A stretch of 64,000 bases of DNA from a virus: IMG/VR virus record IMGVR_UViG_3300025467_001046, positions 1 to 64,000 of that record; one strand, 5' to 3'. This document shows positions 1-64,000 of this stretch, piece by piece (position 1 is the first letter of the stretch; every line of letters starts with the position of its first letter). The notes beneath the pieces are model-generated. The model worked only from the letters and a program-made list of their open reading frames with translations, was not told the DNA's origin and made no database searches. A program made the translations under genes and the position numbers.

Positions 1-2571
1 GTATTCTTACTTTCGGCCTGCGCAGGTGGTGGTGGAGGTGGAGGTGGTAGTAGCAACTCCAGTGATTCAACCACTGGTTACAGCGCCGGCACCATGTCTC
101 TTTATGGATTCACCCAAGGTACTCGTGCCACTGTGCCTTACGCTACACCTCAGTTGGTCAGTACTTTCAATCCCTACGGCAACAACAATACCTATGCCAA
201 TAATGCCAGTCAGCAATATGTAGTCAACAATCTTACCGGCGACGGCGGTGACGACATGATCATTACCGGTCGTCGTACCAGACCCGACGGAACAGTAAAT
301 TCCAGCAACTGGGTTGACAGTAGCATACAGTTATTTGATTGGCAAAACGGTAAACTGACCAATGACACTGCCAGATTCTTTCCCAATGGCAACAACATGA
401 TCCTGGGCACAGATCCTACTGTGCAGTTTGCCGATTTCTTCCATAGCGGGCATACAGATATATTTGTGAGTCCCAGCACCGATTCCAATTACTATGGACC
501 CACAGGCACCAGTGTGGCTTATCTATATCGTAATTTTACTGCCAGTTTCAGTCTAAATACCATTGATTTAGGCGTTCCGGTCTGGGCTCACGGTGCCACC
601 ATTGGTGACCTAGACCGTTCAGGCTATCAAAGTGTGGTCATTGCCGACATGGGGCCTAATACCAGCATCCTGATAAACAATCACGTGAATGGCTTTACAG
701 TTTATCAAGATCACAATGGAGTTGACGGTCAGCTTCGGTGGGGTGCTGCCAGCGTGGCTGCCGCTGACTTTCTCGGCACCGGTGGCAACCAACAGTTGGT
801 ATTTACTGATGCGGCCTGTAGTGGAGCTGCTGTAAACTGCGGCGACAGCACCAGCAGTACCAAACTGTACACTTGGAATATTACCAATGGGCAGATGAGC
901 CTTAACTATGTCAAGGATCTTCCTACTCCCATATTTGATCAGGCACAATGGGTGGGATCTACCAATGGAGGTCACAACTATCTAGTGATCACCAACGACT
1001 TCAGCAGTGCTGGAAGTGCAGACTTGATGATATTCAGTTCTCCCAACAATGGAGGTAAACTCAGTGCTATTCAGCTGTTGCAAAATGATGGTCATGGCAA
1101 CTTCACAGATGTGACCAGCACCATGTTGAAAGGCTACAACATGAATACCTACGGCACTTATCATCCACAGTTTATTGATCTAGGCAATGGACAAAAAAGT
1201 ATGATTGTCAGCGAAGGAGGCGACAATAGCAGTGCCAATAACAGCACACAATTCCTTATCAAACAGAGTGCCACTGGACCTTATGTGGCTGCATTCCAAA
1301 ATATCATTACTGATTTTGCCAGCCAGTCTAACATGATAGCCGGTGCACAGAACGGGCAGAATACAGTGGCTGTGGTCAAGGATCCCAACAATAATCTATA
1401 TCTTGCTACCACTGTACAATACACAGTCAGTGGCCAGCTACGTATGAGTACCTATCTGAGTCTTGTGGGAGGTTCAGTGAGTCCTATGACGGCACAGGCC
1501 GCTTTTAATCAAGTCAAGGCATCATGGCCTTGGATGAGTCCTGCACAGGTCAATTCGGTCTTGGCTGCTACATCCAGTTCATACATGACCGATGCTGGGA
1601 CCGGGTTGGTACTCAATCCTAATGCCCTGTTGAACCCAGTAGGAGTCATGAGTGTTGCTACTAAATCAGGTCTACAGACCTTATCGGGCGGTATTGCTGG
1701 TGTCAACTTGGGCTCCATGAGCCAACTACAGGCCGTTGATAGTTTGGGTAGAAACTTTAACGTGAATTTTGCCAACAACAATTACACAGGTCCCAACAGT
1801 TTTGCTACCAATACCGAACACGTTGATCAGTACAACATGACTAGCCATACTGAATACTTGTTGAATGGCAACACAAACACAGTCTATACACCGGGAGGGC
1901 CTATGCGCCTGGGCTATGAGGATCGTAATAGATTCAATACTATGGCTCCACCTGCTGTGCCCAAGGAGTTTGGTGATCAGTCAGGTAATCAAGGTTTATA
2001 TTTAGGACAAACACAACCCAAACAGTGGAGTTTTGGCTTGCCTCAAATCTATCGCATCGGCAACTTTTATACCGGCATGCAGTACACCAGTCTGAGCTCC
2101 AACCCCTGGTTGAATTTCACCGGAGCATTTGGCTCGATCAACAACAGTGGCACCTTAGAACAGGTTGTAACCTATGCCAAGAATGGATTCAGCATGCAAG
2201 GTGCACTGATGCGTACCACTACCAATTTCAGATCTGGCATGGTCACTGATGTGAGTCCAATCACAGCGGCCTGGGCCGAAACCGGTTACAGATACACACA
2301 GGACGACTTTGGCGATCTTGGTATGTATCTGGGTGTTAAACCAGTGGTGCTAAATGGTAGTGTCACTGCAACCATGCCAACCGGCGTTGACAATGCAGGC
2401 AATACCGTGTACACTACAACTAAGATGGGTGTTACCAGCCAGACTACACCTTATGTAAGATTGTTGTACACCGGTACTATCGATCGTAACAGTGGCTACA
2501 GATTATCGGGCATGACTACCCAAACTGGTCAGTACCGTGCAATGGCCGAATACAGATACACATTTAATTGA
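1..2571 (+). CDS. Lipoprotein with FG-GAP/VCBS-like repeats (5' end outside window)
   Basis: The reading frame is open from base 1, so the start lies upstream. The first visible residues end in L-S-A-C followed by a run of eight glycines and serines, which fits a lipoprotein signal peptide with a lipobox Cys about residue 7 of the visible part. The N-terminal half has several Asp/Gly-rich segments of the FG-GAP/VCBS type (for example around bases 235-270, 425-460, 590-640 and 760-800), a beta-propeller fold seen in surface proteins. The C-terminal third is rich in Tyr/Gly/Thr and ends in alternating aromatic residues and a final Phe-Asn, reminiscent of the beta-domain of autotransporter-like subtilases, but no protease triad is visible. 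Surface-exposed lipoprotein is the safest call; receptor masking or adhesion is speculation. Confidence 0.6.
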   Translation, partial: VFLLSACAGGGGGGGGSSNSSDSTTGYSAGTMSLYGFTQGTRATVPYATPQLVSTFNPYGNNNTYANNASQQYVVNNLTGDGGDDMIITGRRTRPDGTVNSSNWVDSSIQLFDWQNGKLTNDTARFFPNGNNMILGTDPTVQFADFFHSGHTDIFVSPSTDSNYYGPTGTSVAYLYRNFTASFSLNTIDLGVPVWAHGATIGDLDRSGYQSVVIADMGPNTSILINNHVNGFTVYQDHNGVDGQLRWGAASVAAADFLGTGGNQQLVFTDAACSGAAVNCGDSTSSTKLYTWNITNGQMSLNYVKDLPTPIFDQAQWVGSTNGGHNYLVITNDFSSAGSADLMIFSSPNNGGKLSAIQLLQNDGHGNFTDVTSTMLKGYNMNTYGTYHPQFIDLGNGQKSMIVSEGGDNSSANNSTQFLIKQSATGPYVAAFQNIITDFASQSNMIAGAQNGQNTVAVVKDPNNNLYLATTVQYTVSGQLRMSTYLSLVGGSVSPMTAQAAFNQVKASWPWMSPAQVNSVLAATSSSYMTDAGTGLVLNPNALLNPVGVMSVATKSGLQTLSGGIAGVNLGSMSQLQAVDSLGRNFNVNFANNNYTGPNSFATNTEHVDQYNMTSHTEYLLNGNTNTVYTPGGPMRLGYEDRNRFNTMAPPAVPKEFGDQSGNQGLYLGQTQPKQWSFGLPQIYRIGNFYTGMQYTSLSSNPWLNFTGAFGSINNSGTLEQVVTYAKNGFSMQGALMRTTTNFRSGMVTDVSPITAAWAETGYRYTQDDFGDLGMYLGVKPVVLNGSVTATMPTGVDNAGNTVYTTTKMGVTSQTTPYVRLLYTGTIDRNSGYRLSGMTTQTGQYRAMAEYRYTFN

Positions 2572-2572
2572 T

Positions 2573-2746
2573 ATGATAATTGAACTGATTGGAACTTGGT
2601 TGATAGTGGGATTTTTTTCCGCCATCGGATGGAACGTTGCCGACGAAACTGTCAACAAACCTTATCTTGACCCGGCCCTACAAAAAATGGTCAAAACAGA
2701 CAAGACCTCAGAAACTCCACCAGCACCACAAGAACAAAGTAAATAG
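2573..2746 (+). CDS. Small single-pass membrane protein
   Basis: 57 residues. One hydrophobic segment (about residues 3-21) is followed by a polar, Pro/Lys/Glu-rich tail. I chose the ATG at 2573, one base after the lipoprotein stop; an ATG at 2537 would need a 35-base overlap. Close spacing suggests co-transcription with the lipoprotein gene. No family recognised; it could be a small inner-membrane accessory protein. Confidence 0.55.
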   Translation: MIIELIGTWLIVGFFSAIGWNVADETVNKPYLDPALQKMVKTDKTSETPPAPQEQSK

Positions 2747-2778
2747 CAGTCACAGCGGCCTTTACGGCGTCATCCCGC

Positions 2779-2807
2779 TTTACAAACTCTGCCGCCTATG
2801 CTATAAT
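2779..2807 (+). promoter_or_regulatory. Sigma-70 promoter upstream of queD-like gene
   Basis: TTTACA (2779-2784), 17-base spacer, TATAAT (2802-2807), with TGC just before the -10 (extended -10). The start of transcription would be about 2814, giving a short leader that carries AGGAGA ahead of the ATG at 2827. Confidence 0.75.
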
Positions 2808-2826
2808 CTAACATAGGAGAAACAAC

Positions 2827-3300
2827 ATGGCAAAGTATTACTCAACAAAAACATACGGCACTGATCGTGGATTAAGTTGCTGTTTCCGTCAATGGCGTGC
2901 CACCCACAGTCATTGCAGTTTACTACACGGCTATTCCATTGGTATCAAGTTAATCTTTGAATCAGACACCTTAGATGACAAAAACTGGGTCATGGACTTT
3001 GGTGGACTCAAGCTGTTCAAAGACTGGGCCGAAGATACCTTTGATCACAAACTGGTGATTGCACTAGATGATCCGGACTTTCAAACTTTCATGTTGCTGG
3101 ATGGCAAGGTAGCCGATGTGCGTGCAGTAGAAGGTGTGGGCTGTGAAAAGTTTGCTGAACTGTGCTACAAAAAGATGGCCGAACTGCTTGAGCAAATGAA
3201 ACAGGATAATGTGGGTCGCTATCCGGTCAACGCCAGTGTGCGCCTTAAGAGTGTGGAAGTGTTCGAACATGATGCCAACAGTGCCATCTACGAAGGCTGA
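2827..3300 (+). CDS. queD: QueD-like 6-pyruvoyl/6-carboxy-tetrahydropterin synthase
   Basis: 157 residues, T-fold family. QueD turns dihydroneopterin triphosphate into 6-carboxytetrahydropterin in the 7-deazaguanine (queuosine/preQ0) pathway. Support: the C-x3-H-G motif (Cys30, His34), a V-M-D-F-G segment near residue 55, an F-D-H-K-L segment near residue 73 and the closing E-x-x-x-A-x-Y element. It is a variant: the usual H-G-H zinc motif reads H34-G-Y36, and the upstream zinc His is replaced in a C-C-F-R-Q-W-R segment. That pattern resembles the QueD-like proteins of T4-like marine phages rather than bacterial QueD. QueE is encoded 5 kb downstream. AGGAGA precedes the start. The fold is likely; the exact reaction is less sure because of the altered zinc site. 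Confidence 0.75.
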   Translation: MAKYYSTKTYGTDRGLSCCFRQWRATHSHCSLLHGYSIGIKLIFESDTLDDKNWVMDFGGLKLFKDWAEDTFDHKLVIALDDPDFQTFMLLDGKVADVRAVEGVGCEKFAELCYKKMAELLEQMKQDNVGRYPVNASVRLKSVEVFEHDANSAIYEG

Positions 3301-3324
3301 TTTTTAACAGCCATTATATACGCC

Positions 3325-3332
3325 TATAAATA
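3325..3332 (+). promoter_or_regulatory. T4-type late promoter candidate TATAAATA
   Basis: Exact TATAAATA, the T4 late promoter core, ends five bases before the ATG of the glycosyltransferase at 3338. Transcription would begin at or next to the start codon. The functional call is inference; the match is direct. Confidence 0.4.
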
Positions 3333-3337
3333 TTTCC

Positions 3338-4195
3338 ATGACAAAAGCATACAAAATCGCAATCTTACTACCCACACGTGGGCGCACAGACTCATTAAAA
3401 CGCAGTGTAACCAGTATTATTGGCCTGGCCAAAAATCTGGATGACATACAGTTGTTGATGGGCTTGGATCACGACGACGAAGTAGGGTTAAACTACTTTA
3501 ACGAAGAGATAGAACCGTTCTTGGACGAGTCAGGGGTAGAGTATTCTGTCATGGGTTTTGACAGATTAGGTTACGGTGCCTTGAATCGTTACTACAACAC
3601 TCTAGCAGAAGCGGCCAGCGCTGATTGGATCTTTGTCTGGAATGACGATGCGGTCATGCATACTCAGGATTGGGACACCGTGATTACGCCACACACAGGT
3701 GAATTTAAACTGCTCAAGGTACACACCCATAACGATCATCCTTACAGTATTTTCCCCATCGTTCCTGCCGCCTGGATCGAAACCTTGGGCTACATTAGCC
3801 TACATCAGATGATTGACGCAGAGGTTAGTCAAATTGCCTACATGTTAGATCTGATGGAAATAATCGAGATAGATGTTACCCACGATCAGTCTGACCTGAC
3901 AGGCGAGGAAGATGCCACAAGCAAAAACAAAATGCGCTTTGAAGGCAACCCTATAGATCCAAGAGATTTTCATTATCAACCACGCATACAACGTCGCATC
4001 GACGACAGCGATAAACTGGCCGAACACATGTTGAAACAAGGCATGAGCACAGACTGGTGGCAACGAGTCAAGATGAACCAACAGGATCCCTGGCAAAAAC
4101 TCAAAGAAAATGACATCAACAAACAGATGATACAGTTCCACACTATCAGAGATCCTATTACCAACACTACACGTATTATCAAGGGCGATGCCTAG
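3338..4195 (+). CDS. GT-A fold glycosyltransferase
   Basis: 285 residues. It starts with the hydrophobic strand and P-T-R-G-R segment (about residues 8-17) typical of GT2-like nucleotide-diphospho-sugar transferases. An acidic W-N-D-D-A motif near residue 107 matches the metal/nucleotide-binding DxD position. The C-terminal half is polar with several His/Asp pairs and no clear match. The stop overlaps the following SDR gene by eight bases, so it heads a run of sugar genes. Substrate cannot be read from sequence. Confidence 0.6.
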   Translation: MTKAYKIAILLPTRGRTDSLKRSVTSIIGLAKNLDDIQLLMGLDHDDEVGLNYFNEEIEPFLDESGVEYSVMGFDRLGYGALNRYYNTLAEAASADWIFVWNDDAVMHTQDWDTVITPHTGEFKLLKVHTHNDHPYSIFPIVPAAWIETLGYISLHQMIDAEVSQIAYMLDLMEIIEIDVTHDQSDLTGEEDATSKNKMRFEGNPIDPRDFHYQPRIQRRIDDSDKLAEHMLKQGMSTDWWQRVKMNQQDPWQKLKENDINKQMIQFHTIRDPITNTTRIIKGDA

Positions 4196-4733
4196 TAAAA
4201 TAGCCATTGTAGGCGGCGGTACTCTTGCGCGAGCCATTGCTGAACAGCACCCAGGTGATGTGCAGATTTATGCACACGGAGTGTTTGATATCACTGATAA
4301 AGAGCAGTGCGATCAGTTGGTACCCGAACTGGCCACGTATGATGCAGTTATTATTACCGCAGGAGAAATCGGTAACGACATCTGGAGCATGTGGATGACC
4401 AACACAGTGGGCCCTTGTTATCTGGTCGGAAAGTTAAATGATACTGCCATGGATCAACGCATTATTGTAGTGTCTAGCTATGCTGCAAGGTGGACCAGTT
4501 GGCCCGATGTAACGGTGGCCAGATTGACCTACAATCAGAGCAAGCGTGCCACCAGCGAATATGTACAGGGTCTGGTACAACGTGGCAGTAAAAATCAATT
4601 GACTGTGGTAGAGCCCAGTGCGTTCCAGTCGCCCATGAGTGGAAATCGCGGTGCCACTGCTGAGGACATGGCGGCCCAAGTCATTGCAGTATTGGAAAAC
4701 CCCATGCATGTGATAACGGTGACTGTAAGATGA
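4188..4733 (+). CDS. Short-chain dehydrogenase/reductase-like Rossmann protein
   Basis: 181 residues, short for an SDR (usually about 250). A glycine-rich nucleotide loop G-G-G-T-L-A-R is near residues 9-15, and the catalytic-type Y-N-Q-S-K (YxxxK) is about residue 121. A hydrophobic strand ending in V-S-S supplies the usual Ser. It overlaps the genes on both sides (8 bases upstream, 4 downstream), so it is translationally coupled with the glycosyltransferase and cupin. Likely an oxidoreductase acting on a sugar intermediate; the missing C-terminal part leaves substrate open. Confidence 0.6.
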   Translation: MPSKIAIVGGGTLARAIAEQHPGDVQIYAHGVFDITDKEQCDQLVPELATYDAVIITAGEIGNDIWSMWMTNTVGPCYLVGKLNDTAMDQRIIVVSSYAARWTSWPDVTVARLTYNQSKRATSEYVQGLVQRGSKNQLTVVEPSAFQSPMSGNRGATAEDMAAQVIAVLENPMHVITVTVR

Positions 4734-5137
4734 ATCGTAAAGTTTTTAGCCGAATTGATAACACCCTGTTGGTATCTGTATTGGATACCCGAAACATGGC
4801 ACCAGGTCGTGCAGACGCAGCCACGGCTGATGAAATACTACAGGTGTCAGCCATGAGTTTGAAACAGGGACGTCGTGTAAATCCACACAAGCACGTGGCC
4901 ACTGCACGACAAACCATTGGCACCCAGGAATCCTGGGTAGTGTTGTCGGGTCAGGTAGAAGTACAACTGTTTGATCTTGACGATACCACTGTTGATACCT
5001 TTGTTTTAGAAGCCGGTGAATGTATGACTACCTATCGCGGTGGACATACCTTGGAAGTACTAGACGATGCTGTCATCGTTGAAATTAAAAATGGACCTTA
5101 TTATGGCGCACAGCTTGACTCACAGCCAATCAATTGA
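4730..5137 (+). CDS. Cupin-fold protein (WbuC-like)
   Basis: 135 residues forming one cupin barrel. Visible cupin features are P-H-K-H near residues 52-55, the E-S-W-V-V-L-S-G segment near residue 67, and a G-G-H followed by an E-I-K-N-G-P-Y-Y-G end. The last element is seen in small cupins of polysaccharide loci. The start overlaps the SDR stop as ATGA. Its place among sugar genes suggests a ketosugar isomerase or a metal-binding accessory role, which is inference. Confidence 0.55.
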   Translation: MNRKVFSRIDNTLLVSVLDTRNMAPGRADAATADEILQVSAMSLKQGRRVNPHKHVATARQTIGTQESWVVLSGQVEVQLFDLDDTTVDTFVLEAGECMTTYRGGHTLEVLDDAVIVEIKNGPYYGAQLDSQPIN

Positions 5138-6335
5138 CGGCTGCTTAATTTCCGGAGCACCTGTTGTCAAGATCCTGGATCTTGGCCAGCATGCCTATGC
5201 TGATACCTTTGTTAAACCAGAACAGGTAAATCTCAGTGAGCCTGTGTTTCCTTTGGAAGTATGGATGAACGCCGAATCAGGTAGCATACAGTTGCGCTAC
5301 ATCAGCAATGCCGAAGATCGTTACAATCTCTACAGCTACAGTTATACATCCAGTAACAGCAAGTTTGCTCGTGATCACTGGGATGAATATGCGGCCACTA
5401 TGAAAGCACGCTTTCCTGATCAAGACCTTGTGGTTGAAATTGGATCCAACGATGGCTACTTGATACATCAGTTTAAATCGGATCATACTCGAGTGCTAGG
5501 GATTGATAGTTCAGGAGCCATGTGCAAATTGGCAACCGAACGTGGAGTTGACTGCATACATTCTGTGTTTGATCGTACCGTGGGCGAGGCCGCCGAAATC
5601 ACCAATGGTCCTGCTAGCTTGGTCATTGCCAACAATGTGTTTAACCATGCCAACGATCCGGTCAACTTTGCACAAGGTGTAGCGGCCTTGTTGTCCCCAG
5701 GTGGACGTTTTGTGTTTGAACTGCCCTACTGGCTCAGCACCATTGAGCGTGGCACCTTGCCAGATCAAGTTTACCATGAGCATGTCAGCTACTTCACAGT
5801 CAAGAGTGCCTGGAACTTGCTACAAGCAGCTGGCTTGGAAATTGAGGATGTGGATTTGGTCAATTATCATGGTGGCAGTATACGTGTGATTGCACGTCAT
5901 GCCACCGGTGCTGGTATGCCTGTGGTGGTCGAAGATTATATTGCTAGAGAAACCCAGATTGGCCTATTCAGCGTAGACTTTTATCGCAATCTACAACGAC
6001 AGTTCGAACAACAACGCGATGCTTGGCTTGCTAACTTTTATCAAATACGCTTGGCCGAACCCGATGCTGTATTCATTGGTGTAGGTGCTGCTGCCAAGGC
6101 CAATACCTGGTTGACCTGGCACGGACTCACTGCTTCACACCTACTGTGTGTGACCGATGCCAGCGAACATAAGCAAGGCAAATATACTCCACTTACCCGT
6201 ATTCCAGTACGGAGTGACCAAGAGTTTGCTCAACATGATAAGCCTTATGCTTTGATTTTGAGCTGGAATATTAGTGAGCCACTCAAACAAGCACTAATAA
6301 ATATCAACCCCAACATAAGGTTCCTATCACAATGA
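5103..6335 (+). CDS. SAM-dependent C-methyltransferase-like protein
   Basis: About 410 residues. The central domain has the class I methyltransferase motif V-V-E-I-G-S-N-D-G-Y (about residue 115), then an acidic strand end and an L-S-P-G-G segment. The layout (N-terminal domain, methyltransferase core, C-terminal domain with G-A-x-A-K-A-N-T) matches sugar C-methyltransferases of the TylC3/NovU type. Those enzymes normally carry N-terminal zinc cysteines, and here only one Cys remains, so the zinc site is probably lost. The start is uncertain: an ATG at 5103 overlaps the cupin gene by 35 bases, earlier ATGs exist at 5067 and 5091, and none has a clear ribosome binding site. It probably methylates a deoxysugar nucleotide made by its neighbours. 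Confidence 0.7.
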   Translation: MAHSLTHSQSIDGCLISGAPVVKILDLGQHAYADTFVKPEQVNLSEPVFPLEVWMNAESGSIQLRYISNAEDRYNLYSYSYTSSNSKFARDHWDEYAATMKARFPDQDLVVEIGSNDGYLIHQFKSDHTRVLGIDSSGAMCKLATERGVDCIHSVFDRTVGEAAEITNGPASLVIANNVFNHANDPVNFAQGVAALLSPGGRFVFELPYWLSTIERGTLPDQVYHEHVSYFTVKSAWNLLQAAGLEIEDVDLVNYHGGSIRVIARHATGAGMPVVVEDYIARETQIGLFSVDFYRNLQRQFEQQRDAWLANFYQIRLAEPDAVFIGVGAAAKANTWLTWHGLTASHLLCVTDASEHKQGKYTPLTRIPVRSDQEFAQHDKPYALILSWNISEPLKQALININPNIRFLSQ

Positions 6336-6745
6336 AAAAAGTAAACATATTCCGAGACACCATTGACGGTCTCGAGCGTCACACAGACGATCGCGGTATT
6401 ATCGCTGACATTTTCTACAACGCACAGATTCACCATGTGGCCTTGGTCACAACCAAACCACATAGCCTGCGTGGCAATCACTATCACAAAGAGTCAACCC
6501 AACACATGCTGATGACCAAGGGTCGTATGGAATACTGGTACAAGCCAGTAGGATCCGATGAGCCCAGTCAGATGGTCATGGTCGAAGTAGGCGACTTGGT
6601 TTCGACCCCACCCAACGAAATTCATGCTTTGCGTTATCTGGATGATGCCGAAAGCGAATTCATTGTGTTCAGCGAAGGCCCAAGAGGCGGAGCTGACTAC
6701 GAAGCAGATACATTTAGAACAGACAGCATTTTTGACGGAAAATAA
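6332..6745 (+). CDS. WxcM-like / dTDP-sugar epimerase-like cupin
   Basis: 137 residues. The conserved core reads R-G-N-H-Y-H-K near residue 48, with a second cupin box P-P-N-E-I-H-A-L near residue 92. This resembles the WxcM/FdtA ketoisomerase family and the 3,5-epimerase superfamily. The start overlaps the methyltransferase stop as ATGA, and GDP-mannose dehydratase follows after 14 bases. Likely acts on a 4-keto sugar nucleotide; isomerase versus epimerase cannot be decided from sequence. Confidence 0.65.
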   Translation: MKKVNIFRDTIDGLERHTDDRGIIADIFYNAQIHHVALVTTKPHSLRGNHYHKESTQHMLMTKGRMEYWYKPVGSDEPSQMVMVEVGDLVSTPPNEIHALRYLDDAESEFIVFSEGPRGGADYEADTFRTDSIFDGK

Positions 6746-6759
6746 ACCCTAGGACTATT

Positions 6760-7743
6760 ATGAAAAAAACCGCATTTATCACCGGAGTCGCTGGACAAGA
6801 CGGAAGTTACTTGGCAGAACACCTGTTAGAACAAGGTTATCGAGTAACTGGTATTGTGCGTCGTAACAGCACAGTAGAACATCAGCGTAATCGTGTGGAT
6901 GGTCTTCCATTGGAATTAGAATATGGTGATCTCACTGATCAAAGCAGCCTGGAACGTGCTCTCCGCATGTTCAAGCCAGACGAGATTTACAATCTTGGCG
7001 CACAGAGTCATGTGCGTATCAGCAGTGACATCCCGCAGTTTACAGCACAAACCAACAGTATTGGTGTGCTAAACCTGTTGGAAGCCTACAAGAGTATCTG
7101 CCCCGAAGCAAGATTCTATCAGGCCAGTTCTAGTGAAATGTTTGGCAAAGGTGTAGACGAGGATCTGTATCAACGTGAAACTACACCTATGAAGCCAGTC
7201 AGTCCATATGGTTGCAGTAAAGTATTTGCCTACAATATCGTACGGCACTATAGAGAAGCATTCAAATTACATGCCAGCAACGGTATCCTGTTCAATCACG
7301 AAAGCCCACGACGTGGATCAAACTTTGTGACCAACAAGGTGGTCAAAGGTGCTGTAGAGATCAAACTGGGTCTTACAGATAAACTAGAAATGGGCAACAT
7401 GGACAGCTATCGTGACTGGGGACACAGCTATGACTATGTGCGGGCCATGCATAAGATCCTTAATCACTCAGAGCCTGTTGACCTTGTGGTGGCCACTGGC
7501 GAAACTCGCAGTGTGCGCGACATGTGCAACTATGTGTTTGGCCGGTTGGATTTGGATTACAGCCAGTACGTGGTACAGAACAAGAAGTTTCTGCGCCCAG
7601 AGGAGTTGCCATATCTGCGTGGTGATAGCTCCAAATTAAGAACCTTGTTGGACTGGGCTCCTACCTACACATTCGAACAACTTATGGACGAAATGATTGA
7701 ATATTGGATGGATATCTATCAGAAAGATCTTGCAAAGTCCTAG
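6760..7743 (+). CDS. gmd: GDP-mannose 4,6-dehydratase
   Basis: 327 residues, the usual length. Gmd converts GDP-mannose to GDP-4-keto-6-deoxymannose, the entry point to GDP-fucose, GDP-rhamnose and GDP-perosamine. The N-terminus has the diagnostic T-G-V-A-G-Q-D-G-S-Y-L NADP-binding loop (residues 8-18). The catalytic S-S-S-E-M-F-G segment is near residue 124, and Y-x-x-x-K (S-P-Y-G-C-S-K) is near residue 148. The F-N-H-E-S-P-R-R-G substrate motif is intact, so the enzyme should be active. AGGA lies just upstream of the ATG. A DegT aminotransferase at 38.0 kb could take the product onward (inference). Confidence 0.93.
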   Translation: MKKTAFITGVAGQDGSYLAEHLLEQGYRVTGIVRRNSTVEHQRNRVDGLPLELEYGDLTDQSSLERALRMFKPDEIYNLGAQSHVRISSDIPQFTAQTNSIGVLNLLEAYKSICPEARFYQASSSEMFGKGVDEDLYQRETTPMKPVSPYGCSKVFAYNIVRHYREAFKLHASNGILFNHESPRRGSNFVTNKVVKGAVEIKLGLTDKLEMGNMDSYRDWGHSYDYVRAMHKILNHSEPVDLVVATGETRSVRDMCNYVFGRLDLDYSQYVVQNKKFLRPEELPYLRGDSSKLRTLLDWAPTYTFEQLMDEMIEYWMDIYQKDLAKS

Positions 7744-7759
7744 GACGATAGTGTATAAT
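7730..7759 (+). promoter_or_regulatory. Sigma-70 promoter giving a leaderless transcript
   Basis: TTGCAA (7730-7735), 18-base spacer, TATAAT (7754-7759). The next gene's ATG starts at 7765, only five bases after the -10, so transcription would begin at the start codon. No Shine-Dalgarno sequence precedes that ATG, which agrees with a leaderless mRNA. Confidence 0.6.
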
Positions 7760-7764
7760 AGTGT

Positions 7765-8307
7765 ATGAACAAAATCTATTATACTTGGCGAGATGTAGAA
7801 CGGCAGACACAGGATATCCTGCGTCAAATGCAATTGGATGGCTGGCGTCCAGACTATGTGGTAGGCCTCACACGAGGCGGTCTGATTCCAGCCAATCTTA
7901 TTAGTCAATACCTGGGCTGTCCAATGGAATGTCTCAAGGTCAGTCTGCGTGATGATGCTAGTCCACCCGAACACAACTGCTGGATGAGCGAAGATGCCTT
8001 TGGCTATGGTGGTGTTACCTTTGATGGCGATCCTGCTCGTAGCTCTAAACCTAAAAAAATACTGATTGTAGACGATATCAACGATACTGGTGCCACCCTG
8101 AACTGGATCAAGAAAGACTGGAAATCCAGTTGTCTACCTGATGATCCTAAATGGAAAGATATCTGGAACAAGAGTGTGCGTGTTGCCACCTTGGTTGACA
8201 ACGAGTCAAGCAAATCAAAACTGGATGTCAACTATTCGGCTGTGACAGTCAATAAGGCCGACAAGGATGTTTGGATCGTGTTTCCTTGGGAAGAGTGGTG
8301 GAAGTGA
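7765..8307 (+). CDS. Phosphoribosyltransferase (PRTase type I)
   Basis: 180 residues. The PRPP-binding loop I-L-I-V-D-D-I-N-D-T-G-A-T is near residue 94, and V-V-G-L-T-R-G-G near residue 32 fits the PPi-binding loop of type I PRTases, most like hypoxanthine/xanthine enzymes. The C-terminus is Trp-rich (F-P-W-E-E-W-W), as in xanthine PRTases. It would transfer ribose-5-phosphate to a purine-like base for nucleotide salvage, or to a 7-deazapurine given the Que genes nearby (speculative). It has a promoter at the start codon and no ribosome binding site. Its stop overlaps the next gene as GTGA. Confidence 0.8.
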   Translation: MNKIYYTWRDVERQTQDILRQMQLDGWRPDYVVGLTRGGLIPANLISQYLGCPMECLKVSLRDDASPPEHNCWMSEDAFGYGGVTFDGDPARSSKPKKILIVDDINDTGATLNWIKKDWKSSCLPDDPKWKDIWNKSVRVATLVDNESSKSKLDVNYSAVTVNKADKDVWIVFPWEEWWK

Positions 8308-8552
8308 GTAAGATAAACCAAATACTAGATCTCCTACAAGAAGAATGTGCCGAAGTAGTGCAGGCTGTCAGCAAGTGCAGACGTTTTGGTCTAGACAACA
8401 AGCGTGCAGACTTGATTCAAGAGCTGGGAGATGTTACACTATTAATTGAACTGCTCAAGGCACACGGCCTATATACAGATCAAGAACTGCGCGAGGCAGA
8501 ACGTATCAAAGCAAACAAACTAACCAAATGGTCAACTATCTATGAAAATTAA
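8304..8552 (+). CDS. MazG-like nucleotide pyrophosphohydrolase
   Basis: 82 residues from a GTG start that overlaps the previous stop as GTGA; a longer reading from 8271 would overlap by 37 bases. The all-alpha NTP-PPase fold is supported by E-E-C-A-E-V near residue 11 and E-L-G-D-V near residue 38, which make the E-x-x-E...E-x-x-D magnesium site. Such enzymes hydrolyse (d)NTPs to monophosphates. Phage MazG proteins are thought to shape nucleotide or ppGpp pools. Target nucleotide unknown. Confidence 0.75.
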   Translation: MSKINQILDLLQEECAEVVQAVSKCRRFGLDNKRADLIQELGDVTLLIELLKAHGLYTDQELREAERIKANKLTKWSTIYEN

Positions 8553-9408
8553 AGTCAGCGAAATCTTTTATAGCTTGCAAGGCGAAGGTCGCTTTGTAGG
8601 CGTTCCGTCAGTGTTCCTTAGAACCTACGGTTGTAACTTTACCTGTAGCGGCTTTGGTTGCAAGCCAGGCGAAAAGTCAACAGGTGCAGATGAAGTGGCA
8701 AAAAAAGTGGAGTTGTACAAAGACTTCTTGGACTTGCCCCTGGTCGAAACAGGTTGTGATAGCTATGCATCATGGCATCCGGCATTTAAACATCTAAGTC
8801 CTACATATACTACTGAGGATCTTGTAACCCACATGACTGACTTGACTCCCAATCGCATGTGGCGACAAAACAATGGCAACGATGTACACTTGGTTATCAC
8901 TGGTGGAGAACCCTTGCTAGGGTGGCAAAGAGCCTATGCAGAGTTATTGAGTCACCCACGTATGGCGGATTTGAAAAATATAACATTCGAAACCAATGGC
9001 ACTCAAGAGTTGCATGCCGACTTTAGACAGTTCCTCAAAGACTGGCAACTAGATGGTATTGGTGCTCCGCGTGAAGTCACATTTAGTGTCAGTGCCAAGT
9101 TGAGTGCATCAGGCGAAAAGTGGGAAGATGCCATCCGCCCTGAAATTGTAGCCGACTATCAAGAAGTAGGACATACCTATCTTAAATTTGTTGTAGAAAC
9201 CCAGGACCATGTGGACGAAGCTGTGCGTGCCGTAGATGCTTTCAGAGAAGGCGGATTCAAGGGTGTGGTATACTTGATGCCACAAGGCGGAATAGTTGAG
9301 CCATACGACAGCAACAAGTTAAATATTGCCAACATCTGTTGCGAACGTGGATTCAATTACAGTCCACGCTTACATGTGGACTTATGGGGCAACGGCTGGG
9401 GTAAATGA
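8542..9408 (+). CDS. queE: 7-carboxy-7-deazaguanine synthase (QueE-like radical SAM)
   Basis: 288 residues. The N-terminus F-Y-S-L-Q-G-E-G-R-F-V-G-V-P-S (about residues 9-23) is the QueE signature, and I-T-G-G-E-P-L near residue 120 is the radical SAM GGEP motif. QueE rearranges 6-carboxytetrahydropterin to 7-carboxy-7-deazaguanine. The cluster cysteines are unusual: C31-x3-C35 is followed by C40 (x4) instead of the common x2, and another Cys sits at 72 next to an insert. The third iron ligand is therefore uncertain. It overlaps MazG by 11 bases and the next small gene by four. With the QueD-like gene it gives two consecutive steps; QueC was not found here. Confidence 0.85.
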   Translation: MKIKVSEIFYSLQGEGRFVGVPSVFLRTYGCNFTCSGFGCKPGEKSTGADEVAKKVELYKDFLDLPLVETGCDSYASWHPAFKHLSPTYTTEDLVTHMTDLTPNRMWRQNNGNDVHLVITGGEPLLGWQRAYAELLSHPRMADLKNITFETNGTQELHADFRQFLKDWQLDGIGAPREVTFSVSAKLSASGEKWEDAIRPEIVADYQEVGHTYLKFVVETQDHVDEAVRAVDAFREGGFKGVVYLMPQGGIVEPYDSNKLNIANICCERGFNYSPRLHVDLWGNGWGK

Positions 9409-9593
9409 CACCGATTCCTGGACTGATACCTCGACTCAAAGGTGATTGGGAACGGCATTGGACTATATTTCCACGTAGAATAAACGGTCGGTGGTATTGT
9501 AGAGAATATGTTTATCGTAAGTTTGTCTCAAGTCCGGGCGGCGGATTTTGGCAGTACGGTGATGAATTTGATGTGCTAAAGGAAATTGAATGA
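9405..9593 (+). CDS. Small hypothetical protein
   Basis: 62 residues, rich in Trp, Arg and Tyr. ATGA overlaps join it to queE upstream and to the dehydrogenase gene downstream, which supports real translation. No membrane segment and no recognised family. Confidence 0.55.
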   Translation: MTPIPGLIPRLKGDWERHWTIFPRRINGRWYCREYVYRKFVSSPGGGFWQYGDEFDVLKEIE

Positions 9594-10822
9594 ACGTAGG
9601 ATTTATTGGTCTGGGCAAATTAGGACTTGATTGTGCTGAGGTCATGGCCGAACACTATACTGTACGTGGTTACGACCTTGAACCGCGAGTCAGCGAGTCA
9701 GTGCGTGTTTGTGATATCGATGAGGTAGTACAACAGAGTGATTGGATCTTTATTGCTGTGCCAACTCCTCATGCTGAAGGATATGATGGATCAGTTCCCA
9801 GTAGTCATATGCCTCCTCGAGACTTCGGACGCGATGCTGTCATGGATGCTATCGAGCAGATCAATCGTCATGCCACAGCGCCTAAGAAAGTTGTGTTGAT
9901 CTCAACTGTGTTGCCTGGAACCACACGCCGTTATTTTGTACCGGCTCTCGAGGCTCGACACGAATTCCTTTACAATCCTTACCTGATTGCCATGGGTTCG
10001 GTCAAGTGGGATATGGTTAATCCTCAAATGATCATGATCGGCACAGAAGATGGTAGTTGGACTGGAATAGCTCTCGAACTGGTCGAAGTTTATCGTCCGC
10101 TCATGCAGAATGATCCACGCATAGAAATTGGTACCTGGGACGAATGCGAAGCCATAAAAATCTTTTACAACACCTTCATCAGTGCCAAGATCGGTCTGGC
10201 CAACATGATACAGGATTTTGCCATGAAGATTGGACATATCAATGTGGACGTGGTTACCGATGCCTTGGCACAAAGCACCATGCGTATCATGGGACCTAAG
10301 TACATGACAGCCGGCATGGGCGATGCCGGTGCTTGCCACCCTAGAGATAACATTGCCTTGCGTTGGTTGGCCGAAGAATACGAAGTAGGGTACGATCTGT
10401 TTGATACCATCATGTTGGCCCGCGAACGTCAGGCCAAAAATCTGGCCGACTTTCTAGTCATACAGGCACAAAAGTACAATCTACCTATAGTGATACATGG
10501 CAAGGCCTACAAGCCCGATGTGCCTTACTGTATTGGATCCTATTCGACTCTGGTGGGACACTATGTACAGCAGGCGGGACACCGCATCAACTATGTGGAT
10601 CCGTTGGCCGATGATACTACCGATGTATCTGTTGACTGGAACAAACCTGCGGTGATCCTGTTGGCCCATAATAAACATGTGACCTACGGATATACAGGGC
10701 AGACACAGACAGAAACTAACTACTTTGAATTCCTTGCAGGATCTGTTGTTGTTGATCCCTGGAGACAGTTCAACAAGTCCACACCAGACTTGACAGTAAT
10801 ACACTATGGAGATACAAGATAA
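9590..10822 (+). CDS. UDP-glucose/GDP-mannose dehydrogenase-family protein
   Basis: 410 residues, normal for the family. The Rossmann loop G-F-I-G-L-G-K-L-G is at residues 4-12, A-V-P-T-P near residue 54, and S-T-V-L-P-G-T near residue 105. The catalytic Cys segment reads G-D-A-G-A-C-H-P-R-D near residue 243, matching the family's G-G-x-C-x-P-K-D. The C-terminal domain keeps G-K-A-Y-K-P-D. These enzymes oxidise the C6 alcohol of a nucleotide sugar to a uronic acid using two NAD+. Here Lys in the PKD element is Arg and the neighbouring loop is changed, so the substrate may differ from UDP-glucose. Coupled to both neighbours. Confidence 0.75.
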   Translation: MNVGFIGLGKLGLDCAEVMAEHYTVRGYDLEPRVSESVRVCDIDEVVQQSDWIFIAVPTPHAEGYDGSVPSSHMPPRDFGRDAVMDAIEQINRHATAPKKVVLISTVLPGTTRRYFVPALEARHEFLYNPYLIAMGSVKWDMVNPQMIMIGTEDGSWTGIALELVEVYRPLMQNDPRIEIGTWDECEAIKIFYNTFISAKIGLANMIQDFAMKIGHINVDVVTDALAQSTMRIMGPKYMTAGMGDAGACHPRDNIALRWLAEEYEVGYDLFDTIMLARERQAKNLADFLVIQAQKYNLPIVIHGKAYKPDVPYCIGSYSTLVGHYVQQAGHRINYVDPLADDTTDVSVDWNKPAVILLAHNKHVTYGYTGQTQTETNYFEFLAGSVVVDPWRQFNKSTPDLTVIHYGDTR

Positions 10823-11211
10823 TGGGCCTACTAGATAGATTCAAAAAGAAAAAACCGGTAGAGGCCGTCAAGCCCAAAGAAAAAAAAGTGCCGGTTAAAA
10901 CTGCCAAGGAATTGGCAAACGAACGAGGCGAACCTTACATCAACATCATCAGCATGGATGTTGATCCGGCTGACATCAGCAACGGTGCCTTTGAACTGGA
11001 CTGGAACGAAAAATTCATAGCAGATCTGGTACGACATGGTTACATGATGGACAAGAATGACACTGACGCTGACATTGTGGATCGTTGGTTTACTGCGGTA
11101 TGTCGTAACGTGGTCTTGGAAACCTATGAGCAGTATGAAGCCATGAATCCTGAACGCGACCGAGTTATCAAAAGCCGTAATCTTGGTGACGGATTGAGTG
11201 AAGTATCATGA
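10822..11211 (+). CDS. Conserved phage hypothetical protein
   Basis: 129 residues. A basic, lysine-rich N-terminus (G-L-L-D-R-F-K-K-K-K-P) is followed by an acidic alpha-helical body. The same lysine-rich start is common among small T4-like phage proteins of unknown role. It begins on the last base of the dehydrogenase stop and overlaps the next gene by ATGA. No function can be given. Confidence 0.6.
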   Translation: MGLLDRFKKKKPVEAVKPKEKKVPVKTAKELANERGEPYINIISMDVDPADISNGAFELDWNEKFIADLVRHGYMMDKNDTDADIVDRWFTAVCRNVVLETYEQYEAMNPERDRVIKSRNLGDGLSEVS

Positions 11212-11687
11212 TTTTTAATCATGTTCGCAAGCTCAAGGACGAAGGTAAACGCATTGGCATTACCTTCAGTACCTTTGACATGTTGCACGCAGGGCATATT
11301 GCCATGTTGGCAGAAGCCAAAAACCATTGTGACTACTTGATAGCCGGCCTGCAAACTGATCCTACCATTGATCGCCCTGGCACCAAAAATAAACCCATAC
11401 AAAGTATAGTGGAACGTCAGATACAACTGGCGGCCTGTCGTTATGTGGACGAAGTTGTTGTCTATCAAACCGAACAGGATCTGGTGGACTTGTTGTTGAT
11501 CTTGCCTCTGGATGTGCGTGTCCTGGGTGTAGAGTACGCTGACAAGGACTTTACTGGCAAACGCGAATGTGATATACGTGATGTCGAATGCATCTTTAAT
11601 AGACGCGATCATTCATTCAGTAGCTCAGGCCTGCGTAGTCGTGTGGCACAGGCTGAAACAGTCAAACAGCTAAAGAAAAAATCATGA
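11208..11687 (+). CDS. Cytidylyltransferase-like nucleotidyltransferase
   Basis: 159 residues, length of glycerol-3-phosphate cytidylyltransferase. Signature T-F-D-M-L-H-A-G-H (about residues 22-30) contains HxGH, and a late S-F-S-S-S-G-L-R segment near residue 137 corresponds to the family's ISTT-type nucleotide-binding motif. It joins a phosphorylated sugar or polyol to a nucleotide. In this setting an ADP/CDP-activated sugar precursor is plausible; substrate not determined. ATGA overlaps on both sides. Confidence 0.75.
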   Translation: MIFNHVRKLKDEGKRIGITFSTFDMLHAGHIAMLAEAKNHCDYLIAGLQTDPTIDRPGTKNKPIQSIVERQIQLAACRYVDEVVVYQTEQDLVDLLLILPLDVRVLGVEYADKDFTGKRECDIRDVECIFNRRDHSFSSSGLRSRVAQAETVKQLKKKS

Positions 11688-12394
11688 TACTTTATGTCAA
11701 CGGTGACAGTCATGCTGCTGCAGCCGAAGCAGTAAACAATCATGCATTCGCCATGGACGACGGCGCCTATTTTTATCTAGGACGTAGGCCACATCCAGAT
11801 AATCAAGCAGTGGCCTGGGCCACACAGCTGGCTCGTGCATTCAAAGCTAGCCTGCACTTGGAAGCTGAAAGCGCCAGCTCAAACACCAGAATCCTACGCA
11901 CCACTAGAGCCTGGTTAGACGAAAGAAAAAACAGTGTAGAAGACAAATTGGTAGTGATCCAATGGTCAACTTGGGAACGTGAAGAATGGTTGTATGGGGA
12001 CACGTACTATCAAGTAGGATCTAGTGGCATAGACGATATTCCGCCCGAAGCGCAGGAACGCTATAGAAACTTTGTGATTGGTACCAATTGGGAAGCCAAG
12101 ACCAAAGAAGCACATGATAAAATTTGGGCATTTCATCTGGAGTTGGCGACACAAGGTATTCCACATGTTTTCTTCAATGGCAACAACGATTTTAGCACTA
12201 TTCCAGTAGAATCTAAAAAGGATTGGGGCGACAACTACATTGGTCCATATGATCCGACGGCCACCTACGATGCCGTCCTACGGGCCAAAGGTATCCAAAC
12301 CGTTTCACCAAAAAGTTGGCATTTTGGACAGGACGGGCACACGGCCTGGTTTCGTTACCTGCTAAACTACTTGATCAACAACAAATTCATTTGA
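11684..12394 (+). CDS. SGNH-hydrolase-like phage protein
   Basis: 236 residues. It opens with a hydrophobic strand and G-D-S-H-A, the block I nucleophile motif of SGNH/GDSL hydrolases. It ends with a W-H-F-G-x-D-G-H segment near residue 215 that fits the distal catalytic Asp-x-x-His. SGNH enzymes are often sugar O-acetylesterases or acyltransferases, which suits the sugar neighbourhood. A second member, also with the GDS and GH blocks, lies at 14970-15641. Starts by ATGA overlap. Confidence 0.55.
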   Translation: MILYVNGDSHAAAAEAVNNHAFAMDDGAYFYLGRRPHPDNQAVAWATQLARAFKASLHLEAESASSNTRILRTTRAWLDERKNSVEDKLVVIQWSTWEREEWLYGDTYYQVGSSGIDDIPPEAQERYRNFVIGTNWEAKTKEAHDKIWAFHLELATQGIPHVFFNGNNDFSTIPVESKKDWGDNYIGPYDPTATYDAVLRAKGIQTVSPKSWHFGQDGHTAWFRYLLNYLINNKFI

Positions 12395-12419
12395 CATTTG
12401 ATAGAATTTCTGCTATACT
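12391..12419 (+). promoter_or_regulatory. Sigma-70 promoter giving a leaderless transcript
   Basis: TTGACA (12391-12396), 17-base spacer, TATACT (12414-12419) preceded by TGC (extended -10). The exonuclease ATG is at 12426, seven bases from the -10 end, so the mRNA would begin at the start codon. No Shine-Dalgarno sequence is present. Confidence 0.7.
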
Positions 12420-12425
12420 TGTAGT

Positions 12426-13424
12426 ATGAAATATGTTCTCATTGACACAGCTAATATGTTCTTTCGTGCTAGACACGGTGCTTTTCGTGCCGCTGACACG
12501 TGGGAGAAAATTGGATTTGCCCTCCATGTGACCCTGATGAGTGCCAACAAGGTAGCCAGACGTTTTGAAGCTGACCATGTGATGTTTGCCCTAGAAGGGC
12601 GTAGCTGGCGCAAGGACATGTATAAACCCTACAAAAATAACAGAACTGTGGCTCGTGCGGCTTTAACCGAAGAGCAGGCCGAAGAAGACAAGATGTTCTG
12701 GGAAACCTATGATAACTTGACTAAATACTTGAGTGAAAGGACCAACTGTAGCGTGATACGGTGTCCGACCGCAGAAGGCGACGATATCATAGCTCGCTGG
12801 ATAGCACTGCACCCCCAAGATGAACATGTAGTAATTTCAAGCGATACTGACTTCGTTCAATTGCTTGCTCCCAATGTAACACAGTACAACGGTATTACCG
12901 ATGAATTGCACACTTTAGAAGGAATCTTTGATGCTAAAGGTAAACCTGTCATTGATAAGAAAACTAAAGAACCTAAAACAATCCCTGATCCTAAATGGCT
13001 ACTATTTGAAAAATGCATGCGCGGTGATAGTAGCGATAATGTGTTCTCAGCTTATCCGGGCGTACGAACCAAGGGCACTAAGAATAAGGTGGGCCTACAG
13101 GAAGCCTACGAAGACAAGGACCGCAAGGGCTACAACTGGAACAACATGATGCTACAACGCTGGACCGATCCTGACGGTGTAGAACATCGTGTGTTGGATG
13201 ATTATGAACGCAACAGGACCTTGATTGATCTCACAGCACAACCCGATGACATCAAGGCCGTAGTAGATGCGGCCATACGTGAACAGATTTCGCACAAGGA
13301 CATTGGTCAAGTTGGTGTGCGCTTCATGCAGTTCTGTGGCAAGTATGAGCTCAACAAGTGTAGCGAATCAGCTGATTCATTTGGTCGATGGATGAACGAG
13401 ACCTATAAAGGAGTACTAGCATGA
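12426..13424 (+). CDS. 5'-3' exonuclease, T4 RNase H / FEN family
   Basis: 332 residues, close to T4 RNase H. It should remove RNA primers and 5' flaps during phage DNA replication. Acidic metal-site motifs are in order: L-I-D-T-A-N (Asp7), a helical-arch segment W-R-K-D-M-Y-K-P-Y-K-N-N-R near residue 60, A-E-G-D-D-I-I-A near residue 117, S-S-D-T-D-F near residue 139 and a R-G-D-S-S-D-N segment near residue 198 that begins the helix-hairpin-helix part. All carboxylates look intact. It is read from its own promoter with no leader and is followed by an overlapping membrane-protein gene. Confidence 0.85.
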   Translation: MKYVLIDTANMFFRARHGAFRAADTWEKIGFALHVTLMSANKVARRFEADHVMFALEGRSWRKDMYKPYKNNRTVARAALTEEQAEEDKMFWETYDNLTKYLSERTNCSVIRCPTAEGDDIIARWIALHPQDEHVVISSDTDFVQLLAPNVTQYNGITDELHTLEGIFDAKGKPVIDKKTKEPKTIPDPKWLLFEKCMRGDSSDNVFSAYPGVRTKGTKNKVGLQEAYEDKDRKGYNWNNMMLQRWTDPDGVEHRVLDDYERNRTLIDLTAQPDDIKAVVDAAIREQISHKDIGQVGVRFMQFCGKYELNKCSESADSFGRWMNETYKGVLA

Positions 13425-13621
13425 ACGATCGTAGAACGCACATGATCATGATATCTGCCTTGATATTTTTGGCAGTATCCTTGGGCGGCTTGATCTGGGG
13501 TATAAACGCAACGCTGAGCGAGTCACCAATCATGTACGATTGTCGTATCGCTGAAATCAGTCCAGATTTTACGCCGGCTATGAAAACAGCGTGTAGAGAA
13601 AAACTAAAGGAGGCACGATGA
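13421..13621 (+). CDS. Small membrane protein
   Basis: 66 residues with one clear transmembrane helix (about residues 9-28) after a short basic N-terminus, then a soluble tail with two Cys residues that could form a disulfide. AAGGAG lies inside the end of the exonuclease gene, and the start overlaps by ATGA. Function unknown. Confidence 0.6.
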   Translation: MNDRRTHMIMISALIFLAVSLGGLIWGINATLSESPIMYDCRIAEISPDFTPAMKTACREKLKEAR

Positions 13622-14073
13622 GCCTAATAGCAAAACCAGTGATCAACAAACAGTATTGGATCCTACAGGAAAACGATCGTAAGGTCGGCAACGTGGAAGC
13701 CTGTGCTGGTGGTTATCAGATCAAGATCAACAATCAGGTGATTGCACAGTTCAAGACAATCAAGATGGTTGAACAGCGTGCCAACATCCGCTTCGAACCA
13801 CCCATGATTGTCACAGCGCCGCGCAAGAAGTCCAGTACCCAACTGGTACATGGCTATACCACTGCGGGACGTGCTTATAATCCTGTATGGGATATCAAGA
13901 TGAAGTTGCCAATTTATACCAAGACCAGCAAGAGCAAGAGCTGGTTTGCCGCCGGCTGGTATCAGGTCAAGAAAGGACGTTCCTGGGCAGTGATGCAGGA
14001 TCCTAAATTGATCGTTTTACAACGCTATGCCTATCACGGCCCATATCACACCAAAGAGGAAATTACGCAATGA
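13618..14073 (+). CDS. Conserved T4-like phage hypothetical protein
   Basis: 151 residues, basic. It has a Y-W-I-L-Q-E-N-D-R-K-V-G start and a middle segment K-L-P-I-Y-T-K-T-S-K-S-K-S-W near residue 100. This pattern resembles a conserved unknown of T4-like cyanophages and pelagiphages. AAAGGAGG is placed well before the ATG, one of the strongest binding sites in the window. Role unknown; high basic content is compatible with nucleic acid binding. Confidence 0.7.
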   Translation: MSLIAKPVINKQYWILQENDRKVGNVEACAGGYQIKINNQVIAQFKTIKMVEQRANIRFEPPMIVTAPRKKSSTQLVHGYTTAGRAYNPVWDIKMKLPIYTKTSKSKSWFAAGWYQVKKGRSWAVMQDPKLIVLQRYAYHGPYHTKEEITQ

Positions 14074-14438
14074 CAAATCCATTCCAAGACCAACGAACAT
14101 TCATGGAAGCCTGTGGACAAACCACAGATCAAGAAAATATAGATCAATATCAATTGTATCTTAATCTTATCGACGAAGAAGTACAAGAACTCAAGGACTC
14201 AACCACACCTGAGTCGGATCTTGACGCTTTGATCGACATCTTGGTAGTGACCATAGGTGCCATCTATTCATTTGGTGCCGATCCTGAAGGTGCCTGGCAA
14301 GAAGTTATCCGCACCAACATGGCCAAGATCAATGTCAATACCGGACGTGTAGACAAAGACAACACTGGCAAGGTACTCAAACCCGAAGGGTGGACTCCTC
14401 CTGTACTGAAACCATTTCTGCATGCCAATCATCAATGA
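14070..14438 (+). CDS. MazG/phosphoribosyl-ATP pyrophosphohydrolase-like protein
   Basis: 122 residues, all-alpha. I-D-E-E-V-Q-E-L near residue 34 and D-A-L-I-D-I-L-V near residue 50 give the paired acidic magnesium sites of the NTP-PPase superfamily. The closing K-I-N-V-N-T-G-R-V segment is typical of phage PRA-PH-like proteins. Likely a nucleotide pyrophosphatase, distinct from the shorter MazG at 8304. ATGA overlaps on both sides. Confidence 0.75.
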   Translation: MTNPFQDQRTFMEACGQTTDQENIDQYQLYLNLIDEEVQELKDSTTPESDLDALIDILVVTIGAIYSFGADPEGAWQEVIRTNMAKINVNTGRVDKDNTGKVLKPEGWTPPVLKPFLHANHQ

Positions 14439-14638
14439 GTCTGCACATACAACGATTCGTTGATCGCTTGCGTGGGCAAGAAGCCAGAGGAGTCAAGGAC
14501 TTTGTTATGAGCATGACTGATGCCAAGGATCTACATGCTGATATCACCAGATTGCTGGCAGAATTGCAGAGTCTCAAGGAAACTCCTACAGATCAGCAGG
14601 AAGTAATCACCATCAAAATGGATGGGGGTCGGTTCTAA
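14435..14638 (+). CDS. Small conserved phage protein
   Basis: 67 residues, started at the ATGA overlap with the previous stop. Mostly helical, with F-V-D-R-L-R-G-Q-E-A-R-G near residue 7 and a leucine-rich second half. Similar short helical proteins occur in T4-like phages next to PRA-PH genes. No function known. Confidence 0.55.
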   Translation: MSLHIQRFVDRLRGQEARGVKDFVMSMTDAKDLHADITRLLAELQSLKETPTDQQEVITIKMDGGRF

Positions 14639-14677
14639 AACTGCATACATTTTGGCATAAATAAATGTAGGAGTATA

Positions 14678-14968
14678 ATGATGAGCCGACCAAAACCTAA
14701 CATTCTGGTAGAACTGACCAACAAGAGCAACTACAAGACCGAACAGGTCTTGGCATCGGAAGGAGTATGGGCGGTGTTCTATGATGCCAAACCCATCAAT
14801 CTCAAGACAGCCAATCTCTTGGTACAGTATCCTGGACCCAAATACAAGAAGGTTTCGTTCTCTAATCCAGGACATGCCATCAACCTGGCACGCAAGCTGA
14901 ACACCCAGTTCAAGACCGACAAGTTCTCTGTTGTGGTACTCAAGCAGGGCGATCGAATCTACCCTTGA
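14678..14968 (+). CDS. Conserved T4-like phage hypothetical protein
   Basis: 96 residues, basic. The Y-P-G-P-K-Y-K-K-V-S-F-S-N-P-G-H segment in the middle resembles an uncharacterised family of T4-like aquatic phages. GTAGGAG lies seven bases before the ATG; a second ATG follows directly. It is separated from the previous gene by 39 bases and may begin a new transcript. Confidence 0.65.
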   Translation: MMSRPKPNILVELTNKSNYKTEQVLASEGVWAVFYDAKPINLKTANLLVQYPGPKYKKVSFSNPGHAINLARKLNTQFKTDKFSVVVLKQGDRIYP

Positions 14969-14969
14969 T

Positions 14970-15641
14970 ATGAATCACTTGGTGGTGTTTGGCGACAGCT
15001 GGCCACATGGTGATGAACTGGCACCAGGAGAAAAAACATTTGGTGAATTGATTTCCGATGCTTTAGGATTAACATTTCAACGCTACACACAACCGGCTTC
15101 CAGCGTTGACCATATGGTCTGGAGCCTGCGTAATTTTTTAGAAACCAATCCCGGTGTAGACTTTTCCAAATACTGTGCTTTATTCTGCATAACCAGTATA
15201 GAACGTAGCATGACCTGGAATCAGAACTACTGGATGTTCCAGACCATCCGTGGTGGATTCGGTCATCCTCAAGACAATGCCTTATCTACAGAACTCAATC
15301 GACTGTATTGGAAATATTTTTATAGTCCAGAGCAAGCCCTGTTTCGTGCAAACAACAGCATTGTGTGTCTACAGGCCTTGTGTCGTCGGTACGGCATCAA
15401 AGACTATTATGTGGCTGGTTGGCAAACTCTGGATCTATGGTCCGAGATCGATCTAGATAGATTTTATCTAGCCGGACAAGTCAGTATGGCCGACATGATA
15501 GATTTAAAAATGGCCAACGGTGTGGTCATTAGAGAAAATCCCTACATATGGCCAAATCAAAGCAAACCAAATCAGGCCGGACACAAAATTATAGCCGATA
15601 CTCTGTGTAAATGGATATGTGATCATGCGCAACAAACGTGA
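14970..15641 (+). CDS. SGNH-hydrolase-like phage protein
   Basis: 223 residues. V-V-F-G-D-S-W near residue 4 is an SGNH block I motif, and P-N-Q-A-G-H-K near residue 203 supplies the distal His. It shares its layout with the protein at 11684. Start ATG at 14970 follows the previous stop by one base. Likely an esterase or acyl-transfer enzyme; an acylated glycan substrate would fit the surroundings but is inferred. Confidence 0.6.
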   Translation: MNHLVVFGDSWPHGDELAPGEKTFGELISDALGLTFQRYTQPASSVDHMVWSLRNFLETNPGVDFSKYCALFCITSIERSMTWNQNYWMFQTIRGGFGHPQDNALSTELNRLYWKYFYSPEQALFRANNSIVCLQALCRRYGIKDYYVAGWQTLDLWSEIDLDRFYLAGQVSMADMIDLKMANGVVIRENPYIWPNQSKPNQAGHKIIADTLCKWICDHAQQT

Positions 15642-15993
15642 GCTGACCGAGACCCTGGTGGCACAGCTGGACCCTGCCCTGGGCATCACAGTTGATACAG
15701 CATATACCACCTGGTGGCACAACATCAGAGCCGGTGGTGGTATGCGACTTACCGGCGCAGGTGCTAAGGTATTCCTTGAGTATTTAAAATTGGAACACTA
15801 CACATTTACCGTAGATCCCTTGGCCGTGACTTCAAGATTGATCATTGACATGGACCGTAGATTGCAACAGCCTTACTATATCCGAATGGTAAAACACTAT
15901 CCAAGAGAAGTTGTATTTTTTGGCTCCAAAGAAGCCATGATGGCCAATCTGTATGGTGATCTGAAGAAATTTATTGACAATTATGGTTCATGA
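15625..15993 (+). CDS. Conserved phage hypothetical protein
   Basis: About 122 residues. T-T-W-W-H-N-I-R-A-G-G-G-M-R-L-T near residue 27 and P-Y-Y-I near residue 83 are the conserved blocks I associate with a T4-like phage family of unknown function. I chose the ATG at 15625; a GTG two codons upstream is also possible, and neither has a good ribosome binding site. It overlaps the SGNH gene by 17 bases. Confidence 0.6.
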   Translation: MRNKRELTETLVAQLDPALGITVDTAYTTWWHNIRAGGGMRLTGAGAKVFLEYLKLEHYTFTVDPLAVTSRLIIDMDRRLQQPYYIRMVKHYPREVVFFGSKEAMMANLYGDLKKFIDNYGS

Positions 15994-16002
15994 TGCTATA
16001 AT
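15974..16002 (+). promoter_or_regulatory. Consensus sigma-70 promoter for tRNA/tmRNA
   Basis: Perfect TTGACA (15974-15979), 17-base spacer and TATAAT (15997-16002), plus TGC before the -10. The mature tRNA begins at 16010, about one turn downstream. It overlaps the end of the preceding coding gene. Confidence 0.85.
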
Positions 16003-16009
16003 AGCTTAT

Positions 16010-16086
16010 GGGCCTATAGCTCAGTTGGTTAGAGCAGAGGACTCATAATCCTTTGGTCCCTGGTTCGAGTCCAGGTGGGCCCACCA
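16010..16086 (+). tRNA. tRNA with CAU anticodon (tRNA-Ile2 or tRNA-Met)
   Basis: 77-nt cloverleaf with a 7-bp acceptor stem (one G-U), anticodon loop C-T-C-A-T-A-A, T-loop TTCGAGT and encoded CCA. The anticodon arm and the T-T-G-G-T-C after it resemble the minor isoleucine tRNA (lysidine at C34) more than elongator Met, but modification cannot be seen. A consensus promoter lies directly upstream. Confidence 0.9.
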
Positions 16087-16087
16087 A

Positions 16088-16095
16088 TATAAATA
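16088..16095 (+). promoter_or_regulatory. TATAAATA between tRNA and tmRNA
   Basis: Exact T4-late-type TATAAATA begins two bases after the tRNA CCA and abuts the 5' side of the tmRNA acceptor piece. It could let the tmRNA be transcribed late, independent of the tRNA promoter; chance occurrence is possible. Confidence 0.3.
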
Positions 16096-16400
16096 GATTT
16101 GATTGTTGTAATTCCTTCGTAGTGAAGGCACTGTGGACCCGGGTTCGATCCCCGGCATCTCCACCATAAGGGTATAGTATGTTTGAAACATGGCACTGGC
16201 AGTACGTATGGGGCATAGCCTGCACTGTAAACTATATCTTTATGATGGGGATGACATGGCTTCGACATGGTGAGATAGCGAAAGAGGCAACAGGACAGAG
16301 CAGTCCCAAAAACTAAAAAACGTAAACGCAAACGACGAACAGTTCGCATTGGCAGCCTAGGCTGTCTAGGGTAGGAAATACCTCGTAACAGAAACAACCA
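16096..16400 (+). ncRNA. ssrA: Circularly permuted (two-piece) tmRNA
   Basis: The acceptor piece comes first: T-arm with TTCGATC and a 3' end CATCTCC-A-CCA finishing at 16166. After an 80-base spacer the coding piece starts at 16247 with GGGGATG, which pairs with CATCTCC to give a 7-bp acceptor stem including the alanine-identity G3-U70 pair. Next comes the D-like GGCTTCGACATGG block. CATGGTG (16255-16261) pairs with CACTGTG of the acceptor piece as helix P2. The resume codon GCA is at 16328 and the tag reads ANDEQFALAA, ending at TAG 16358-16360, followed by a CCTAG/CTAGG hairpin. Trans-translation would rescue stalled ribosomes and tag products for proteolysis. Outer ends are estimates. Confidence 0.9.
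16179..16316 (+). other. 45-codon open frame across tmRNA spacer and coding piece
   Basis: An ATG at 16179, with AAGG eight bases before it, opens 45 codons that read through the spacer into the tmRNA coding piece and stop at TAA 16314-16316. The product would have a Trp/Met/Ile-rich hydrophobic stretch and a polar end. It may be a chance reading, because the RNA function of the second half is clear. Confidence 0.25.
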
Positions 16401-16402
16401 AG

Positions 16403-16424
16403 AAAGGGCTTCGGCCCTTTTCTT
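16403..16424 (+). terminator. Intrinsic terminator after tmRNA
   Basis: AAAGGGC (16403-16409), TTCG tetraloop, GCCCTTT (16414-16420), then TCTT. A compact, stable hairpin directly after the tmRNA coding piece. Confidence 0.85.
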
Positions 16425-16442
16425 ACAAATAAGTACAGTTCT

Positions 16443-17903
16443 ATGTGCGGTATACTTCTAGTTCGCAGTCGCGATAAAATTCCTTTACAAAAGCACTTTG
16501 ATGCTTTGAAACAGATCCAAAGTCGCGGACCCGATTTCATGCGCTATCGACATGAGAACGGTATCTTTATTGGACACACGGTCCTACATATAACCGGCGA
16601 TCGAGAATACTACGACAATAGCCATAGAAACTTCCTGGCCTACAACGGTGAAATCTACAACTACAGAGATCTAGGTGCCTACCGTACCGACACCGAATTC
16701 GTACATGAATGTGTGGAGAACGATCTAGGACGTCTTACGGCCGGGTGGGGTCCTTGGGCCTGGGCCTGGACTGACAGTGAAACTGTGCTGTATGCGTCAG
16801 ATCCACAGGGCGAACGTGCTCTCTATCAGTACCAGGATGATAATATTTTGATAGTATGCAGTGAAGTGGCGCCTATCCTAAGTTATATTGACGGGATAAA
16901 ACAAGCACAATCTTATGAGACCCGCAACTGGACCATGCTGGACACCACACCTTGGCAGGGCATTGTCAAGTGCGTGCCGGGCATGCTGTACCGTGATGGA
17001 CACCCATCGGGCATCATTGACAGCATATGGTCATGGGTAAAAGAACCGCAACATGTGACCGAAGATGAGGCCTACGAAGATTTTAGTTCGATATGGCGCG
17101 ATGTCATGCGGCAAATGACTCCAGCCTGTCCTGCGGGCTTGACCTATTCGGGTGGTCTAGACAGCTCCATAATCCTAAGCCACTTGCCAGGAGCATATCT
17201 ATACACCACCAACATGCAGGGCAAAGATCCTATAGCAGAACGTGTGGAAGGTTTTCTTAACGCCGGAGAACAACGACGCTTGGCACGCTTTGATGTAAAC
17301 GAACAGGATTTTGCTCAGGCCTTTGGTGCCTGCCAGACTCGCATACGCATGCCCATACAGAGTCCCAGTTTTGTGGGGCAGTGGCTCATAGCAGCCTTGT
17401 GTGGACAACGGGTGCTGTTCACAGGCATTGGTGCTGACGAGCTGTTTGGGGGTTACCCTGTGTACGATCGCATGGACTTTGTCAGTTCAGAATCAGCTAG
17501 CCCTTATAGTCTAGGCACTCCACTATGGCGCCAATGTCTGGATACCTGTTCAGGCGATGCAGAAGCTGCCACATTGTTGGCTGACTACTGGCATCAGATA
17601 GTGGGTTGTGATGCCAGAGGAGTCGACATGATCTGTGGTTCACACGGCATAGAAGCCAGAAGTCCATTCTTGGCTACACCTGTCATTAGATTCGCATTGA
17701 ATCTGCCCATGTACTTACGACGCGGTAAACCCTTGATCCGACGGATGTTTCTTGAACGCTGGAATGAGTCACAGATACATGCCAAAAAAGGCTTCACCGG
17801 ACACTGTAATGATGCACTGCCTTGGATGGGCATTGAGATCGTGCCCACCGGAGATAGACAGTCAGACTGGCGACAAATTATACAAACCTGCTTTTATTCG
17901 TAA
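16443..17903 (+). CDS. asnB: Asparagine synthetase, glutamine-hydrolysing family
   Basis: 486 residues, a little shorter than bacterial AsnB (about 550). Met is followed by the nucleophile Cys2-Gly-Ile of class II glutamine amidotransferases. R-G-P-D near residue 29 and Y-N-G-E-I-Y-N near residue 69 complete the glutaminase domain. The synthetase domain has the PP-loop Y-S-G-G-L-D-S-S near residue 236 and G-I-G-A-D-E-L-F-G-G-Y near residue 328. The family amidates a carboxylate using ATP and glutamine. In glycan loci AsnB-like enzymes also amidate uronic acids, which would suit the dehydrogenase gene at 9590 (inference). Its end overlaps the opposing gene by ten bases. No ribosome binding site is evident. 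Confidence 0.85.
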   Translation: MCGILLVRSRDKIPLQKHFDALKQIQSRGPDFMRYRHENGIFIGHTVLHITGDREYYDNSHRNFLAYNGEIYNYRDLGAYRTDTEFVHECVENDLGRLTAGWGPWAWAWTDSETVLYASDPQGERALYQYQDDNILIVCSEVAPILSYIDGIKQAQSYETRNWTMLDTTPWQGIVKCVPGMLYRDGHPSGIIDSIWSWVKEPQHVTEDEAYEDFSSIWRDVMRQMTPACPAGLTYSGGLDSSIILSHLPGAYLYTTNMQGKDPIAERVEGFLNAGEQRRLARFDVNEQDFAQAFGACQTRIRMPIQSPSFVGQWLIAALCGQRVLFTGIGADELFGGYPVYDRMDFVSSESASPYSLGTPLWRQCLDTCSGDAEAATLLADYWHQIVGCDARGVDMICGSHGIEARSPFLATPVIRFALNLPMYLRRGKPLIRRMFLERWNESQIHAKKGFTGHCNDALPWMGIEIVPTGDRQSDWRQIIQTCFYS

Positions 17904-18592
17904 CTGCTCCAGTTGATCTCGAGATCAAACCACTCAGGAGAAAACTTTATGGCAGGATTTTGCAATAGATATCTATGCAATACATCAACACAATAGGATT
18001 CCCCGGGTGTCACTGACCGGGTAAGATCACTGTTGTATTCGTACCAATATAGTCCATGGTCAGCACTGGCATCGGTCAAGGTAAAGATAAACTGCTGACC
18101 CGGAACCGCGCCACACAGGGCAGCAAACTTTTCAAATGTTGCAACAGATTCCAAGTGCGCATACTGTTGGATTGCATCAGCCCGGCAGGTTACGAATGCT
18201 GCCACTGTATCAATTTGGGGTATGCGTTCCAATACACGACAACGACTTTCCCCGGTATTGGCCCGATAATGGCCCGGAACTAGATCGGGTCTCAACAGCA
18301 TGGGTTTCACTATACCCTGTGCCTGTATGTCGTGCAACCAAAGATTCAATTTGACCAGATTCGCTATGTCATAATGATTGCGCGGGTTGGCTACGAACCC
18401 GGCCACACCCAGATCCTGTATGTTGCGATTGGCCCAGTTGCTCAACACTGACAAGGTCTGTTCATAGCGTATGCTCTTGACTGGCACAGCCGGGTCATAA
18501 AACAAGGCGTGGCGACCTGAATGCAGACTATCTGCTATGGGGTCCAGATCAGAAGGATAGGTTATTTCTATTTTGGGATTGTTCCAGTACAT
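17894..18592 (-). CDS. Unknown protein, possibly ParB-like fold
   Basis: 232 residues on the strand opposite its neighbours, converging on asnB with a ten-base overlap and starting 16 bases from the divergent gene at 18609. A middle segment (L-L-R-P-D-L-V-P-G-H-Y-R then G-E-S-R-C-R-V-L, about residues 99-120) faintly resembles the G-x-x-R core of ParB/sulfiredoxin-like domains. No other motif seen. Strand and placement suggest a separately acquired gene. Treat the fold as a guess. Confidence 0.5.
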   Translation of the reverse strand: MYWNNPKIEITYPSDLDPIADSLHSGRHALFYDPAVPVKSIRYEQTLSVLSNWANRNIQDLGVAGFVANPRNHYDIANLVKLNLWLHDIQAQGIVKPMLLRPDLVPGHYRANTGESRCRVLERIPQIDTVAAFVTCRADAIQQYAHLESVATFEKFAALCGAVPGQQFIFTLTDASADHGLYWYEYNSDLTRSVTPGESYCVDVLHRYLLQNPAIKFSPEWFDLEINWSSYE

Positions 18593-18599
18593 ATAAGTA
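18592..18599 (+). promoter_or_regulatory. Late-promoter-like TATAAGTA
   Basis: TATAAGTA, one base from the T4 late core, lies ten bases before the ATG at 18609 and overlaps the first base of the divergent gene's start codon. Weak on its own. Confidence 0.25.
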
Positions 18600-18608
18600 A
18601 TTATTCAC

Positions 18609-19571
18609 ATGACTACCCCCAAAGTAAAAACGCACACCGACGGCATCTGGATTTCTGAAGCACGCGAAAAAGCCATGCTGGCTACATTGCACAGTTCAGC
18701 ACAAGGTTTTAGGCCGGTCAAGCAGACACAGGAAAATTTTGGTTATGCAACTGTGTATGAACACCTGGGTCGACGCCTGCACTATCGATTGGTCGACAGT
18801 GTATTTCTACCCAATCCCGACGCTTGGTATGATTCCACTGCGGTCATTGTTACCGATAATCATGTCATGAAACCTGTGGCCGGACGTATCATTTCTACTC
18901 TTCCAGAGTTCTGGAGCATCTGGCGTTTTGAACCCAGCTATGTAGATCGTAGACCTGTCAAAAGATTCAACTGTTTTATGAACCGTCCACGTGGTGATCG
19001 CAACATGGTCTATTATGAATTGATACGTAGGAATCTATTAGATTCGGGGTTCGTCAGCTACAACTGTACCGCGGCCGAACTAGATCAGGAATACACGGCT
19101 GCGGATCTATCACGCTACAGTGCAGAGCATGCGGTTGCACAGGTACCTTACAACACGGTAGAAGCACATGGCACGCTAGAACAGTGCATCATTGATTCAA
19201 GTGTGAGCCTGGTGTTGGAAACCTATACCGCCGACGATCACATTGTGTTGAGTGAAAAAATCTTTAGAGTGATGCAATTACCACGCCCATGGTTGGTATA
19301 TACCAGTCCTGGTGCTGTGTCTTTGTTGCGTGGTTATGGATTTGATGTGCTGGACGAGTATGTGGACACTGCCTATGATGATATACAGATGCACAGCCAA
19401 CGATTAACGGCTGTGTTGGATCAACTGCAACAGATCAATACTGCCTGGACCGGCGCAGATTTTGCACGTTTTGATCAGGCTGCGCAACACAACAGAAATC
19501 TACTGAACACCTGGGCCGATGCTTGGCCTCAGCGTTTAGAAAATATCGTACAAGAATTAAAAAATATATGA
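18609..19571 (+). CDS. Putative glycosyltransferase (GT10/exostosin-like C-terminal domain)
   Basis: 320 residues. The C-terminal part (about residues 200-265) carries a pattern shared by six proteins of this window: S-x-x-x-E-T-Y then S-E-K-I-F-R, a strand, then L-x-x-Y-G-F and D-x-A-Y-D. It corresponds to the nucleotide-sugar-binding C-domain of fucosyltransferase-like and exostosin-like enzymes. The N-terminal part differs between paralogues and would set the acceptor. Coupled by ATGA to the next paralogue. Specificity unknown. Confidence 0.55.
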   Translation: MTTPKVKTHTDGIWISEAREKAMLATLHSSAQGFRPVKQTQENFGYATVYEHLGRRLHYRLVDSVFLPNPDAWYDSTAVIVTDNHVMKPVAGRIISTLPEFWSIWRFEPSYVDRRPVKRFNCFMNRPRGDRNMVYYELIRRNLLDSGFVSYNCTAAELDQEYTAADLSRYSAEHAVAQVPYNTVEAHGTLEQCIIDSSVSLVLETYTADDHIVLSEKIFRVMQLPRPWLVYTSPGAVSLLRGYGFDVLDEYVDTAYDDIQMHSQRLTAVLDQLQQINTAWTGADFARFDQAAQHNRNLLNTWADAWPQRLENIVQELKNI

Positions 19572-20557
19572 TCCGGTTTGTAGGCTCAGAATTCTTACAG
19601 CAACCCCGTGATGTCACTGGGCCCGAGCTGATCATGATCGAAGATCATCACTACAATGAAGAGCTTGGTTGTTATCCGATACAACAACTGTTGGATGACA
19701 GTCCATATCAGCACACTGTGGTGTTTGATCATGTGTTGCGACACGAAGGTCCCTTGTCCAGATATGACTTGATTTTCGTACCGGCTTTCTTGGCCAGGAC
19801 CTGTAGAGATTTCGTACAACAGAATATCGTCCCTGATTGGGGGCAACGGCCTTACACTTTCAATTTTATGATCAACAAGCCTAGACTACATAGAGAATTT
19901 CTACTGGTATTGATTGATCATTTTAAATTAACCAATTATACACATACCTTGTGCTGGAAGAAAGCCTGGATCAATCCTGACCTTGTTGATGCACGCTATC
20001 GGCCGCTGGTACGTCAGCCGGTCAGTATCGAACCAAGACAATTCCTACTGGGGCAAGAAAATCTCCTGGATCGCGGTCTACAATATCGACAGGTACGCAA
20101 TAGCCAAAACTATCAGAGTTTTCTGCAACACGAACTATTTGAAAATTCCTGCGTCAGTATCATAACCGAACCGGCCTTTTATGAACAGGAAACCATCATT
20201 ACCGAAAAGACCATCATGGCCTTATGGGGTGGTACTATTCCCATCTGGATGGGTGGCTGGCGCATAGCCGACTATCTCGGAGATCTAGGATTTGATACCT
20301 TTGATGATGTGGTAGATCATTCCTATCAAGCTCTGGCAGATCCATGGGACCGTGCTTACTACGCCATCGAACGCAATCTGGCCCTGTTACAGGATCATGC
20401 CAGTCTGGAACGATTCTGCAGCCAGAATCGCGAACGTTTTGAACACAATTTGGATCTGGTCAAATCCAATATATTCCAACGACAGTGTACTGAGATGATG
20501 GCACAGCGATCGGAACTGTCAGGATTGTTTACAGATTTGTCAGGCCCTGCATGCTAA
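19568..20557 (+). CDS. Putative glycosyltransferase, paralogue
   Basis: 329 residues from the ATGA overlap at 19568. I-E-D-H-H-Y near residue 23 and F-N-F-M-I-N-K-P-R-L-H-R near residue 98 are shared with the next gene. The C-domain has C-V-S-I-I-T-E, I-T-E-K-T-I-M-A, a P-I-W-M-G-G segment and G-F-D-T-F-D-D-V-V-D-H-S-Y (about residues 195-265). These match the GT10-like pattern. The close likeness to the next gene shows tandem duplication with divergence. Confidence 0.6.
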   Translation: MIRFVGSEFLQQPRDVTGPELIMIEDHHYNEELGCYPIQQLLDDSPYQHTVVFDHVLRHEGPLSRYDLIFVPAFLARTCRDFVQQNIVPDWGQRPYTFNFMINKPRLHREFLLVLIDHFKLTNYTHTLCWKKAWINPDLVDARYRPLVRQPVSIEPRQFLLGQENLLDRGLQYRQVRNSQNYQSFLQHELFENSCVSIITEPAFYEQETIITEKTIMALWGGTIPIWMGGWRIADYLGDLGFDTFDDVVDHSYQALADPWDRAYYAIERNLALLQDHASLERFCSQNRERFEHNLDLVKSNIFQRQCTEMMAQRSELSGLFTDLSGPAC

Positions 20558-21651
20558 GGATCTTTGGACCCACTTATCGCTACGCAGGCGAACGTCTTAC
20601 TCAGGCCGAAACCATCTTCATAGAGGATCATCACTATGATGAACAGGCCCGTGGTTATCCAGTACAACAACTGCTGTACAACAGCACGTGTGATCCACAT
20701 GCACATCTAGTGGTCATAAGCGGCCTGGCTCATGACGATGTTCTAGCAGAATATCCGCATGTGTGCCTGCCCTGGTATGCTGCCAATCAAGTGGATCAGT
20801 TTGAACAGGAACATATACAGCCTGACTGGACCCACAAGACTGCCACATTTAACTTTATGATCAACAAGCCCAGACTGCACAGGAAATTTCTCCTACAGTT
20901 GATCGACCATTTTGCGCTGACCGATTACACACACAGTCTGCCTTGGCAACGCACTCAAATAGTCACAGAGGATCTGCTGGGTCTGACACAGAATGCTTTG
21001 TATCGACATATCATACAGAAACATGGGCAGGTACCTTGTACCACCACTGACTATAGATTTGGTCCCGAACAGATGATGGATCAAGGAATCCGCAATGGCG
21101 CATTCCGCAACAGCCAGACCTACAATGGACTTTTGCGTGCTCGTGTGTTTGAACCTGCCTGTATCAGCCTCATAACCGATGTGATGTTTTTTGAACGCGA
21201 AACAAGAATCTCAGAAAAGACCATCATGGCCATATACGGTGGTACTGTTCCTATCTGGGTAGGCGGGTGGCGCATTGCGTCGGGCATGCGAAACTTGGGA
21301 TTTGATACCTTTGATGACATAGTGGATCATTCATACGAAGATTTACCCGATCCCTTGGATCGTTGTTATCATGCGGTCAAATTAAACCTGCATCTACTTC
21401 AGGAGCCCGATTGGATACGCAACTTCCTGGAAAAAAATCACGCTAGATTACAACACAATCTGGATCTGTGCCGCGCCAATGTTTTCCGTACACGTTGCCT
21501 ACAACAGATACAAGAGTTTGATCCCAAGACCCAACAGGACCTACTAGGTATCCTAGACCGTACTGCTAAATTTTCTTCTACCCTGGGTGATGTCACGGCT
21601 CGTTTGAGTCCTGCTCAAATATCTAATTCCAAACCGGTTGACAAGTCATAA
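20551..21651 (+). CDS. Putative glycosyltransferase, tandem paralogue
   Basis: 366 residues. It shares with the preceding protein the I-E-D-H-H-Y-D block, F-N-F-M-I-N-K-P-R-L-H-R, I-S-E-K-T-I-M-A-I-Y-G-G-T-V-P-I-W-V-G-G and G-F-D-T-F-D-D-I-V-D-H-S-Y. It has about 40 extra C-terminal residues rich in Ser/Thr/Lys. The start overlaps the previous stop by seven bases. Likely acts on a related acceptor in the same glycan. Confidence 0.6.
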   Translation: MLRIFGPTYRYAGERLTQAETIFIEDHHYDEQARGYPVQQLLYNSTCDPHAHLVVISGLAHDDVLAEYPHVCLPWYAANQVDQFEQEHIQPDWTHKTATFNFMINKPRLHRKFLLQLIDHFALTDYTHSLPWQRTQIVTEDLLGLTQNALYRHIIQKHGQVPCTTTDYRFGPEQMMDQGIRNGAFRNSQTYNGLLRARVFEPACISLITDVMFFERETRISEKTIMAIYGGTVPIWVGGWRIASGMRNLGFDTFDDIVDHSYEDLPDPLDRCYHAVKLNLHLLQEPDWIRNFLEKNHARLQHNLDLCRANVFRTRCLQQIQEFDPKTQQDLLGILDRTAKFSSTLGDVTARLSPAQISNSKPVDKS

Positions 21652-21666
21652 ATATCTGTGTATAAT
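21638..21666 (+). promoter_or_regulatory. Consensus sigma-70 promoter for leader ORF
   Basis: TTGACA (21638-21643), 17-base spacer, TATAAT (21661-21666). The ATG of a 32-codon ORF is at 21674, exactly where transcription should begin. The -35 region reads TTGACAAGTCA, identical to the promoter at 26190. Confidence 0.85.
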
Positions 21667-21673
21667 ACTTACT

Positions 21674-21772
21674 ATGAAGAACACAACTTTACACAGCTCC
21701 TTGTTAAAAGACCAAATGATTGGACTGTCCAATCTATGGGTGCTGGAGTGTGGCCGAAAGGGTTCTGAATAA
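21674..21772 (+). CDS. Putative leader peptide, 32 residues, leaderless
   Basis: An ATG seven bases after a perfect promoter opens 32 codons ending at TAA 21770-21772. The stop falls at the end of the 5' arm of a long hairpin that competes with an intrinsic terminator. This is the geometry of a transcription attenuator, with translation of the leader deciding the fold. Composition is mixed (one Trp, one Cys, several Leu) with no run of one amino acid. If the reading is not translated, the segment is simply the 5' part of a structured RNA. Confidence 0.45.
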   Translation: MKNTTLHSSLLKDQMIGLSNLWVLECGRKGSE

Positions 21773-21828
21773 GCTGAGAATTAACTGGATTATTCAAGAG
21801 CCCTGGAATTCAAACTCCGGGGTTTTTT
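21743..21828 (+). promoter_or_regulatory. Attenuator-like structure with intrinsic terminator
   Basis: Two exclusive folds are visible. Terminator: CCCTGGA (21801-21807) with TCCGGGG (21816-21822), 8-base loop, then six T. Competing fold: 21760-21772 with 21790-21803 (13 pairs, bulged A at 21796), which uses the terminator's first three C, closed by CTGGAGT (21743-21749) with ACTCCGG (21814-21820). The gene at 21843 follows the T-run by 14 bases. Confidence 0.65.
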
Positions 21829-21842
21829 ATTGAGGAAAAGAA

Positions 21843-22088
21843 ATGACAGTTTTTACAACCACCTCTGTGGCACAAGATCGATATGCCACTTGCCAACAGT
21901 GTGAGCACTGGATCAATGCCACCCGGATGTGCGGACAGTGTGGATGTTTTATGCCGTTCAAGGTGCGTTTTTACAATGCCAATTGTCCGGTTGGTCGTTG
22001 GAGTCAGGAACGCGGATCTCGATCTGCTGTAGAGCCCGACTTGTCGACCTTTGCAGTATCAGGAGAAAATAATGAAACCAACAACTAA
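21843..22088 (+). CDS. Zinc-ribbon-like small protein
   Basis: 81 residues. Cysteines are spaced C-x2-C (near residues 18-21), C-x2-C-x-C (near 30-35) and a later Cys-Pro, followed by a basic Trp-containing tail. This matches small phage zinc-binding proteins of unknown role (DUF6171-like pattern). AGGAAAAG precedes the start. It lies just behind the attenuator, so its expression may depend on terminator read-through. Confidence 0.65.
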   Translation: MTVFTTTSVAQDRYATCQQCEHWINATRMCGQCGCFMPFKVRFYNANCPVGRWSQERGSRSAVEPDLSTFAVSGENNETNN

Positions 22089-22242
22089 CAGAAAAGAAAC
22101 AAAATTTGTACTAGCACCCGAAGAGCGGGCGGCCTTGATTGAAGCCAAGTATGCACGAGCACAGGCACAGGTCGAAGCCATGATAGCACAGGTCGAAGCA
22201 GTACGCAACTTGAAAACTGTGTATCATCAAATTGAAGATTAA
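22072..22242 (+). CDS. Small helical protein
   Basis: 56 residues, started at 22072 because AGGAGA lies eight bases before it. It overlaps the zinc-ribbon gene by 17 bases. Nearly all alpha-helical, with repeated Ala-Gln-Val-Glu-Ala units that suggest a short coiled coil. Function unknown. Confidence 0.55.
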   Translation: MKPTTNRKETKFVLAPEERAALIEAKYARAQAQVEAMIAQVEAVRNLKTVYHQIED

Positions 22243-22254
22243 AAGGAGGCGATT

Positions 22255-22839
22255 ATGCCAGCAGTATTTTTAACCAGTGACACGCACTTTGGTCATGCGG
22301 GTGTATGTCGCTTCACACGAGCAGATGGTGTTACCAAGTTAAGGCCCTGGACTGATCCAGAAGAAATGGACGAAGCCATGGTCCGGGCCTGGAATGAACG
22401 TGTGCGACCCAACGACAAGGTATATCACCTGGGTGATGTTGTGATCAACCGTCGGGCCTTGAAAACCATGTCCAGATTAAATGGCGACAAGGTCTTGATT
22501 CGTGGTAACCATGACATCTTTCCAGACGCAGAATATCGCGAGTATTTTAGAGAACTGCGTGCCTACCATGTGATGAATGGCATGATCCTAAGTCACATAC
22601 CTATCCACAGCGAAAGCCTGGGTAGATTTGGTGTCAACATACACGGGCATACCCACGCCAATCGTGTAATGCGACCGTTGGCCACAAGCGGACGGTCTGA
22701 TGTTGTTGATGTCAGATACCACTGTGTCTGCGTTGAGCAGACCGATTTTGCTCCAATCCTGTTTGAGGATGTTGTTAAACGGATTGAAGCAGAAGGTGGT
22801 GTGATTGGTTTTAGGAACGGCAACGGTCCTTCAATGTAA
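22255..22839 (+). CDS. Calcineurin-like metallophosphoesterase
   Basis: 194 residues. All family motifs are visible in order: S-D-T-H-F-G-H (Asp9, His11), H-L-G-D-V near residue 58, R-G-N-H-D near residue 83, S-H-I-P near residue 112 and G-H-T-H near residue 127. It should be an active two-metal phosphoesterase of the small YfcE/phage type. Such phage enzymes have been linked to 2',3'-cyclic phosphate or nucleotide hydrolysis; the substrate here is unknown. Strong ribosome binding site AAGGAGG. tRNA-Gly begins four bases after the stop. Confidence 0.85.
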   Translation: MPAVFLTSDTHFGHAGVCRFTRADGVTKLRPWTDPEEMDEAMVRAWNERVRPNDKVYHLGDVVINRRALKTMSRLNGDKVLIRGNHDIFPDAEYREYFRELRAYHVMNGMILSHIPIHSESLGRFGVNIHGHTHANRVMRPLATSGRSDVVDVRYHCVCVEQTDFAPILFEDVVKRIEAEGGVIGFRNGNGPSM

Positions 22840-22843
22840 TAAA

Positions 22844-22917
22844 GCGGGATTAGTTTAGGGGCAAAACTAGAGATTTCCAATCTTTCGTCATCGGTTCGAT
22901 TCCGATATCCCGCTCCA
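22844..22917 (+). tRNA. tRNA-Gly(TCC)
   Basis: 74-nt cloverleaf; acceptor GCGGGAT/ATCCCGC, anticodon loop T-T-T-C-C-A-A, T-loop TTCGATT, encoded CCA. It begins four bases after the phosphoesterase stop, so it may be cut from that transcript. Confidence 0.93.
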
Positions 22918-22922
22918 AGTAT

Positions 22923-22996
22923 TCCGGGCAAGTGTTACGGTAGCACAGCAGACTCCAAACCTGCTGGACGGGGTTCGATTCCCTGGCTCGGAGCCA
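22923..22996 (+). tRNA. tRNA-Trp(CCA)
   Basis: 74-nt cloverleaf; acceptor TCCGGGC/GCTCGGA with one G-U, anticodon loop C-T-C-C-A-A-A, T-loop TTCGATT, discriminator G and encoded CCA. Five bases after tRNA-Gly. Confidence 0.9.
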
Positions 22997-22999
22997 TGT

Positions 23000-23028
23000 T
23001 TGACAAGCAGTAGAAACAAGTGTATAAT
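23000..23028 (+). promoter_or_regulatory. Consensus sigma-70 promoter for structured RNA and tRNAs
   Basis: TTGACA (23000-23005), 17-base spacer, TATAAT (23023-23028). Transcription should start about 23035, within the 5' arm of the long terminal stem of the RNA that follows. Confidence 0.85.
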
Positions 23029-23031
23029 AGT

Positions 23032-23230
23032 ATTACTCATTGTGAAGATTGTGTGCGAAAGATTAAGCAATCCTAACTGTTGAGGAAGATAACCACCCTG
23101 TGCGAGTTACTCCACGAGAGAACGCCGTATGCTGAGACGGCTTAACGACCACAGGGGAACGGCTGACGCATGGTAACCAATCCATCCATAAGTTCTTAAA
23201 CATGTGACAGTGGTCTTCACAATGAGTAAT
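23032..23230 (+). ncRNA. Uncharacterised ~200-nt structured RNA closed by a 17-bp stem
   Basis: A perfect 17-bp inverted repeat (23032-23048 with 23214-23230) encloses 165 bases with further helices: GATT/AATC with an AAGC loop (near 23060), CCCTGTG with CACAGGG (near 23096 and 23150), GCCGT/ACGGC (near 23123 and 23136), and ACCAC with GTGGT (near 23092 and 23210). No coding frame of note. It has its own consensus promoter, and tRNA-Cys starts two bases after the right arm. It does not fit RNase P, group I intron, hammerhead or GOLLD/ROOL RNA as I know them; a 6S-like role is only a thought from its size and closed shape. If transcription starts near 23035 the first pairs are lost but the stem remains. 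Confidence 0.7.
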
Positions 23231-23232
23231 AT

Positions 23233-23310
23233 GCAACGGTGGCAGAGTGGCCCAATGCGCAGGACTGCAAATCCTGAAAGCCGCTGGTTCAAATCCAGCC
23301 CGTTGCTCCA
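23233..23310 (+). tRNA. tRNA-Cys(GCA)
   Basis: 78-nt gene; acceptor GCAACGG/CCGTTGC, anticodon loop C-T-G-C-A-A-A, T-loop TTCAAAT and encoded CCA. Begins two bases after the structured RNA's terminal stem, so both probably come from one precursor. Confidence 0.9.
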
Positions 23311-23313
23311 GAT

Positions 23314-23388
23314 GCTCCGTTCGTCTATCGGTTAGGACACCCGCCTTTCACGCAGGTAAGAGCAGTTCGATTCTGCTACGGAGCGCCA
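23314..23388 (+). tRNA. tRNA-Glu(TTC)
   Basis: 75-nt cloverleaf; acceptor GCTCCGT/ACGGAGC, anticodon loop C-T-T-T-C-A-C, T-loop TTCGATT, discriminator G and encoded CCA. Three bases after tRNA-Cys. Confidence 0.93.
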
Positions 23389-23412
23389 GATATATACAAT
23401 AAAGGAACCGGT

Positions 23413-23556
23413 ATGCCAGTAAAAGAAACCATTAATCGAGCCTACGGCAATACTCCACGAGACCTGCCGGATCCATTCAGCTGGACCGACGATTTCCTGC
23501 CCAGAACGTTCAAGTATTTTTGGTTGCGCTGGATCGTTCGGCGATATTTCCGATAA
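23413..23556 (+). CDS. Small basic hypothetical protein
   Basis: 47 residues from the ATG at 23413, with AAGGA in front. Pro/Asp/Trp-rich first half and a C-terminal stretch of alternating aromatic and Arg residues that may contact membrane or nucleic acid. Follows tRNA-Glu by 24 bases. No family recognised. Confidence 0.5.
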   Translation: MPVKETINRAYGNTPRDLPDPFSWTDDFLPRTFKYFWLRWIVRRYFR

Positions 23557-23599
23557 GATCTGTCAACTCTAGTGCGTGTCAAGGCGTTATTATAGTACA

Positions 23600-23731
23600 A
23601 TGACACCTTTGATACTACAGGTTAAAGAAATGCTAAGTCGAAACTTGGAGGCCTGGGATATTGCTCGCCGACTACATGTCAACATAGATCTGGTGCGTGA
23701 AGCCATACGCATACTGGACCAATTTAATTGA
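23600..23731 (+). CDS. Very small helix-turn-helix-like protein
   Basis: 43 residues from the ATG at 23600. Two predicted helices with D-I-A-R-R-L-H-V-N-I-D-L-V-R look like a minimal helix-turn-helix. Similar ~40-residue proteins occur in T4-like aquatic phages. No Shine-Dalgarno sequence; an AT-rich stretch ends three bases before the ATG. Might be a small regulator (inference). Confidence 0.5.
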   Translation: MTPLILQVKEMLSRNLEAWDIARRLHVNIDLVREAIRILDQFN

Positions 23732-23862
23732 TCTGCTGACCTCGACTCGCAAGAGTATTCAGCATCCGCCGGAGCGAAAAGAGGATGGGCTGCTGCCGCG
23801 GGGTTTGATAGTTTCCTGACACAAAAATAACTATCACTACTTTTCCTAGTAAATATTCCAGA
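23732..23862 (+). other. Intergenic region with one inverted repeat
   Basis: 131 bases without a convincing coding frame. It holds TGATAGTT (23806-23813) and its complement AACTATCA (23829-23836), a possible operator or weak hairpin. The base composition turns AT-rich from here onwards. Confidence 0.3.
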
Positions 23863-24453
23863 ATGATACAAGACTTCAAATATTTCCATTGGGGCATTTA
23901 TCCAGAAGACACGCCGGTGTACGGTCTGTATGAGCCGGTACTAGACAAATTTTTATTGGTTTTGAATTCGCTTGAACATGCCGAGATGTTAAAATACCTC
24001 AATTGCTCGCGATATGGATTGCATATCTGTAGATTGGATCAGGCCAGCAATTTCCAAGAAATCCTGATCGATAATGAATGCTGTGAAAACTGGTCATTTA
24101 CCAACAAAGCAACAGATTTGTTTGTGGAGCAGGCACTGAATGATCTTGATCCAATCATGGTCAAAGAATTTTGTACATCATCGGACGAAAAAGTCTGGAA
24201 CGTCATTGAAGAAAAACGCTGGCTGATGTTTTGTCAACATGTGCTAGAACTACTGGATACATCCTACATATACAATAAATTATTCAAATCATTAGGAAGT
24301 TTTCTACGCATAGAAGAATTTCAAAATATTGAAAGCATCAGCACAGTGCGCAGTGAAATTTTATCTGCGCTTTTTTTAGGATCCAACATAGCCGACGCAC
24401 AAGAACAAGTAAAGAAAATATTAAGTAGAATTTCACAAGAACACCTGATATGA
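23863..24453 (+). CDS. Unknown protein in AT-rich insert
   Basis: 196 residues, acidic and helical, rich in Leu, Glu and Cys/Trp, with no recognised motif. Its codon choice (AAA, TTT, ATT) is more AT-rich than the genes before it. It is coupled by ATGA to the PP-loop gene behind it, so the two probably work together and arrived together. Confidence 0.5.
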   Translation: MIQDFKYFHWGIYPEDTPVYGLYEPVLDKFLLVLNSLEHAEMLKYLNCSRYGLHICRLDQASNFQEILIDNECCENWSFTNKATDLFVEQALNDLDPIMVKEFCTSSDEKVWNVIEEKRWLMFCQHVLELLDTSYIYNKLFKSLGSFLRIEEFQNIESISTVRSEILSALFLGSNIADAQEQVKKILSRISQEHLI

Positions 24454-25586
24454 GCAAAATTTTATATGTAAATCAAGCACAGTTGAACGATCCTAATATT
24501 GCACCGGTGTTGCCAACTTTGAATTCTTGCTTTGATTGGAAAAGGTATCAGGATTTAATATCTTTAAACCTGCATGCCGGAGCATTTTACTGGCGGACCG
24601 GAACCAATAATTTTCCTTTTAAAAATGACTTGATTGATTCCTACGGGTTTAGCGTTCCCACGTATGACCCCAGCTTCGACCTGAGTTTTACCGACATCAC
24701 CGATCAACTGGCATGTGATTTGCTGAAAACAAAAAAGGACAAACCGTGGCTAGTGCTGTACAGTGGCGGTATAGATTCTACCGTGATGGTGGTAGCCTTG
24801 TTGAAAAATTTAAGCAAAGACGAGCTATCAAATGTTGTCATAGCATGCAGCCAACACAGCGTGATAGAAAATCCTAGATTTTTTTATAATCATATCAGAC
24901 CAAATTTCCAAATCGTTGACAGCACCAACATAATGTTTGGTCAAGAACTTTTACAAAAGTATCATGCATTTGAGGGCGAACCAGCCGACATGCTGTACGG
25001 TCCTGGGGCCAAATTGTTGCTGGCCAACGGCAATCAATCCTTGCTTAAAGATTGGCGCCGAGATCCAGACGAATTGTTGCAGGGTCTTAACAGGCTGTGT
25101 GGTATAGGAAACAGCCATTGGTATTATGAATTGGCCCGAGAAAATATTGATTCAACAGACATTCCAGTCAACAACTACTATGATTTTTTTTGGTGGAAAG
25201 CATTTAATCTTTGGTGGTCTGGTGTGATAATTCAAGGATTCAGCAAATTCCAAAAAAACGATGGATACACTACCTTAGAAACTTTTAGAAACAATTACAA
25301 CTGCTGGTACAACACTACCGATTATCAACTCTGGGCCATGAACAACCACCTGGATGTACGATACTCAACCAATGTAGCACATAGGAAATTAGGATCCAAG
25401 CAGTACATATATGATTTTGATCGAAACGAATATTATTATCATTTTAAAACCAAATCAGCATCGGTAGGCAGACGCCAAAATCTCAAATCTTGGTTTTGCT
25501 TGACTGACGATAATCAATCTCTATATCTAGAACGTGACCTTGATCAAATTTTGAGCTTGTTGCCGGACCATATCAATCGGTCATAG
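24450..25586 (+). CDS. PP-loop ATP pyrophosphatase (SGGIDS)
   Basis: 378 residues. L-V-L-Y-S-G-G-I-D-S-T near residue 102 is the PP-loop of N-type ATP pyrophosphatases (asparagine synthetase, QueC, TilS superfamily), which adenylate a substrate and release PPi. There is no glutaminase domain and no C-terminal cysteine set, so it is neither AsnB nor QueC. The rest is rich in Trp, Tyr and Asn. A protein of the same size and PP-loop position is encoded at 28309. AT-rich codons point to recent acquisition. The substrate is unknown. Confidence 0.65.
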   Translation: MSKILYVNQAQLNDPNIAPVLPTLNSCFDWKRYQDLISLNLHAGAFYWRTGTNNFPFKNDLIDSYGFSVPTYDPSFDLSFTDITDQLACDLLKTKKDKPWLVLYSGGIDSTVMVVALLKNLSKDELSNVVIACSQHSVIENPRFFYNHIRPNFQIVDSTNIMFGQELLQKYHAFEGEPADMLYGPGAKLLLANGNQSLLKDWRRDPDELLQGLNRLCGIGNSHWYYELARENIDSTDIPVNNYYDFFWWKAFNLWWSGVIIQGFSKFQKNDGYTTLETFRNNYNCWYNTTDYQLWAMNNHLDVRYSTNVAHRKLGSKQYIYDFDRNEYYYHFKTKSASVGRRQNLKSWFCLTDDNQSLYLERDLDQILSLLPDHINRS

Positions 25587-26171
25587 ATTCAGTCTGATTC
25601 CAAATACCATGCTGTAGCGGTCCCGTTCACTGGCATTTTGTCCCACATGCCAGCTGTCATTGGTATTGGCAGCAAAATAACCCAGACCCGAGCCGGTGGG
25701 TATCCTTAGAGGATTGTCTCCTTCTTTGGTGGTGTAGACCGTGGTACTCTGTGCTGGATCATCTCCGTCGATAAAATATATCATGCCTTGTAGTACATGC
25801 ATGCGATCGTCGGTGTGTGGTCGTATGAAATAGCCCGGCGTGTCCTTGGTAAAGATTCCATACATGAAAGTCATGGAATCCATGCGATCAGCTGACACAC
25901 CCCACAGAGCCGGAAAATGAGTGTCCCACAACTGATCAATCATGCGGCGCTTGAATTCACCGTGTTCCACATACTGTTCGATCTGCAAAAGGGTTGGTTG
26001 TGTTACTGTGCGTACACGATAACGAGTGGGGAAACTATTTTGCCCATAACCGGCTTCATCGGGTCGCCAATCTTCCTGTGCCAATTCGGCGACAATTTGG
26101 TCATGTGTGGCCGGCAGATCCAATTTGAGCGTGTAGATCCAATCGCGCTGATGTGTAAAGATAGCATTCAT
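25581..26171 (-). CDS. 2OG-Fe(II) oxygenase-like protein
   Basis: 196 residues, opposite strand, converging on the PP-loop gene with a six-base overlap. I-R-P-H-T-D-D near residue 117 supplies His-x-Asp, and S-W-H-V-G near residue 172 supplies the distal His. An Arg in R-Y-S-M-V-F-G-I-R follows, as needed for 2-oxoglutarate. The double-stranded beta-helix pattern matches phage 2OG dioxygenases that hydroxylate proteins or bases. A late-type TATAAATA sits six bases before its start codon. Confidence 0.65.
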   Translation of the reverse strand: MNAIFTHQRDWIYTLKLDLPATHDQIVAELAQEDWRPDEAGYGQNSFPTRYRVRTVTQPTLLQIEQYVEHGEFKRRMIDQLWDTHFPALWGVSADRMDSMTFMYGIFTKDTPGYFIRPHTDDRMHVLQGMIYFIDGDDPAQSTTVYTTKEGDNPLRIPTGSGLGYFAANTNDSWHVGQNASERDRYSMVFGIRLNL

Positions 26172-26177
26172 GTGCCA

Positions 26178-26185
26178 TATTTATA
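26178..26185 (-). promoter_or_regulatory. TATAAATA before the oxygenase gene
   Basis: Exact TATAAATA on the minus strand, six bases from the ATG at 26171. Transcription would start at the start codon, giving a leaderless mRNA. Confidence 0.4.
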
Positions 26186-26189
26186 AACC

Positions 26190-26218
26190 TTGACAAGTCA
26201 GCGCAAATCATGTATAAT
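26190..26218 (+). promoter_or_regulatory. Consensus sigma-70 promoter for omega-like gene
   Basis: TTGACA (26190-26195), 17-base spacer, TATAAT (26213-26218). The -35 region is TTGACAAGTCA as at 21638. It lies back to back with the minus-strand TATAAATA. Confidence 0.85.
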
Positions 26219-26238
26219 AGCTTTTTACAGGAGAAATC

Positions 26239-26466
26239 ATGAAATCAAGAATTGACAGTCGCGGTCCCAAAATTGACATGGAACAGTGTGTGAGACAGGC
26301 CGGAGGCGGGCGCTACGACATGGTCTTGATTGGTGCGCAACGATTGCGTGAACTCAAACGAGTACACAGGGAAGATGCCACTCGTTATGTCACCTGCGTG
26401 GATGCCCTGACTGACATCCAAAACGGCATCGTGGATCTCGAAGATTATCTAGCCAAAGTACAATAA
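26239..26466 (+). CDS. RNA polymerase omega subunit-like protein
   Basis: 75 residues. G-G-G-R-Y-D-M-V-L-I-G-A-Q-R-L-R-E-L (about residues 22-39) closely follows the omega signature N-R-F-D-L-V-L-x-A-x-R-R-A-R. A later V-D-A-L-T-D-I-Q-N-G segment matches the A-L-R-E-I-x-x-G element. Omega folds around the beta' C-terminus and stabilises RNA polymerase. A phage copy could bind host polymerase to change its assembly or sigma use. CAGGAG is well placed, and the gene has its own consensus promoter, which suggests early expression. Confidence 0.75.
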   Translation: MKSRIDSRGPKIDMEQCVRQAGGGRYDMVLIGAQRLRELKRVHREDATRYVTCVDALTDIQNGIVDLEDYLAKVQ

Positions 26467-26475
26467 GGAGACATC

Positions 26476-26637
26476 ATGGCACGACCACAACAAACAGCAA
26501 GTGAACTGAGTCGCACACTAGCAGGACAATGGAGCAAAAGCGAAAAACGAGCCAAAATGAGTCGCAGTATCATGGAAGCCAATCAACGCACCAAGGCCAT
26601 CAACAAGGCCATCAAGCAACAGCAGTTCATGAAGTAA
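26476..26637 (+). CDS. Small basic protein
   Basis: 53 residues, Lys/Arg/Gln-rich and helical. AAGGAG before the ATG; nine bases after the omega-like gene, so part of the same transcript, with tRNA-Ser seven bases beyond. Nucleic acid binding is plausible from charge alone. Confidence 0.55.
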   Translation: MARPQQTASELSRTLAGQWSKSEKRAKMSRSIMEANQRTKAINKAIKQQQFMK

Positions 26638-26644
26638 CAGCCAC

Positions 26645-26732
26645 GGAGGGTTGGCCGAGCGGTTAAGGCAACAGTTTGCTAAACTGTCACTCAGTAATGG
26701 GTGGATAGGTTCGATTCCTATACCCTCCGCCA
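26645..26732 (+). tRNA. tRNA-Ser(GCT)
   Basis: 88-nt class II tRNA; acceptor GGAGGGT/ACCCTCC, anticodon loop T-T-G-C-T-A-A, a long variable arm, T-loop TTCGATT, discriminator G and encoded CCA. Confidence 0.93.
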
Positions 26733-26788
26733 AGATTTTTATCACAGATTTGGCTACAAATAAGTAAAGCACAACATAAGGAAACAAC

Positions 26789-27025
26789 ATGGCAGCCAAA
26801 GGTGGAAATCAAAAAAGTCGTCGAGCAGATCCAATGCGTACCAAGAATGGTCGAGAGCGCCTGGGTCCTCTTAATGTAGCACAATTAGAAAAACTGCTGG
26901 CTAACGCTCGCAAAAAGAATCAGGCCAAAATTGCCCGTAGGATCGCTGTGCTAAAGAGTCGTTCTGGTTACCGAGCTCCCTTGTTGGCAGTAGATGGCAT
27001 CATGGCCGACACACCGGCCCAGTAA
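26789..27025 (+). CDS. Small basic conserved phage protein
   Basis: 78 residues. D-P-M-R-T-K-N-G-R-E-R-L-G-P-L-N-V-A-Q-L near residue 15 is a pattern I associate with a conserved small phage family, followed by a Lys/Arg-rich helix. AAGGA precedes the start. It sits between two tRNA genes. Probably nucleic-acid associated; role unknown. Confidence 0.6.
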   Translation: MAAKGGNQKSRRADPMRTKNGRERLGPLNVAQLEKLLANARKKNQAKIARRIAVLKSRSGYRAPLLAVDGIMADTPAQ

Positions 27026-27030
27026 ACAAG

Positions 27031-27105
27031 GCCCCTGTAGCTCAGCGGCAGAGCAACTGCTTTGTAAGCAGAAGGTCCGCGGTTCAATCCCGTGCGGGGG
27101 CACCA
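27031..27105 (+). tRNA. tRNA-Thr(TGT)
   Basis: 75-nt cloverleaf; acceptor GCCCCTG/CGGGGGC, anticodon loop T-T-T-G-T-A-A, T-loop TTCAATC, encoded CCA. Begins five bases after the preceding stop. Confidence 0.93.
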
Positions 27106-27120
27106 CATAAAGGAAAACAC

Positions 27121-27336
27121 ATGCTAATAAAACTAACATCAGCTAGCGATAATCTACTGGGACAGACCATTGGTCTCAATCCTGAATTTGTAGTTTCTGT
27201 GCTGGACGGCGAAGTACTGAACGAGAAAAGCGAAAAGGTCACCAGGACCTTTGTATTTTGTCCGCCGCACGGTACCTGGGAAGTGCAGGAAACAGTGGAC
27301 GAAGTCATAGACATGATCAACAAAGGAACAGTATGA
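27121..27336 (+). CDS. FlbD-like small protein
   Basis: 71 residues. An M-x-I-K-L-T start, the L-N-P-E-F-V-V-S-V strand and a T-V-D-E-V-I-D-M-I ending match the layout of the FlbD family (small proteins in flagellar loci and phages). AAGGA before the start. Coupled by ATGA to the next gene. Role in phage unknown. Confidence 0.55.
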   Translation: MLIKLTSASDNLLGQTIGLNPEFVVSVLDGEVLNEKSEKVTRTFVFCPPHGTWEVQETVDEVIDMINKGTV

Positions 27337-27497
27337 GCAAACTAAGCGACACACTAAAACGAGCACTAGAAAAGAAACAGGGGATCCATCATCCAGAATC
27401 TAGTGATACTCCTGCACCTGAAAAGACTGTCAAAAAGGCCGCCACTCCAGTGATTGGCAAAAAGCCACCTACTCGCAGCGCCGGGCGCGGACGATAA
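27333..27497 (+). CDS. Small basic, disordered protein
   Basis: 54 residues, started at the ATGA overlap. A short helix is followed by a Lys/Pro/Thr-rich tail ending in Arg-Gly-Arg. Probably disordered; no family recognised. Confidence 0.5.
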   Translation: MSKLSDTLKRALEKKQGIHHPESSDTPAPEKTVKKAATPVIGKKPPTRSAGRGR

Positions 27498-27498
27498 C

Positions 27499-27735
27499 AT
27501 GTTTCGATTCCACGAAAAAATATCGCGCACAGGTTTAAAAATGTTGACCTGGCGAGTGATCATGATCATACAGTATTTCTTTATTGGATACTACACCACC
27601 GGCAGTGCCAAATTTGGTGCCGGTCTAGCTGGATTCACCACTGTGGTCAACAGCACCGCATACTTCCTACACGAGCGGGCATGGAATCGAAGCAATTGGG
27701 GGAAATTAGGAACTAAATTGTCTACTTTGAAATAA
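27499..27735 (+). CDS. DUF2061-like membrane protein
   Basis: 78 residues from the ATG at 27499. K-M-L-T-W-R near residue 13, two hydrophobic helices and the ending Y-F-L-H-E-R-A-W-N-R-S-N-W-G match the DUF2061 family of small membrane proteins. Its last 14 bases overlap the convergent methyltransferase gene. Confidence 0.7.
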   Translation: MFRFHEKISRTGLKMLTWRVIMIIQYFFIGYYTTGSAKFGAGLAGFTTVVNSTAYFLHERAWNRSNWGKLGTKLSTLK

Positions 27736-28264
27736 GGTATCCAGCATTGGCAATATAATGATCGACCCCATCAGAACCTGGACGTAAAACTGGTGTGCTA
27801 AGTCCTTTATCCACTATTATGTATTTAGATAAAAAGTCATCATATAATTTATAGGGAATATTGTCAATATCGTAAAGTAGTATTTCAATCAGTAAATATT
27901 TTAATGTGTAGTTATACATATCTTCAAACACTAACTGTTTGAATTTGGGTTCAACCGAACGCATTACACGATGTGATATTACTAAATCAAATTGAGTAGA
28001 CGGTCTGGAAGCATGCTCCGAAACAAATGGATCAAATTTAGTAAATTGAATGTTTGGAAATAATTTTTCTAATTTATCAATTGCTAGCCCGTTACCACTT
28101 CCATAGTCTAATACAGTTTTTGGGTTTAAAGTTAATAATAGATGTTCTACCGGAGTCTGCTTACTCAATTGAAAAAAATATTGATCGCGCTTGCCATACC
28201 AAGAGGTTGTTTCATACAACTGTTGAATTTTTTTCTTGTGTGCTTCTGTGTATAAGGTCAGCAT
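27722..28264 (-). CDS. SAM-dependent methyltransferase
   Basis: 180 residues. V-L-D-Y-G-S-G-N-G near residue 50 is motif I; an acidic strand end F-D-P-F near residue 77 and F-D-L-V-I-S-H-R-V near residue 93 follow. It is AT-rich and opposite in strand to its neighbours, so it is a separate insertion. Target (small molecule, sugar, base) unknown. Confidence 0.65.
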   Translation of the reverse strand: MLTLYTEAHKKKIQQLYETTSWYGKRDQYFFQLSKQTPVEHLLLTLNPKTVLDYGSGNGLAIDKLEKLFPNIQFTKFDPFVSEHASRPSTQFDLVISHRVMRSVEPKFKQLVFEDMYNYTLKYLLIEILLYDIDNIPYKLYDDFLSKYIIVDKGLSTPVLRPGSDGVDHYIANAGYLISK

Positions 28265-28273
28265 GGTGATTAC

Positions 28274-28281
28274 TATTTATA
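28274..28281 (-). promoter_or_regulatory. TATAAATA before the methyltransferase gene
   Basis: Exact TATAAATA on the minus strand, nine bases before the ATG at 28264. No Shine-Dalgarno sequence is seen in between. Confidence 0.35.
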
Positions 28282-28308
28282 GACTGTAAATTTATTGGAT
28301 ACTAAACT

Positions 28309-29451
28309 ATGAACCAAGATAAACTTGGATGTTACCGTGTTGGTGAATTGAAATTTTATAGCAAACTAGAAGCCATAGAGATGCATATCAAAACAGGTAT
28401 TCATCCTCATTGGGATTTTAACGAAGCTGTGTATGGATCATATGATTGGACTGTTGAACCAGATATTTCCATCACCGAACTTTATAAACAACGAGCACAA
28501 CAAATTCGCGATACCTATGATTATGTTGTCTTGATGTATAGCGGTGGCGCCGATAGTTTTAACGTGCTTAACAGTTTTTTATCTAACGATATTAAAATAG
28601 ACGAAATCGCATCTTTCACTAATTACAAAGCCACTGGCGACCGTGAAAGTTACCTTAACGCAGAAATTTTTCGTGTTTCTATTCCCTTGGTAGAAGAATT
28701 AAAAAATAAATTTACGTGGCTAAAACACAGGGTATTAGATTTAACTCAAATGACCATTGATTTTTTTGGCCAAGAACAAAATAAATTTAACTGGATTTAT
28801 GAATTAAATTTTATGTTTAATCCTAATGCTGCAAGTCGAGAAAGTCTTCCGTTAAAGGTTAAAGAATGGGCAGATATTATTAATTCTGGAAAAAAGTTTT
28901 GTATCGTGTGGGGTCACGACAAGCCCAGATTGAGTTATCAAAACGGAAAGTTTATATTTAGATTTATTGATACCATAGACAATGCCTGCACTGTTAAAAG
29001 TATTTCTGGACAACAACCATACACCGATGAACTGTTTTACTGGTCTCCTAGTTGCCCCAAAATTGTTATCAAGCAGGCGCATCTTATTAAAAACTATCTT
29101 AATTCTGGCAATGTATCCAAGTTACCATTTGTTAGTACGGAAAAAAGCGACCTAGCATTTAAAACAGTCAATGGTGTGAAGTACTGGCTTAGCAACCACG
29201 GAGTCCATAGTTTGATTTACCCAGGGTGGGATATTAACACTTTTAGTCTCGGTAAACCATCAAGTGGGATCATTACTCCTCGAGACTCCTGGTTTTTTAG
29301 TATAGACAATCATCATACTATCAAATACAATTACCAAGTTGGAATAGAAAAACTATGGCAACTTGTTCCTGACTACTGGAAAAACAACCCTTCTGATCTA
29401 AGTAAAGGTTTTAAAGGCTGTTGGAGTCGAGATTACTATTTAGATCACTAG
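28309..29451 (+). CDS. PP-loop ATP pyrophosphatase (SGGADS)
   Basis: 380 residues. V-V-L-M-Y-S-G-G-A-D-S near residue 76 is an N-type PP-loop. Size and overall layout match the protein at 24450, but the sequences have diverged. It lacks the glutaminase domain of AsnB and the cysteines of QueC or TilS-type tRNA enzymes. It is among the most AT-rich coding stretches of the window, pointing to recent gain. Likely adenylates a carboxylate or amide; partner enzymes not identified. Confidence 0.6.
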   Translation: MNQDKLGCYRVGELKFYSKLEAIEMHIKTGIHPHWDFNEAVYGSYDWTVEPDISITELYKQRAQQIRDTYDYVVLMYSGGADSFNVLNSFLSNDIKIDEIASFTNYKATGDRESYLNAEIFRVSIPLVEELKNKFTWLKHRVLDLTQMTIDFFGQEQNKFNWIYELNFMFNPNAASRESLPLKVKEWADIINSGKKFCIVWGHDKPRLSYQNGKFIFRFIDTIDNACTVKSISGQQPYTDELFYWSPSCPKIVIKQAHLIKNYLNSGNVSKLPFVSTEKSDLAFKTVNGVKYWLSNHGVHSLIYPGWDINTFSLGKPSSGIITPRDSWFFSIDNHHTIKYNYQVGIEKLWQLVPDYWKNNPSDLSKGFKGCWSRDYYLDH

Positions 29452-29452
29452 G

Positions 29453-29481
29453 TTGACCAAAAACTCCTAATCTACTATAAT
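29453..29481 (+). promoter_or_regulatory. Sigma-70 promoter P1 for MoxR gene
   Basis: TTGACC (29453-29458), 17-base spacer, TATAAT (29476-29481). It begins two bases after the PP-loop gene stop and is the first of a tandem pair. Confidence 0.75.
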
Positions 29482-29528
29482 ACTTGTAAAGCATCAAAAA
29501 CTGTTAATACATACCACAAAGATAGTAG

Positions 29529-29557
29529 TTGACTAATAATTCTATTTTAAGTATAAT
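29529..29557 (+). promoter_or_regulatory. Sigma-70 promoter P2 for MoxR gene
   Basis: TTGACT (29529-29534), 17-base spacer, TATAAT (29552-29557), 76 bases after P1. The leader from P2 is about 40 bases and carries AAGGA before the ATG at 29604. Confidence 0.75.
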
Positions 29558-29603
29558 GTAGTTTAGAAGTTAATTTTAATCGTTATTTTAAGGACACAGC
29601 CCT

Positions 29604-30689
29604 ATGTCAGAAACTCGTACAGTCACTAGTGTGCAGGCCCGCAAGAGCCTACTAAAAGCATTTAAACGTCAACGCCCGGTATTCCTCTGGGGTCCTCCGG
29701 GTATTGGTAAAAGTGAATTGGTAGCTGACATCACTGAGGAACTTGGTGGTGCCATGATTGACCTTCGCCTGGGCCAAATGGAGCCCACAGATATTCGCGG
29801 CATTCCGTTTTATAACAAGGACAATGGCAAGATGGATTGGGCCGCTCCGATCGATCTGCCCACAGAAGAATTTGCCGCCGACTATCCTGTGGTTGTCTTG
29901 TTCCTGGATGAGATGAACAGTTCGGCACCATCTGTACAAGCAGCGGCCTATCAGCTGATCTTGAATCGCCGTGTGGGCAAATATCACCTGCCCAAAAACG
30001 TGGTCTTGGTAGCCGCAGGCAATCGTGAAAGCGATAAAGGTGTTACATATCGTATGCCTACTCCGCTTGCCAATCGTTTCATCCACCAAGAAATGAAGTG
30101 TGATTTTTCATCCTGGCAGGAGTGGGCTGTAAACAAGAACATCCACAAGGACGTGGTGGGTTACTTGAGTTTTGCCAAGCAGGATCTATATGACTTTGAT
30201 GCCAAAAGTGCCAGCCGTGCCTTTGCTACACCACGTTCATGGACCTTCGTAAGCGAGCTGTTGGAAGATGAAGATGGTGACGATGACACCATCATGAACT
30301 TGATCGCAGGTACTGTAGGCGAAGGACTTGCTGTGAAATTCATGGCACACCGCAAGGTAGCAGGTCGTATGCCCAGGCCCGAAGATATTTTGAGTGGCAA
30401 GGAAAAAGAGCTAGAAGTCAAGGAAGTTTCGGCCATGTACAGCTTGGTAATCAGCATGTGCTACGAGCTCAAGGCTGCCATCGAGAAGAAGGTAGCAGAC
30501 AAAGAGTTCCATGTCATGGCCGATAACTTCTTTGCCTACATGATGAAGAACTTTGAAACTGAGCTGGTTGTGATGGGTGCCCGTATTGCACTGACCACCT
30601 ACAACTTACCGTTCCAGCCGACCAAGCTGAAGAACTTTGACGAGTTCCACAATCGTTACGGCAAGTATATCTTGCAAGCGTCAAACTAA
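29604..30689 (+). CDS. MoxR-like AAA+ ATPase
   Basis: 361 residues. Walker A G-P-P-G-I-G-K-S at residues 30-37 and Walker B V-L-F-L-D-E-M-N near residue 108. A-A-G-N-R-E near residue 137 is sensor 1, and the A-N-R-F segment near residue 156 holds the arginine finger. MoxR ATPases work as chaperones with VWA-domain partners to insert cofactors or remodel complexes. The probable partner is the VWA protein at 32779, separated only by eight tiny genes. Tandem promoters suggest strong expression. Similar pairs occur in T4-like phages of aquatic bacteria, with unknown target. Confidence 0.85.
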   Translation: MSETRTVTSVQARKSLLKAFKRQRPVFLWGPPGIGKSELVADITEELGGAMIDLRLGQMEPTDIRGIPFYNKDNGKMDWAAPIDLPTEEFAADYPVVVLFLDEMNSSAPSVQAAAYQLILNRRVGKYHLPKNVVLVAAGNRESDKGVTYRMPTPLANRFIHQEMKCDFSSWQEWAVNKNIHKDVVGYLSFAKQDLYDFDAKSASRAFATPRSWTFVSELLEDEDGDDDTIMNLIAGTVGEGLAVKFMAHRKVAGRMPRPEDILSGKEKELEVKEVSAMYSLVISMCYELKAAIEKKVADKEFHVMADNFFAYMMKNFETELVVMGARIALTTYNLPFQPTKLKNFDEFHNRYGKYILQASN

Positions 30690-30696
30690 GGTCATC

Positions 30697-30745
30697 AGGA
30701 GGGCAGTGTGGATTTTACACAGGGCTGTGCTTGCACCGCCCTCCT
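30697..30745 (+). promoter_or_regulatory. Branched hairpin between MoxR gene and small-gene array
   Basis: AGGAGGGC (30697-30704) pairs perfectly with GCCCTCCT (30738-30745). Inside are GTGT/ACAC and GTGC/GCAC helices, making a three-way-junction shape. ACCTTTTAT follows. It may be a partial terminator that sets array expression below MoxR, or an RNA processing site. Confidence 0.5.
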
Positions 30746-30754
30746 ACCTTTTAT

Positions 30755-31012
30755 ATGAATTATAGCATACACGACGCTCAACCAAACAAATATTTTAAGT
30801 ATATTGTGAGTGTGCAATACATGTTGGATTTCCATCGAGCAAGACAATGGATGAGTGAGACTTATGGATTCAGCGAAGACATTGACCTGGACCAGCCAGC
30901 CACTAACCCGCACTGGGCATTCTTTTTGAAGTTCAGCACACACAAGATTTATCTACGTGGTGATGAGGAATTAAACTGGTTCCAGTTACGTTATGGAGCA
31001 TCCATTGATTAG
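30755..31012 (+). CDS. Small F-x-L-K-W family protein A
   Basis: 85 residues from the ATG at 30755, nine bases after the hairpin. The end D-E-E-L-N-W-F-Q-L-R-Y fits the array signature: an acidic residue, four to five residues, then aromatic or Met, Phe, x, Leu, Lys/Arg, aromatic. The body is rich in His, Tyr and Trp. First of eight tandem genes; no known family. Confidence 0.55.
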   Translation: MNYSIHDAQPNKYFKYIVSVQYMLDFHRARQWMSETYGFSEDIDLDQPATNPHWAFFLKFSTHKIYLRGDEELNWFQLRYGASID

Positions 31013-31211
31013 TAATAGATTTGTACCCAGCACCATGAATTTTAGTCCCAGTTTGATGATCAATGACTGGACCTGGTGGGAAGCCAACGAACGTGAAATC
31101 TACAACTGGATGGCCGAACGCTTGCCCAGGGGTATTGAACACCAGCAGGGCATAGTCTTATCATTTGACAACGAGCAACAACGCATGATGTTTCTGTTGA
31201 AGTGGGCATGA
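30993..31211 (+). CDS. Small F-x-L-K-W family protein B
   Basis: 72 residues from 30993 (20-base overlap with A); an ATG at 31035 would give 58 residues. It ends E-Q-Q-R-M-M-F-L-L-K-W-A. Trp-rich, N-terminally hydrophilic. Coupled to the next gene by ATGA. Confidence 0.55.
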   Translation: MEHPLISNRFVPSTMNFSPSLMINDWTWWEANEREIYNWMAERLPRGIEHQQGIVLSFDNEQQRMMFLLKWA

Positions 31212-31429
31212 TCAGAGTCAGCACCGCAGACGAAGCATTTAACGAAGCATGGTGTCGTGCCTACCGTGCCTTGCCAGTTGAACCGTTAGAACGGCCTAGA
31301 CAATATGGTCAGCGTTGGCGCAAAGCCTATCGTTGCAGGGTCGAGCCCGATGCCAGTGCCTGGCCTCATAACTATTACATTTTTGACCGTGATGAAGACT
31401 ACACCTGGTTCATGTTGAAGTGGGGTTAA
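31208..31429 (+). CDS. Small F-x-L-K-W family protein C
   Basis: 73 residues from the ATGA overlap. It ends D-E-D-Y-T-W-F-M-L-K-W-G, the clearest copy of the signature. The body is rich in Arg, Tyr and Trp. The stop is directly followed by the next ATG (TAAATG). Confidence 0.6.
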   Translation: MIRVSTADEAFNEAWCRAYRALPVEPLERPRQYGQRWRKAYRCRVEPDASAWPHNYYIFDRDEDYTWFMLKWG

Positions 31430-31657
31430 ATGTCCATAGATCGTAATCCCGAGTTGACTGTTCCAGTCCGAACCTACAGTCACTATGCCGAGTGTGAGCC
31501 TTGGTGCATGTGCAATATAGGCGACTGGAACAGGGCCTGGTGGCGTGACTTTCCAGATCTGGCCATGAGTGTGGCCCTGGGCCAGGTGCCACAGCCCGAA
31601 ACCTATTGGTTTGCTACCGAACAGGATGCGCTCATGTTTCGTTTGAGGTTTGCATGA
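31430..31657 (+). CDS. Small F-x-L-K-W family protein D
   Basis: 75 residues. It ends E-Q-D-A-L-M-F-R-L-R-F-A. It has three Cys within C-E-P-W-C-M-C near residue 23, which could bind metal, a feature its neighbours lack. Coupled to the next gene by ATGA. Confidence 0.6.
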   Translation: MSIDRNPELTVPVRTYSHYAECEPWCMCNIGDWNRAWWRDFPDLAMSVALGQVPQPETYWFATEQDALMFRLRFA

Positions 31658-31887
31658 TACAGTTCAAGGCCTGGCCGCCACCTACCTGGACTGAATGCGT
31701 AGTGCCTTGGGACTGGATCCTGGGAAATAAACACTTGCATCCAGATGCTCTATATGAATGGTGTGATAAGTACACAAGTTCAGCACGTTATCATGTACAT
31801 GGATGGCGTAGCACTGAAGGATTTGCATTCCGTTTTGAAGATCCTCGAGACGCTACTGTTTTCAAATTGACCTGGGCCTGTTTATGA
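31654..31887 (+). CDS. Small F-x-L-K-W family protein E
   Basis: 77 residues from the ATGA overlap. It ends P-R-D-A-T-V-F-K-L-T-W-A-C-L, a looser signature with Thr for Lys/Arg. Trp/His-rich body. ATGA joins it to the next gene. Confidence 0.55.
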   Translation: MIQFKAWPPPTWTECVVPWDWILGNKHLHPDALYEWCDKYTSSARYHVHGWRSTEGFAFRFEDPRDATVFKLTWACL

Positions 31888-32156
31888 ACTACTACTACGA
31901 ACTAGACGAACGAACCGAAAAGGCCTTTAACGAGAACTGGCGCTACTGGTGCTTGTTTAACTGTAGCCCGGCTGACCAAGGTCACATGCCGTTCCATATA
32001 CATGATGAATTCTTGGCCAATTCCAAGCGGGCCTGGTTGGAAAATGCCAATGGTGTGTACCAAGTACACCCGGCCTGGCATGGACATAGACCTGTAAATC
32101 CACATGAGTTTACCCTGATCAAATTGAAATCAAAGACCATCCGGTATGAAAAATGA
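31884..32156 (+). CDS. Small array protein F (weak signature)
   Basis: 90 residues. The signature is degenerate (P-H-E-F-T-L-I-K-L-K-S) and followed by nine extra residues. Many Trp, Tyr and His. It starts by ATGA and overlaps the next gene by 11 bases. Included mainly because of position and size. Confidence 0.5.
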   Translation: MNYYYELDERTEKAFNENWRYWCLFNCSPADQGHMPFHIHDEFLANSKRAWLENANGVYQVHPAWHGHRPVNPHEFTLIKLKSKTIRYEK

Positions 32157-32418
32157 ATACTATAAAGACTCCGCGGCCCGCCTGGACACTATCATAGGCG
32201 GTGATACCCAGCACTTTTTACGCCTGCAACGGGTCAAGAATGAGTGGGACGACCTGGCACGTGAAGTGCCCATTGGACAAGGATTCCTGACCTTTGACGA
32301 CTATGTGCGCGAATACTACGGAGTCAAGTTGCAGTATGATGGTGACAATGTTAGCCTGGCCTATTCGGTAGTGGATGAAAAAAAGCATCTCATGTTCTTG
32401 TTAAAATTCAACCTGTGA
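32146..32418 (+). CDS. Small F-x-L-K-W family protein G
   Basis: 90 residues. It ends D-E-K-K-H-L-M-F-L-L-K-F-N-L. A helical N-terminal half is followed by strands. The stop overlaps the next start as GTGA. Confidence 0.55.
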   Translation: MKNEYYKDSAARLDTIIGGDTQHFLRLQRVKNEWDDLAREVPIGQGFLTFDDYVREYYGVKLQYDGDNVSLAYSVVDEKKHLMFLLKFNL

Positions 32419-32717
32419 AGGTCACGGTCAAACACAACTTGATTGTATTTCACAACCCATATGAATGGTATCCGTTGGCCGAGCGTCTGAGGAACGAATA
32501 TGGGCAGAGTATCATGTTGATTTCGGCCCGTTGCCGTCGAGAACTGGGATTTACTGTGCGTTATCATAAGGGCTTGGCCGAACATGACAAAGACACATGG
32601 GAAGTGATGAAAAGCGAAGGATTCCACAATCGTTACCATTATGAGGATCAAGTACACCTAGACTTCTATAATCAAGCTCAAATGAGCTGGTTCGTGCTTA
32701 AATACCTAAATAACTAA
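32415..32717 (+). CDS. Small F-x-L-K-W family protein H
   Basis: 100 residues from a GTG start in the GTGA overlap. It ends Q-A-Q-M-S-W-F-V-L-K-Y-L-N-N. Basic, Tyr/His-rich. Last gene of the array; a new promoter starts four bases after its stop. Confidence 0.55.
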   Translation: MKVTVKHNLIVFHNPYEWYPLAERLRNEYGQSIMLISARCRRELGFTVRYHKGLAEHDKDTWEVMKSEGFHNRYHYEDQVHLDFYNQAQMSWFVLKYLNN

Positions 32718-32721
32718 GCGG

Positions 32722-32750
32722 TTGACCAATAATGCCATTTCATGTATAAT
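32722..32750 (+). promoter_or_regulatory. Sigma-70 promoter for VWA gene
   Basis: TTGACC (32722-32727), 17-base spacer, TATAAT (32745-32750). The VWA gene starts at 32779 behind AAGGA, so it can be expressed apart from MoxR and the array. Confidence 0.8.
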
Positions 32751-32778
32751 AGTAGTATAGTTAATAATAAGGACAGGT

Positions 32779-34068
32779 ATGAGCACAGCCACTACAGCTA
32801 ATAAAAAAGAGTCGGACAAGTTCAAGAATCTGTTGGGTCCTACAGATGCCAAACTGGATCGCGAAGTACGTGAGCAGTTGATCACAGCACGTGTGGGCCT
32901 CTTGCTCCGTGCACCGTTTTTTGGTAATCTTTCAACTCGTTTGAAGTTGGTCAATGCGGACGAATGGTGTCCTACTGCCGCCACCGACGGGCGTAATTTT
33001 TACTACAATAGTCGCTTCGTGGACATGCTCAAACCCAAAGAAGTCGAATTCTTGTTTGGACATGAGGTACTTCACTGTGTGTATGATCACTTTGGACGTA
33101 GAGGTGATAGAGATCCTCAGCTGTTCAACATTGCCAATGACTACTGTGTCAACGGTGACTTGAAAAAACACCGTGTGGGCGAATTTATCACCAGTGTTCC
33201 TTGTTTATACGATGCCAAGTACGAAGGCATGAGCTCAGAAGAGATCTACGACATCCTGTACGAAAATGCTGAAAAGATTGACATGAGTCAGTTGATCGAT
33301 AAACTGTTGGATGAACACTTGGACGGCGAAGGCAACGGTGAAGGATCCGGTGAGGAAGGCGATGATGCCAAAAATGGCAAAGGTCGCCCCCGGTACAGCG
33401 CCGAAGAAAAACAAAAGATCCGTGACGAAATCAAAGAAGCGGTACTGGCAGCAGCTGCCGCTAGTGACGGTGCAGGTAACTTGCCAGCAGGGGTCAAGCG
33501 CATCATTGAAGACATGACTGCACCCAAGATGAACTGGCGTGAGCTATTGCGCATGCAGTTGGAAAGCACTATCAAATCTGACTATACTTGGATGCGCAAC
33601 AGTCGTAGAGGCTGGCACATGGACGCGGTCATGCCGGGCATGAAGCTGGATCCCATGATTGATATTGCCATCAGCATTGATGCTTCTGGATCCATGCAGG
33701 ATCGAATGCTCAAGGACTTCCTAGCCGAAGTGGCCGGTATCATGGAACAGTTTCCCAACTATCGTATCCATGTGCTGTCGTTTGATACCGAAGTATATAA
33801 TCCACAGCAGTTTGACAGTGAGAATCTGGATGACATCACTGGCTATGAGATCATGGGCGGCGGAGGTACCGACTTTGATTCGGTATTCAACTACTTCAAA
33901 GATAACGAAATTGAACCCAAACGTCATATCATGTTTACCGACGGTTATCCCAATGGTTCATGGGGCGATGAGCAGTACTGCGATACTGTGTTTATCATGC
34001 ATGGAACCACTTCGATCGTTCCACCATTTGGACAGTATGCCTACTATGAAGAAGAGAGTCGGCACTGA
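32779..34068 (+). CDS. Metallopeptidase-like/VWA protein (DUF2201 type)
   Basis: 429 residues. The N-terminal domain has H-E-V-L-H near residue 94, an HExxH-like zinc motif as in the DUF2201 N-domain. An acidic Gly/Glu-rich linker (about residues 180-205) follows. The C-terminal VWA-like domain holds the MIDAS motif I-D-A-S-G-S-M near residue 297 and G-G-G-T-D-F near residue 365. Proteins of this layout pair with MoxR ATPases, here encoded 2 kb upstream. The phage role is unknown; a remodelling or maturation machine is inferred. Confidence 0.85.
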   Translation: MSTATTANKKESDKFKNLLGPTDAKLDREVREQLITARVGLLLRAPFFGNLSTRLKLVNADEWCPTAATDGRNFYYNSRFVDMLKPKEVEFLFGHEVLHCVYDHFGRRGDRDPQLFNIANDYCVNGDLKKHRVGEFITSVPCLYDAKYEGMSSEEIYDILYENAEKIDMSQLIDKLLDEHLDGEGNGEGSGEEGDDAKNGKGRPRYSAEEKQKIRDEIKEAVLAAAAASDGAGNLPAGVKRIIEDMTAPKMNWRELLRMQLESTIKSDYTWMRNSRRGWHMDAVMPGMKLDPMIDIAISIDASGSMQDRMLKDFLAEVAGIMEQFPNYRIHVLSFDTEVYNPQQFDSENLDDITGYEIMGGGGTDFDSVFNYFKDNEIEPKRHIMFTDGYPNGSWGDEQYCDTVFIMHGTTSIVPPFGQYAYYEEESRH

Positions 34069-34099
34069 TATTGATTCACTGTGCCGGAATAATCTGCCG

Positions 34100-34107
34100 T
34101 ATAAATA
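34100..34107 (+). promoter_or_regulatory. TATAAATA upstream of oxygenase gene
   Basis: Exact TATAAATA, 27 bases before the ATG at 34135, leaving room for the AGGAAAA ribosome binding site. Fits a T4-type late promoter. Confidence 0.4.
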
Positions 34108-34134
34108 GCCTTGTATACTCTTTCAGGAAAATTT

Positions 34135-34902
34135 ATGTCAATAATCGGTGAAAATAATAACGAACTTTTCAAAGATGAAACCATTGGGTTTCAAGATGAA
34201 GCAATAAAAACGGCCAAAGGTTATCATTTTGATAACAACCAATGGGATCATAGATATGATACAGCAACAGTCTTGGGCCGATTTGAAGGCGATTGGAAAG
34301 ATGAAGTGGCCGACTTGGTGGCCAAATCAAAACCACTGACCTTTCATACAAGAGGCGACGAGGATTATGTAGAATATGATCCACCCAGACCGTTTACAAC
34401 AAAAAAACAAGGACCATTCAAAGATGCAGAGTCTGATTGGTTCAAACGGGTAGGATTTGGCGAGGGTTACTACAACTACGATATAATCAATAAAACGAAT
34501 CCACAAGCTAGTAGCACTGTTCAAAAAATGGTCGATCGTTTTTGTTTTGAAACTCCTATTGCGTCCACAGTGCATGTGCAACTGACCGGCCAGTGTTTTC
34601 CTTGGCACGTAGATATATTCCAACATCGATATAATTTTAAAAAAGCTGATCACTCTCGACTCATACGCATACATGTCATGCTGACCGATTGGCAACCTGG
34701 TCACTGGTTTGGATACGGTAACTACACCTATACCGGATGGAAAGCCGGCGATTTTCACACGTTCAACGTGGACAATGTACCACACTACACAGCCAATGCA
34801 TCCTATCATCCACGAGTGAGTCTCATGGTTACCGGTGTACGTACAGAGGCCACTGATAAATTTTTGTGGGAAGCCATACAAAACAAAACAGTTAAATTAT
34901 AA
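34135..34902 (+). CDS. 2OG-Fe(II) oxygenase / aspartyl-hydroxylase-like protein
   Basis: 255 residues from the ATG at 34135, with AGGAAAA before it. The C-terminal half has P-W-H-V-D-I-F near residue 155 (His-x-Asp) and R-I-H-V-M-L-T. A distal P-H-Y-T-A-N with a following Arg in H-P-R-V-S-L-M-V gives the remaining metal and 2-oxoglutarate ligands. This is the pattern of cupin-type beta-hydroxylases. The substrate may be a phage or host protein; not known. Confidence 0.6.
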   Translation: MSIIGENNNELFKDETIGFQDEAIKTAKGYHFDNNQWDHRYDTATVLGRFEGDWKDEVADLVAKSKPLTFHTRGDEDYVEYDPPRPFTTKKQGPFKDAESDWFKRVGFGEGYYNYDIINKTNPQASSTVQKMVDRFCFETPIASTVHVQLTGQCFPWHVDIFQHRYNFKKADHSRLIRIHVMLTDWQPGHWFGYGNYTYTGWKAGDFHTFNVDNVPHYTANASYHPRVSLMVTGVRTEATDKFLWEAIQNKTVKL

Positions 34903-34916
34903 AGAGAAATTATCAC

Positions 34917-35207
34917 ATGAATCATGTAACAACCTTAGATCGAGTAGTGGTCATTAGAGACGACAAAGAAACAACAACTTCATCGGGTCTTATTATTCCG
35001 GATCTAGATCCCTTGGTACGTACTGATACCGGATTGGTAGTAGCAGTTGGTCCTGGCAGAACTACCAAGAACAACGTGGTCATAGAGGTGGCAGTGGCAG
35101 TGGGTGATCGAGTCATGTTTGATTCTGGTGCCGGCATCAATGTAAGAACCAATGGCGAAGATCTCGTTGTACTCAAAGAAGACGAAATCATTGGAGTGGT
35201 TGAATAA
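34917..35207 (+). CDS. groES: GroES-like co-chaperonin
   Basis: 96 residues, full GroES length. L-D-R-V-V-V-I-R-D near residue 6 and the mobile-loop segment S-S-G-L-I-I-P-D (about 22-29) are clear. V-V-A-V-G-P-G-R near residue 44, V-G-D-R-V-M-F near residue 65 and the terminal I-I-G-V-V-E follow. It should cap a GroEL ring, like T4 gp31, which replaces GroES for capsid protein folding. No groEL gene lies here, so host GroEL is the probable partner. The stop overlaps the next start as TAATG. Confidence 0.88.
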   Translation: MNHVTTLDRVVVIRDDKETTTSSGLIIPDLDPLVRTDTGLVVAVGPGRTTKNNVVIEVAVAVGDRVMFDSGAGINVRTNGEDLVVLKEDEIIGVVE

Positions 35208-35332
35208 TGTTGACCTTTGTTACCATTATGGTGGGGATCTTAAAGATAGCCTGTGCAGTGGCCTTGGTGGCCACAGTGGCTGCCATAGTTGGCATAGCAG
35301 TTAGAGAAAATGAAAGGAACAATCATGAATAA
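35207..35332 (+). CDS. Small membrane protein
   Basis: 41 residues, overlapping the groES stop by one base. One long Ala/Val/Ile-rich transmembrane helix (about residues 3-32) and a charged tail. The stop lies inside the next gene's start region. Unknown function. Confidence 0.5.
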   Translation: MLTFVTIMVGILKIACAVALVATVAAIVGIAVRENERNNHE

Positions 35333-35492
35333 ATTTAGACAGTGGTACTGGCAAAACGCCACAGAAATCACCTGGTTCTTGACCGGTTGGTTGAGCCTGT
35401 GCCTGCTAGAGGATCTTGGTCGCAACAATTGGCTAGGCGTGGTATGGGACACAGCCTTGATAGCTTTGAATTTGGCAGTAAACCGTCGCTGA
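35325..35492 (+). CDS. Small membrane-associated protein
   Basis: 55 residues, ATG at 35325 with AAAGGA in front and an eight-base overlap with the previous gene. A Trp-rich N-terminal part, one hydrophobic segment near residues 20-34 and a second at the end. Possibly a two-helix membrane protein. Confidence 0.5.
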   Translation: MNKFRQWYWQNATEITWFLTGWLSLCLLEDLGRNNWLGVVWDTALIALNLAVNRR

Positions 35493-35510
35493 TACCAGAT
35501 CAATTTAGCC

Positions 35511-35535
35511 AAAATACCCCTAAATGGGGTGTTTT
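35511..35535 (+). terminator. Intrinsic terminator
   Basis: AAAATACCCC (35511-35520), loop TAAAT, GGGGTGTTTT (35526-35535) with further T behind. A ten-pair stem (one G-U) and T-run end the groES operon. Confidence 0.85.
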
Positions 35536-35572
35536 TATTTTGACCGCTCTATAATCACAGTTAAATATCTGC

Positions 35573-35803
35573 ATGGATAATACAACTCAACCCCAATCAA
35601 TCACAATAGCCGATCTTGATGTCGTCAAGAAAATTATCGAACTCGCTGCTGCACGTGGAGCATTCCGTGCTGAAGAGATGACCGACGTGGGTGCCATGTA
35701 CGACAAACTGTCTGCGTTTTTACAAGCAGTGGTAACACAGGCACAACAAGCAGAAACAACAACTGATACAACAGCGCCAGCTGATCAATCTCAAGGAGAA
35801 TAA
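35573..35803 (+). CDS. Small conserved phage protein
   Basis: 76 residues. I-T-I-A-D-L-D-V-V-K near residue 10 and R-G-A-F-R-A-E-E-M-T-D-V-G near residue 28 form a pattern common in T4-like aquatic phages. The Thr/Gln/Ala-rich tail looks disordered. The next gene begins two bases after its stop. Confidence 0.6.
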   Translation: MDNTTQPQSITIADLDVVKKIIELAAARGAFRAEEMTDVGAMYDKLSAFLQAVVTQAQQAETTTDTTAPADQSQGE

Positions 35804-35804
35804 C

Positions 35805-36536
35805 ATGGCATTTATCAAACACGTAGGCAAGCAAGGAGATCGCAAGGTCAACATCCTGTTTAGAGAAGTTCCAGGAGAAGAGCACATGTGTTTGTGTATC
35901 TACCCTGAGACTTTACACGCACACTGGCAGGATGCTGTGCAAAAGGTCCTGGAAAGCGATGTAGGCCAAAGCGCAGAACAGTTTGCAGATGCATTGCATC
36001 GCAACTTCTTGCCCGACGGCCGCGCTATCCTACAGACCTTGCACGAAGAGCGCATGATCAAAAAACTGCGCACCAGTGATGTGATCGTTACGCCCAATGG
36101 TGCTGCTTCAATCCGCCTGGATGAACTCAACAAGATGTTGAATGAAATGAAGTTGGGCGATGCCGCTGTCAAGAAGTTGGCCGAAAATGATGCCAGCCGT
36201 GGTCTAGTAGATCCACAGGTCAAGCGCAAGGCCGAAGCAGAATTCAAAGCCAGCCAAGCAGCCAAATCACAACCTGTACAGACACTACAAGCACCTGCCG
36301 AAGGTGCCTTGAGTGATCGTGACATCGCGGCCAACATGGTATTCCAGGCCAAGAAGATGGAACAAGAAGCCAAGGCCATGATTGCCGAAGCTGCACGCAT
36401 GAAGAAAGATGCACAACGCATGGACCCCAAAGTAGTGGCTCGCGAAGCCACGATTGAGCAACCAGCAGACACAGCCGCACCAAAACGCGGTCGTCCTGCA
36501 CGAGCCAAGACTGCGGTGGCCAATGCAGATCATTGA
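35805..36536 (+). CDS. Conserved T4-like phage protein
   Basis: 243 residues. The first 60 residues (H-V-G-K-Q-G-D-R-K-V, then R-E-V-P-G-E-E-H-M-C-L) and the middle I-R-L-D-E-L-N-K-M-L are conserved-looking blocks of a phage family without known role. The second half is Ala/Lys/Glu-rich and probably a long coiled coil. AAGGAG precedes the start. Confidence 0.65.
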   Translation: MAFIKHVGKQGDRKVNILFREVPGEEHMCLCIYPETLHAHWQDAVQKVLESDVGQSAEQFADALHRNFLPDGRAILQTLHEERMIKKLRTSDVIVTPNGAASIRLDELNKMLNEMKLGDAAVKKLAENDASRGLVDPQVKRKAEAEFKASQAAKSQPVQTLQAPAEGALSDRDIAANMVFQAKKMEQEAKAMIAEAARMKKDAQRMDPKVVAREATIEQPADTAAPKRGRPARAKTAVANADH

Positions 36537-36825
36537 TACTTTTTTGGATCAGTGGGAAAACATAATTGATGGTGTAAACAAAACAGACGTTCCCCTGGAA
36601 TGTATCAAAAAGGTTGTAGTCAAACTGGCTGGCGGACGTCAAAAGACCATCAATGTGCATGCGCTGTTGAAGCAGGGACTGGAGCTGGAAGAAATAGAAA
36701 CCATGCTCACTAGATTTTTTACCGAGCGTGACAGCGAAATCAGAGATGTTGACTTCGTAGTAGATATTTCAGCAGTGGCTGACCTGGTCCAACCCGAAAC
36801 TGACAAGTTATTAGGCAAACTCTAG
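36523..36825 (+). CDS. Conserved T4-like phage protein
   Basis: 100 residues from the ATG at 36523 (14-base overlap with the previous gene). F-L-D-Q-W-E-N-I-I near residue 7, D-V-P-x-E-C near residue 25 and V-Q-P-E-T-D-K near residue 89 look like a conserved unknown of T4-like phages. Its stop lies inside the hairpin that follows. Confidence 0.65.
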   Translation: MQIIDTFLDQWENIIDGVNKTDVPLECIKKVVVKLAGGRQKTINVHALLKQGLELEEIETMLTRFFTERDSEIRDVDFVVDISAVADLVQPETDKLLGKL

Positions 36826-36847
36826 ATCGCAAGGTCCGGAGTTTTTT
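36817..36847 (+). terminator. Terminator-like hairpin
   Basis: AAACTC (36817-36822) pairs with GAGTTT (36839-36844), with an inner GATC-GCAA-GGTC helix and six T in a row. It ends the upstream transcript; the T-run also leads straight into the next -10 element. Confidence 0.65.
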
Positions 36848-36855
36848 GCTATAAT
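36847..36855 (+). promoter_or_regulatory. Extended -10 promoter, leaderless start
   Basis: TGC-TATAAT (36847-36855) with no clear -35. The ATG follows at 36861, five bases later, with no Shine-Dalgarno sequence. Transcription would begin at the start codon. Confidence 0.5.
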
Positions 36856-36860
36856 TAGCT

Positions 36861-37103
36861 ATGCCAAAGACTGTCTTGCACACATTTACCATGTCGGATG
36901 TTGACGATCCATACTTATACGCGGCTTTTCCCTTGTCAGAGTGGCAAAAGACCGAACACGGCCGGTGGGTAATGGAGCATGCCATTGGTGAACCAACCTT
37001 TTATTGTAATGCAGATGCCAACACTTACGGATTCCGGGTGGAAGTGATAGGTGATTTGACCGAACAGGATTTGACCTATTTCAAACTAAGGTGGAGCCGA
37101 TGA
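36861..37103 (+). CDS. Small F-x-L-K-W family protein I (separate from array)
   Basis: 80 residues. It ends E-Q-D-L-T-Y-F-K-L-R-W-S-R, the same C-terminal signature as the array at 30.7-32.7 kb, but lies 4 kb away under its own promoter. Coupled by ATGA to the epimerase gene. Confidence 0.6.
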   Translation: MPKTVLHTFTMSDVDDPYLYAAFPLSEWQKTEHGRWVMEHAIGEPTFYCNADANTYGFRVEVIGDLTEQDLTYFKLRWSR

Positions 37104-38071
37104 AGGCATTGGTAACAGGTGGATTAGGTTTTATTGGACACTATGTAGTGGCCATGTTAGAAGCAGTAGGCTACGAAGTGGCCATCATTGATTCAATGAC
37201 CACTTACGGTATCATACCCATTGGGGAACTTACACCCTTGTTGTCGGAACGCATGGCACAGTTTAGTACTAGAGATATTACCATAGCTGACATCAGTGAA
37301 CCGTTTGATCACAGCATACTTGACGGTGTAGATGTAGTCATACACTTGGCCAGCTTTCCGCGGCAAAAAGTAGTGAATCACAATCCACAGGCCGGTTCCA
37401 GAGTCATGAGTGAAGGCCTGCTGAATCTCTTAGAGCTCAGTGTCAAGCATCAGGTTAAAAAGTTTGTGTATGTGAGCTCCAGTATGGTTTATGGCGATTT
37501 CAACAAGACCTATTTTGATGGTATAAACGAAAGTGACGACTGTAGACCCATGGGTCAGTACGGCATCATGAAGCTGGCCGGCGAGTGGTTAGTGCAGGAT
37601 TATACACGCCGTACTGGCATGAGCCATGTGATTGTAAGACCCAGTGCTGTGTATGGTCCTAGAGATGTGGAAGATCGTGTGGTTAGTCGTTTCCTGATAA
37701 CAGCCATGCAGGGTGGTGAAATACAGGTCAACGGTGGCAATGAGAGCCTGGACTTTACCTATGTAACTGACTGTGCCGCCGGCATAGTAGTGGCCGCAGT
37801 CAAAACAACCATTGAAAATCGCACTTACAATCTCAGCAGAGGACATGCCAGAACCTTGAGCGAAGCGGCCCAGGTAGCTGTGACCACAGCCGGCGCTGGA
37901 ACTATTCGCCTGAATGATCCTGATGGTGCTTATCCCAGTCGCGGACAATTAAATACACTTAATGCTCAACAGGATCTTGGGTTTGCTCCCGAAGTCGACA
38001 TTGAACAAGGTTTCAAGGACTATTATGAATGGCTTAAGAATTCCATTTACGGGATTAAAAAAGCAGTATAA
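37100..38071 (+). CDS. NAD-dependent epimerase/dehydratase
   Basis: 323 residues from the ATGA overlap. G-G-L-G-F-I-G-H-Y (residues 7-15) is the NAD-binding loop, V-S-S-S near residue 129 and Y-G-I-M-K near residue 155 supply the catalytic Ser and YxxxK, and R-P-S-A-V-Y-G-P-R follows. Extended SDR acting on nucleotide sugars (4-epimerase or 4,6-dehydratase type). It overlaps the aminotransferase behind it by 44 bases, so the two probably act in sequence. Confidence 0.8.
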   Translation: MKALVTGGLGFIGHYVVAMLEAVGYEVAIIDSMTTYGIIPIGELTPLLSERMAQFSTRDITIADISEPFDHSILDGVDVVIHLASFPRQKVVNHNPQAGSRVMSEGLLNLLELSVKHQVKKFVYVSSSMVYGDFNKTYFDGINESDDCRPMGQYGIMKLAGEWLVQDYTRRTGMSHVIVRPSAVYGPRDVEDRVVSRFLITAMQGGEIQVNGGNESLDFTYVTDCAAGIVVAAVKTTIENRTYNLSRGHARTLSEAAQVAVTTAGAGTIRLNDPDGAYPSRGQLNTLNAQQDLGFAPEVDIEQGFKDYYEWLKNSIYGIKKAV

Positions 38072-39110
38072 CAATCTACGTAGCGAAATCTTGGATGTCA
38101 CAGATGAAGTGCTACGTTCGGGTCAACTCATGGGCGGTAACTACACCGCTGAGTTTGAAAACTGGTTGGCCCGTAAGAATCATTCAAAGTATGCTGTGAC
38201 CTGTCACTCGGGTAGTCAGGCCTTGGAAATCATTGCCGAATACTATCGCTTACAAAGCAGTGTACGTCCGCCTAGAGTAGTCTTACCCAGTATGACCTAT
38301 GTGGCCACAGCCAATGCATTCATGCGTGCTGGTTGGGACCTATGGATTTGCGACACCGATGCCAATGGCATACTAAACAAAGACAAGGTACCACAGGATC
38401 TTAGCATACAGGCCACTGTGTTGGTTGGCCTATACGGTGCTGCGGTCAATGCCGATCGCTTCTGGGGCACTGACCTTGTGATTGAAGATGGTGCACAGCA
38501 CTGGCTCAGTAACAAGTGCAACAGAGTAGGCAATGCCACAGCTATCAGCTTTGATCCCATGAAGAATCTCAATGCCTACGGCAATGGCGGTGCTGTAGTA
38601 ACCGATGACATAGATCTGTTGGAATATGCTAGAGAATGGATCAACAATGGCAAACCTCGTCATACCAATATAGGCACCAACAGTCGAATGAGTGAAGTAG
38701 ACTGCGCACAGATGATGATCAAGACCCAACACATTGATGCCTGGCAAGAACGGCGCAGAAACATCTGCCTGTACTGGTTAGGACGCTTGAAAAATACCGG
38801 CATCCGTAGCTTGATCACCGCACAGAATTTTGAAACACACGCTTACCACAAGTTTGTGATTGACGTGGATTCGCGTGATATCCTAGCAAGAAATTTAGAA
38901 ATCAAAGGCATTGAAACTCGTGTACACTACCGCGAGCCCTTGCATGAGCTGACTGCTTATGCAGACTATCACGGACCTGATATTCTCAGTGTGGCAAGCA
39001 GTCTAAGCCGACGTGTACTGAGCCTTCCACTGTATCCTGAACTAAGTGACTTGGAAGTAGAATATATTATTGATTCGGTACTAGATTGCGCTTTATCAGT
39101 GCGTAGCTAG
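38028..39110 (+). CDS. DegT/DnrJ/EryC1 sugar aminotransferase
   Basis: 360 residues from the ATG at 38028. F-x-x-L-K-K-Q-Y near the start, S-G-S-Q-A-L near residue 65 (PLP phosphate), V-I-E-D-G-A-Q near residue 152 and F-D-P-M-K-N-L near residue 180 with the Schiff-base Lys are all present, then a G-N-G-G-A-V strand. It transfers an amino group from glutamate to a 3- or 4-keto sugar nucleotide. With Gmd it could give GDP-perosamine or a relative (inference). The 3' end overlaps the convergent gene by 44 bases. Confidence 0.85.
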   Translation, partial: NGLRIPFTGLKKQYNNLRSEILDVTDEVLRSGQLMGGNYTAEFENWLARKNHSKYAVTCHSGSQALEIIAEYYRLQSSVRPPRVVLPSMTYVATANAFMRAGWDLWICDTDANGILNKDKVPQDLSIQATVLVGLYGAAVNADRFWGTDLVIEDGAQHWLSNKCNRVGNATAISFDPMKNLNAYGNGGAVVTDDIDLLEYAREWINNGKPRHTNIGTNSRMSEVDCAQMMIKTQHIDAWQERRRNICLYWLGRLKNTGIRSLITAQNFETHAYHKFVIDVDSRDILARNLEIKGIETRVHYREPLHELTAYADYHGPDILSVASSLSRRVLSLPLYPELSDLEVEYIIDSVLDCALSVRS

Positions 39111-40668
39111 ACAACCAAGCCCAGTCATAACTTTTTTTCAAGGCATCAAAATCACCGCCAACAGCATCGTAGTATTCCACAGCATCTTCTGCACCGCACA
39201 CACTCCATTCACTGTTTTTTACCGCTCCAGAATCAGTAAGCCACTCACGTAACCGCGATTCATTTTCTATATCGGGCAGACTAGCTTTTAATTTCAACAC
39301 TTCACGGAATGCTGTACGCCAGGTCATCCAGGGTGTGTCATTGTAGTAGGCTGTTCCGCTCAGGATCGGCACCACTTCGTGTGCATCATCTAGAGTAAAG
39401 TCTAGTCCCACACCGGGGTTGGCCAAGACCAAACGACGATTGTAAGCAATCATGGCCTGATGACCATAGGTTAGACCGTTGATGGGATTGCGTGCATGGA
39501 AGATATAGTGCTTGGGTTCCTGCAATCTATCAGGTTGCCAGGTCCAGTCAAATGTACCTTCTACACGCAACTTGGCAAATACAGCAAAAAACCAAGGTGT
39601 GGTGCTGAGCCTGGCAGCTGCTTGATAGGCTGCCACACGTCCTGTGACTCCTGAGCTACGATGTATACGATTGTTGCTGTTTTGAGTAGTTACATTTAGA
39701 AATGCCCAGTTCTGATCAGCACCTGGTTCACCGTTGTCAATAAACACAATGTCTAGTGGTGGTTCCTGTCCACGTGCATAGCTCTTGTCAATGTAAGGAT
39801 AATCGTAAATCTGCCGACGTAGATGCGTTTTGGCTTCTCTAGGTACTACTGTAACTCCAGCACCACGTGTGAGTGGCACCACAGTTTTAGTACGTTCTTG
39901 CCACAAGCTCACTGTGGGTTCAAACACAGTACTACCACCGGTGCTGAACATGACCAATGGTGTGACAAACTCGTGCTCCTGTATAGCGGCCACATGAGTA
40001 TCGTGTGCATGTTCAACCACTGGCATGGGCTTACGTGGTACCATGATATTCTCTACGAAGTTAAGTCCATCATACCATTCCAGTAACTTGATGTCTTGGC
40101 TACGTTCTAAGAATGTGGGTACATGTACATAAAAGGTGTCACCAAACCTTTGTCGATCAGATGCAAACACATGTAGCATGCTCTGTTGCCATTCGCTGGG
40201 ATGCCAAGTAAAGTTGAAATAGGTATAGTCGCATACACTACTAACTACCCAGGCATACTCTGACGAAGTCTTGCTCAACAGGCGACGTAGAGTTCCTAAA
40301 TAGTCGCTTACATAGCGTACTGTGTGCTCACAGGCCACATCAACACCTTCGCCGTGGTCTATGCCTAGTACTGCGACAGATTCCTTGCGTTTCAGTATTG
40401 GATGGTTGTAATTGGTATCGGTATAACCAGCTGTGGGAACCAGTTCGGTGCCACCATTCTGCTGGTGTTGGCTGGGCCATACATGTCGTTGATGACTCTC
40501 CCAGGGCACAGGTTCCCATAAAAAATCAAAGCCCCGATAGTCAGTTAAATAGTTGACCCACCAAAAGTATCTAGTACGACTCAATTCCTTAGCCTGATCC
40601 AGATCACGAGCCCATCGCTCGTGAGCAAACAAGTTGGGTTTGGGTCCGGAATAAAATATATCAAACAT
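39067..40668 (-). CDS. Putative two-domain phage glycosyltransferase
   Basis: 533 residues. The second half starts I-V-F-I-D-N-G-E-P-G-A near residue 308 and includes N-P-I-N-G-L-T-Y-G and T-W-R-T-A-F-R-E segments that recur in the protein at 55461, so the two share a GT-A-like domain. The first half looks like a degenerate repeat with similar Trp-rich segments. Its start codon overlaps that of the opposite-strand gene at 40667 within the palindrome CATG, and its end overlaps the aminotransferase gene. Function inferred from neighbours and weak motifs. Confidence 0.5.
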   Translation of the reverse strand: MFDIFYSGPKPNLFAHERWARDLDQAKELSRTRYFWWVNYLTDYRGFDFLWEPVPWESHQRHVWPSQHQQNGGTELVPTAGYTDTNYNHPILKRKESVAVLGIDHGEGVDVACEHTVRYVSDYLGTLRRLLSKTSSEYAWVVSSVCDYTYFNFTWHPSEWQQSMLHVFASDRQRFGDTFYVHVPTFLERSQDIKLLEWYDGLNFVENIMVPRKPMPVVEHAHDTHVAAIQEHEFVTPLVMFSTGGSTVFEPTVSLWQERTKTVVPLTRGAGVTVVPREAKTHLRRQIYDYPYIDKSYARGQEPPLDIVFIDNGEPGADQNWAFLNVTTQNSNNRIHRSSGVTGRVAAYQAAARLSTTPWFFAVFAKLRVEGTFDWTWQPDRLQEPKHYIFHARNPINGLTYGHQAMIAYNRRLVLANPGVGLDFTLDDAHEVVPILSGTAYYNDTPWMTWRTAFREVLKLKASLPDIENESRLREWLTDSGAVKNSEWSVCGAEDAVEYYDAVGGDFDALKKSYDWAWLSSYALIKRNLVPNQ

Positions 40669-41743
40669 GATCAGAATCGACGAAATTTATTATAACACAT
40701 TCTTGCCTCAAATACAAGCAAATCCTCGTGGAGCCATGCACTGGTTTGATCCATTTGGCTCAGTGAGTTTTGAAGATTTGTGTGCGGAACCGGCAGTGGA
40801 TCATGGGCATGATACTGTCAGGTATCTGTTTTGGGATCAGGAACCGCTACATAAAAATACCACAGATCCAACACTATCTCAGTTTGTTATCAACTTCCCC
40901 AAGGGACAACGTCACCTAATAACCAGCGAACAGAACAGTGAATTTGTTGAGCAGGCCTGTGATACTTATGGATTTACTGCCCACTACTACTTCTTTCATG
41001 GCTGGGCAGCTTTAGACTGGTTCAGAGGATATGATCGTAGCTTTCTGATTCCTCGTGCCAAACGCCGTTCCCCTGGCAAGACTTTTATGAGTCCAAATCG
41101 TATTGTATCTGGCATGCGAGATCATCGTGTGCTGTTTCTTTACAATGTATTTAAACAGCAACTACAACACAATTATATCAGCGCACCCAGGATTTGCCCA
41201 TACTCAGGCGAAAACATTCTCGAAATCGCCGCAGGTCATGCCAACACATACCCGGACATAAAGGATGTGTTTTCTCAGGTTGAGTTGCCAAGATATTTTG
41301 CGGGAGAAGCTCAGCAGGAGATGAGTTCATATCAACTCGGCAACTGGCAGGAGGCCAGTGATAGTCTAGTGTATGTAGCTACAGAAACAGTATACTATGG
41401 CCGTAGGCAACATCTGACAGAAAAAACATTCAAGGCCATGGCATTAGAAATGCCATTTATTCTGGTGGCTGCAGCCGGTAGTCTGGAATATTTAAAGAGT
41501 TATGGATTCCAAACCTTTGGTGGAATCTGGGATGAAAGCTACGACAACGAAACAGATCCTGTACGCCGTGTAGAAAAGGTCACACAACTACTAAAAGAGT
41601 TGGATTCATTGAATCAACACGACCGCCAACACATACACGATCTTTGTGTACCCATAGTCGAACACAATTACGTACATTTTTATTCTGGCTCTTTTGAACG
41701 TGTATTATGGAAAGAACTCACAGGAATGTTGCATGACTTTTAA
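40667..41743 (+). CDS. Putative glycosyltransferase, GT10-like family
   Basis: 358 residues. The C-domain pattern V-A-T-E-T-V-Y, L-T-E-K-T-F-K-A-M, a P-F-I-L-V strand, L-K-S-Y-G-F-Q-T-F and D-E-S-Y-D (about residues 244-290) places it in the same family as the genes at 18609-21651. The N-terminal part has W-D-Q-E-P near residue 55. No ribosome binding site; the start shares CATG with the opposite gene. Confidence 0.6.
   Translation: MIRIDEIYYNTFLPQIQANPRGAMHWFDPFGSVSFEDLCAEPAVDHGHDTVRYLFWDQEPLHKNTTDPTLSQFVINFPKGQRHLITSEQNSEFVEQACDTYGFTAHYYFFHGWAALDWFRGYDRSFLIPRAKRRSPGKTFMSPNRIVSGMRDHRVLFLYNVFKQQLQHNYISAPRICPYSGENILEIAAGHANTYPDIKDVFSQVELPRYFAGEAQQEMSSYQLGNWQEASDSLVYVATETVYYGRRQHLTEKTFKAMALEMPFILVAAAGSLEYLKSYGFQTFGGIWDESYDNETDPVRRVEKVTQLLKELDSLNQHDRQHIHDLCVPIVEHNYVHFYSGSFERVLWKELTGMLHDF
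40689..40717 (-). promoter_or_regulatory. Minus-strand sigma-70 promoter inside divergent gene
   Basis: On the minus strand TTGTAT (40717-40712), 17-base spacer, TATAAT (40694-40689). Transcription would start near 40682, 14 bases before the minus-strand ATG at 40668. It lies within the coding start of the plus-strand gene. Confidence 0.5.
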
Positions 41744-42809
41744 ATTCGCTATTCATCCAGGATCGATGCCAAGACGTATGTTGATGAATGCCATGGATGC
41801 TCACTCTATACCTTACGAAATACAGTCCATACAGAATAGCATGCCCGGTACTCCATATTTTGTTACCTTTGATACGTTTGACCACAAATATGATTACATC
41901 GCTGCCATACCAGATGCGGTATTCGACCGCGATCTTAGAATTATATTCTACTATCACGAGGGTGATCATCCAGGTTTCATCCGACAGCGTCTAGACGATC
42001 GTTGTAGGCAACATTCACGAAATATAGATTGTTACAGACTGGTCAGTGCCAATACCTTGGCCGATCAATTGGATCGTTGTTGCTATTTTAATGATCACGA
42101 AATGCGGTACTGGTTAGGCAATAGATCCACCCAACCATTGGAAATCCATAATCGTCCCAGACCATTTGAGTTTACAGCACTGAGTCGTACACACAAATGG
42201 TGGAGAGCCACAGTCATGACTGATTTAAAATTGCGCGGGCTGTTAGATCATAGTCAATGGAGCTACAATACACTGTTGGATCTAGGTCAGGACAAGGAAG
42301 TTGATAATCCCATTGAGCTAGGCAAAATTTTTAACTATCACCTGGATCAATTCATATCGGCCGGGCCTTACACTTGCGATGACATGGACAGCGATAGTCA
42401 TAACAACCATTCGATTCTGGTTCCAAAACATTTTACTGAGTCCTATTGTAGCATAGTGTTGGAGACTTTTATTGATATTGAAAATTCAAATGGCACTTTC
42501 CTGACCGAAAAAACTTTCAAGTGTATCAAGCACGGACATCCATTTGTATTGATAGCACCGCCGGGCAGCTTACAACTTCTGCGCGACATGGGGTATCGTA
42601 CCTTTGATCATGCTATAGATAATTCTTACGACTTGATAAAGGATCCTACCGAGCGCTGGCTCAGTATTGCCAAAACTATTGAAAAATTACAGGCCCAAGA
42701 TATGCAGGTCTGGTTTGAATCGTGCAGAGAAGATCTAGAACATAACCAACAGTTATTCTGTGACAGCAAGGCTGACAGATTAAATACCCTTATTGAAAGA
42801 CTACAATGA
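41733..42809 (+). CDS. Putative glycosyltransferase, GT10-like family
   Basis: 358 residues from the ATG at 41733 (11-base overlap). The C-domain has S-I-V-L-E-T-F, F-L-T-E-K-T-F-K-C-I, H-P-F-V-L-I, M-G-Y-R-T-F and D-N-S-Y-D-L-I, matching its upstream neighbour. The N-terminal part is different. Coupled by ATGA to the amidinotransferase gene. Confidence 0.6.
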   Translation: MTFKFAIHPGSMPRRMLMNAMDAHSIPYEIQSIQNSMPGTPYFVTFDTFDHKYDYIAAIPDAVFDRDLRIIFYYHEGDHPGFIRQRLDDRCRQHSRNIDCYRLVSANTLADQLDRCCYFNDHEMRYWLGNRSTQPLEIHNRPRPFEFTALSRTHKWWRATVMTDLKLRGLLDHSQWSYNTLLDLGQDKEVDNPIELGKIFNYHLDQFISAGPYTCDDMDSDSHNNHSILVPKHFTESYCSIVLETFIDIENSNGTFLTEKTFKCIKHGHPFVLIAPPGSLQLLRDMGYRTFDHAIDNSYDLIKDPTERWLSIAKTIEKLQAQDMQVWFESCREDLEHNQQLFCDSKADRLNTLIERLQ

Positions 42810-43825
42810 TCAACAGCTATACATCCTGGCAACCACTTGAAGAAGTCATAGTGGGGCGTGCCTACACACCGGACTACTTTGACTTTATTGACAATGCGCA
42901 GGTACGCAATCAACTGCAACAGATCCTAAATGAAACTGCCGAAGATCTAGATAATCTACAGCGTACTATTGAAATCTATGGTGCTCGGGTGCGTAGACCT
43001 AATCTGATGGATCGACATCAATTTCAACAGAGTCAGTTAGCAGGACAAGGTGCTCCATTACCTCCTCTTACTCCTCGAGATTGGCAAATCAGTTTAGGAC
43101 AAAAACTCCTACGGGTACTTCCCATGAAAGAACTGGACGATATTTGCAAGGACTATGCCGATCAAGTGGTCAATCCACACGGTGCTGATTGGGATCCTGG
43201 CTGCATATTAAATGGTGCAAGTGCATCGTGCATCGTGCGTGTAGGACGCGATGTGTTTTTTGACAACAGTGATTTTTTGCGTCCTGATCAAACACGCTGG
43301 ATCGTAGACAACTGCTTGGGTCCAGAGTACAGAATACATGAAGCTGTGACCGACGGTCATGGGGATGCTGTGTTTGCCATACTCAAACCCGGAGTAATTC
43401 TTTCAAGCAAACACGACATGCATCTGCATCTAGCAGAAGACTTTCCTGGTTGGGAAGTGTTGAAGATCTGGGATAGCAGTATCTGGGCTGCTATGGAAGT
43501 GGGCAAGTTCAAGTATGAAGAAAGTCCCGGTGCCTGGTATGTGCAGGGGCAAACACCTACTCCTGAGTTTACCACCTTTGTGGATACCTATCTGAACAAA
43601 TGGACCGGCTTTGTGGCCGAAACAGTATTTGATGTCAACTGCCTGGTGTTGGACGAAGAAAATGTGATTTTTAGCGCCTACAATAAAAATGTATTTGATT
43701 TTTGCAAACGACATAGAATCAATCCCATCATCAGCGAACTGCGTCATAGCTATTTCTGGGACGGTGGCATTTCGTGTTGTACACAGGATCTGCGCCGCAG
43801 CGGCGGATTAGAAACTTATCTTTGA
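42806..43825 (+). CDS. Glycine amidinotransferase-like enzyme
   Basis: 339 residues, pentein fold. It opens W-Q-P-L-E-E-V-I-V-G, as in amidinotransferases. H-G-D-A-V-F-A-I-L-K-P-G near residue 190 gives the catalytic His/Asp region, and the end G-G-I-S-C-C-T-Q-D-L-R-R carries the nucleophile Cys324 in C-x-T-x-D-x-R-R. The family moves an amidino group from arginine to an amine such as glycine or a sugar/cyclitol amine. Given the aminotransferase 4 kb upstream, guanidination of an amino sugar is possible but unproven. All key residues look present. Confidence 0.8.
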   Translation: MINSYTSWQPLEEVIVGRAYTPDYFDFIDNAQVRNQLQQILNETAEDLDNLQRTIEIYGARVRRPNLMDRHQFQQSQLAGQGAPLPPLTPRDWQISLGQKLLRVLPMKELDDICKDYADQVVNPHGADWDPGCILNGASASCIVRVGRDVFFDNSDFLRPDQTRWIVDNCLGPEYRIHEAVTDGHGDAVFAILKPGVILSSKHDMHLHLAEDFPGWEVLKIWDSSIWAAMEVGKFKYEESPGAWYVQGQTPTPEFTTFVDTYLNKWTGFVAETVFDVNCLVLDEENVIFSAYNKNVFDFCKRHRINPIISELRHSYFWDGGISCCTQDLRRSGGLETYL

Positions 43826-43835
43826 TCTCAAAACA

Positions 43836-44117
43836 GTGCGGGCCATAGTAAGATTTTTCAAAGAAAGTCATCAGCGTAGTCCGCATGTGTTCTGGCTGGA
43901 TCTAGCCAGTACCATACTGACCATGATAGCCAGTCTCAGCTTGGCTATCACAGCCCGAGCACCACACATGGAATATATCTATCCCGGCTACTTCCTGGGC
44001 AGTTTGATCAGCATCTATACCGGTTATCGTCGACACAGCCCCTGGACTGTAGTCTTGTGCAGTTATTTCTGCGTGATGAACATTGCTGGATTTAGTAGGG
44101 CCGCTGGTTGGATCTAG
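43836..44117 (+). CDS. Small membrane protein
   Basis: 93 residues from a GTG at 43836, with no better start visible. Three hydrophobic helices separated by short basic loops, ending W-I. It ends one base before the convergent carbamoyltransferase gene, so the two transcripts meet without a spacer or terminator. Family not recognised; resembles small phage proteins with paired helices. Confidence 0.5.
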   Translation: MRAIVRFFKESHQRSPHVFWLDLASTILTMIASLSLAITARAPHMEYIYPGYFLGSLISIYTGYRRHSPWTVVLCSYFCVMNIAGFSRAAGWI

Positions 44118-44118
44118 C

Positions 44119-45570
44119 TCAACTGCATACAGTTATACCGTAAAGATCCTGGAATCTATCAGCGTCGCTGCGATCGTTAACCATAGGCTCACCTCGAATA
44201 TTAAGGCTAGTATTAAGCAGGATAGCACAACCGGTTTTCGCATGCCAGGCCTCTAAGAGTTGTCTAATTCCGCTATCATCCGGCGGTACAGTTTGTATCC
44301 TACTGGTACCATCAACATGGGTAATAGCAGGAAATAGATCAGGACGCCTGCAACGACCGACGACCTGCATATACCTAGTGTCACAGAAACCACTAGGGAT
44401 ATCAAAATACTCATTAGCATACTCCTCCAAAACAACGGGAGCGAACGGTCTAAATTGTTGTCTACGTTTGATGGCATTTACACGATCCTTTATATCTGAT
44501 CCTCGGGGGTCTGCGAGCAGACTTCTATTTCCCAGGGCTCTGGGTCCAAACTCGGCCCGACCGCTAGCGACACCGACGATTCTATCACTGAGTAAACGAT
44601 CAAGGCAGGCGCTGACAGGATACGTTCCTGGGATGTTTGTGCCAAGGTACGCATTTTGCCAGTTGATCCTGCCTCCGTAGGCCAATGCGGCAGCGCCAAG
44701 ACTGCTGCCACCGTCACCAGGGCAAGGCATGATCCAGATATTTTCAAAATATTCATTTAAGTTTCGATTGGCCAAACAGTTGAGTGCAACACCGCCCTGA
44801 TATACAAGATTACGACTCCAGCCAAAGGCTCGGGCACGTTGCATAACCTTATATATCTCTTCTTCAAGAATAACCTGCGCACTAGCAGCTATATCCACAT
44901 CTCTAGCTGTGGGCAGGAACATGTGATCGATTCCTACATGTAGATTTTCCTGCAACAGGATCTGCATGGTATCTGTGTGCCTAGCTTCGCCATAGGCACT
45001 CATGCCCATCAGTATGTATTCATCTTCCATGGGTCTCAATCCCACACGTTCTGTGATGGCGGTATAGAATAATCCTAGGCTATAAGGATATCGCTGGCGC
45101 CATAGGATATCATACTGAGCTTGGCCATCTACATAGTGTGCGCCCCAAATGGTTATGGTATCCCATTCGCCAATGGCATCAATCACGACCACCGTGGCTC
45201 GATCAAAACTACTGGTTTGGAAACCAGCAGCCGCGTGGCTCAAATGATGACTGTGTGTTGACACAGGAACATTATCAAAAAAGCCATCCAGCTGTTGATC
45301 TAGCACTTGATGGGTAGTTAGCTTGTTCCACTCAATGCCTTGTCCTGAGTACAGTTGACGCAACTGTTTTTTCCAAGGTGTTTCATAATAAGCAATGTGA
45401 TCAATATGGCGCCCTTGTGCTAGATCAAACAACATGTCTACATTAAGATTGGCATCATTTTTGATTTTACTATAGCGTTCGGCATGACCAGCATACACTA
45501 TGTTGCCGCCAGCATCAATTACTGTAGCAGCAGCGTCATGAAAACCGGCACTGATCCCTAGGATATTCAT
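44119..45570 (-). CDS. Carbamoyltransferase (NodU/CmcH family)
   Basis: 483 residues, shorter than the usual 550-600. The N-terminal ASKHA domain has I-L-G-I-S-A-G-F-H-D-A-A near residue 3 and H-S-H-H-L-S-H-A near residue 105, which binds iron and carbamoyl phosphate. The C-terminal YrdC-like part has F-G-P-R-A-L-G-N-R-S-L-L-A-D-P-R near residue 345. These enzymes add a carbamoyl group to a sugar hydroxyl from carbamoyl phosphate and ATP, as in Nod factors and antibiotics. Coupled to the small gene upstream by ATGA. Acceptor sugar unknown. Confidence 0.87.
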   Translation of the reverse strand: MNILGISAGFHDAAATVIDAGGNIVYAGHAERYSKIKNDANLNVDMLFDLAQGRHIDHIAYYETPWKKQLRQLYSGQGIEWNKLTTHQVLDQQLDGFFDNVPVSTHSHHLSHAAAGFQTSSFDRATVVVIDAIGEWDTITIWGAHYVDGQAQYDILWRQRYPYSLGLFYTAITERVGLRPMEDEYILMGMSAYGEARHTDTMQILLQENLHVGIDHMFLPTARDVDIAASAQVILEEEIYKVMQRARAFGWSRNLVYQGGVALNCLANRNLNEYFENIWIMPCPGDGGSSLGAAALAYGGRINWQNAYLGTNIPGTYPVSACLDRLLSDRIVGVASGRAEFGPRALGNRSLLADPRGSDIKDRVNAIKRRQQFRPFAPVVLEEYANEYFDIPSGFCDTRYMQVVGRCRRPDLFPAITHVDGTSRIQTVPPDDSGIRQLLEAWHAKTGCAILLNTSLNIRGEPMVNDRSDADRFQDLYGITVCS

Positions 45571-45668
45571 TTGTAGATAAAGGGATCTCTTTTACGTAGT
45601 TCTTTTAACTTGCGACGATAACGTATTTCTAGCATCACACGGTTATAGATATTTTTAAACCATTGCAC
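45567..45668 (-). CDS. 33-residue basic peptide
   Basis: GTG start at 45668 with AGGAG eight bases in front; the stop overlaps the carbamoyltransferase start as ATGA. The product is very basic and ends L-R-K-R-D-P-F-I-Y-K, an ending I associate with short phage peptides of unknown role. It may serve to couple translation, or bind nucleic acid. Confidence 0.55.
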   Translation of the reverse strand: MQWFKNIYNRVMLEIRYRRKLKELRKRDPFIYK

Positions 45669-46338
45669 GTTGCTTCTCCTCTAGTATAGGATCAAACAAA
45701 GGCAAAGCACAAAAGGTCACTGTGTCTTTGGGTATGACTGTGGCCCGACGAAAAGCCACAACTGTTTCCAAGTTATAGTAGTTGTACCTTGTATCAATTG
45801 CTTGTGTCCATTTGAGTCCAGTTCCAATACCGGTGCCATTTACTATGTCATAATTGGGTTCAACGGTACCAGCAAATTCATTCCAATCAACAGGCCAATC
45901 CATGAGATACGGCAAAATCAATAATCGCCAACCTGGTGCCATGCGGGCACGCCAGGGCCAATGTAGAAGTCTGACACCATACTCGTATGGACTGAAATCA
46001 CCTGGTGCCCACTGTCCACGTTCACCACGGTTGGCAAAGCGTGTGCCGTACAGCATGTCAGGGTGCAAGCGACCACGATTGAAATATGTATCGTAGGTAT
46101 TGACTTCTTCTGGTAAGGGGATGGTGAATCCCAAGTTAGCCAGGCCTCTGAATCCCAGACAGTTGCGTATGGTTTGCTGATCAGCTATGTCAATTTCGGC
46201 CTTGCGTGCTTTTTGTGCTTTGAACCAGTCTGGCATGTGATTTTGCATGGCTGTGGGTGCCGGACAGTTCAAGTACTGTATGGCAGGATCTGTACTGTAC
46301 TCCCAGGTCAAGTAGTCGTTTACATATATATCATTCAT
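45655..46338 (-). CDS. Unknown protein of phage sugar region
   Basis: 227 residues, Trp/Tyr/Pro-rich. Blocks such as W-P-W-R-A-R-M-A-P-G-W, Y-D-I-V-N-G-T-G and I-P-K-D-T-V-T-F-C-A-L-P-L-F near the end resemble a beta-rich phage family (DUF6065-like pattern) with no known activity. The start overlaps the upstream gene by ATGA. Function not assigned. Confidence 0.5.
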   Translation of the reverse strand: MNDIYVNDYLTWEYSTDPAIQYLNCPAPTAMQNHMPDWFKAQKARKAEIDIADQQTIRNCLGFRGLANLGFTIPLPEEVNTYDTYFNRGRLHPDMLYGTRFANRGERGQWAPGDFSPYEYGVRLLHWPWRARMAPGWRLLILPYLMDWPVDWNEFAGTVEPNYDIVNGTGIGTGLKWTQAIDTRYNYYNLETVVAFRRATVIPKDTVTFCALPLFDPILEEKQRAMV

Positions 46339-47366
46339 AACAGATCCATTTGTTGTTGAGCATATCTGGGATCATTCCAGTGATATGTGTATTCTGCTCG
46401 GGCACTACTAGTGCGTATCTCGGTTACATCCAATCTGGAAGCCAGCATGTTCCATATTTGCACATAATCTTCTGTTCCAAAACTGCGTATCAAATTTACC
46501 TGGCCTATCTGCGGATGACCAATGGTAAGGGTTTTGTCTTCAGGATCAAATCCATTGGTTACTAACCATTCACGAAATTCAGCCAGTTGGCGGATTTGCC
46601 AATCATGTGCTCCAGGATCTCTGGCCCATTCAATGTCAAAATCGCCAGCAGCTTCGGTTTGATTTTTCAAGGTAGTTGTTGTCAACTCGTTGATCCTACT
46701 GTCGCGGCCTTCGTCCTGGAACACTTCCCAGTGATGCTTGCCTACGGCCTTGTTGACTCCTACATATACTCCACCCATTTTCCGATTGATTGTTTCAATT
46801 CCAAACAGTTCATAATCGGCTTCGTCCAATACAAAACGTGGAGCATTTAGCCAACACATGAGTTGACTGGGTCTCATCCATTCGGGTGCGGTGTGTTTCT
46901 TGCGCCAACTCAAGGCCCAGCTTTCAAATTCATGACACAGGAGATTCAGTTGTCGTATGTGCCAGCGCACCGATGCATCTGCATCACGATAAAAATGACT
47001 TATACGTCCGCTGACACCTTGAAGATCTTCAAAATATCTGTGAAGATGATTGAACCGTTCGCGTACAATGTTCATGTCATGGTCCATCACAGTATCCAAC
47101 GTAAACACATCATCAATGGTATAACCTATATTGGCTGAATTTATTTCGGCAATTGAATTGTTGATTTGACCACAAAGATAATCACCGTTTCTTTCAGAAT
47201 CAGGAAATCCCATGAAACAGTAGTTTTTTTCTAAATGATATTGGTCACGTATCAAATCATTCAAGGCTGCCAACCATTTACGACTGAGACTGCTATCCCA
47301 TACATTGATGTAGATGGTGAGATCTTCCAGATCTATTTCTACAACATCAAGTAACGATTGATTCAT
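46335..47366 (-). CDS. Unknown protein
   Basis: 343 residues; the start is either ATG 47366 or ATG 47378, both overlapping the radical SAM gene upstream and neither with a strong binding site. Rich in Trp, His, Asp and Asn, no membrane segment, no motif recognised. Coupled to both neighbours and lying directly behind a radical SAM gene, so it may be its partner or substrate-binding protein (inference). Confidence 0.5.
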   Translation of the reverse strand: MNQSLLDVVEIDLEDLTIYINVWDSSLSRKWLAALNDLIRDQYHLEKNYCFMGFPDSERNGDYLCGQINNSIAEINSANIGYTIDDVFTLDTVMDHDMNIVRERFNHLHRYFEDLQGVSGRISHFYRDADASVRWHIRQLNLLCHEFESWALSWRKKHTAPEWMRPSQLMCWLNAPRFVLDEADYELFGIETINRKMGGVYVGVNKAVGKHHWEVFQDEGRDSRINELTTTTLKNQTEAAGDFDIEWARDPGAHDWQIRQLAEFREWLVTNGFDPEDKTLTIGHPQIGQVNLIRSFGTEDYVQIWNMLASRLDVTEIRTSSARAEYTYHWNDPRYAQQQMDLL

Positions 47367-48648
47367 ACCATGCACCAATTTCTGGGTCTTGCCCTAGGAT
47401 GTCCGCAAGAGTAAATGAATCTCCACGGATAGATTCTAATTGTAACACACGACGCTTGCCTCGTGCAAGAGATTCGGCAAAGGTATCAGGCCATTGCTCC
47501 TCAAATGTCGGACGACATTTGAGCTGTAGCAATATATCTTGCATAGCTCCTGAAGTTTCGGTTATTAGACTGTCTACAGTTTTGTCTAATAACTCACGTG
47601 GCAAGGCCAATGGACTTAGGATTATGTCTGGAGTAAAACTGAATACTACCTTGGCCAGGATGTCTACGCCGAAGTCGGCGGCAAGAGACGTAATGTTGGC
47701 GACTTCAAAGAGTCCTGGTAGCGTAAGAGTAAAATCGATTCGCCATTGGCGGCGGTTCTTGGCCATGGCAACGCCTCGGGCGAAATTATCTCGCCATGCA
47801 CTGTAATCAAGTCCGGTTCTGATGTATTCTCCTGTGGCTCCGGTTCCGTCGAGACTGGCACAGATTTGATAATCCCGTAGATGAGCCAAAATGTCACTAT
47901 AAAGGTCACAACCCCTGTAATTAACCCGGCTAAGATTTGTGTTGTATCTAGCATAAACGCGATCTCCGTCGCCTAATTCAATAATTCTTTTCATGTATCG
48001 CCAGTGCTGTTCATACATGAGCGGCTCTCCACCTACCCAGTACACTTCTTCTACACGATGTTCTTCTACTGCTTGAGCGAATTCACGTTCAATCTGACCG
48101 TCTTGAAAAGTACTTATCTCAGATCTGATCTCGGGGCGCATCCAGTTGTTTTTTGAATCGTCCCAGTTGATCATGTCATGCTGTCGCTGTTCGGTTTCCC
48201 ACGCAGAACTCAGCATGTCACCACACATGCGGCATTTGAAATTGCACAGGTTACTGAATCTATAGTCCCAGGAAATTGGCTTGACTGTGGTAAAACCTGT
48301 AGCATCTGTGGCCTGCATGGCGGACTCATAACGGTCGCCAAACATTCTGTTAAAATAACTACGATAAACATCAGTATTCAACAGTTGATTGTTGCATACA
48401 TCACACTCGGGTAGAGTTTCACCGGCCATCATTCTACGACGAACACTGCGCATATGATCGCTGTTCCAATGCTCGTCTAATGTGATAGGAATATACTGCC
48501 CGGTACCTGCGGCTGTATCTATGTACTGAGCAAAATTCTGCGCAGGTTCACGCGATGCACAGCACATTCTGCGTTCGGTTTGTGGACTTAGATACGTGTG
48601 AGTCCAAGGTGCCATACACAAGGTATCAGGTTTCACTTGTTGGTCCAA
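47347..48648 (-). CDS. Radical SAM enzyme with N-terminal twitch domain (1)
   Basis: 433 residues. The cluster motif S-N-L-C-N-F-K-C-R-M-C-G has Cys at 135, 139 and 142 (CX3CX2C), followed by G-G-E-P-L near residue 207. In front of the barrel are Cys 11, 29, 30, 82 and 85, set like a SPASM/twitch auxiliary-cluster domain but placed at the N-terminus (N-Twi radical SAM layout). Such enzymes modify peptides or small molecules with a deoxyadenosyl radical. One of five in this cluster. Substrate unknown. Confidence 0.8.
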   Translation of the reverse strand: MDQQVKPDTLCMAPWTHTYLSPQTERRMCCASREPAQNFAQYIDTAAGTGQYIPITLDEHWNSDHMRSVRRRMMAGETLPECDVCNNQLLNTDVYRSYFNRMFGDRYESAMQATDATGFTTVKPISWDYRFSNLCNFKCRMCGDMLSSAWETEQRQHDMINWDDSKNNWMRPEIRSEISTFQDGQIEREFAQAVEEHRVEEVYWVGGEPLMYEQHWRYMKRIIELGDGDRVYARYNTNLSRVNYRGCDLYSDILAHLRDYQICASLDGTGATGEYIRTGLDYSAWRDNFARGVAMAKNRRQWRIDFTLTLPGLFEVANITSLAADFGVDILAKVVFSFTPDIILSPLALPRELLDKTVDSLITETSGAMQDILLQLKCRPTFEEQWPDTFAESLARGKRRVLQLESIRGDSFTLADILGQDPEIGAWYESIVT

Positions 48649-49145
48649 TTGATATATAGGGTTTTTCTGTAGGACACATGGGCCACTTCGCCAATCATAT
48701 GATGCAAGATCTTGTTGCTGTTGTGTAACATTATTCCATGATTTTTGCGATATTCAACAAAATATTCTGCGTCATCTTCGTAGTATTTGGTGCCCATTTC
48801 ACCATGGCCCCAGGTGTCAAGATATACGATGATCACATTATGTACATTTTCAAAATCCACATGGATAGTATTTCTGTAACCAGGGTAATCTCTCCATAGT
48901 TCTATCGAAGAAGATTTTGGCACATCAAAACAGGCCAGTATGCGTTGACGCAGTTCGGTGTTGGCCAATAACAACACATGTCGATCAGATCCAGATAACG
49001 GTGTCAGCAGTTCCGGAGCATCATCAGCTGTCTGTATACGGGTAGGTGTAAATGTATCTACTAGATCGATTATTTCCTGCAGGAGATCATCTGGAAATAC
49101 ATCACACAGTCTCGCCCCATTGGGGGACAAAGGTTTGATGTGCAT
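48633..49145 (-). CDS. 2OG-Fe(II) oxygenase-like protein
   Basis: 170 residues. T-I-H-V-D near residue 93 (His-x-Asp), a beta-rich core with V-I-I-V-Y-L-D, then L-H-H-M-I near residue 146 (distal His) and an Arg twelve residues on give the 2OG oxygenase ligand set. It sits between two radical SAM genes, overlapping one by 16 bases and one base from the other, so it may hydroxylate the same substrate. Confidence 0.6.
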   Translation of the reverse strand: MHIKPLSPNGARLCDVFPDDLLQEIIDLVDTFTPTRIQTADDAPELLTPLSGSDRHVLLLANTELRQRILACFDVPKSSSIELWRDYPGYRNTIHVDFENVHNVIIVYLDTWGHGEMGTKYYEDDAEYFVEYRKNHGIMLHNSNKILHHMIGEVAHVSYRKTLYINWTNK

Positions 49146-49146
49146 G

Positions 49147-50364
49147 TTAATCTGGTCCCATATAATTGATCATGTGAGCGAATTCTGGTTCCACCTTACA
49201 GAGATTTTGACCACGTCGGCGATCCAGATTGGCCATTTCTCTACGCATGTTGAAACCGTCTAGACTGACACCGCCCAGCATGAAATCAATGATGCGATCA
49301 AATTCCTTACGGTCCTGCGGATTGACCCGAGCCAGGCGCAGACGTTGTGCGATTGTATACTTGGCCGATTCTGGCAAGGTGCTGATACTAAAGTAATAGG
49401 CTTCATGCATCATGTTCCAGTAGACAAAATCAAACTGTTGTTGCTCAATCCAGTGACTTAATTCTTCAAGATAGCATACATTAAATACATTCACCGTGGC
49501 ACATACCTGTAGTTGTATGTTGTCACAACGTCTGCGCATGTCTTGGAAACGTTCAATGTTGGCACACACTTCGGTCCATTGAGCATTGCTACGTTGGTAT
49601 TCAAATCTAGCACCCACATCGTCGATGCTGAAAGCTATTTCCACTGTTTTAAAATAGCGCCAAATTTCTTCAGCTTGCTCAGGCCATTGTGTGCCATTGG
49701 TGTTGTAATGTATTTCTATATTGTGAGCTATGCCGCGATTGATCAAGCCCTGCAACATGTCAAAGTGTTCTTGGATCATAAATGGTTCGCCACCGGTGAA
49801 TTCAATGTAGCGTATTTGATCTGACACTTGATCTATTTCAGTCCAGAATGTTTCATTTTCTCTAGGCCATGCACCGTTGCGTAACATTTGATAATGAAAA
49901 CTGGTTTTCTTATCTTCACCGGGTTCCAAATTGGCCAGTTCTTCTATGGCAAATGTACTTGAGCTCCATGATCCACAGATACGACATTTTAAATTGCAGA
50001 TGTTGCCCAGCTTGAGATCTAAGAACATGAGTGGTTTGGCATCTGCGGTCCATTCTGAATCGTCAATCATGTGCTTGAGTCGATCCAGGGTATGCATACG
50101 CTTCGATGTACGGCCACTACGTTCTTCACGCCAGCATTTTCTACAGGTCTGTGGCTGTTCACCGGCTAGGAACTGTTCACGTAGATGTCGCATACTGGCG
50201 CTGTCCTGTATGCTACTGAATTGTGCGGTGGCCAGATTGAATTTTTGTCCAGACTCATCTACCAGTTCATCTTCGGCCAGGCAACAAGGACGTACCGTGC
50301 CAACAGGACTGGTTTCCAAGCTGATCCATGGCAGTACGCAGAATCGATCGTGTGGTATTTTCAT
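49147..50364 (-). CDS. Radical SAM enzyme with N-terminal twitch domain (2)
   Basis: 405 residues. N-terminal C-V-L-P-W and C-C-L (Cys 9, 27, 28) plus C-R-K-C near residue 73 form the probable auxiliary cluster. G-N-I-C-N-L-K-C-R-I-C-G near residue 126 is the SAM cluster, and T-G-G-E-P-F follows. Closest in layout to copy 3. The start overlaps the upstream stop as ATGA. Confidence 0.8.
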   Translation of the reverse strand: MKIPHDRFCVLPWISLETSPVGTVRPCCLAEDELVDESGQKFNLATAQFSSIQDSASMRHLREQFLAGEQPQTCRKCWREERSGRTSKRMHTLDRLKHMIDDSEWTADAKPLMFLDLKLGNICNLKCRICGSWSSSTFAIEELANLEPGEDKKTSFHYQMLRNGAWPRENETFWTEIDQVSDQIRYIEFTGGEPFMIQEHFDMLQGLINRGIAHNIEIHYNTNGTQWPEQAEEIWRYFKTVEIAFSIDDVGARFEYQRSNAQWTEVCANIERFQDMRRRCDNIQLQVCATVNVFNVCYLEELSHWIEQQQFDFVYWNMMHEAYYFSISTLPESAKYTIAQRLRLARVNPQDRKEFDRIIDFMLGGVSLDGFNMRREMANLDRRRGQNLCKVEPEFAHMINYMGPD

Positions 50365-51686
50365 CGGAGCGGAACTCGTTTATCTTCAGGACGATATTGA
50401 ACAATGGCCTCCAGCTCCGGAACCACACTCAACAAACTTTCACTGCGGCTCCAATCCAAATCGTTGACTGCTTGCCAAAAATTCTTCAACAAGTGACTAT
50501 TGTCTTGGGCCATCATGAATTCAATCGCGCCGCGGAATCCACCTACAGCACGCTGTATGGTGTCAAGGGGTTCAAGCCATGCTATGTGTGCTTCAAATTC
50601 GGCTTTGAATTTAAGTTTTAATTCCATGGGCAACATGTCTATACGATAACTGTCAGGACCTTGCAGTATGTTTAAATTGAAATCCTGCGCCCGGATATAC
50701 CCGGATTCCACCATGTAGCGATGGAATCGGGTAAAATTCCAGATATTCATCATGCTGAGCGTAGGACTGATCATAAAATCAATATGTGGACATTCGCGTT
50801 TCAAGTCACGTATATTCTGTTCAACTTGTGCCCAGTCGGTGCCCGAACGTATGATGCCGGCTCGATCACCCATGTCGTCTAGGCTGGCTGCCACGCATAC
50901 ATTAGGAAACTGTTTCCACAGATCCAACACACTTTCCTTTTTAAATTTCAATTCAGTTAGATTGGTATTATAGATCAATCCAAGATCGGTATTGCCTTTT
51001 TCAATCAGCAGTTTTAGGATACGATTGTGTTCTTCCATGATCAAGGGTTCGCCGCCGGCGAAATATATCTGTGTTAAGTGTGGGATATGCTCCTGCATCT
51101 GTTCCCAGATATCTTCATCGTGCCGTCCGGCAAATGATACACGTGGTCGTAGTTCTTTACCCCACAGCTTGACATCATCATCATACCAACGACTGCTGAA
51201 TATAGAGCCACAGCTGCGACATTTTAAATTGCAGATGTTACTAAAACGCACATCCCAATAGTGCAGACGCATGTCAGGTAAACTGCCGTCGGCACGGGTT
51301 TCGTCTACTTCAGCAATATAGTGTCCAAAGTTTTTGTTTGAATTGTTTCGCATGCTGGCAAAACCAGCGGCTTCCTGTTCATAACAGTCGCTGCATTCAC
51401 GACAAGGTTTTTCTTCCAACATGTTTCTGCGCATTTCACGCATGCCTTCGGCATTCCATACTTCACGCATGGTCTGTTGTTTAAGATCACCCACTGGGTA
51501 TTTGCCATTTGCCAAACAGCAAGGATAAGCGCGACCGTCGGGCCAGGCATGCAGATGTATCCAAGGTAGTATACAAAAATGCTCTGACTCCATCAAGCGA
51601 TGCTTCTGCTTGTCGTCTAGCTCATCCAGTGCTATGTAATTAGGCACTCGATCCATCCAGTTGTATTTTCCTATAATCTTGCTCAC
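50361..51686 (-). CDS. Radical SAM enzyme with N-terminal twitch domain (3)
   Basis: 441 residues from a GTG in a GTGA overlap with copy 4 (a TTG further upstream is less likely). C-I-L-P-W, P-C-C-L and C-R-E-C-S-D-C make the N-terminal cysteine set; S-N-I-C-N-L-K-C-R-S-C-G is the SAM cluster; F-A-G-G-E-P-L follows. Same subtype as copies 1 and 2. Confidence 0.8.
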   Translation of the reverse strand: MSKIIGKYNWMDRVPNYIALDELDDKQKHRLMESEHFCILPWIHLHAWPDGRAYPCCLANGKYPVGDLKQQTMREVWNAEGMREMRRNMLEEKPCRECSDCYEQEAAGFASMRNNSNKNFGHYIAEVDETRADGSLPDMRLHYWDVRFSNICNLKCRSCGSIFSSRWYDDDVKLWGKELRPRVSFAGRHDEDIWEQMQEHIPHLTQIYFAGGEPLIMEEHNRILKLLIEKGNTDLGLIYNTNLTELKFKKESVLDLWKQFPNVCVAASLDDMGDRAGIIRSGTDWAQVEQNIRDLKRECPHIDFMISPTLSMMNIWNFTRFHRYMVESGYIRAQDFNLNILQGPDSYRIDMLPMELKLKFKAEFEAHIAWLEPLDTIQRAVGGFRGAIEFMMAQDNSHLLKNFWQAVNDLDWSRSESLLSVVPELEAIVQYRPEDKRVPLR

Positions 51687-53017
51687 AGTGTATGGTACCA
51701 ATCTTGTAGTTGTGCGAATGTTTTGCTAAAGTTTTTTCCTCGACGCTGATCATATTGCTTATAAAACTGCTTGAAGTCGTTGTGCAGTTTGGGCATTTCA
51801 AACGCTTCAGAATGTGGCGTCTTGACCACATCAAGATAATCAATAAGTCGTTGTACATGATTGCGTTCATGTTCGTGGATCATGTCATCGGATCCCCACT
51901 GATCCAGCCAGGCCTCTAGCTGTTGCTTGTGCCGGGTGCGTATTACATCGGGCAAGACCAAGGCGCTTTGAAAGCTAGGGAATCTGAGTATGTTTAGAGT
52001 GAAGCTGGGAAAGTCTCGACCATATTGATGTTTCCAACGCATGAATACTGTCAGTAGGTCGGGCAAGGTGTCCAAGCACAAGGCATTGATGGTGCACATG
52101 ACGTGCAGGCCACGCAGACGATCACTGTCCATCAATTTGATCATGTTCATGACCCAAGCACTGTAATCAAGCCCGTCTCTGATGTATTCAGCCTGGACTC
52201 CAACACTTTCCTGGCTGGTGTATAGATCCAGTTCTATCCCTTGGGTGGCAGTCAACAAGCGATCTAGATCCACGCCAGGACCTAAATTTGAGTTGATGGC
52301 TAGTCGTGTAGAACTACGCCCAGGGTTATTTTGAAACCAGTCAATCAGCTTCCAGGTATCACCACTCATGAGTGGCTCGCCACCAGTGATCCTTAGTTCT
52401 TGGAGTGTTTGATGGAGGTCTGTTTCCCACCACTTGAAAAACGCTTCAACATAGGGATTTGTTTCGCCAAAGCGGTATAGTTGACTAGTATCGTGAGCAT
52501 GAGTAAAGTGGCCACGCCCATCAGACACCAGGCCGTCATAGGCGCCGTTGGATCGTATGTCACGAACCCATGTGCTACTGAAAGCAGGGTTACAATAGCT
52601 ACAAGCGAATTGGCAAGTGCGATCGAACGCGATTTCAAGCGTGCGAAGATTGACATCTTCTTGGTGTGGTTTTTGATATGCTTCATTTAAGGCCTCCAGA
52701 GGGTAAATTCGACTTTTGTACACACGGTCACTCACAGCATCGCGACCCATGTCTTCGATTTTCCAACAGTATTCGCAACCTTTGGGACGGTTACCCAACT
52801 GCATGTTCAATCGATCTATTTTCTTCTCTACTGTGTTGTGTATGGCACTGGGACGGGTTTTGATTTCCTCTACGTCAATGGCATGTGCCGGTGGATGATG
52901 ACAACTTGTGGTCTGACCAGATCCCAACCAGATAGTGGCATTGTACCATTTGGCCGCGCAGAAGCTGGCACTTTTTGGGTCTAAGACCTGTTGTTTAAAC
53001 TCTAAATCGTTCACGTA
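51683..53017 (-). CDS. Radical SAM enzyme with N-terminal twitch domain (4)
   Basis: About 444 residues from GTG 53017; a longer reading to 53101 would overlap the upstream gene by 107 bases, and neither has a clear ribosome binding site. The N-terminal set is of a second subtype: C-A-A-K-W then S-C-H-H-P-P, and C-E-Y-C-W. The SAM cluster is C-Q-F-A-C-S-Y-C-N-P, with T-G-G-E-P-L later. Copy 5 shares all of these. Confidence 0.75.
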   Translation of the reverse strand, partial: YVNDLEFKQQVLDPKSASFCAAKWYNATIWLGSGQTTSCHHPPAHAIDVEEIKTRPSAIHNTVEKKIDRLNMQLGNRPKGCEYCWKIEDMGRDAVSDRVYKSRIYPLEALNEAYQKPHQEDVNLRTLEIAFDRTCQFACSYCNPAFSSTWVRDIRSNGAYDGLVSDGRGHFTHAHDTSQLYRFGETNPYVEAFFKWWETDLHQTLQELRITGGEPLMSGDTWKLIDWFQNNPGRSSTRLAINSNLGPGVDLDRLLTATQGIELDLYTSQESVGVQAEYIRDGLDYSAWVMNMIKLMDSDRLRGLHVMCTINALCLDTLPDLLTVFMRWKHQYGRDFPSFTLNILRFPSFQSALVLPDVIRTRHKQQLEAWLDQWGSDDMIHEHERNHVQRLIDYLDVVKTPHSEAFEMPKLHNDFKQFYKQYDQRRGKNFSKTFAQLQDWYHTL

Positions 53018-54068
53018 TAAATTTTTCAAAGCGTTGAGGAAATTCGGCACGGACCTGTAGCCGCATGTCTGCGAGATGTTGCTTGTTGTATTTACACACA
53101 TCCTCGCAGGCTGTAAGGAAACTGGCCAGATCTTGCTGACACAGATCTCGTATCACTTCGGCACATCGCACTACACGAACATGATTGTCGGCTATGTTAT
53201 CAAAAGATTCATCTATCACATGTCCAAACGTGCGGAAACCCAGTTTGTGTAGATCTCTATAAAATCCACAATTGGCCACAGCAATAAATGGATGACCAAT
53301 GGCTATGGGTTTCCATATTTTTTCTGTCCGGAAACTGTAAGGATATCTATGCACTGTTTCGGTGACCACGCTGAAATATGTGTCCTGATAAGGACGAGCC
53401 TTGAGATATATTTCTCCCCAGATTCCGCGGAACAGTTGATTTTTGATCAGTCCCACCGAGACTGTGGTATCGACAGTCGAATCAAACATGTCAGGTTCAT
53501 AACCGGCCGGTAAAAGCTGTATTGGGCCGTTGCCACTATCCAAATTGGTCCACAAGGCCTGATCCAGTACCGGTCTCAACAGGTCTATCATGTAGCGTCT
53601 ATGATCGCGTTGTCGTCCATTCAGGAACAGGAACTTATAAGGACGATCTGTAGAATATTGATCCTGATACTGTTGCACTGCTTCCATGTTTTCCACATAG
53701 TCATACAGCTTGGGCAAAAAACTTTCATACAACAGATGCGGATACTGTGCAGGGATATCACCGCCGGTGATAACTGGAATCTGCCCTTGCTCAAGCAGAT
53801 CCATCACTTTCAATCCAAATTCACAGTGAGTAATCACAGTTTCGGACCCTTCGGCTGGATTGCTAAAAACTACATCTATAGTTTTATTTCGCACAAGATC
53901 TACGATGAGATCGCGATTGGCATTGAACTGCTGTCGACCAATCACATATACTGCGCCTGGCAAAATTTCGTGTTGCGATAAATCCCAAAATTCTGCATCA
54001 ATCCAAGGTTGTATTAGATCAGATATTTCACTAAAGGTGTCTACTACCAGCTTACGATTGCCTAGCAT
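52995..54068 (-). CDS. Putative glycosyltransferase, GT10-like family
   Basis: 357 residues, set between two radical SAM genes. S-V-V-T-E-T near residue 235, R-T-E-K-I-W-K-P-I, H-P-F-I-A-V, L-G-F-R-T-F and D-E-S-F-D give the family C-domain. The N-terminal half has no match to its relatives. It overlaps both neighbours, so all three are coupled in translation. Confidence 0.6.
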   Translation of the reverse strand: MLGNRKLVVDTFSEISDLIQPWIDAEFWDLSQHEILPGAVYVIGRQQFNANRDLIVDLVRNKTIDVVFSNPAEGSETVITHCEFGLKVMDLLEQGQIPVITGGDIPAQYPHLLYESFLPKLYDYVENMEAVQQYQDQYSTDRPYKFLFLNGRQRDHRRYMIDLLRPVLDQALWTNLDSGNGPIQLLPAGYEPDMFDSTVDTTVSVGLIKNQLFRGIWGEIYLKARPYQDTYFSVVTETVHRYPYSFRTEKIWKPIAIGHPFIAVANCGFYRDLHKLGFRTFGHVIDESFDNIADNHVRVVRCAEVIRDLCQQDLASFLTACEDVCKYNKQHLADMRLQVRAEFPQRFEKFIRERFRV

Positions 54069-55467
54069 AGTATTCGCACTCCTTCCACCAGGCAGTCATT
54101 TCTGGAAAGGTCTTTAAAAAATCTGTGCCATGTCTGCGATCGGCTTCGCTAAAGAATCTAAAAAAGTCGGCCTTGTTGCGTTGTAAGTATGCAGGCTCTA
54201 ACTTTTGTCCATCACGCATCCAGGCTATGTCGCGATCCAGTCTGGCTATCTCGTAGTCTTTGAATCCATGAAAAGGATCGTCCTCGCGTTCAATTTGACG
54301 TATCATCCAGGCCCAGAGATATTCCAACTGTTCTGCATAACTTTCAGGCAGTAGCTGTAAACTTTGCCAGGCAGGCTGACGAAGTACAGGAGTGTCAAAC
54401 CAAACACGTTGATAAGTCTTGCTGTACAGTTTGCGCAGGCCTAAAATACCAGCAAACAGGCTACTGAGATTGGTCACACTCAGATTGTTCATGGTCACAA
54501 TAAAAGTAATGCTGTTGCGACCAGGAATCTCTGTTAGAAATTGATTAACGCGATCCCATAAGAGATTAAAATCTAAACCGTGACGAATATATTCAGCCTG
54601 CGACCCCCACGAATCCAAACTTACATACTGCATAAAATGTTCGATCTTTTCACCCTCACACAGTTCTTTCACATGGCCTTTGTATTTTTGCCACGACTTT
54701 TCATCCACACTAAAATTACTAGTCACATCCAAGTGTAAGTTGGGTTTAGGGTTGGCCAACACATAGTCAAACACACGATAGGTATTCTTATCCAGCATGG
54801 GTTCGCCGCCAGTCATGCGGAAATGTTCTAGTTCTGGATACAGTTCAGGCCACCAAGACCAAAATGCATCAACGTAGGGATTGGCGTCACGACTAGGTAT
54901 AGGGCGATTGCGACCAGTAAAGTGACTGGGATCATTGTGTATAGTGCCAGTAGGATATCCTCCCCACTTATCAACTTCTGCTTGCCAAGTTGAGCTAAAC
55001 TGCGGACTACAGTAACTACAAGCCAAATTACAGGCGTGATTAAAATTAACTTCAACATAACTAGGAACAACATTTTCATCTCCTGAGGAATTCATTATTG
55101 ATTCAAAATTTACGGCCGCCCATGGCTCGCCCGATCTGTAGTGTCGATCACTTAGTTTGCCATTGTCCTCCATGCTCCAGCAGTAGCTACATTCTGCAGG
55201 ACGTTCTTGTTGCAACATGATCTTGCGTTGTATTTTTTTGTAGGGTGTATTGTGCAGAATACTAGGATCGTTGGCCAGCGACTCAGTGGGTATTTCATGC
55301 AAGGGAGGATGGTAGCAACTGTTGTTGAGTCCGGTAGTTAAATGAAGGCTTACCTGTTTCCATTTGGCCAGGCACATGGCCGGACCCAACAGAGCCTGCA
55401 TGTCCTCGGCACTGCTCAGAAATTTAGATTTGAAATCTGAAGTGATTTCATCACCCTTGTTTACCAT
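54052..55467 (-). CDS. Radical SAM enzyme with N-terminal twitch domain (5)
   Basis: 471 residues. C-L-A-K-W, S-C-Y-H-P-P and C-S-Y-C-W in the N-terminal 110 residues, then C-N-L-A-C-S-Y-C-S-P near residue 145 and T-G-G-E-P-M near residue 215. Same subtype as copy 4, probably from a duplication that also enclosed the glycosyltransferase between them. Its start overlaps the next gene's stop by seven bases. Confidence 0.8.
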   Translation of the reverse strand: MVNKGDEITSDFKSKFLSSAEDMQALLGPAMCLAKWKQVSLHLTTGLNNSCYHPPLHEIPTESLANDPSILHNTPYKKIQRKIMLQQERPAECSYCWSMEDNGKLSDRHYRSGEPWAAVNFESIMNSSGDENVVPSYVEVNFNHACNLACSYCSPQFSSTWQAEVDKWGGYPTGTIHNDPSHFTGRNRPIPSRDANPYVDAFWSWWPELYPELEHFRMTGGEPMLDKNTYRVFDYVLANPKPNLHLDVTSNFSVDEKSWQKYKGHVKELCEGEKIEHFMQYVSLDSWGSQAEYIRHGLDFNLLWDRVNQFLTEIPGRNSITFIVTMNNLSVTNLSSLFAGILGLRKLYSKTYQRVWFDTPVLRQPAWQSLQLLPESYAEQLEYLWAWMIRQIEREDDPFHGFKDYEIARLDRDIAWMRDGQKLEPAYLQRNKADFFRFFSEADRRHGTDFLKTFPEMTAWWKECEYYARQS

Positions 55468-56396
55468 CCTTCTTGACTCCTGATCACATCAATTTCTTTG
55501 TCCATAAAATGACGGTTTTGCCAGTTACTGCGATAATGATGTTTGAAGAAGGCGCTTTCTTTCTCCAACATCATGTTGATGGGCAGACTCAGTTGTGTGG
55601 TAAGATCCTCGGCCACACGGCCAGCAAGTAGTTCTGGATTAGAATTTTCCACCGTTGTCCATAATTGAGCCAGAGTATCAAAGTCCTGCACCTGTTTGTA
55701 GTCCCAATCGGTCAGCATGGTCATGTAGGTGCCCATACGTGATCCTGCGATAGCCCAGATGCCATTGTCTACATCGCGTCCTACATTGTGCCATATGGTC
55801 AAGTGATCAAGATTGCGATGATGTACACGATCTTGGAATTCTGTTACTGTGGGGCGTGCGCCTTGATTCAAGCACATCTTCACTCCTTCACGGAAGCCAG
55901 CACGCCAGGCCTGGAAAGCAGATCCGTTAGGGTAAGTGGTACTATAACAGTTGTACATGGCATGATAATCTGGATAGAAACAGAACTCCACATCATTGGC
56001 CGCAGAACCGTCTGTGTTTTCATGGGTACGCATGGTGGCCACGAACTCTCGGGTCCAGCATGACAGTCCGCCATTGCCGTACATGAGTCCATTGATGATG
56101 TTTCTAGCACGCCAACGAAATACAGCACGGTGCTCATGGGCACCTTTGAGTACGATACGTTGATTGAAAAAATCTTCGTCAGGAATGTTGTCACCGTCGA
56201 TCAAGATGAATCGCTCAGTTGTACTCATTTCAGCTGCGGCCTTATGTGCGGCGTCTGATCCTTTGATGCCATCTACACGTCGTGCCCAGGGCACCATATT
56301 TTTGATACGCACCCAAGTTTCTTCCTTGTTGGGTTCATCATAGCTGAGGTATATGCAATCCAAATCGGCTACGTCTATTCCTGTTACTTCAATCAT
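55461..56396 (-). CDS. GT-A-like glycosyltransferase
   Basis: 311 residues from the ATGA overlap at 56396. A hydrophobic strand followed by I-D-G-D-N near residue 67 is a DxD-type motif. N-I-I-N-G-L-M-Y-G near residue 105 and Q-A-W-R-A-G-F-R-E near residue 176 match segments of the protein at 39067. Likely transfers a sugar within the same pathway. Substrate unknown. Confidence 0.6.
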   Translation of the reverse strand: MIEVTGIDVADLDCIYLSYDEPNKEETWVRIKNMVPWARRVDGIKGSDAAHKAAAEMSTTERFILIDGDNIPDEDFFNQRIVLKGAHEHRAVFRWRARNIINGLMYGNGGLSCWTREFVATMRTHENTDGSAANDVEFCFYPDYHAMYNCYSTTYPNGSAFQAWRAGFREGVKMCLNQGARPTVTEFQDRVHHRNLDHLTIWHNVGRDVDNGIWAIAGSRMGTYMTMLTDWDYKQVQDFDTLAQLWTTVENSNPELLAGRVAEDLTTQLSLPINMMLEKESAFFKHHYRSNWQNRHFMDKEIDVIRSQEGW

Positions 56397-56728
56397 TGTA
56401 AACTCCATTTGATATGCGGTTCTGACTCGTTGACCATGACACAGATGTCTTGTGGGTGACAAGCTGTGCCTTTCCCATTGGGACGAAGTTTGTGTATTGT
56501 ACTGGTTTTGATAAAGACCAATTTTCCTTCAACCACGCGACAGTTGGTTGGACCAGCTCTAAATATTTCTGGATCAACGTCTATGTAATTACCGGGTAAA
56601 TCTTCCATACTGTAAAATAACACATCGCCCAGTTCGTTGTAGTATAATCTATAGATAGGATCATGCACATCTGGCGGTACATATTGTGACAAGGCCAGCC
56701 AAAAATTATCATTGGTACTATTGCTCAT
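56393..56728 (-). CDS. Conserved phage hypothetical protein
   Basis: 111 residues from ATG 56728. Y-R-L-Y-Y-N-E near residue 26, F-Y-S-M-E-D-L-P-G-N-Y near residue 38 and C-H-P-Q-D-I-C near residue 89 are conserved-looking blocks of a T4-like phage family of unknown role. It overlaps the genes on both sides. Confidence 0.6.
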   Translation of the reverse strand: MSNSTNDNFWLALSQYVPPDVHDPIYRLYYNELGDVLFYSMEDLPGNYIDVDPEIFRAGPTNCRVVEGKLVFIKTSTIHKLRPNGKGTACHPQDICVMVNESEPHIKWSLQ

Positions 56729-57449
56729 TGTTCCAGTCCTTGACATGATAGTGCACCAGACCCCATTGGGCGATAGTGTTGATCCTGAAAGGATCGTTTT
56801 CCCAGACCAGTTCGTCAGTCCAATTTTCAGAGACAGTTCCTATCATATTTTTCTTCATGTGTACTATGGTTGGACCCAATCCTGGCGGCAAGGTCACTTG
56901 ATCTTCGCCAATGATAACTGCAGCCATGGCATAGACCACATCGGTGGTGGCTTCTAAATCTGGAAATTTCAACAACACACGGTACTGTTGCCAATTGGTA
57001 AAAATTGTACGCACCAGATCAAAAAAATCCTGTGCTGTTTTACTACGGCGCCAATAGGTAATGGCATTGTAAACGTCTGGCAAACTGTTATGATCAAATA
57101 TCTTGCGATATAAACGAGACTGGCCTGGCGTGTCATGATAAGTCCGGCAACCGGTACTGATCACTAGATCTCTGCGTTCAAACAAGGTCCACCAATGATC
57201 AATTGGGCTGGCGCAGAGCATGTCCGCTTCTAACTTGATAGTCTGTCTGTAGGGACTAATCTCAAACATTTGCCAATCGTTAGCGAATCCGCCCAGATCT
57301 CCATGTGGTAATTGATCAACAGTCACTATGGATATGTCAGCCAGCGGATGATGCTGTAGTATCGAGTCAGCCAGGCGCCTGGCGCAGGTCACATATTGAT
57401 CGCCAATGGCCGGTATCAAGTATCCACGTTCAGCTAGCAAGGTCAACAA
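56718..57449 (-). CDS. GT-A/GT8-like glycosyltransferase
   Basis: 243 residues from a TTG start, supported by AGGAG four bases upstream (the next codon is a second TTG). The N-terminal strand-helix unit and I-K-L-E-A-D-M-L near residue 71 (DxD-like) suit a nucleotide-sugar transferase of the GT8 type. It resembles the gene upstream in general layout. Acceptor unknown. Confidence 0.55.
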   Translation of the reverse strand: MLTLLAERGYLIPAIGDQYVTCARRLADSILQHHPLADISIVTVDQLPHGDLGGFANDWQMFEISPYRQTIKLEADMLCASPIDHWWTLFERRDLVISTGCRTYHDTPGQSRLYRKIFDHNSLPDVYNAITYWRRSKTAQDFFDLVRTIFTNWQQYRVLLKFPDLEATTDVVYAMAAVIIGEDQVTLPPGLGPTIVHMKKNMIGTVSENWTDELVWENDPFRINTIAQWGLVHYHVKDWNNEQ

Positions 57450-58194
57450 TGGCTCCTAAGTGTCCTTTGCCCATGGCATGAAAATCATGTGTCAGTTTCA
57501 TCCAGCGTGGACGAGATTCTTGATCAGTCCAGTCCACACGATATTCATCTGGACCTGTCTTGGTCAGTTTGTGTTCGTGTGTGACTGTGGCCAATTTCCA
57601 AGGAATATCAGCATGATTCAACACATGCCCGTTGACCATGCCTAGTGCTATACTCAGGGCAAAGTCGTTACGATACGTGGTACGAGATATGCCGTACAAG
57701 CTACGATAATGATCCCAGTGTTGGCGTACCATCTGCATGCTTTCAAATATCAATTGGGCCTGTTCACTGCGGCGGAACATCATGACTGTGGCCCACCACA
57801 TGGGCATGCGATGATCACCAAAAGTATCCAAGTCTTTAAAAGTTTCTTTGGCTGTGACATCATAAGCGGTACGATGGGCAATAAAATCTATATCTGCTTC
57901 TAGCAAGGCCTGTAGCTGGTTGCTGGCCACCACATAGTCGGCATCCAGCACCAAGGTACAATCCCATGGTGACAGATTATAGGCATCTACACGATTGACA
58001 TTGTACCAGGTGACCTGAGACGGTAGGTCCTGGAAGGTTCTAGTTGATCCAGCAATCGGTTCTACATCCTGATTGGTTATGATTCTGGTAGGTATGCCAA
58101 GATGCCGTTCAATGTTGCTGGCTGACCAGCGAGCCATGGCTTCGTAGTCAACATGTTCGTTATTAAAAGCAAAGATTAACGCACCTGTGGTCAT
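57430..58194 (-). CDS. GT-A-type glycosyltransferase
   Basis: 254 residues. L-V-L-D-A-D-Y-V near residue 82 is a clear DxD motif, with a W-W-A-T-V-M-M-F-R segment and a late H-D-F-H-A-M-G-K-G element typical of GT8-like folds (His-x-Gly-x-x-K-like). Overlaps by four bases with the gene upstream and by 20 with the next. Confidence 0.6.
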   Translation of the reverse strand: MTTGALIFAFNNEHVDYEAMARWSASNIERHLGIPTRIITNQDVEPIAGSTRTFQDLPSQVTWYNVNRVDAYNLSPWDCTLVLDADYVVASNQLQALLEADIDFIAHRTAYDVTAKETFKDLDTFGDHRMPMWWATVMMFRRSEQAQLIFESMQMVRQHWDHYRSLYGISRTTYRNDFALSIALGMVNGHVLNHADIPWKLATVTHEHKLTKTGPDEYRVDWTDQESRPRWMKLTHDFHAMGKGHLGAIVDLAS

Positions 58195-58493
58195 CGGTTA
58201 CTGTTCAAAGTTTCATATTCAACCAACCAGGCATTGAGTTGTTCTTGCCAACGTTCAAGTACCTGCTCGTAAAATTCTTCAGCATTGACTCTTACCGGTG
58301 TTTCATACAGATCTAGGATCACAACATCACCACTACAGCATTTTAATAGAGTCAACAGCTCTGGTCCGGCCTGCCACATGCCTCCGGCATGAGCAAATAC
58401 AGATTTGCCTTGGTATTTTTCTTTGAGCATGCGACGAGAAGCAGCATGCTCAAAACGGGCACGGGCGTGTGCTACAAGTTTTTCAGTATCCAT
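58191..58493 (-). CDS. Conserved T4-like phage hypothetical protein
   Basis: 100 residues. L-K-E-K-Y near residue 23, A-G-G-M-W near residue 36 and W-L-V-E-Y-E near the end look like a conserved T4-like family of unknown function. First gene of the minus-strand modification operon, with a promoter ending six bases before its ATG. Confidence 0.6.
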   Translation of the reverse strand: MDTEKLVAHARARFEHAASRRMLKEKYQGKSVFAHAGGMWQAGPELLTLLKCCSGDVVILDLYETPVRVNAEEFYEQVLERWQEQLNAWLVEYETLNSNR

Positions 58494-58499
58494 AGGTTT

Positions 58500-58528
58500 A
58501 TTATACTACAAAAACTACATAAGGTAAA
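58500..58528 (-). promoter_or_regulatory. Minus-strand sigma-70 promoter, leaderless start
   Basis: On the minus strand TTTACC (58528-58523), 17-base spacer, TATAAT (58505-58500); the ATG is at 58493. No Shine-Dalgarno sequence. It probably drives the 58.5-44.1 kb block. Confidence 0.65.
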
Positions 58529-58546
58529 GCCCCTTTCGGGGCTTTT
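58526..58546 (-). terminator. Hairpin between structural and modification blocks
   Basis: AAAGCCCC (58526-58533), loop TTTC, GGGGCTTT (58538-58545). It follows the structural gene stop (58572) on the minus strand and overlaps the -35 of the next promoter. T-runs exist on both sides, so it may work in both directions. Confidence 0.7.
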
Positions 58547-58571
58547 GGTGATATATCGTCGAGTATTACGG

Positions 58572-59600
58572 TCATACGAATGATGACGAAATGGTTGGGC
58601 TTCCCCATGTATTGGCAATATAGAGTTGCTCTGGAGGTGTAAGAGTAACCAATACTGTGGGAGCTGAACCAAAGCTAAGAGTACCTGTAGTTGCCGCTGT
58701 TCCGCCTGAAATTGCTGTGTTGGAACCTGCGTTGCCATCACCTGCGTCGTACCAGGTGGTATACAGAGTCAAGGTGGTTGGCGCTGTGGTGCTGTTGACC
58801 AAGGCATTGATACGCACATAGTTGCTGGTATAAGCAGTACCCGTATCATTCTGTTGGAAAACAGTTGTGTTGGCTGTACCCAGGTTGAATACACCTGTGG
58901 CTGAAGCCAAGGTGCCCGGAGTTAATGTTCCACCGTACTTGTTGGTTCCTACATAGGTAGTACCATTGATAGTTTTGCTAGTGCCACTGCCGGTCAGTAC
59001 CACGTTGCCTGCGCACTTGCCGCCGGCCCCGCCAAATCCAATAAAAGCATTCCATTCAGCATCGCCCTGGGTAGATCCACCTGCACCGGTACTGTTTTTG
59101 CTGTTGTACCATTTGATTGTTCCACCTGCATTAAAGAAAGAATAATAAGCAGCTGTGTTGGCAAACGTGATGGTGTGCGTCCAGTTGATACTCCAGGCGG
59201 CAGTACCACCACCTGTGGCAGTGGTCTTGCTGGGTGAGCCGGTCCAGCCGGTAAACAGGGTGCCAACTGAAGCCGCATTGGCACGATTGGCATAACAAGT
59301 GGCAATGTCGGTGGCCACGTTGGCATTGGCATAGATTATGTTGCCAGTGACCGGATATGGTGTACGGCTGGTAATTGATGAGCCCTGATGTGAAGCCATG
59401 TTGGCTATAATACTGAACAAACTTGACCACTGAGTAGCCTGTACTGTACCACCGGTCGCAACTGTGGAAATATTTCCTTGACCGTAACCTGCACCGTTGC
59501 CAGCTGTACCCCAAGTGGCATTAACGTTGCCACCAGATGTTGTACTTACGAAACCGTTGTAATCGGTGGCCTGTATGTTTCCAGTTGAGATGTATGTCAT
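58572..59600 (-). CDS. Virion structural protein (tail/fibre type)
   Basis: 342 residues, very rich in Gly, Thr, Ser, Asn and Ala, with few charged residues. The beta-strand-like repeats (for example G-N-I-S-T-V-A-T-G-G near residue 42) are typical of phage tail or fibre proteins. No enzymatic motif. Last gene of the structural run, followed by a terminator hairpin. Exact position in the virion cannot be told. Confidence 0.65.
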   Translation of the reverse strand: MTYISTGNIQATDYNGFVSTTSGGNVNATWGTAGNGAGYGQGNISTVATGGTVQATQWSSLFSIIANMASHQGSSITSRTPYPVTGNIIYANANVATDIATCYANRANAASVGTLFTGWTGSPSKTTATGGGTAAWSINWTHTITFANTAAYYSFFNAGGTIKWYNSKNSTGAGGSTQGDAEWNAFIGFGGAGGKCAGNVVLTGSGTSKTINGTTYVGTNKYGGTLTPGTLASATGVFNLGTANTTVFQQNDTGTAYTSNYVRINALVNSTTAPTTLTLYTTWYDAGDGNAGSNTAISGGTAATTGTLSFGSAPTVLVTLTPPEQLYIANTWGSPTISSSFV

Positions 59601-59612
59601 TTTTTGTTCCGG

Positions 59613-60893
59613 TTATTTGATTGTGACAATGGCTTCTACGGTGCCCTCGTCTGCTGTTAATTTATCTTTCAACGCACGACCAATCACATTAAATGCTGTG
59701 GCTTCTCCGGCCTGTGCTGCACGGGCTAGGCCCTTGCCAGCAGATACCAAGCGATCTCCTTTGCGCACGATACCAATGCTTCGCACCGGAACTCGTCCTG
59801 TCATGGCCACTGCTGGGTGAGTCAAATCTGATCCAGCTGAGCTGTTCATTAGGTAGGCTGCTTGGGTACTTATAACACCAAACACATTGTCGCTTAATTC
59901 TGTAGCACTTTGAGTGATTTCGGCAGAACCGCCCAACTCAACTACTGTACCTGGAGCCAAGTCGGCGTCGGCTTCAAAACGTTCAGCCACGTCAGCATAC
60001 TGTGCCGTGATCTGTGTGCCTTGGATAGTGCCATTGGCACCAAAAATGGTCATGGCCGTGGTTGGAACTCCAGCCACGTTGACCACAAATGCTATGTTGC
60101 CACCGTTGTCTTGATTGGCCACGGTCACATTGGTATTGGCCACAGATACTCTGAAATCTTGGCTGGCGCCCACTGATAGGCCTGCATTGTTGTTGATAGC
60201 AATGGTACCAGTGGTTGTGGTATTGGAATCGGTACGCATGAAACTGTCGCTGGTAAATCCGTTCAGGTATGATGCGTTGTTGACTGTGCCCCAGAACTGT
60301 GGTGCCTGTCCATTGACTGTGGTGGCCAACTGTATGCCAGGATTCACATTGGCAAATCCAGGAATGGCCGACTGCGGAACGAATGTAGCGTCTTGACTCA
60401 CAATGCCAACTATGTCGCTGTTGACTACCAGCTCAATCACAGGATGCACAGTTGAGTTGTTGTCGGTAATCACATTGGCAAATGCACCAGTGACACCTGT
60501 GGCTGAACTATAGTTTGGTCCAATCAATAGGAAGGCAGTGCCAGTCCAGACAAACAACTGTGCATTGGTAGTGTTGTACCAGAGGTCGCCAGTCACGTTA
60601 CTGGTAGGTGCTGTTCCTTGCGCTGTGGCGCTGCTGATGGTTTTCCATGAAGAGCCGTTATAAACCTGTAGCAAGTTGCTACCAGAATTCCACCACAGTT
60701 GACCTGTTAGCGGAGCACCAGGAGGAGTAGTGTTGGATGAATTTTCTAGAAGGTGTATAAAGTTGGTGTCTAAGAATTGACCGTAACCGGCATAGTTTTT
60801 GCCCACCAGTGTCATGCTACTGCTGGTGTTTATTGTACCGTCAGGAATGACAGCAAATATAGCGCCATCAGTTAGGTTAATTGTGTATGACAT
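59613..60893 (-). CDS. Tail fibre-like structural protein with possible self-cleaving C-domain
   Basis: 426 residues. The N-terminal 120 residues contain repeated G-Q-L-W-W-N and L-W-Y-N-T segments seen in T4-like phage tail proteins. The C-terminal 130 residues start Y-A-D-V-A-E-R-F-E and continue with P-G-T-V-V, V-F-G-V-I-S and G-R-V-P-V. This is like the Peptidase_G2/intramolecular chaperone type end of fibres, but catalytic residues cannot be confirmed. GGAG precedes the start. Confidence 0.65.
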   Translation of the reverse strand: MSYTINLTDGAIFAVIPDGTINTSSSMTLVGKNYAGYGQFLDTNFIHLLENSSNTTPPGAPLTGQLWWNSGSNLLQVYNGSSWKTISSATAQGTAPTSNVTGDLWYNTTNAQLFVWTGTAFLLIGPNYSSATGVTGAFANVITDNNSTVHPVIELVVNSDIVGIVSQDATFVPQSAIPGFANVNPGIQLATTVNGQAPQFWGTVNNASYLNGFTSDSFMRTDSNTTTTGTIAINNNAGLSVGASQDFRVSVANTNVTVANQDNGGNIAFVVNVAGVPTTAMTIFGANGTIQGTQITAQYADVAERFEADADLAPGTVVELGGSAEITQSATELSDNVFGVISTQAAYLMNSSAGSDLTHPAVAMTGRVPVRSIGIVRKGDRLVSAGKGLARAAQAGEATAFNVIGRALKDKLTADEGTVEAIVTIK

Positions 60894-60943
60894 GTTTTAT
60901 TACTCCGTCTTGTTGTATTTACCGCACATTAATATACTCATAT

Positions 60944-61564
60944 TTATGCGGCACTTAAATTTGTCAAAGTCTGGATACGCAGGGTATAATCAATCTGGAT
61001 CTGGCGGTTCAGACTCTTTTGTACAGGGTGAAAAATAACATGGGTGATCAGCAACAGATCTGTGGCGCTGGTACCGTAGCACTGTAGCCCTAGCTCATCA
61101 AACACATATTCACCGTTAAAATTGGTACTGTTATCGTAGGCCTGTTGTCCAGCAGGTTCGCCGTAGTCCAAGGTACAGGTTACCACGATGTCTGTATAAG
61201 GTTGACCTGATGTATGCAGGACTGTCATGTAGTTGTTGGCTGGATCTAAATCGGCTACCGAATTATCATCTACCACCTTGACATAAGTTTCGTTGTACAA
61301 GGTAGCATTTGTGCCGGTAGTATTAGGTGGCAAATAAGTGATGACACCGGTTGGATCCACTGCACTACCGCCATTGCCAAAGGCCATGGCATAGATCCAG
61401 CCGCCGCCCTGAGCACTGGTTCTATTGCTCAGAGTGCGTGCCATAGCAATACTGATATTTTCATAGTGTATGGCATTTTTTTTATCAACTAACACTTCGC
61501 CGGTGTTAGGATCGGTAATTTTTACAAAGCCTTCAATTCTGGCCAGTCCGGGTTGGATCATCAT
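60944..61564 (-). CDS. Conserved virion structural protein
   Basis: 206 residues. G-F-V-K-I-T-D-P-N-T-G near residue 12, K-N-A-I-H-Y-E-N near residue 29, F-G-N-G-G near residue 62 and H-P-V-Q-K-S near residue 182 are blocks I associate with a structural protein of T4-like aquatic phages (baseplate or fibre base). The start overlaps the upstream stop as ATGA. Its first strand is mirrored in the small upstream gene. Confidence 0.65.
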   Translation of the reverse strand: MMIQPGLARIEGFVKITDPNTGEVLVDKKNAIHYENISIAMARTLSNRTSAQGGGWIYAMAFGNGGSAVDPTGVITYLPPNTTGTNATLYNETYVKVVDDNSVADLDPANNYMTVLHTSGQPYTDIVVTCTLDYGEPAGQQAYDNSTNFNGEYVFDELGLQCYGTSATDLLLITHVIFHPVQKSLNRQIQIDYTLRIQTLTNLSAA

Positions 61565-61710
61565 GCTGGTTTCTCCACAAATTTTTCTTGTGTGTTTGGA
61601 TCAAATATTTTTACAAATCCCCGTACTACCACAGTCCCGGTTTCATTGGGACGTGCCTGAGGAGCTTTTGCTGATTTTGGCGCAGTTTCTTGCTGGTTAT
61701 TCTGGGTCAT
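61561..61710 (-). CDS. 49-residue structural-region protein
   Basis: ATG at 61710. A Gln/Ala/Pro-rich first half is followed by V-V-V-R-G-F-V-K-I-F-D-P-N-T, near-identical in pattern to the N-terminus of the protein encoded next (G-F-V-K-I-T-D-P-N-T). The two may come from duplication or bind the same partner. Overlaps the next start as ATGA. Confidence 0.55.
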   Translation of the reverse strand: MTQNNQQETAPKSAKAPQARPNETGTVVVRGFVKIFDPNTQEKFVEKPA

Positions 61711-61726
61711 GAGTTATTTAGCTGGA

Positions 61727-64000
61727 TTATAAGCCCCGTAAAAACCTTGCAGGTGCTGTTTCGGTATCCTGTAAAGGTTGTCCGTTGCTGGCGGTGCCAT
61801 CGCCGGGTGCATACCAGGTTGATCCGCGCTGTACCAAGATAGTAACATCAACCCCTGCTGGAGGAGCTGTATCAAATGTCACAGTGGCCGGGTCAGCGCT
61901 GGTCAAGGTATATCCAGTCTGGACATATAATCCTCCTACATAGACCTGCACCGCTTCTGGTTGTTGTGTGGTTGTTAGGTCACTTACGTTGATATTTTCA
62001 GCTACAAATACAGTTTGAGTTCCATTGGACAGTATGGTGTTGCTGACCACGTGGTTCTGGTACTGTGCATACAGCAACTGACTTGGGCCCATGCTGTAAA
62101 CTATGGCTCCAGCAACATGTGGAGCATTGGCTGTACCAGCTGTGCCACGTAAAAGACCACTGATGGTGTTGGCCGTAGTATCTCTGTAGCGATACATGAT
62201 GCGTTCGGCATCTATGGTAACGACTCCCCATATGTCAGCCGCCAAATCTGGAGCCGACAAGGCCGCGGCATTGGCCACATGAATCACATCATCAGTTTTA
62301 GTCACAGCCTGAGTTGTTGTGCTGGTGGTATCTGGTGTCATTCTGTAGGTTGCCTGCACTCCGCGCATGTCTTGGAATATACGGAACTCCATGGCTTCGG
62401 GCACAACAAAGTTTGTAAACTGTGTGACTATCACTTGATCAGTTGGTCCCATGACTCCGGTGTTGAGATTCAGTTTGGTTCCGTCAAGAGTAAATCCGCT
62501 ACCATTGAATAGGCGGCGACCATTGAAGTAGACCCACAACCGGTCTGGGTCAGTGATTATGGTACCCAGATCTATGTCATTGACTTGCACTGTTTCGCCT
62601 GTGGTGAAGTCGTATGATCCAGAACTGTTGTTGTAGGCATCGGTATCATTGCTACGCACTAGATCAACTGCATAGGCCAGTCCAGTGCCAGATCCTGGAC
62701 CAAGAGCTTGGAATATAGTTCCAGGATTGTTATTGGCGGCGCCACACAAGGTCCAGTCAGTGTTGCCGGTGATGTAGATCTGATAGAGATAGTTGGCCTT
62801 CAGGGATCCTGCTTCAAACGGACCAGGGTCAGAAGAATACTGTACGGACTGTATGTAATTAGGATCAAATGGAGTTTCATCAAGGCCTTCTGATACAGTG
62901 ATACCAGCTACCACTGGACCTGAAAACAACTGAGTAAGAAGTCCTTGTTGCCGTGTGTCATTCCAGGATGTCACAGCAATAGTAGATCCAGCAGGTGGAA
63001 CTAGTCCAGCTCCGGCCACAAAGGTCAGGACACCATCGCTCACTATGGCCTGTGGATTGGCTGATGCGTAGATCTGTATGGCAGTGCCGGCGGCAGGAAC
63101 AGTGTTAAAGGTTACGTATTTTGTGGCACCCACAATGGATCCACCTGACACATAGGCCCCGGTACTGGTGTTGCCAAAAAACACACTGGTTACAGTACAA
63201 GATATAACTGTAAAGGTACCATTATAGCCACTGCCAGTTCCGGTCAAGCCAGTAACAGTAATTTGTTCACCGGGTAGATAGGGAGGAACTGCCTGGGCCG
63301 CAAATGTCAATCTGGCTACACTACCATTTCCATTGGCTCCGTTGACCGCTATAGGACCCAGTGGTGACAGGGACCATTGTGTGGTTGCTACAGGTAAATT
63401 GTTTACATAAACCGACACAGCAGAACTTGAAATTGTACTAGGATCCACGCCCGAGCGTGTAGGCAACAGGAACGATGAAATGGCACCATCGCCCACATAA
63501 TTGACACCACTGGCCATGCGAGCTCTAGCCCCGTTTACGGATACAATCAAATTACTGGGATTACTGTAGTCCAAATTGTTATCTAGCACATATGATGTAG
63601 CACCTGTGGCTGTGATAATTTGAGTCTGTGGAGTACTCCAGCTGTAGTTGGTTGTTACTCCGTTGATAGTGGTAGGTGCCAAAACATATAGGCAGACAAA
63701 ATCAGCCGCTGTCAACTGTTCAAGGAACACCACTTCGGTTTCATTGACTCCATAGGCTGAGTAGACATAATTGGTAGATAACACACCATTAATAAACACC
63801 ACCAGTTCCTGTATGTTGGGATTCGTACTGCCCTGTTGGTAATATTCTACCGGTAATATGGCATAACTGTAAACAGTAGTGTCAACTGTGTGGGTGGGCA
63901 AATTGGCACCGTTGTAGTTGTTTCTGTAAAGCTGATTGCCTCCACCGACTTCAAACACAGAAATCACAATGGTATCACCAGCAGTGGCATTGCCTGTAAT
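61727..64000 (-). CDS. Large virion structural protein (start beyond window)
   Basis: At least 757 residues; the frame is open through the window end, so the N-terminus is missing. Composition is typical of tail proteins: Thr, Val, Gly, Asn and Tyr with few Lys. Several repeated units have the pattern V-x-V-N-N/G ... Y-x-L/Y-S, and a long Gly/Thr-rich domain (about 500 residues before the end) looks like stacked beta-domains. Probably a baseplate, tail-sheath-associated or fibre protein. Confidence 0.65.
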   Translation of the reverse strand: MTGNATAGDTIVISVFEVGGGNQLYRNNYNGANLPTHTVDTTVYSYAILPVEYYQQGSTNPNIQELVVFINGVLSTNYVYSAYGVNETEVVFLEQLTAADFVCLYVLAPTTINGVTTNYSWSTPQTQIITATGATSYVLDNNLDYSNPSNLIVSVNGARARMASGVNYVGDGAISSFLLPTRSGVDPSTISSSAVSVYVNNLPVATTQWSLSPLGPIAVNGANGNGSVARLTFAAQAVPPYLPGEQITVTGLTGTGSGYNGTFTVISCTVTSVFFGNTSTGAYVSGGSIVGATKYVTFNTVPAAGTAIQIYASANPQAIVSDGVLTFVAGAGLVPPAGSTIAVTSWNDTRQQGLLTQLFSGPVVAGITVSEGLDETPFDPNYIQSVQYSSDPGPFEAGSLKANYLYQIYITGNTDWTLCGAANNNPGTIFQALGPGSGTGLAYAVDLVRSNDTDAYNNSSGSYDFTTGETVQVNDIDLGTIITDPDRLWVYFNGRRLFNGSGFTLDGTKLNLNTGVMGPTDQVIVTQFTNFVVPEAMEFRIFQDMRGVQATYRMTPDTTSTTTQAVTKTDDVIHVANAAALSAPDLAADIWGVVTIDAERIMYRYRDTTANTISGLLRGTAGTANAPHVAGAIVYSMGPSQLLYAQYQNHVVSNTILSNGTQTVFVAENINVSDLTTTQQPEAVQVYVGGLYVQTGYTLTSADPATVTFDTAPPAGVDVTILVQRGSTWYAPGDGTASNGQPLQDTETAPARFLRGL

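Follow-up and report, generated by a model that had tools for sequence, protein, structure and literature searches.

A permuted phage tmRNA gene whose intervening segment very probably doubles as a small protein gene

Circularly permuted tmRNA genes carry their acceptor piece ahead of their coding piece, and the segment between the two is expected to be absent from the mature RNA. Is this segment only a spacer, or can it also be a gene? The question is raised by a tmRNA locus in a 64,000-nt stretch of viral DNA (positions 1 to 64,000 of IMG/VR record IMGVR_UViG_3300025467_001046; hereafter the window), the source contig of which is a tailed phage with a record length of 78,968 bp. We consider it very probable that this locus is a phage-borne, permuted, two-piece tmRNA gene of the beta type whose intervening segment has a second role, as a gene for a small protein. 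The new element is the protein gene within a phage tmRNA spacer, the two-piece phage tmRNA itself being known.

The permuted tmRNA gene and its phage context

Analysis with ARAGORN and Rfam identified positions 16104-16425 of the window as a circularly permuted, beta-type tmRNA gene (Table 1), at the place named by an original prediction made from the sequence alone. ARAGORN called a permuted tmRNA at 16074-16451 with the tag ANDEQFALAA. The covariance-model check that had been proposed gave full-length matches above the gathering scores, at 155.3 bits for RF01850, beta_tmRNA (E 7e-48; gathering score 84), and 130.9 bits for RF04321, tmRNA_permuted (gathering score 47); among the alpha, beta and cyano models of the clan, RF01850 scored highest. 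The acceptor (3') piece precedes the coding (5') piece, and the predicted anatomy was confirmed when the coordinates were re-read: the former ends with an encoded CCA at 16166 and the latter starts at 16247, GGGGATG and CATCTCC-ACCA form an acceptor stem with the G3-U70 alanine identity, P2 strands are present in both pieces of the Rfam alignments, and the tag frame runs from the resume codon GCA to a C-terminal ALAA and stop. Two features had been overlooked, namely the tRNA-Met gene directly upstream and the open reading frame (ORF) nested in the spacer.

An intron-form tmRNA was rejected for the window, in which the T arm is intact and uninterrupted and no intron family was matched. Invariance of the tag codons was also dropped as a phage-specific trait; E. 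coli shares GCAAACGACGAA. The Rfam scan of the window found no riboswitch near the tmRNA of the kind reported for phage Melnitz, and a match to Plastid-ycf2 on the opposite strand of the tRNA-Met gene was weak and below the gathering score.

The description of the genome as phage-like was borne out by matches to a virion structural protein of 4968 aa (phrog_10938, E 3e-279) and a 776-aa baseplate wedge subunit (phrog_10646, E 5e-152). At the right end of the window, the reverse-strand ORF at 61727-63967 is the end of the 4968-aa ORF (L308 1728-16634), which adjoins the wedge subunit gene. The 5'-3' exonuclease of the contig is nearest to those of jumbo phages such as PA5oct (52.5%). The phage record, possibly a fragment, yielded no smpB gene, and host SmpB is therefore assumed. 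An asparagine-synthase-like gene with PF00733 and glutamine amidotransferase domains directly follows the tmRNA (16443-17903, + strand). Elsewhere, five genes at 47347-55467 (- strand) weakly match radical SAM families of phages and lie near a Nol-like carbamoyltransferase gene (44119-45570), a combination that may represent a modification pathway, while UDP-glucose dehydrogenase and two nucleotide-sugar epimerase-like genes are found at 9590-10822, 6760-7743 and 37091-38071.

Table 1. Features of the tmRNA locus, in window coordinates
Feature	Position	Strand	Evidence
tRNA-Met (CAT), immediately 5' of the tmRNA	16010..16086	+	ARAGORN; similar tRNA-Met genes in isolated phages
Acceptor piece: P2 strand, T arm, CATCTCC (16156-16162), ACCA (16163-16166)	16104..16166	+	RF01850 and RF04321 alignments, coordinates re-read
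Predicted extension helix, 5' strand, CATAAGGGTATAGT, including the Shine-Dalgarno-like site	16165..16178	+	Fold z -4.1; covariation against swapped partners
Intervening segment (spacer), 80 nt, with nested ORF	16167..16246	+	Expected absence from a mature two-piece tmRNA, as in known permuted genes
AAGGG, Shine-Dalgarno-like, right behind CCA, 6 nt ahead of ATG	16168..16172	+	
Nested ORF, MFETWHWQYVWGIACTVNYIFMMGMTWLRHGEIAKEATGQSSPKN and stop; spacer part to 16246, remainder in the coding piece	16179..16316	+	Family conservation, pN/pS, 25 nested relatives
Predicted extension helix, 3' strand, ACTATATCTTTATG	16231..16244	+	Fold
Coding piece, 5' end to tag stop: GGGGATG (16247-16253), TTCGAC region, P2 partner	16247..16360	+	Rfam alignments, coordinates re-read
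Tag frame, ANDEQFALAA and stop, resume codon GCA	16328..16360	+	ARAGORN, coordinates re-read
GC-rich hairpin at the tmRNA 3' end, AAGAAAGGGC-TTCG-GCCCTTTTCTTA, terminator-like	16400..16425	+	Inside the RF01850 match

Tag distribution and origin of the gene

The exceptional status at first accorded to the locus was not supported. Two-piece tmRNA in phages was published in 2022, and the window is a further member of this group; passages of that paper (PMC9004378) give the two-piece form for 53 of 133 unique phage tmRNAs, with 50 from aquatic samples. A pattern scan found DNA encoding ANDEQFALAA in at least 119 IMG/VR contigs. Wherever ARAGORN called this tag on the IMG/VR loci listed, the gene was permuted. 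Of the 96 permuted genes called there, the one on contig L006 was alone in coming from neither a viral contig nor the window; the tag was seen together with the permuted form in over 90 viral contigs. Among 84,980 bacterial and archaeal species genomes, the tag pattern was present in six, comprising five one-piece genes and L006 (CAIMTR010000195.1), a 3-kb contig of a metagenome-assembled genome (MAG) on which the permuted ANDEQFALAA tmRNA gene occurs with several tRNA genes in a run. As this short contig is rich in tRNAs and the same MAG also has its own one-piece tmRNA, with the tag ANDDSYALAA, L006 is likely to be mis-binned phage DNA.

The original prediction had read the permuted form as a sign of capture from a host, and hence as a lead to the host lineage. 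We consider recent capture of a betaproteobacterial permuted ssrA gene to be most improbable. The closest model is indeed the betaproteobacterial one, and comparison with bacterial ssrA genes detected similar tags: permuted genes of Burkholderiales, an order in which 250 genomes yielded only 12 matches above the RF04321 cut-off, have tags including ANDEQFAIAA, ANDERFALAA and ANDENFALAA. Against this, the searched bacteria lack the combination of tag and permuted form, bar the probably mis-binned phage contig, and phage spacers are the longer (median of 88.5 nt for phage genes with the ANDEQFALAA tag versus 30.5 nt for bacterial genes). In a tree of 131 columns, of low resolution and with few forks resolved, the window fell among phage genes only, in a supported group of six (97); this small tree set the alphaproteobacterial genes apart (99) and placed the window beside, not inside, the betaproteobacterial ones. 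These observations are better matched by an old origin on the beta side and long circulation from phage to phage than by recent capture, and the tmRNA therefore says little about the present host.

The nested reading frame, its relatives and its predicted helix

The spacer of the window reads CCA-TAAGGG-TATAGT-ATG TTT GAA ACA TGG CAC TGG and onwards. The nested ORF has 45 codons, begins 12 nt past the CCA and ends in the coding piece; from codon 23 on, approximately half of the frame overlaps this piece and is there not separable from constraint on the tmRNA. The encoded peptide is conserved and hydrophobic (MFxxWHWxYxWGI...NY) and had no Pfam match; its composition makes a small membrane protein most likely, and by eye it resembles a single membrane segment. 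Relatives were sought across the whole of IMG/VR with a degenerate IUPAC DNA pattern. The motif was present in 36 contigs and linked to a tmRNA in 34, being nested in a permuted tmRNA spacer in 25, directly upstream in nine and in neither position in two. One contig (L334) has a gene of this family upstream of the tmRNA and a different gene inside the spacer.

Might the window nevertheless hold a plain two-piece phage tmRNA, its spacer frame a chance by-product of helix-forming sequence? The spacer is short, phage spacers below 85 nt have no excess of spanning ORFs over shuffled sequences, and no spanning ORF preceded by a Shine-Dalgarno (SD) motif was noted in the spacers of the XacN1, PA_L9 and Marzo isolates. 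As the 50-85 nt class to which the window belongs lacks this excess, the case for the window rests on protein-level selection and on the linkage of the peptide family to tmRNA genes. Both argue against a chance frame, which we regard as quite improbable. Spacers measuring 80, 89, 97 and 98 nt all contain this peptide, with change biased towards synonymous sites (window versus ten relatives: pS 0.74, pN 0.26, pN/pS 0.35), and the family value was 0.38 for the nested frame versus 0.77 and 0.82 for the other two frames. Moreover, the nine upstream copies are free-standing, with their own stop codon, and end just ahead of the acceptor piece.

The acceptor strand and spacer of the window are predicted to fold into a single long hairpin that carries the acceptor helix on beyond the CCA (-36 kcal/mol, z -4.1), and 0 of 200 shuffled sequences were equally stable. 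Across phage spacers, pairing between the two spacer ends beats pairing with swapped partners, a covariation that holds for nested protein genes (hereafter cargo) of 120 nt or more. Among 112 cargo-bearing spacers, minimum-free-energy predictions pair the SD motif with the final 35 nt in 110; this figure is weak on its own because spacer 3' ends resemble each other, and the swap test carries more weight. The ribosome site is thus predicted to be held in a helical extension of the acceptor stem, and the placement of the SD motif and start codon of the window inside a stable helix could block translation.

Protein genes across phage tmRNA spacers

We scored spacers for an SD-preceded frame that starts no more than 25 nt past the CCA and extends across the spacer. 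In scans without an SD requirement, 16 phage spacers measured 120 nt or more and 11 of them had such an ORF, whereas shuffling predicts 0.035. The corresponding counts were 11 of 43 for spacers of 85-120 nt (0.85 expected from whole-spacer shuffles and 3.7 with the ends kept) and 2 of 32 for those of 50-85 nt (about one expected). The bacterial sample covered permuted genes other than cyanobacterial ones, and 0 of 22 spacers had such an ORF in the first tally; a re-tally with alpha-type T arms included gave 28 of 79 tag-selected and 4 of 46 T-arm-selected phage spacers versus 0 of 34 bacterial ones. Two further scans (3 and 4) demanded an SD-like motif after the CCA and brought many more cargo-bearing spacers, so that their rates are biased and only scans 1 and 2 are unbiased. 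As most phage spacers below 85 nt are without such an ORF, the gene slot appears to be optional.

The cargo is diverse, with approximately 70 families (71 by crude clustering). Pfam matches were obtained to SNase (2.6e-12, L231), CxxCxxCC (1e-5, L022), DUF2061 (3.5e-20, L024 and L041) and thioredoxin (4e-21, L366), and HNH-like frames were seen in L415, as a Pfam match below the cut-off, and in L462, by eye. Complete nuclease, thioredoxin and HNH-like proteins are encoded inside tmRNA spacers, as do two related proteins of 120-124 aa with an LYHATYR motif (loci L231, L366, L415, L462, L336 and L397). RF04321 spanned the cargo in all 23 loci tested, with L397 cut at the 3' end. The nested-gene finder gave no matches in 5.6 Mb of Markov-shuffled sequence. 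Selection was examined for families with at least two members, the DUF2061 pair being without counts; the 12 families that gave a value had a pN/pS of 0.13-0.38 in the nested frame, as pooled pairwise estimates in which related pairs are counted repeatedly and which have no confidence interval. Both other frames had a higher ratio in every family but YRRK, for which there were two differences in all. Judged by these ratios, the tested cargo families are under purifying selection.

A further explanation is that the two pieces are separate genes flanking an ordinary small gene, with no functional nesting. A two-piece tmRNA does not need covalent continuity, small genes between tRNAs are common in phages and the same genes are also found just outside the tmRNA, as for the nine upstream copies of the window family. 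Likewise, Melnitz has annotated gp85 only 3 nt ahead of its tmRNA, and this protein shares 59% identity with the one nested in L312; the same gene lies beside the tmRNA in Melnitz and inside it in L312. The identity of a nested cargo to an annotated protein of a cultured phage also counts in favour of nested genes. Three patterns nevertheless make separate genes unlikely. The helix joining the spacer ends shows conservation and covariation even where 120-550 nt of coding sequence lie between its strands; 110 of 112 nested starts lie 8-15 nt past the CCA, and 55 nested frames stop 1 nt short of the coding piece; and unrelated cargo proteins share a C-terminal -VSL (17 cases) or -KSL (8 cases). 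These ends are encoded by the helix strand, which is thus constrained both as coding sequence and in its pairing.

Three kinds of T arm were observed among phage tmRNAs with the same tag, namely TTCGA, GTGCGAAT and the alphaproteobacteria-like GGGGCAGT (L024, L041, L074, L126, L380 and L404). A single cargo family was found with differing kinds (L126, L380 and L404), which suggests exchange of parts.

A probable nested gene in a presumably working tmRNA

Reading the locus as a tmRNA with a nested gene, and by analogy with known tmRNAs, we envisage that the transcript would fold with its CCA end and GGGG start in a shared acceptor stem, that RNase P and 3'-processing enzymes would excise the spacer and that the two pieces would be held together via P2. 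Once charged with alanine, this RNA and host SmpB would rescue ribosomes and append ANDEQFALAA. Peptide synthesis and tmRNA maturation would then compete for the same precursor. Our expectation is of a working tmRNA and a nested peptide that is made at least in some conditions.

A more tentative and rather doubtful proposal is mutual regulation of the nested gene and the tmRNA, through the ribosome site in the helix that offers the acceptor stem to processing enzymes and through conversion of the message into a non-stop form. RNase P cleavage before GGGG would remove the stop codon of those ORFs that, as in the window, run into the coding piece, and the peptide made from the resulting non-stop message would be tagged and destroyed by newly matured tmRNA. 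If true, a phage tmRNA would toggle between production of a small membrane protein and ribosome rescue. RNase III cleavage of arfA mRNA generates a non-stop message whose product is tagged by tmRNA. The feedback would be similar only if the RNase P cut makes the window ORF non-stop; arfA involves no tmRNA gene and serves as an analogy only.

The window has the piece order, G3-U70 acceptor stem, CCA, T arm, P2 and tag frame of known permuted tmRNAs (RF04321/RF01850). However, bacterial permuted genes differ from the window, with its 80-nt spacer and ORF, in that sampled spacers have a median of approximately 30 nt and no spanning SD-preceded ORF. Intron-form tmRNA genes with homing endonuclease genes (PMC11915505) resemble the window in having a protein gene inside a tmRNA gene that is lost on maturation, but the gene lies there in a self-splicing group I intron of the T loop and here in a permuted gene's spacer; phage spacer cargo is also varied and rarely HNH-like, in contrast to the homing endonucleases of the intron form. 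Melnitz, a myophage of OM43 (MZ577097), is like the window an aquatic phage with a permuted tmRNA, although passages of PMC9004378 tie its gene to alphaproteobacterial ones and give another tag. These passages mention a glutamine riboswitch and no protein gene in the spacer. We found that the Melnitz spacer (142 nt; L534 3277-3418) contains an SD motif, GGAG, ahead of an ORF, MFKWLSKTRLVVITRDYFRERNRKADAKIPKYLSGTRSVYDGGELGSTGRNRKV and stop, unannotated in MZ577097, whose peptide, translated by eye, begins MFKWLSKTRLVV. A search of openly licensed papers found no account of protein genes in a tmRNA intervening segment, an absence that is not proof; likewise, passages of a 2025 survey of 97,179 tmRNAs mention intervening sequences with a tRNA and a repeat and no protein gene.

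If expressed, the nested genes would constitute a hidden set of phage small proteins, missed since annotation labels the stretch as tmRNA. The nested arrangement ties a ribosome-rescue RNA to a protein cargo, and as Melnitz is a cultured phage, the arrangement is open to testing there. Finally, these findings suggest a possible use of permutation in phages, that of providing a loop able to carry genes.
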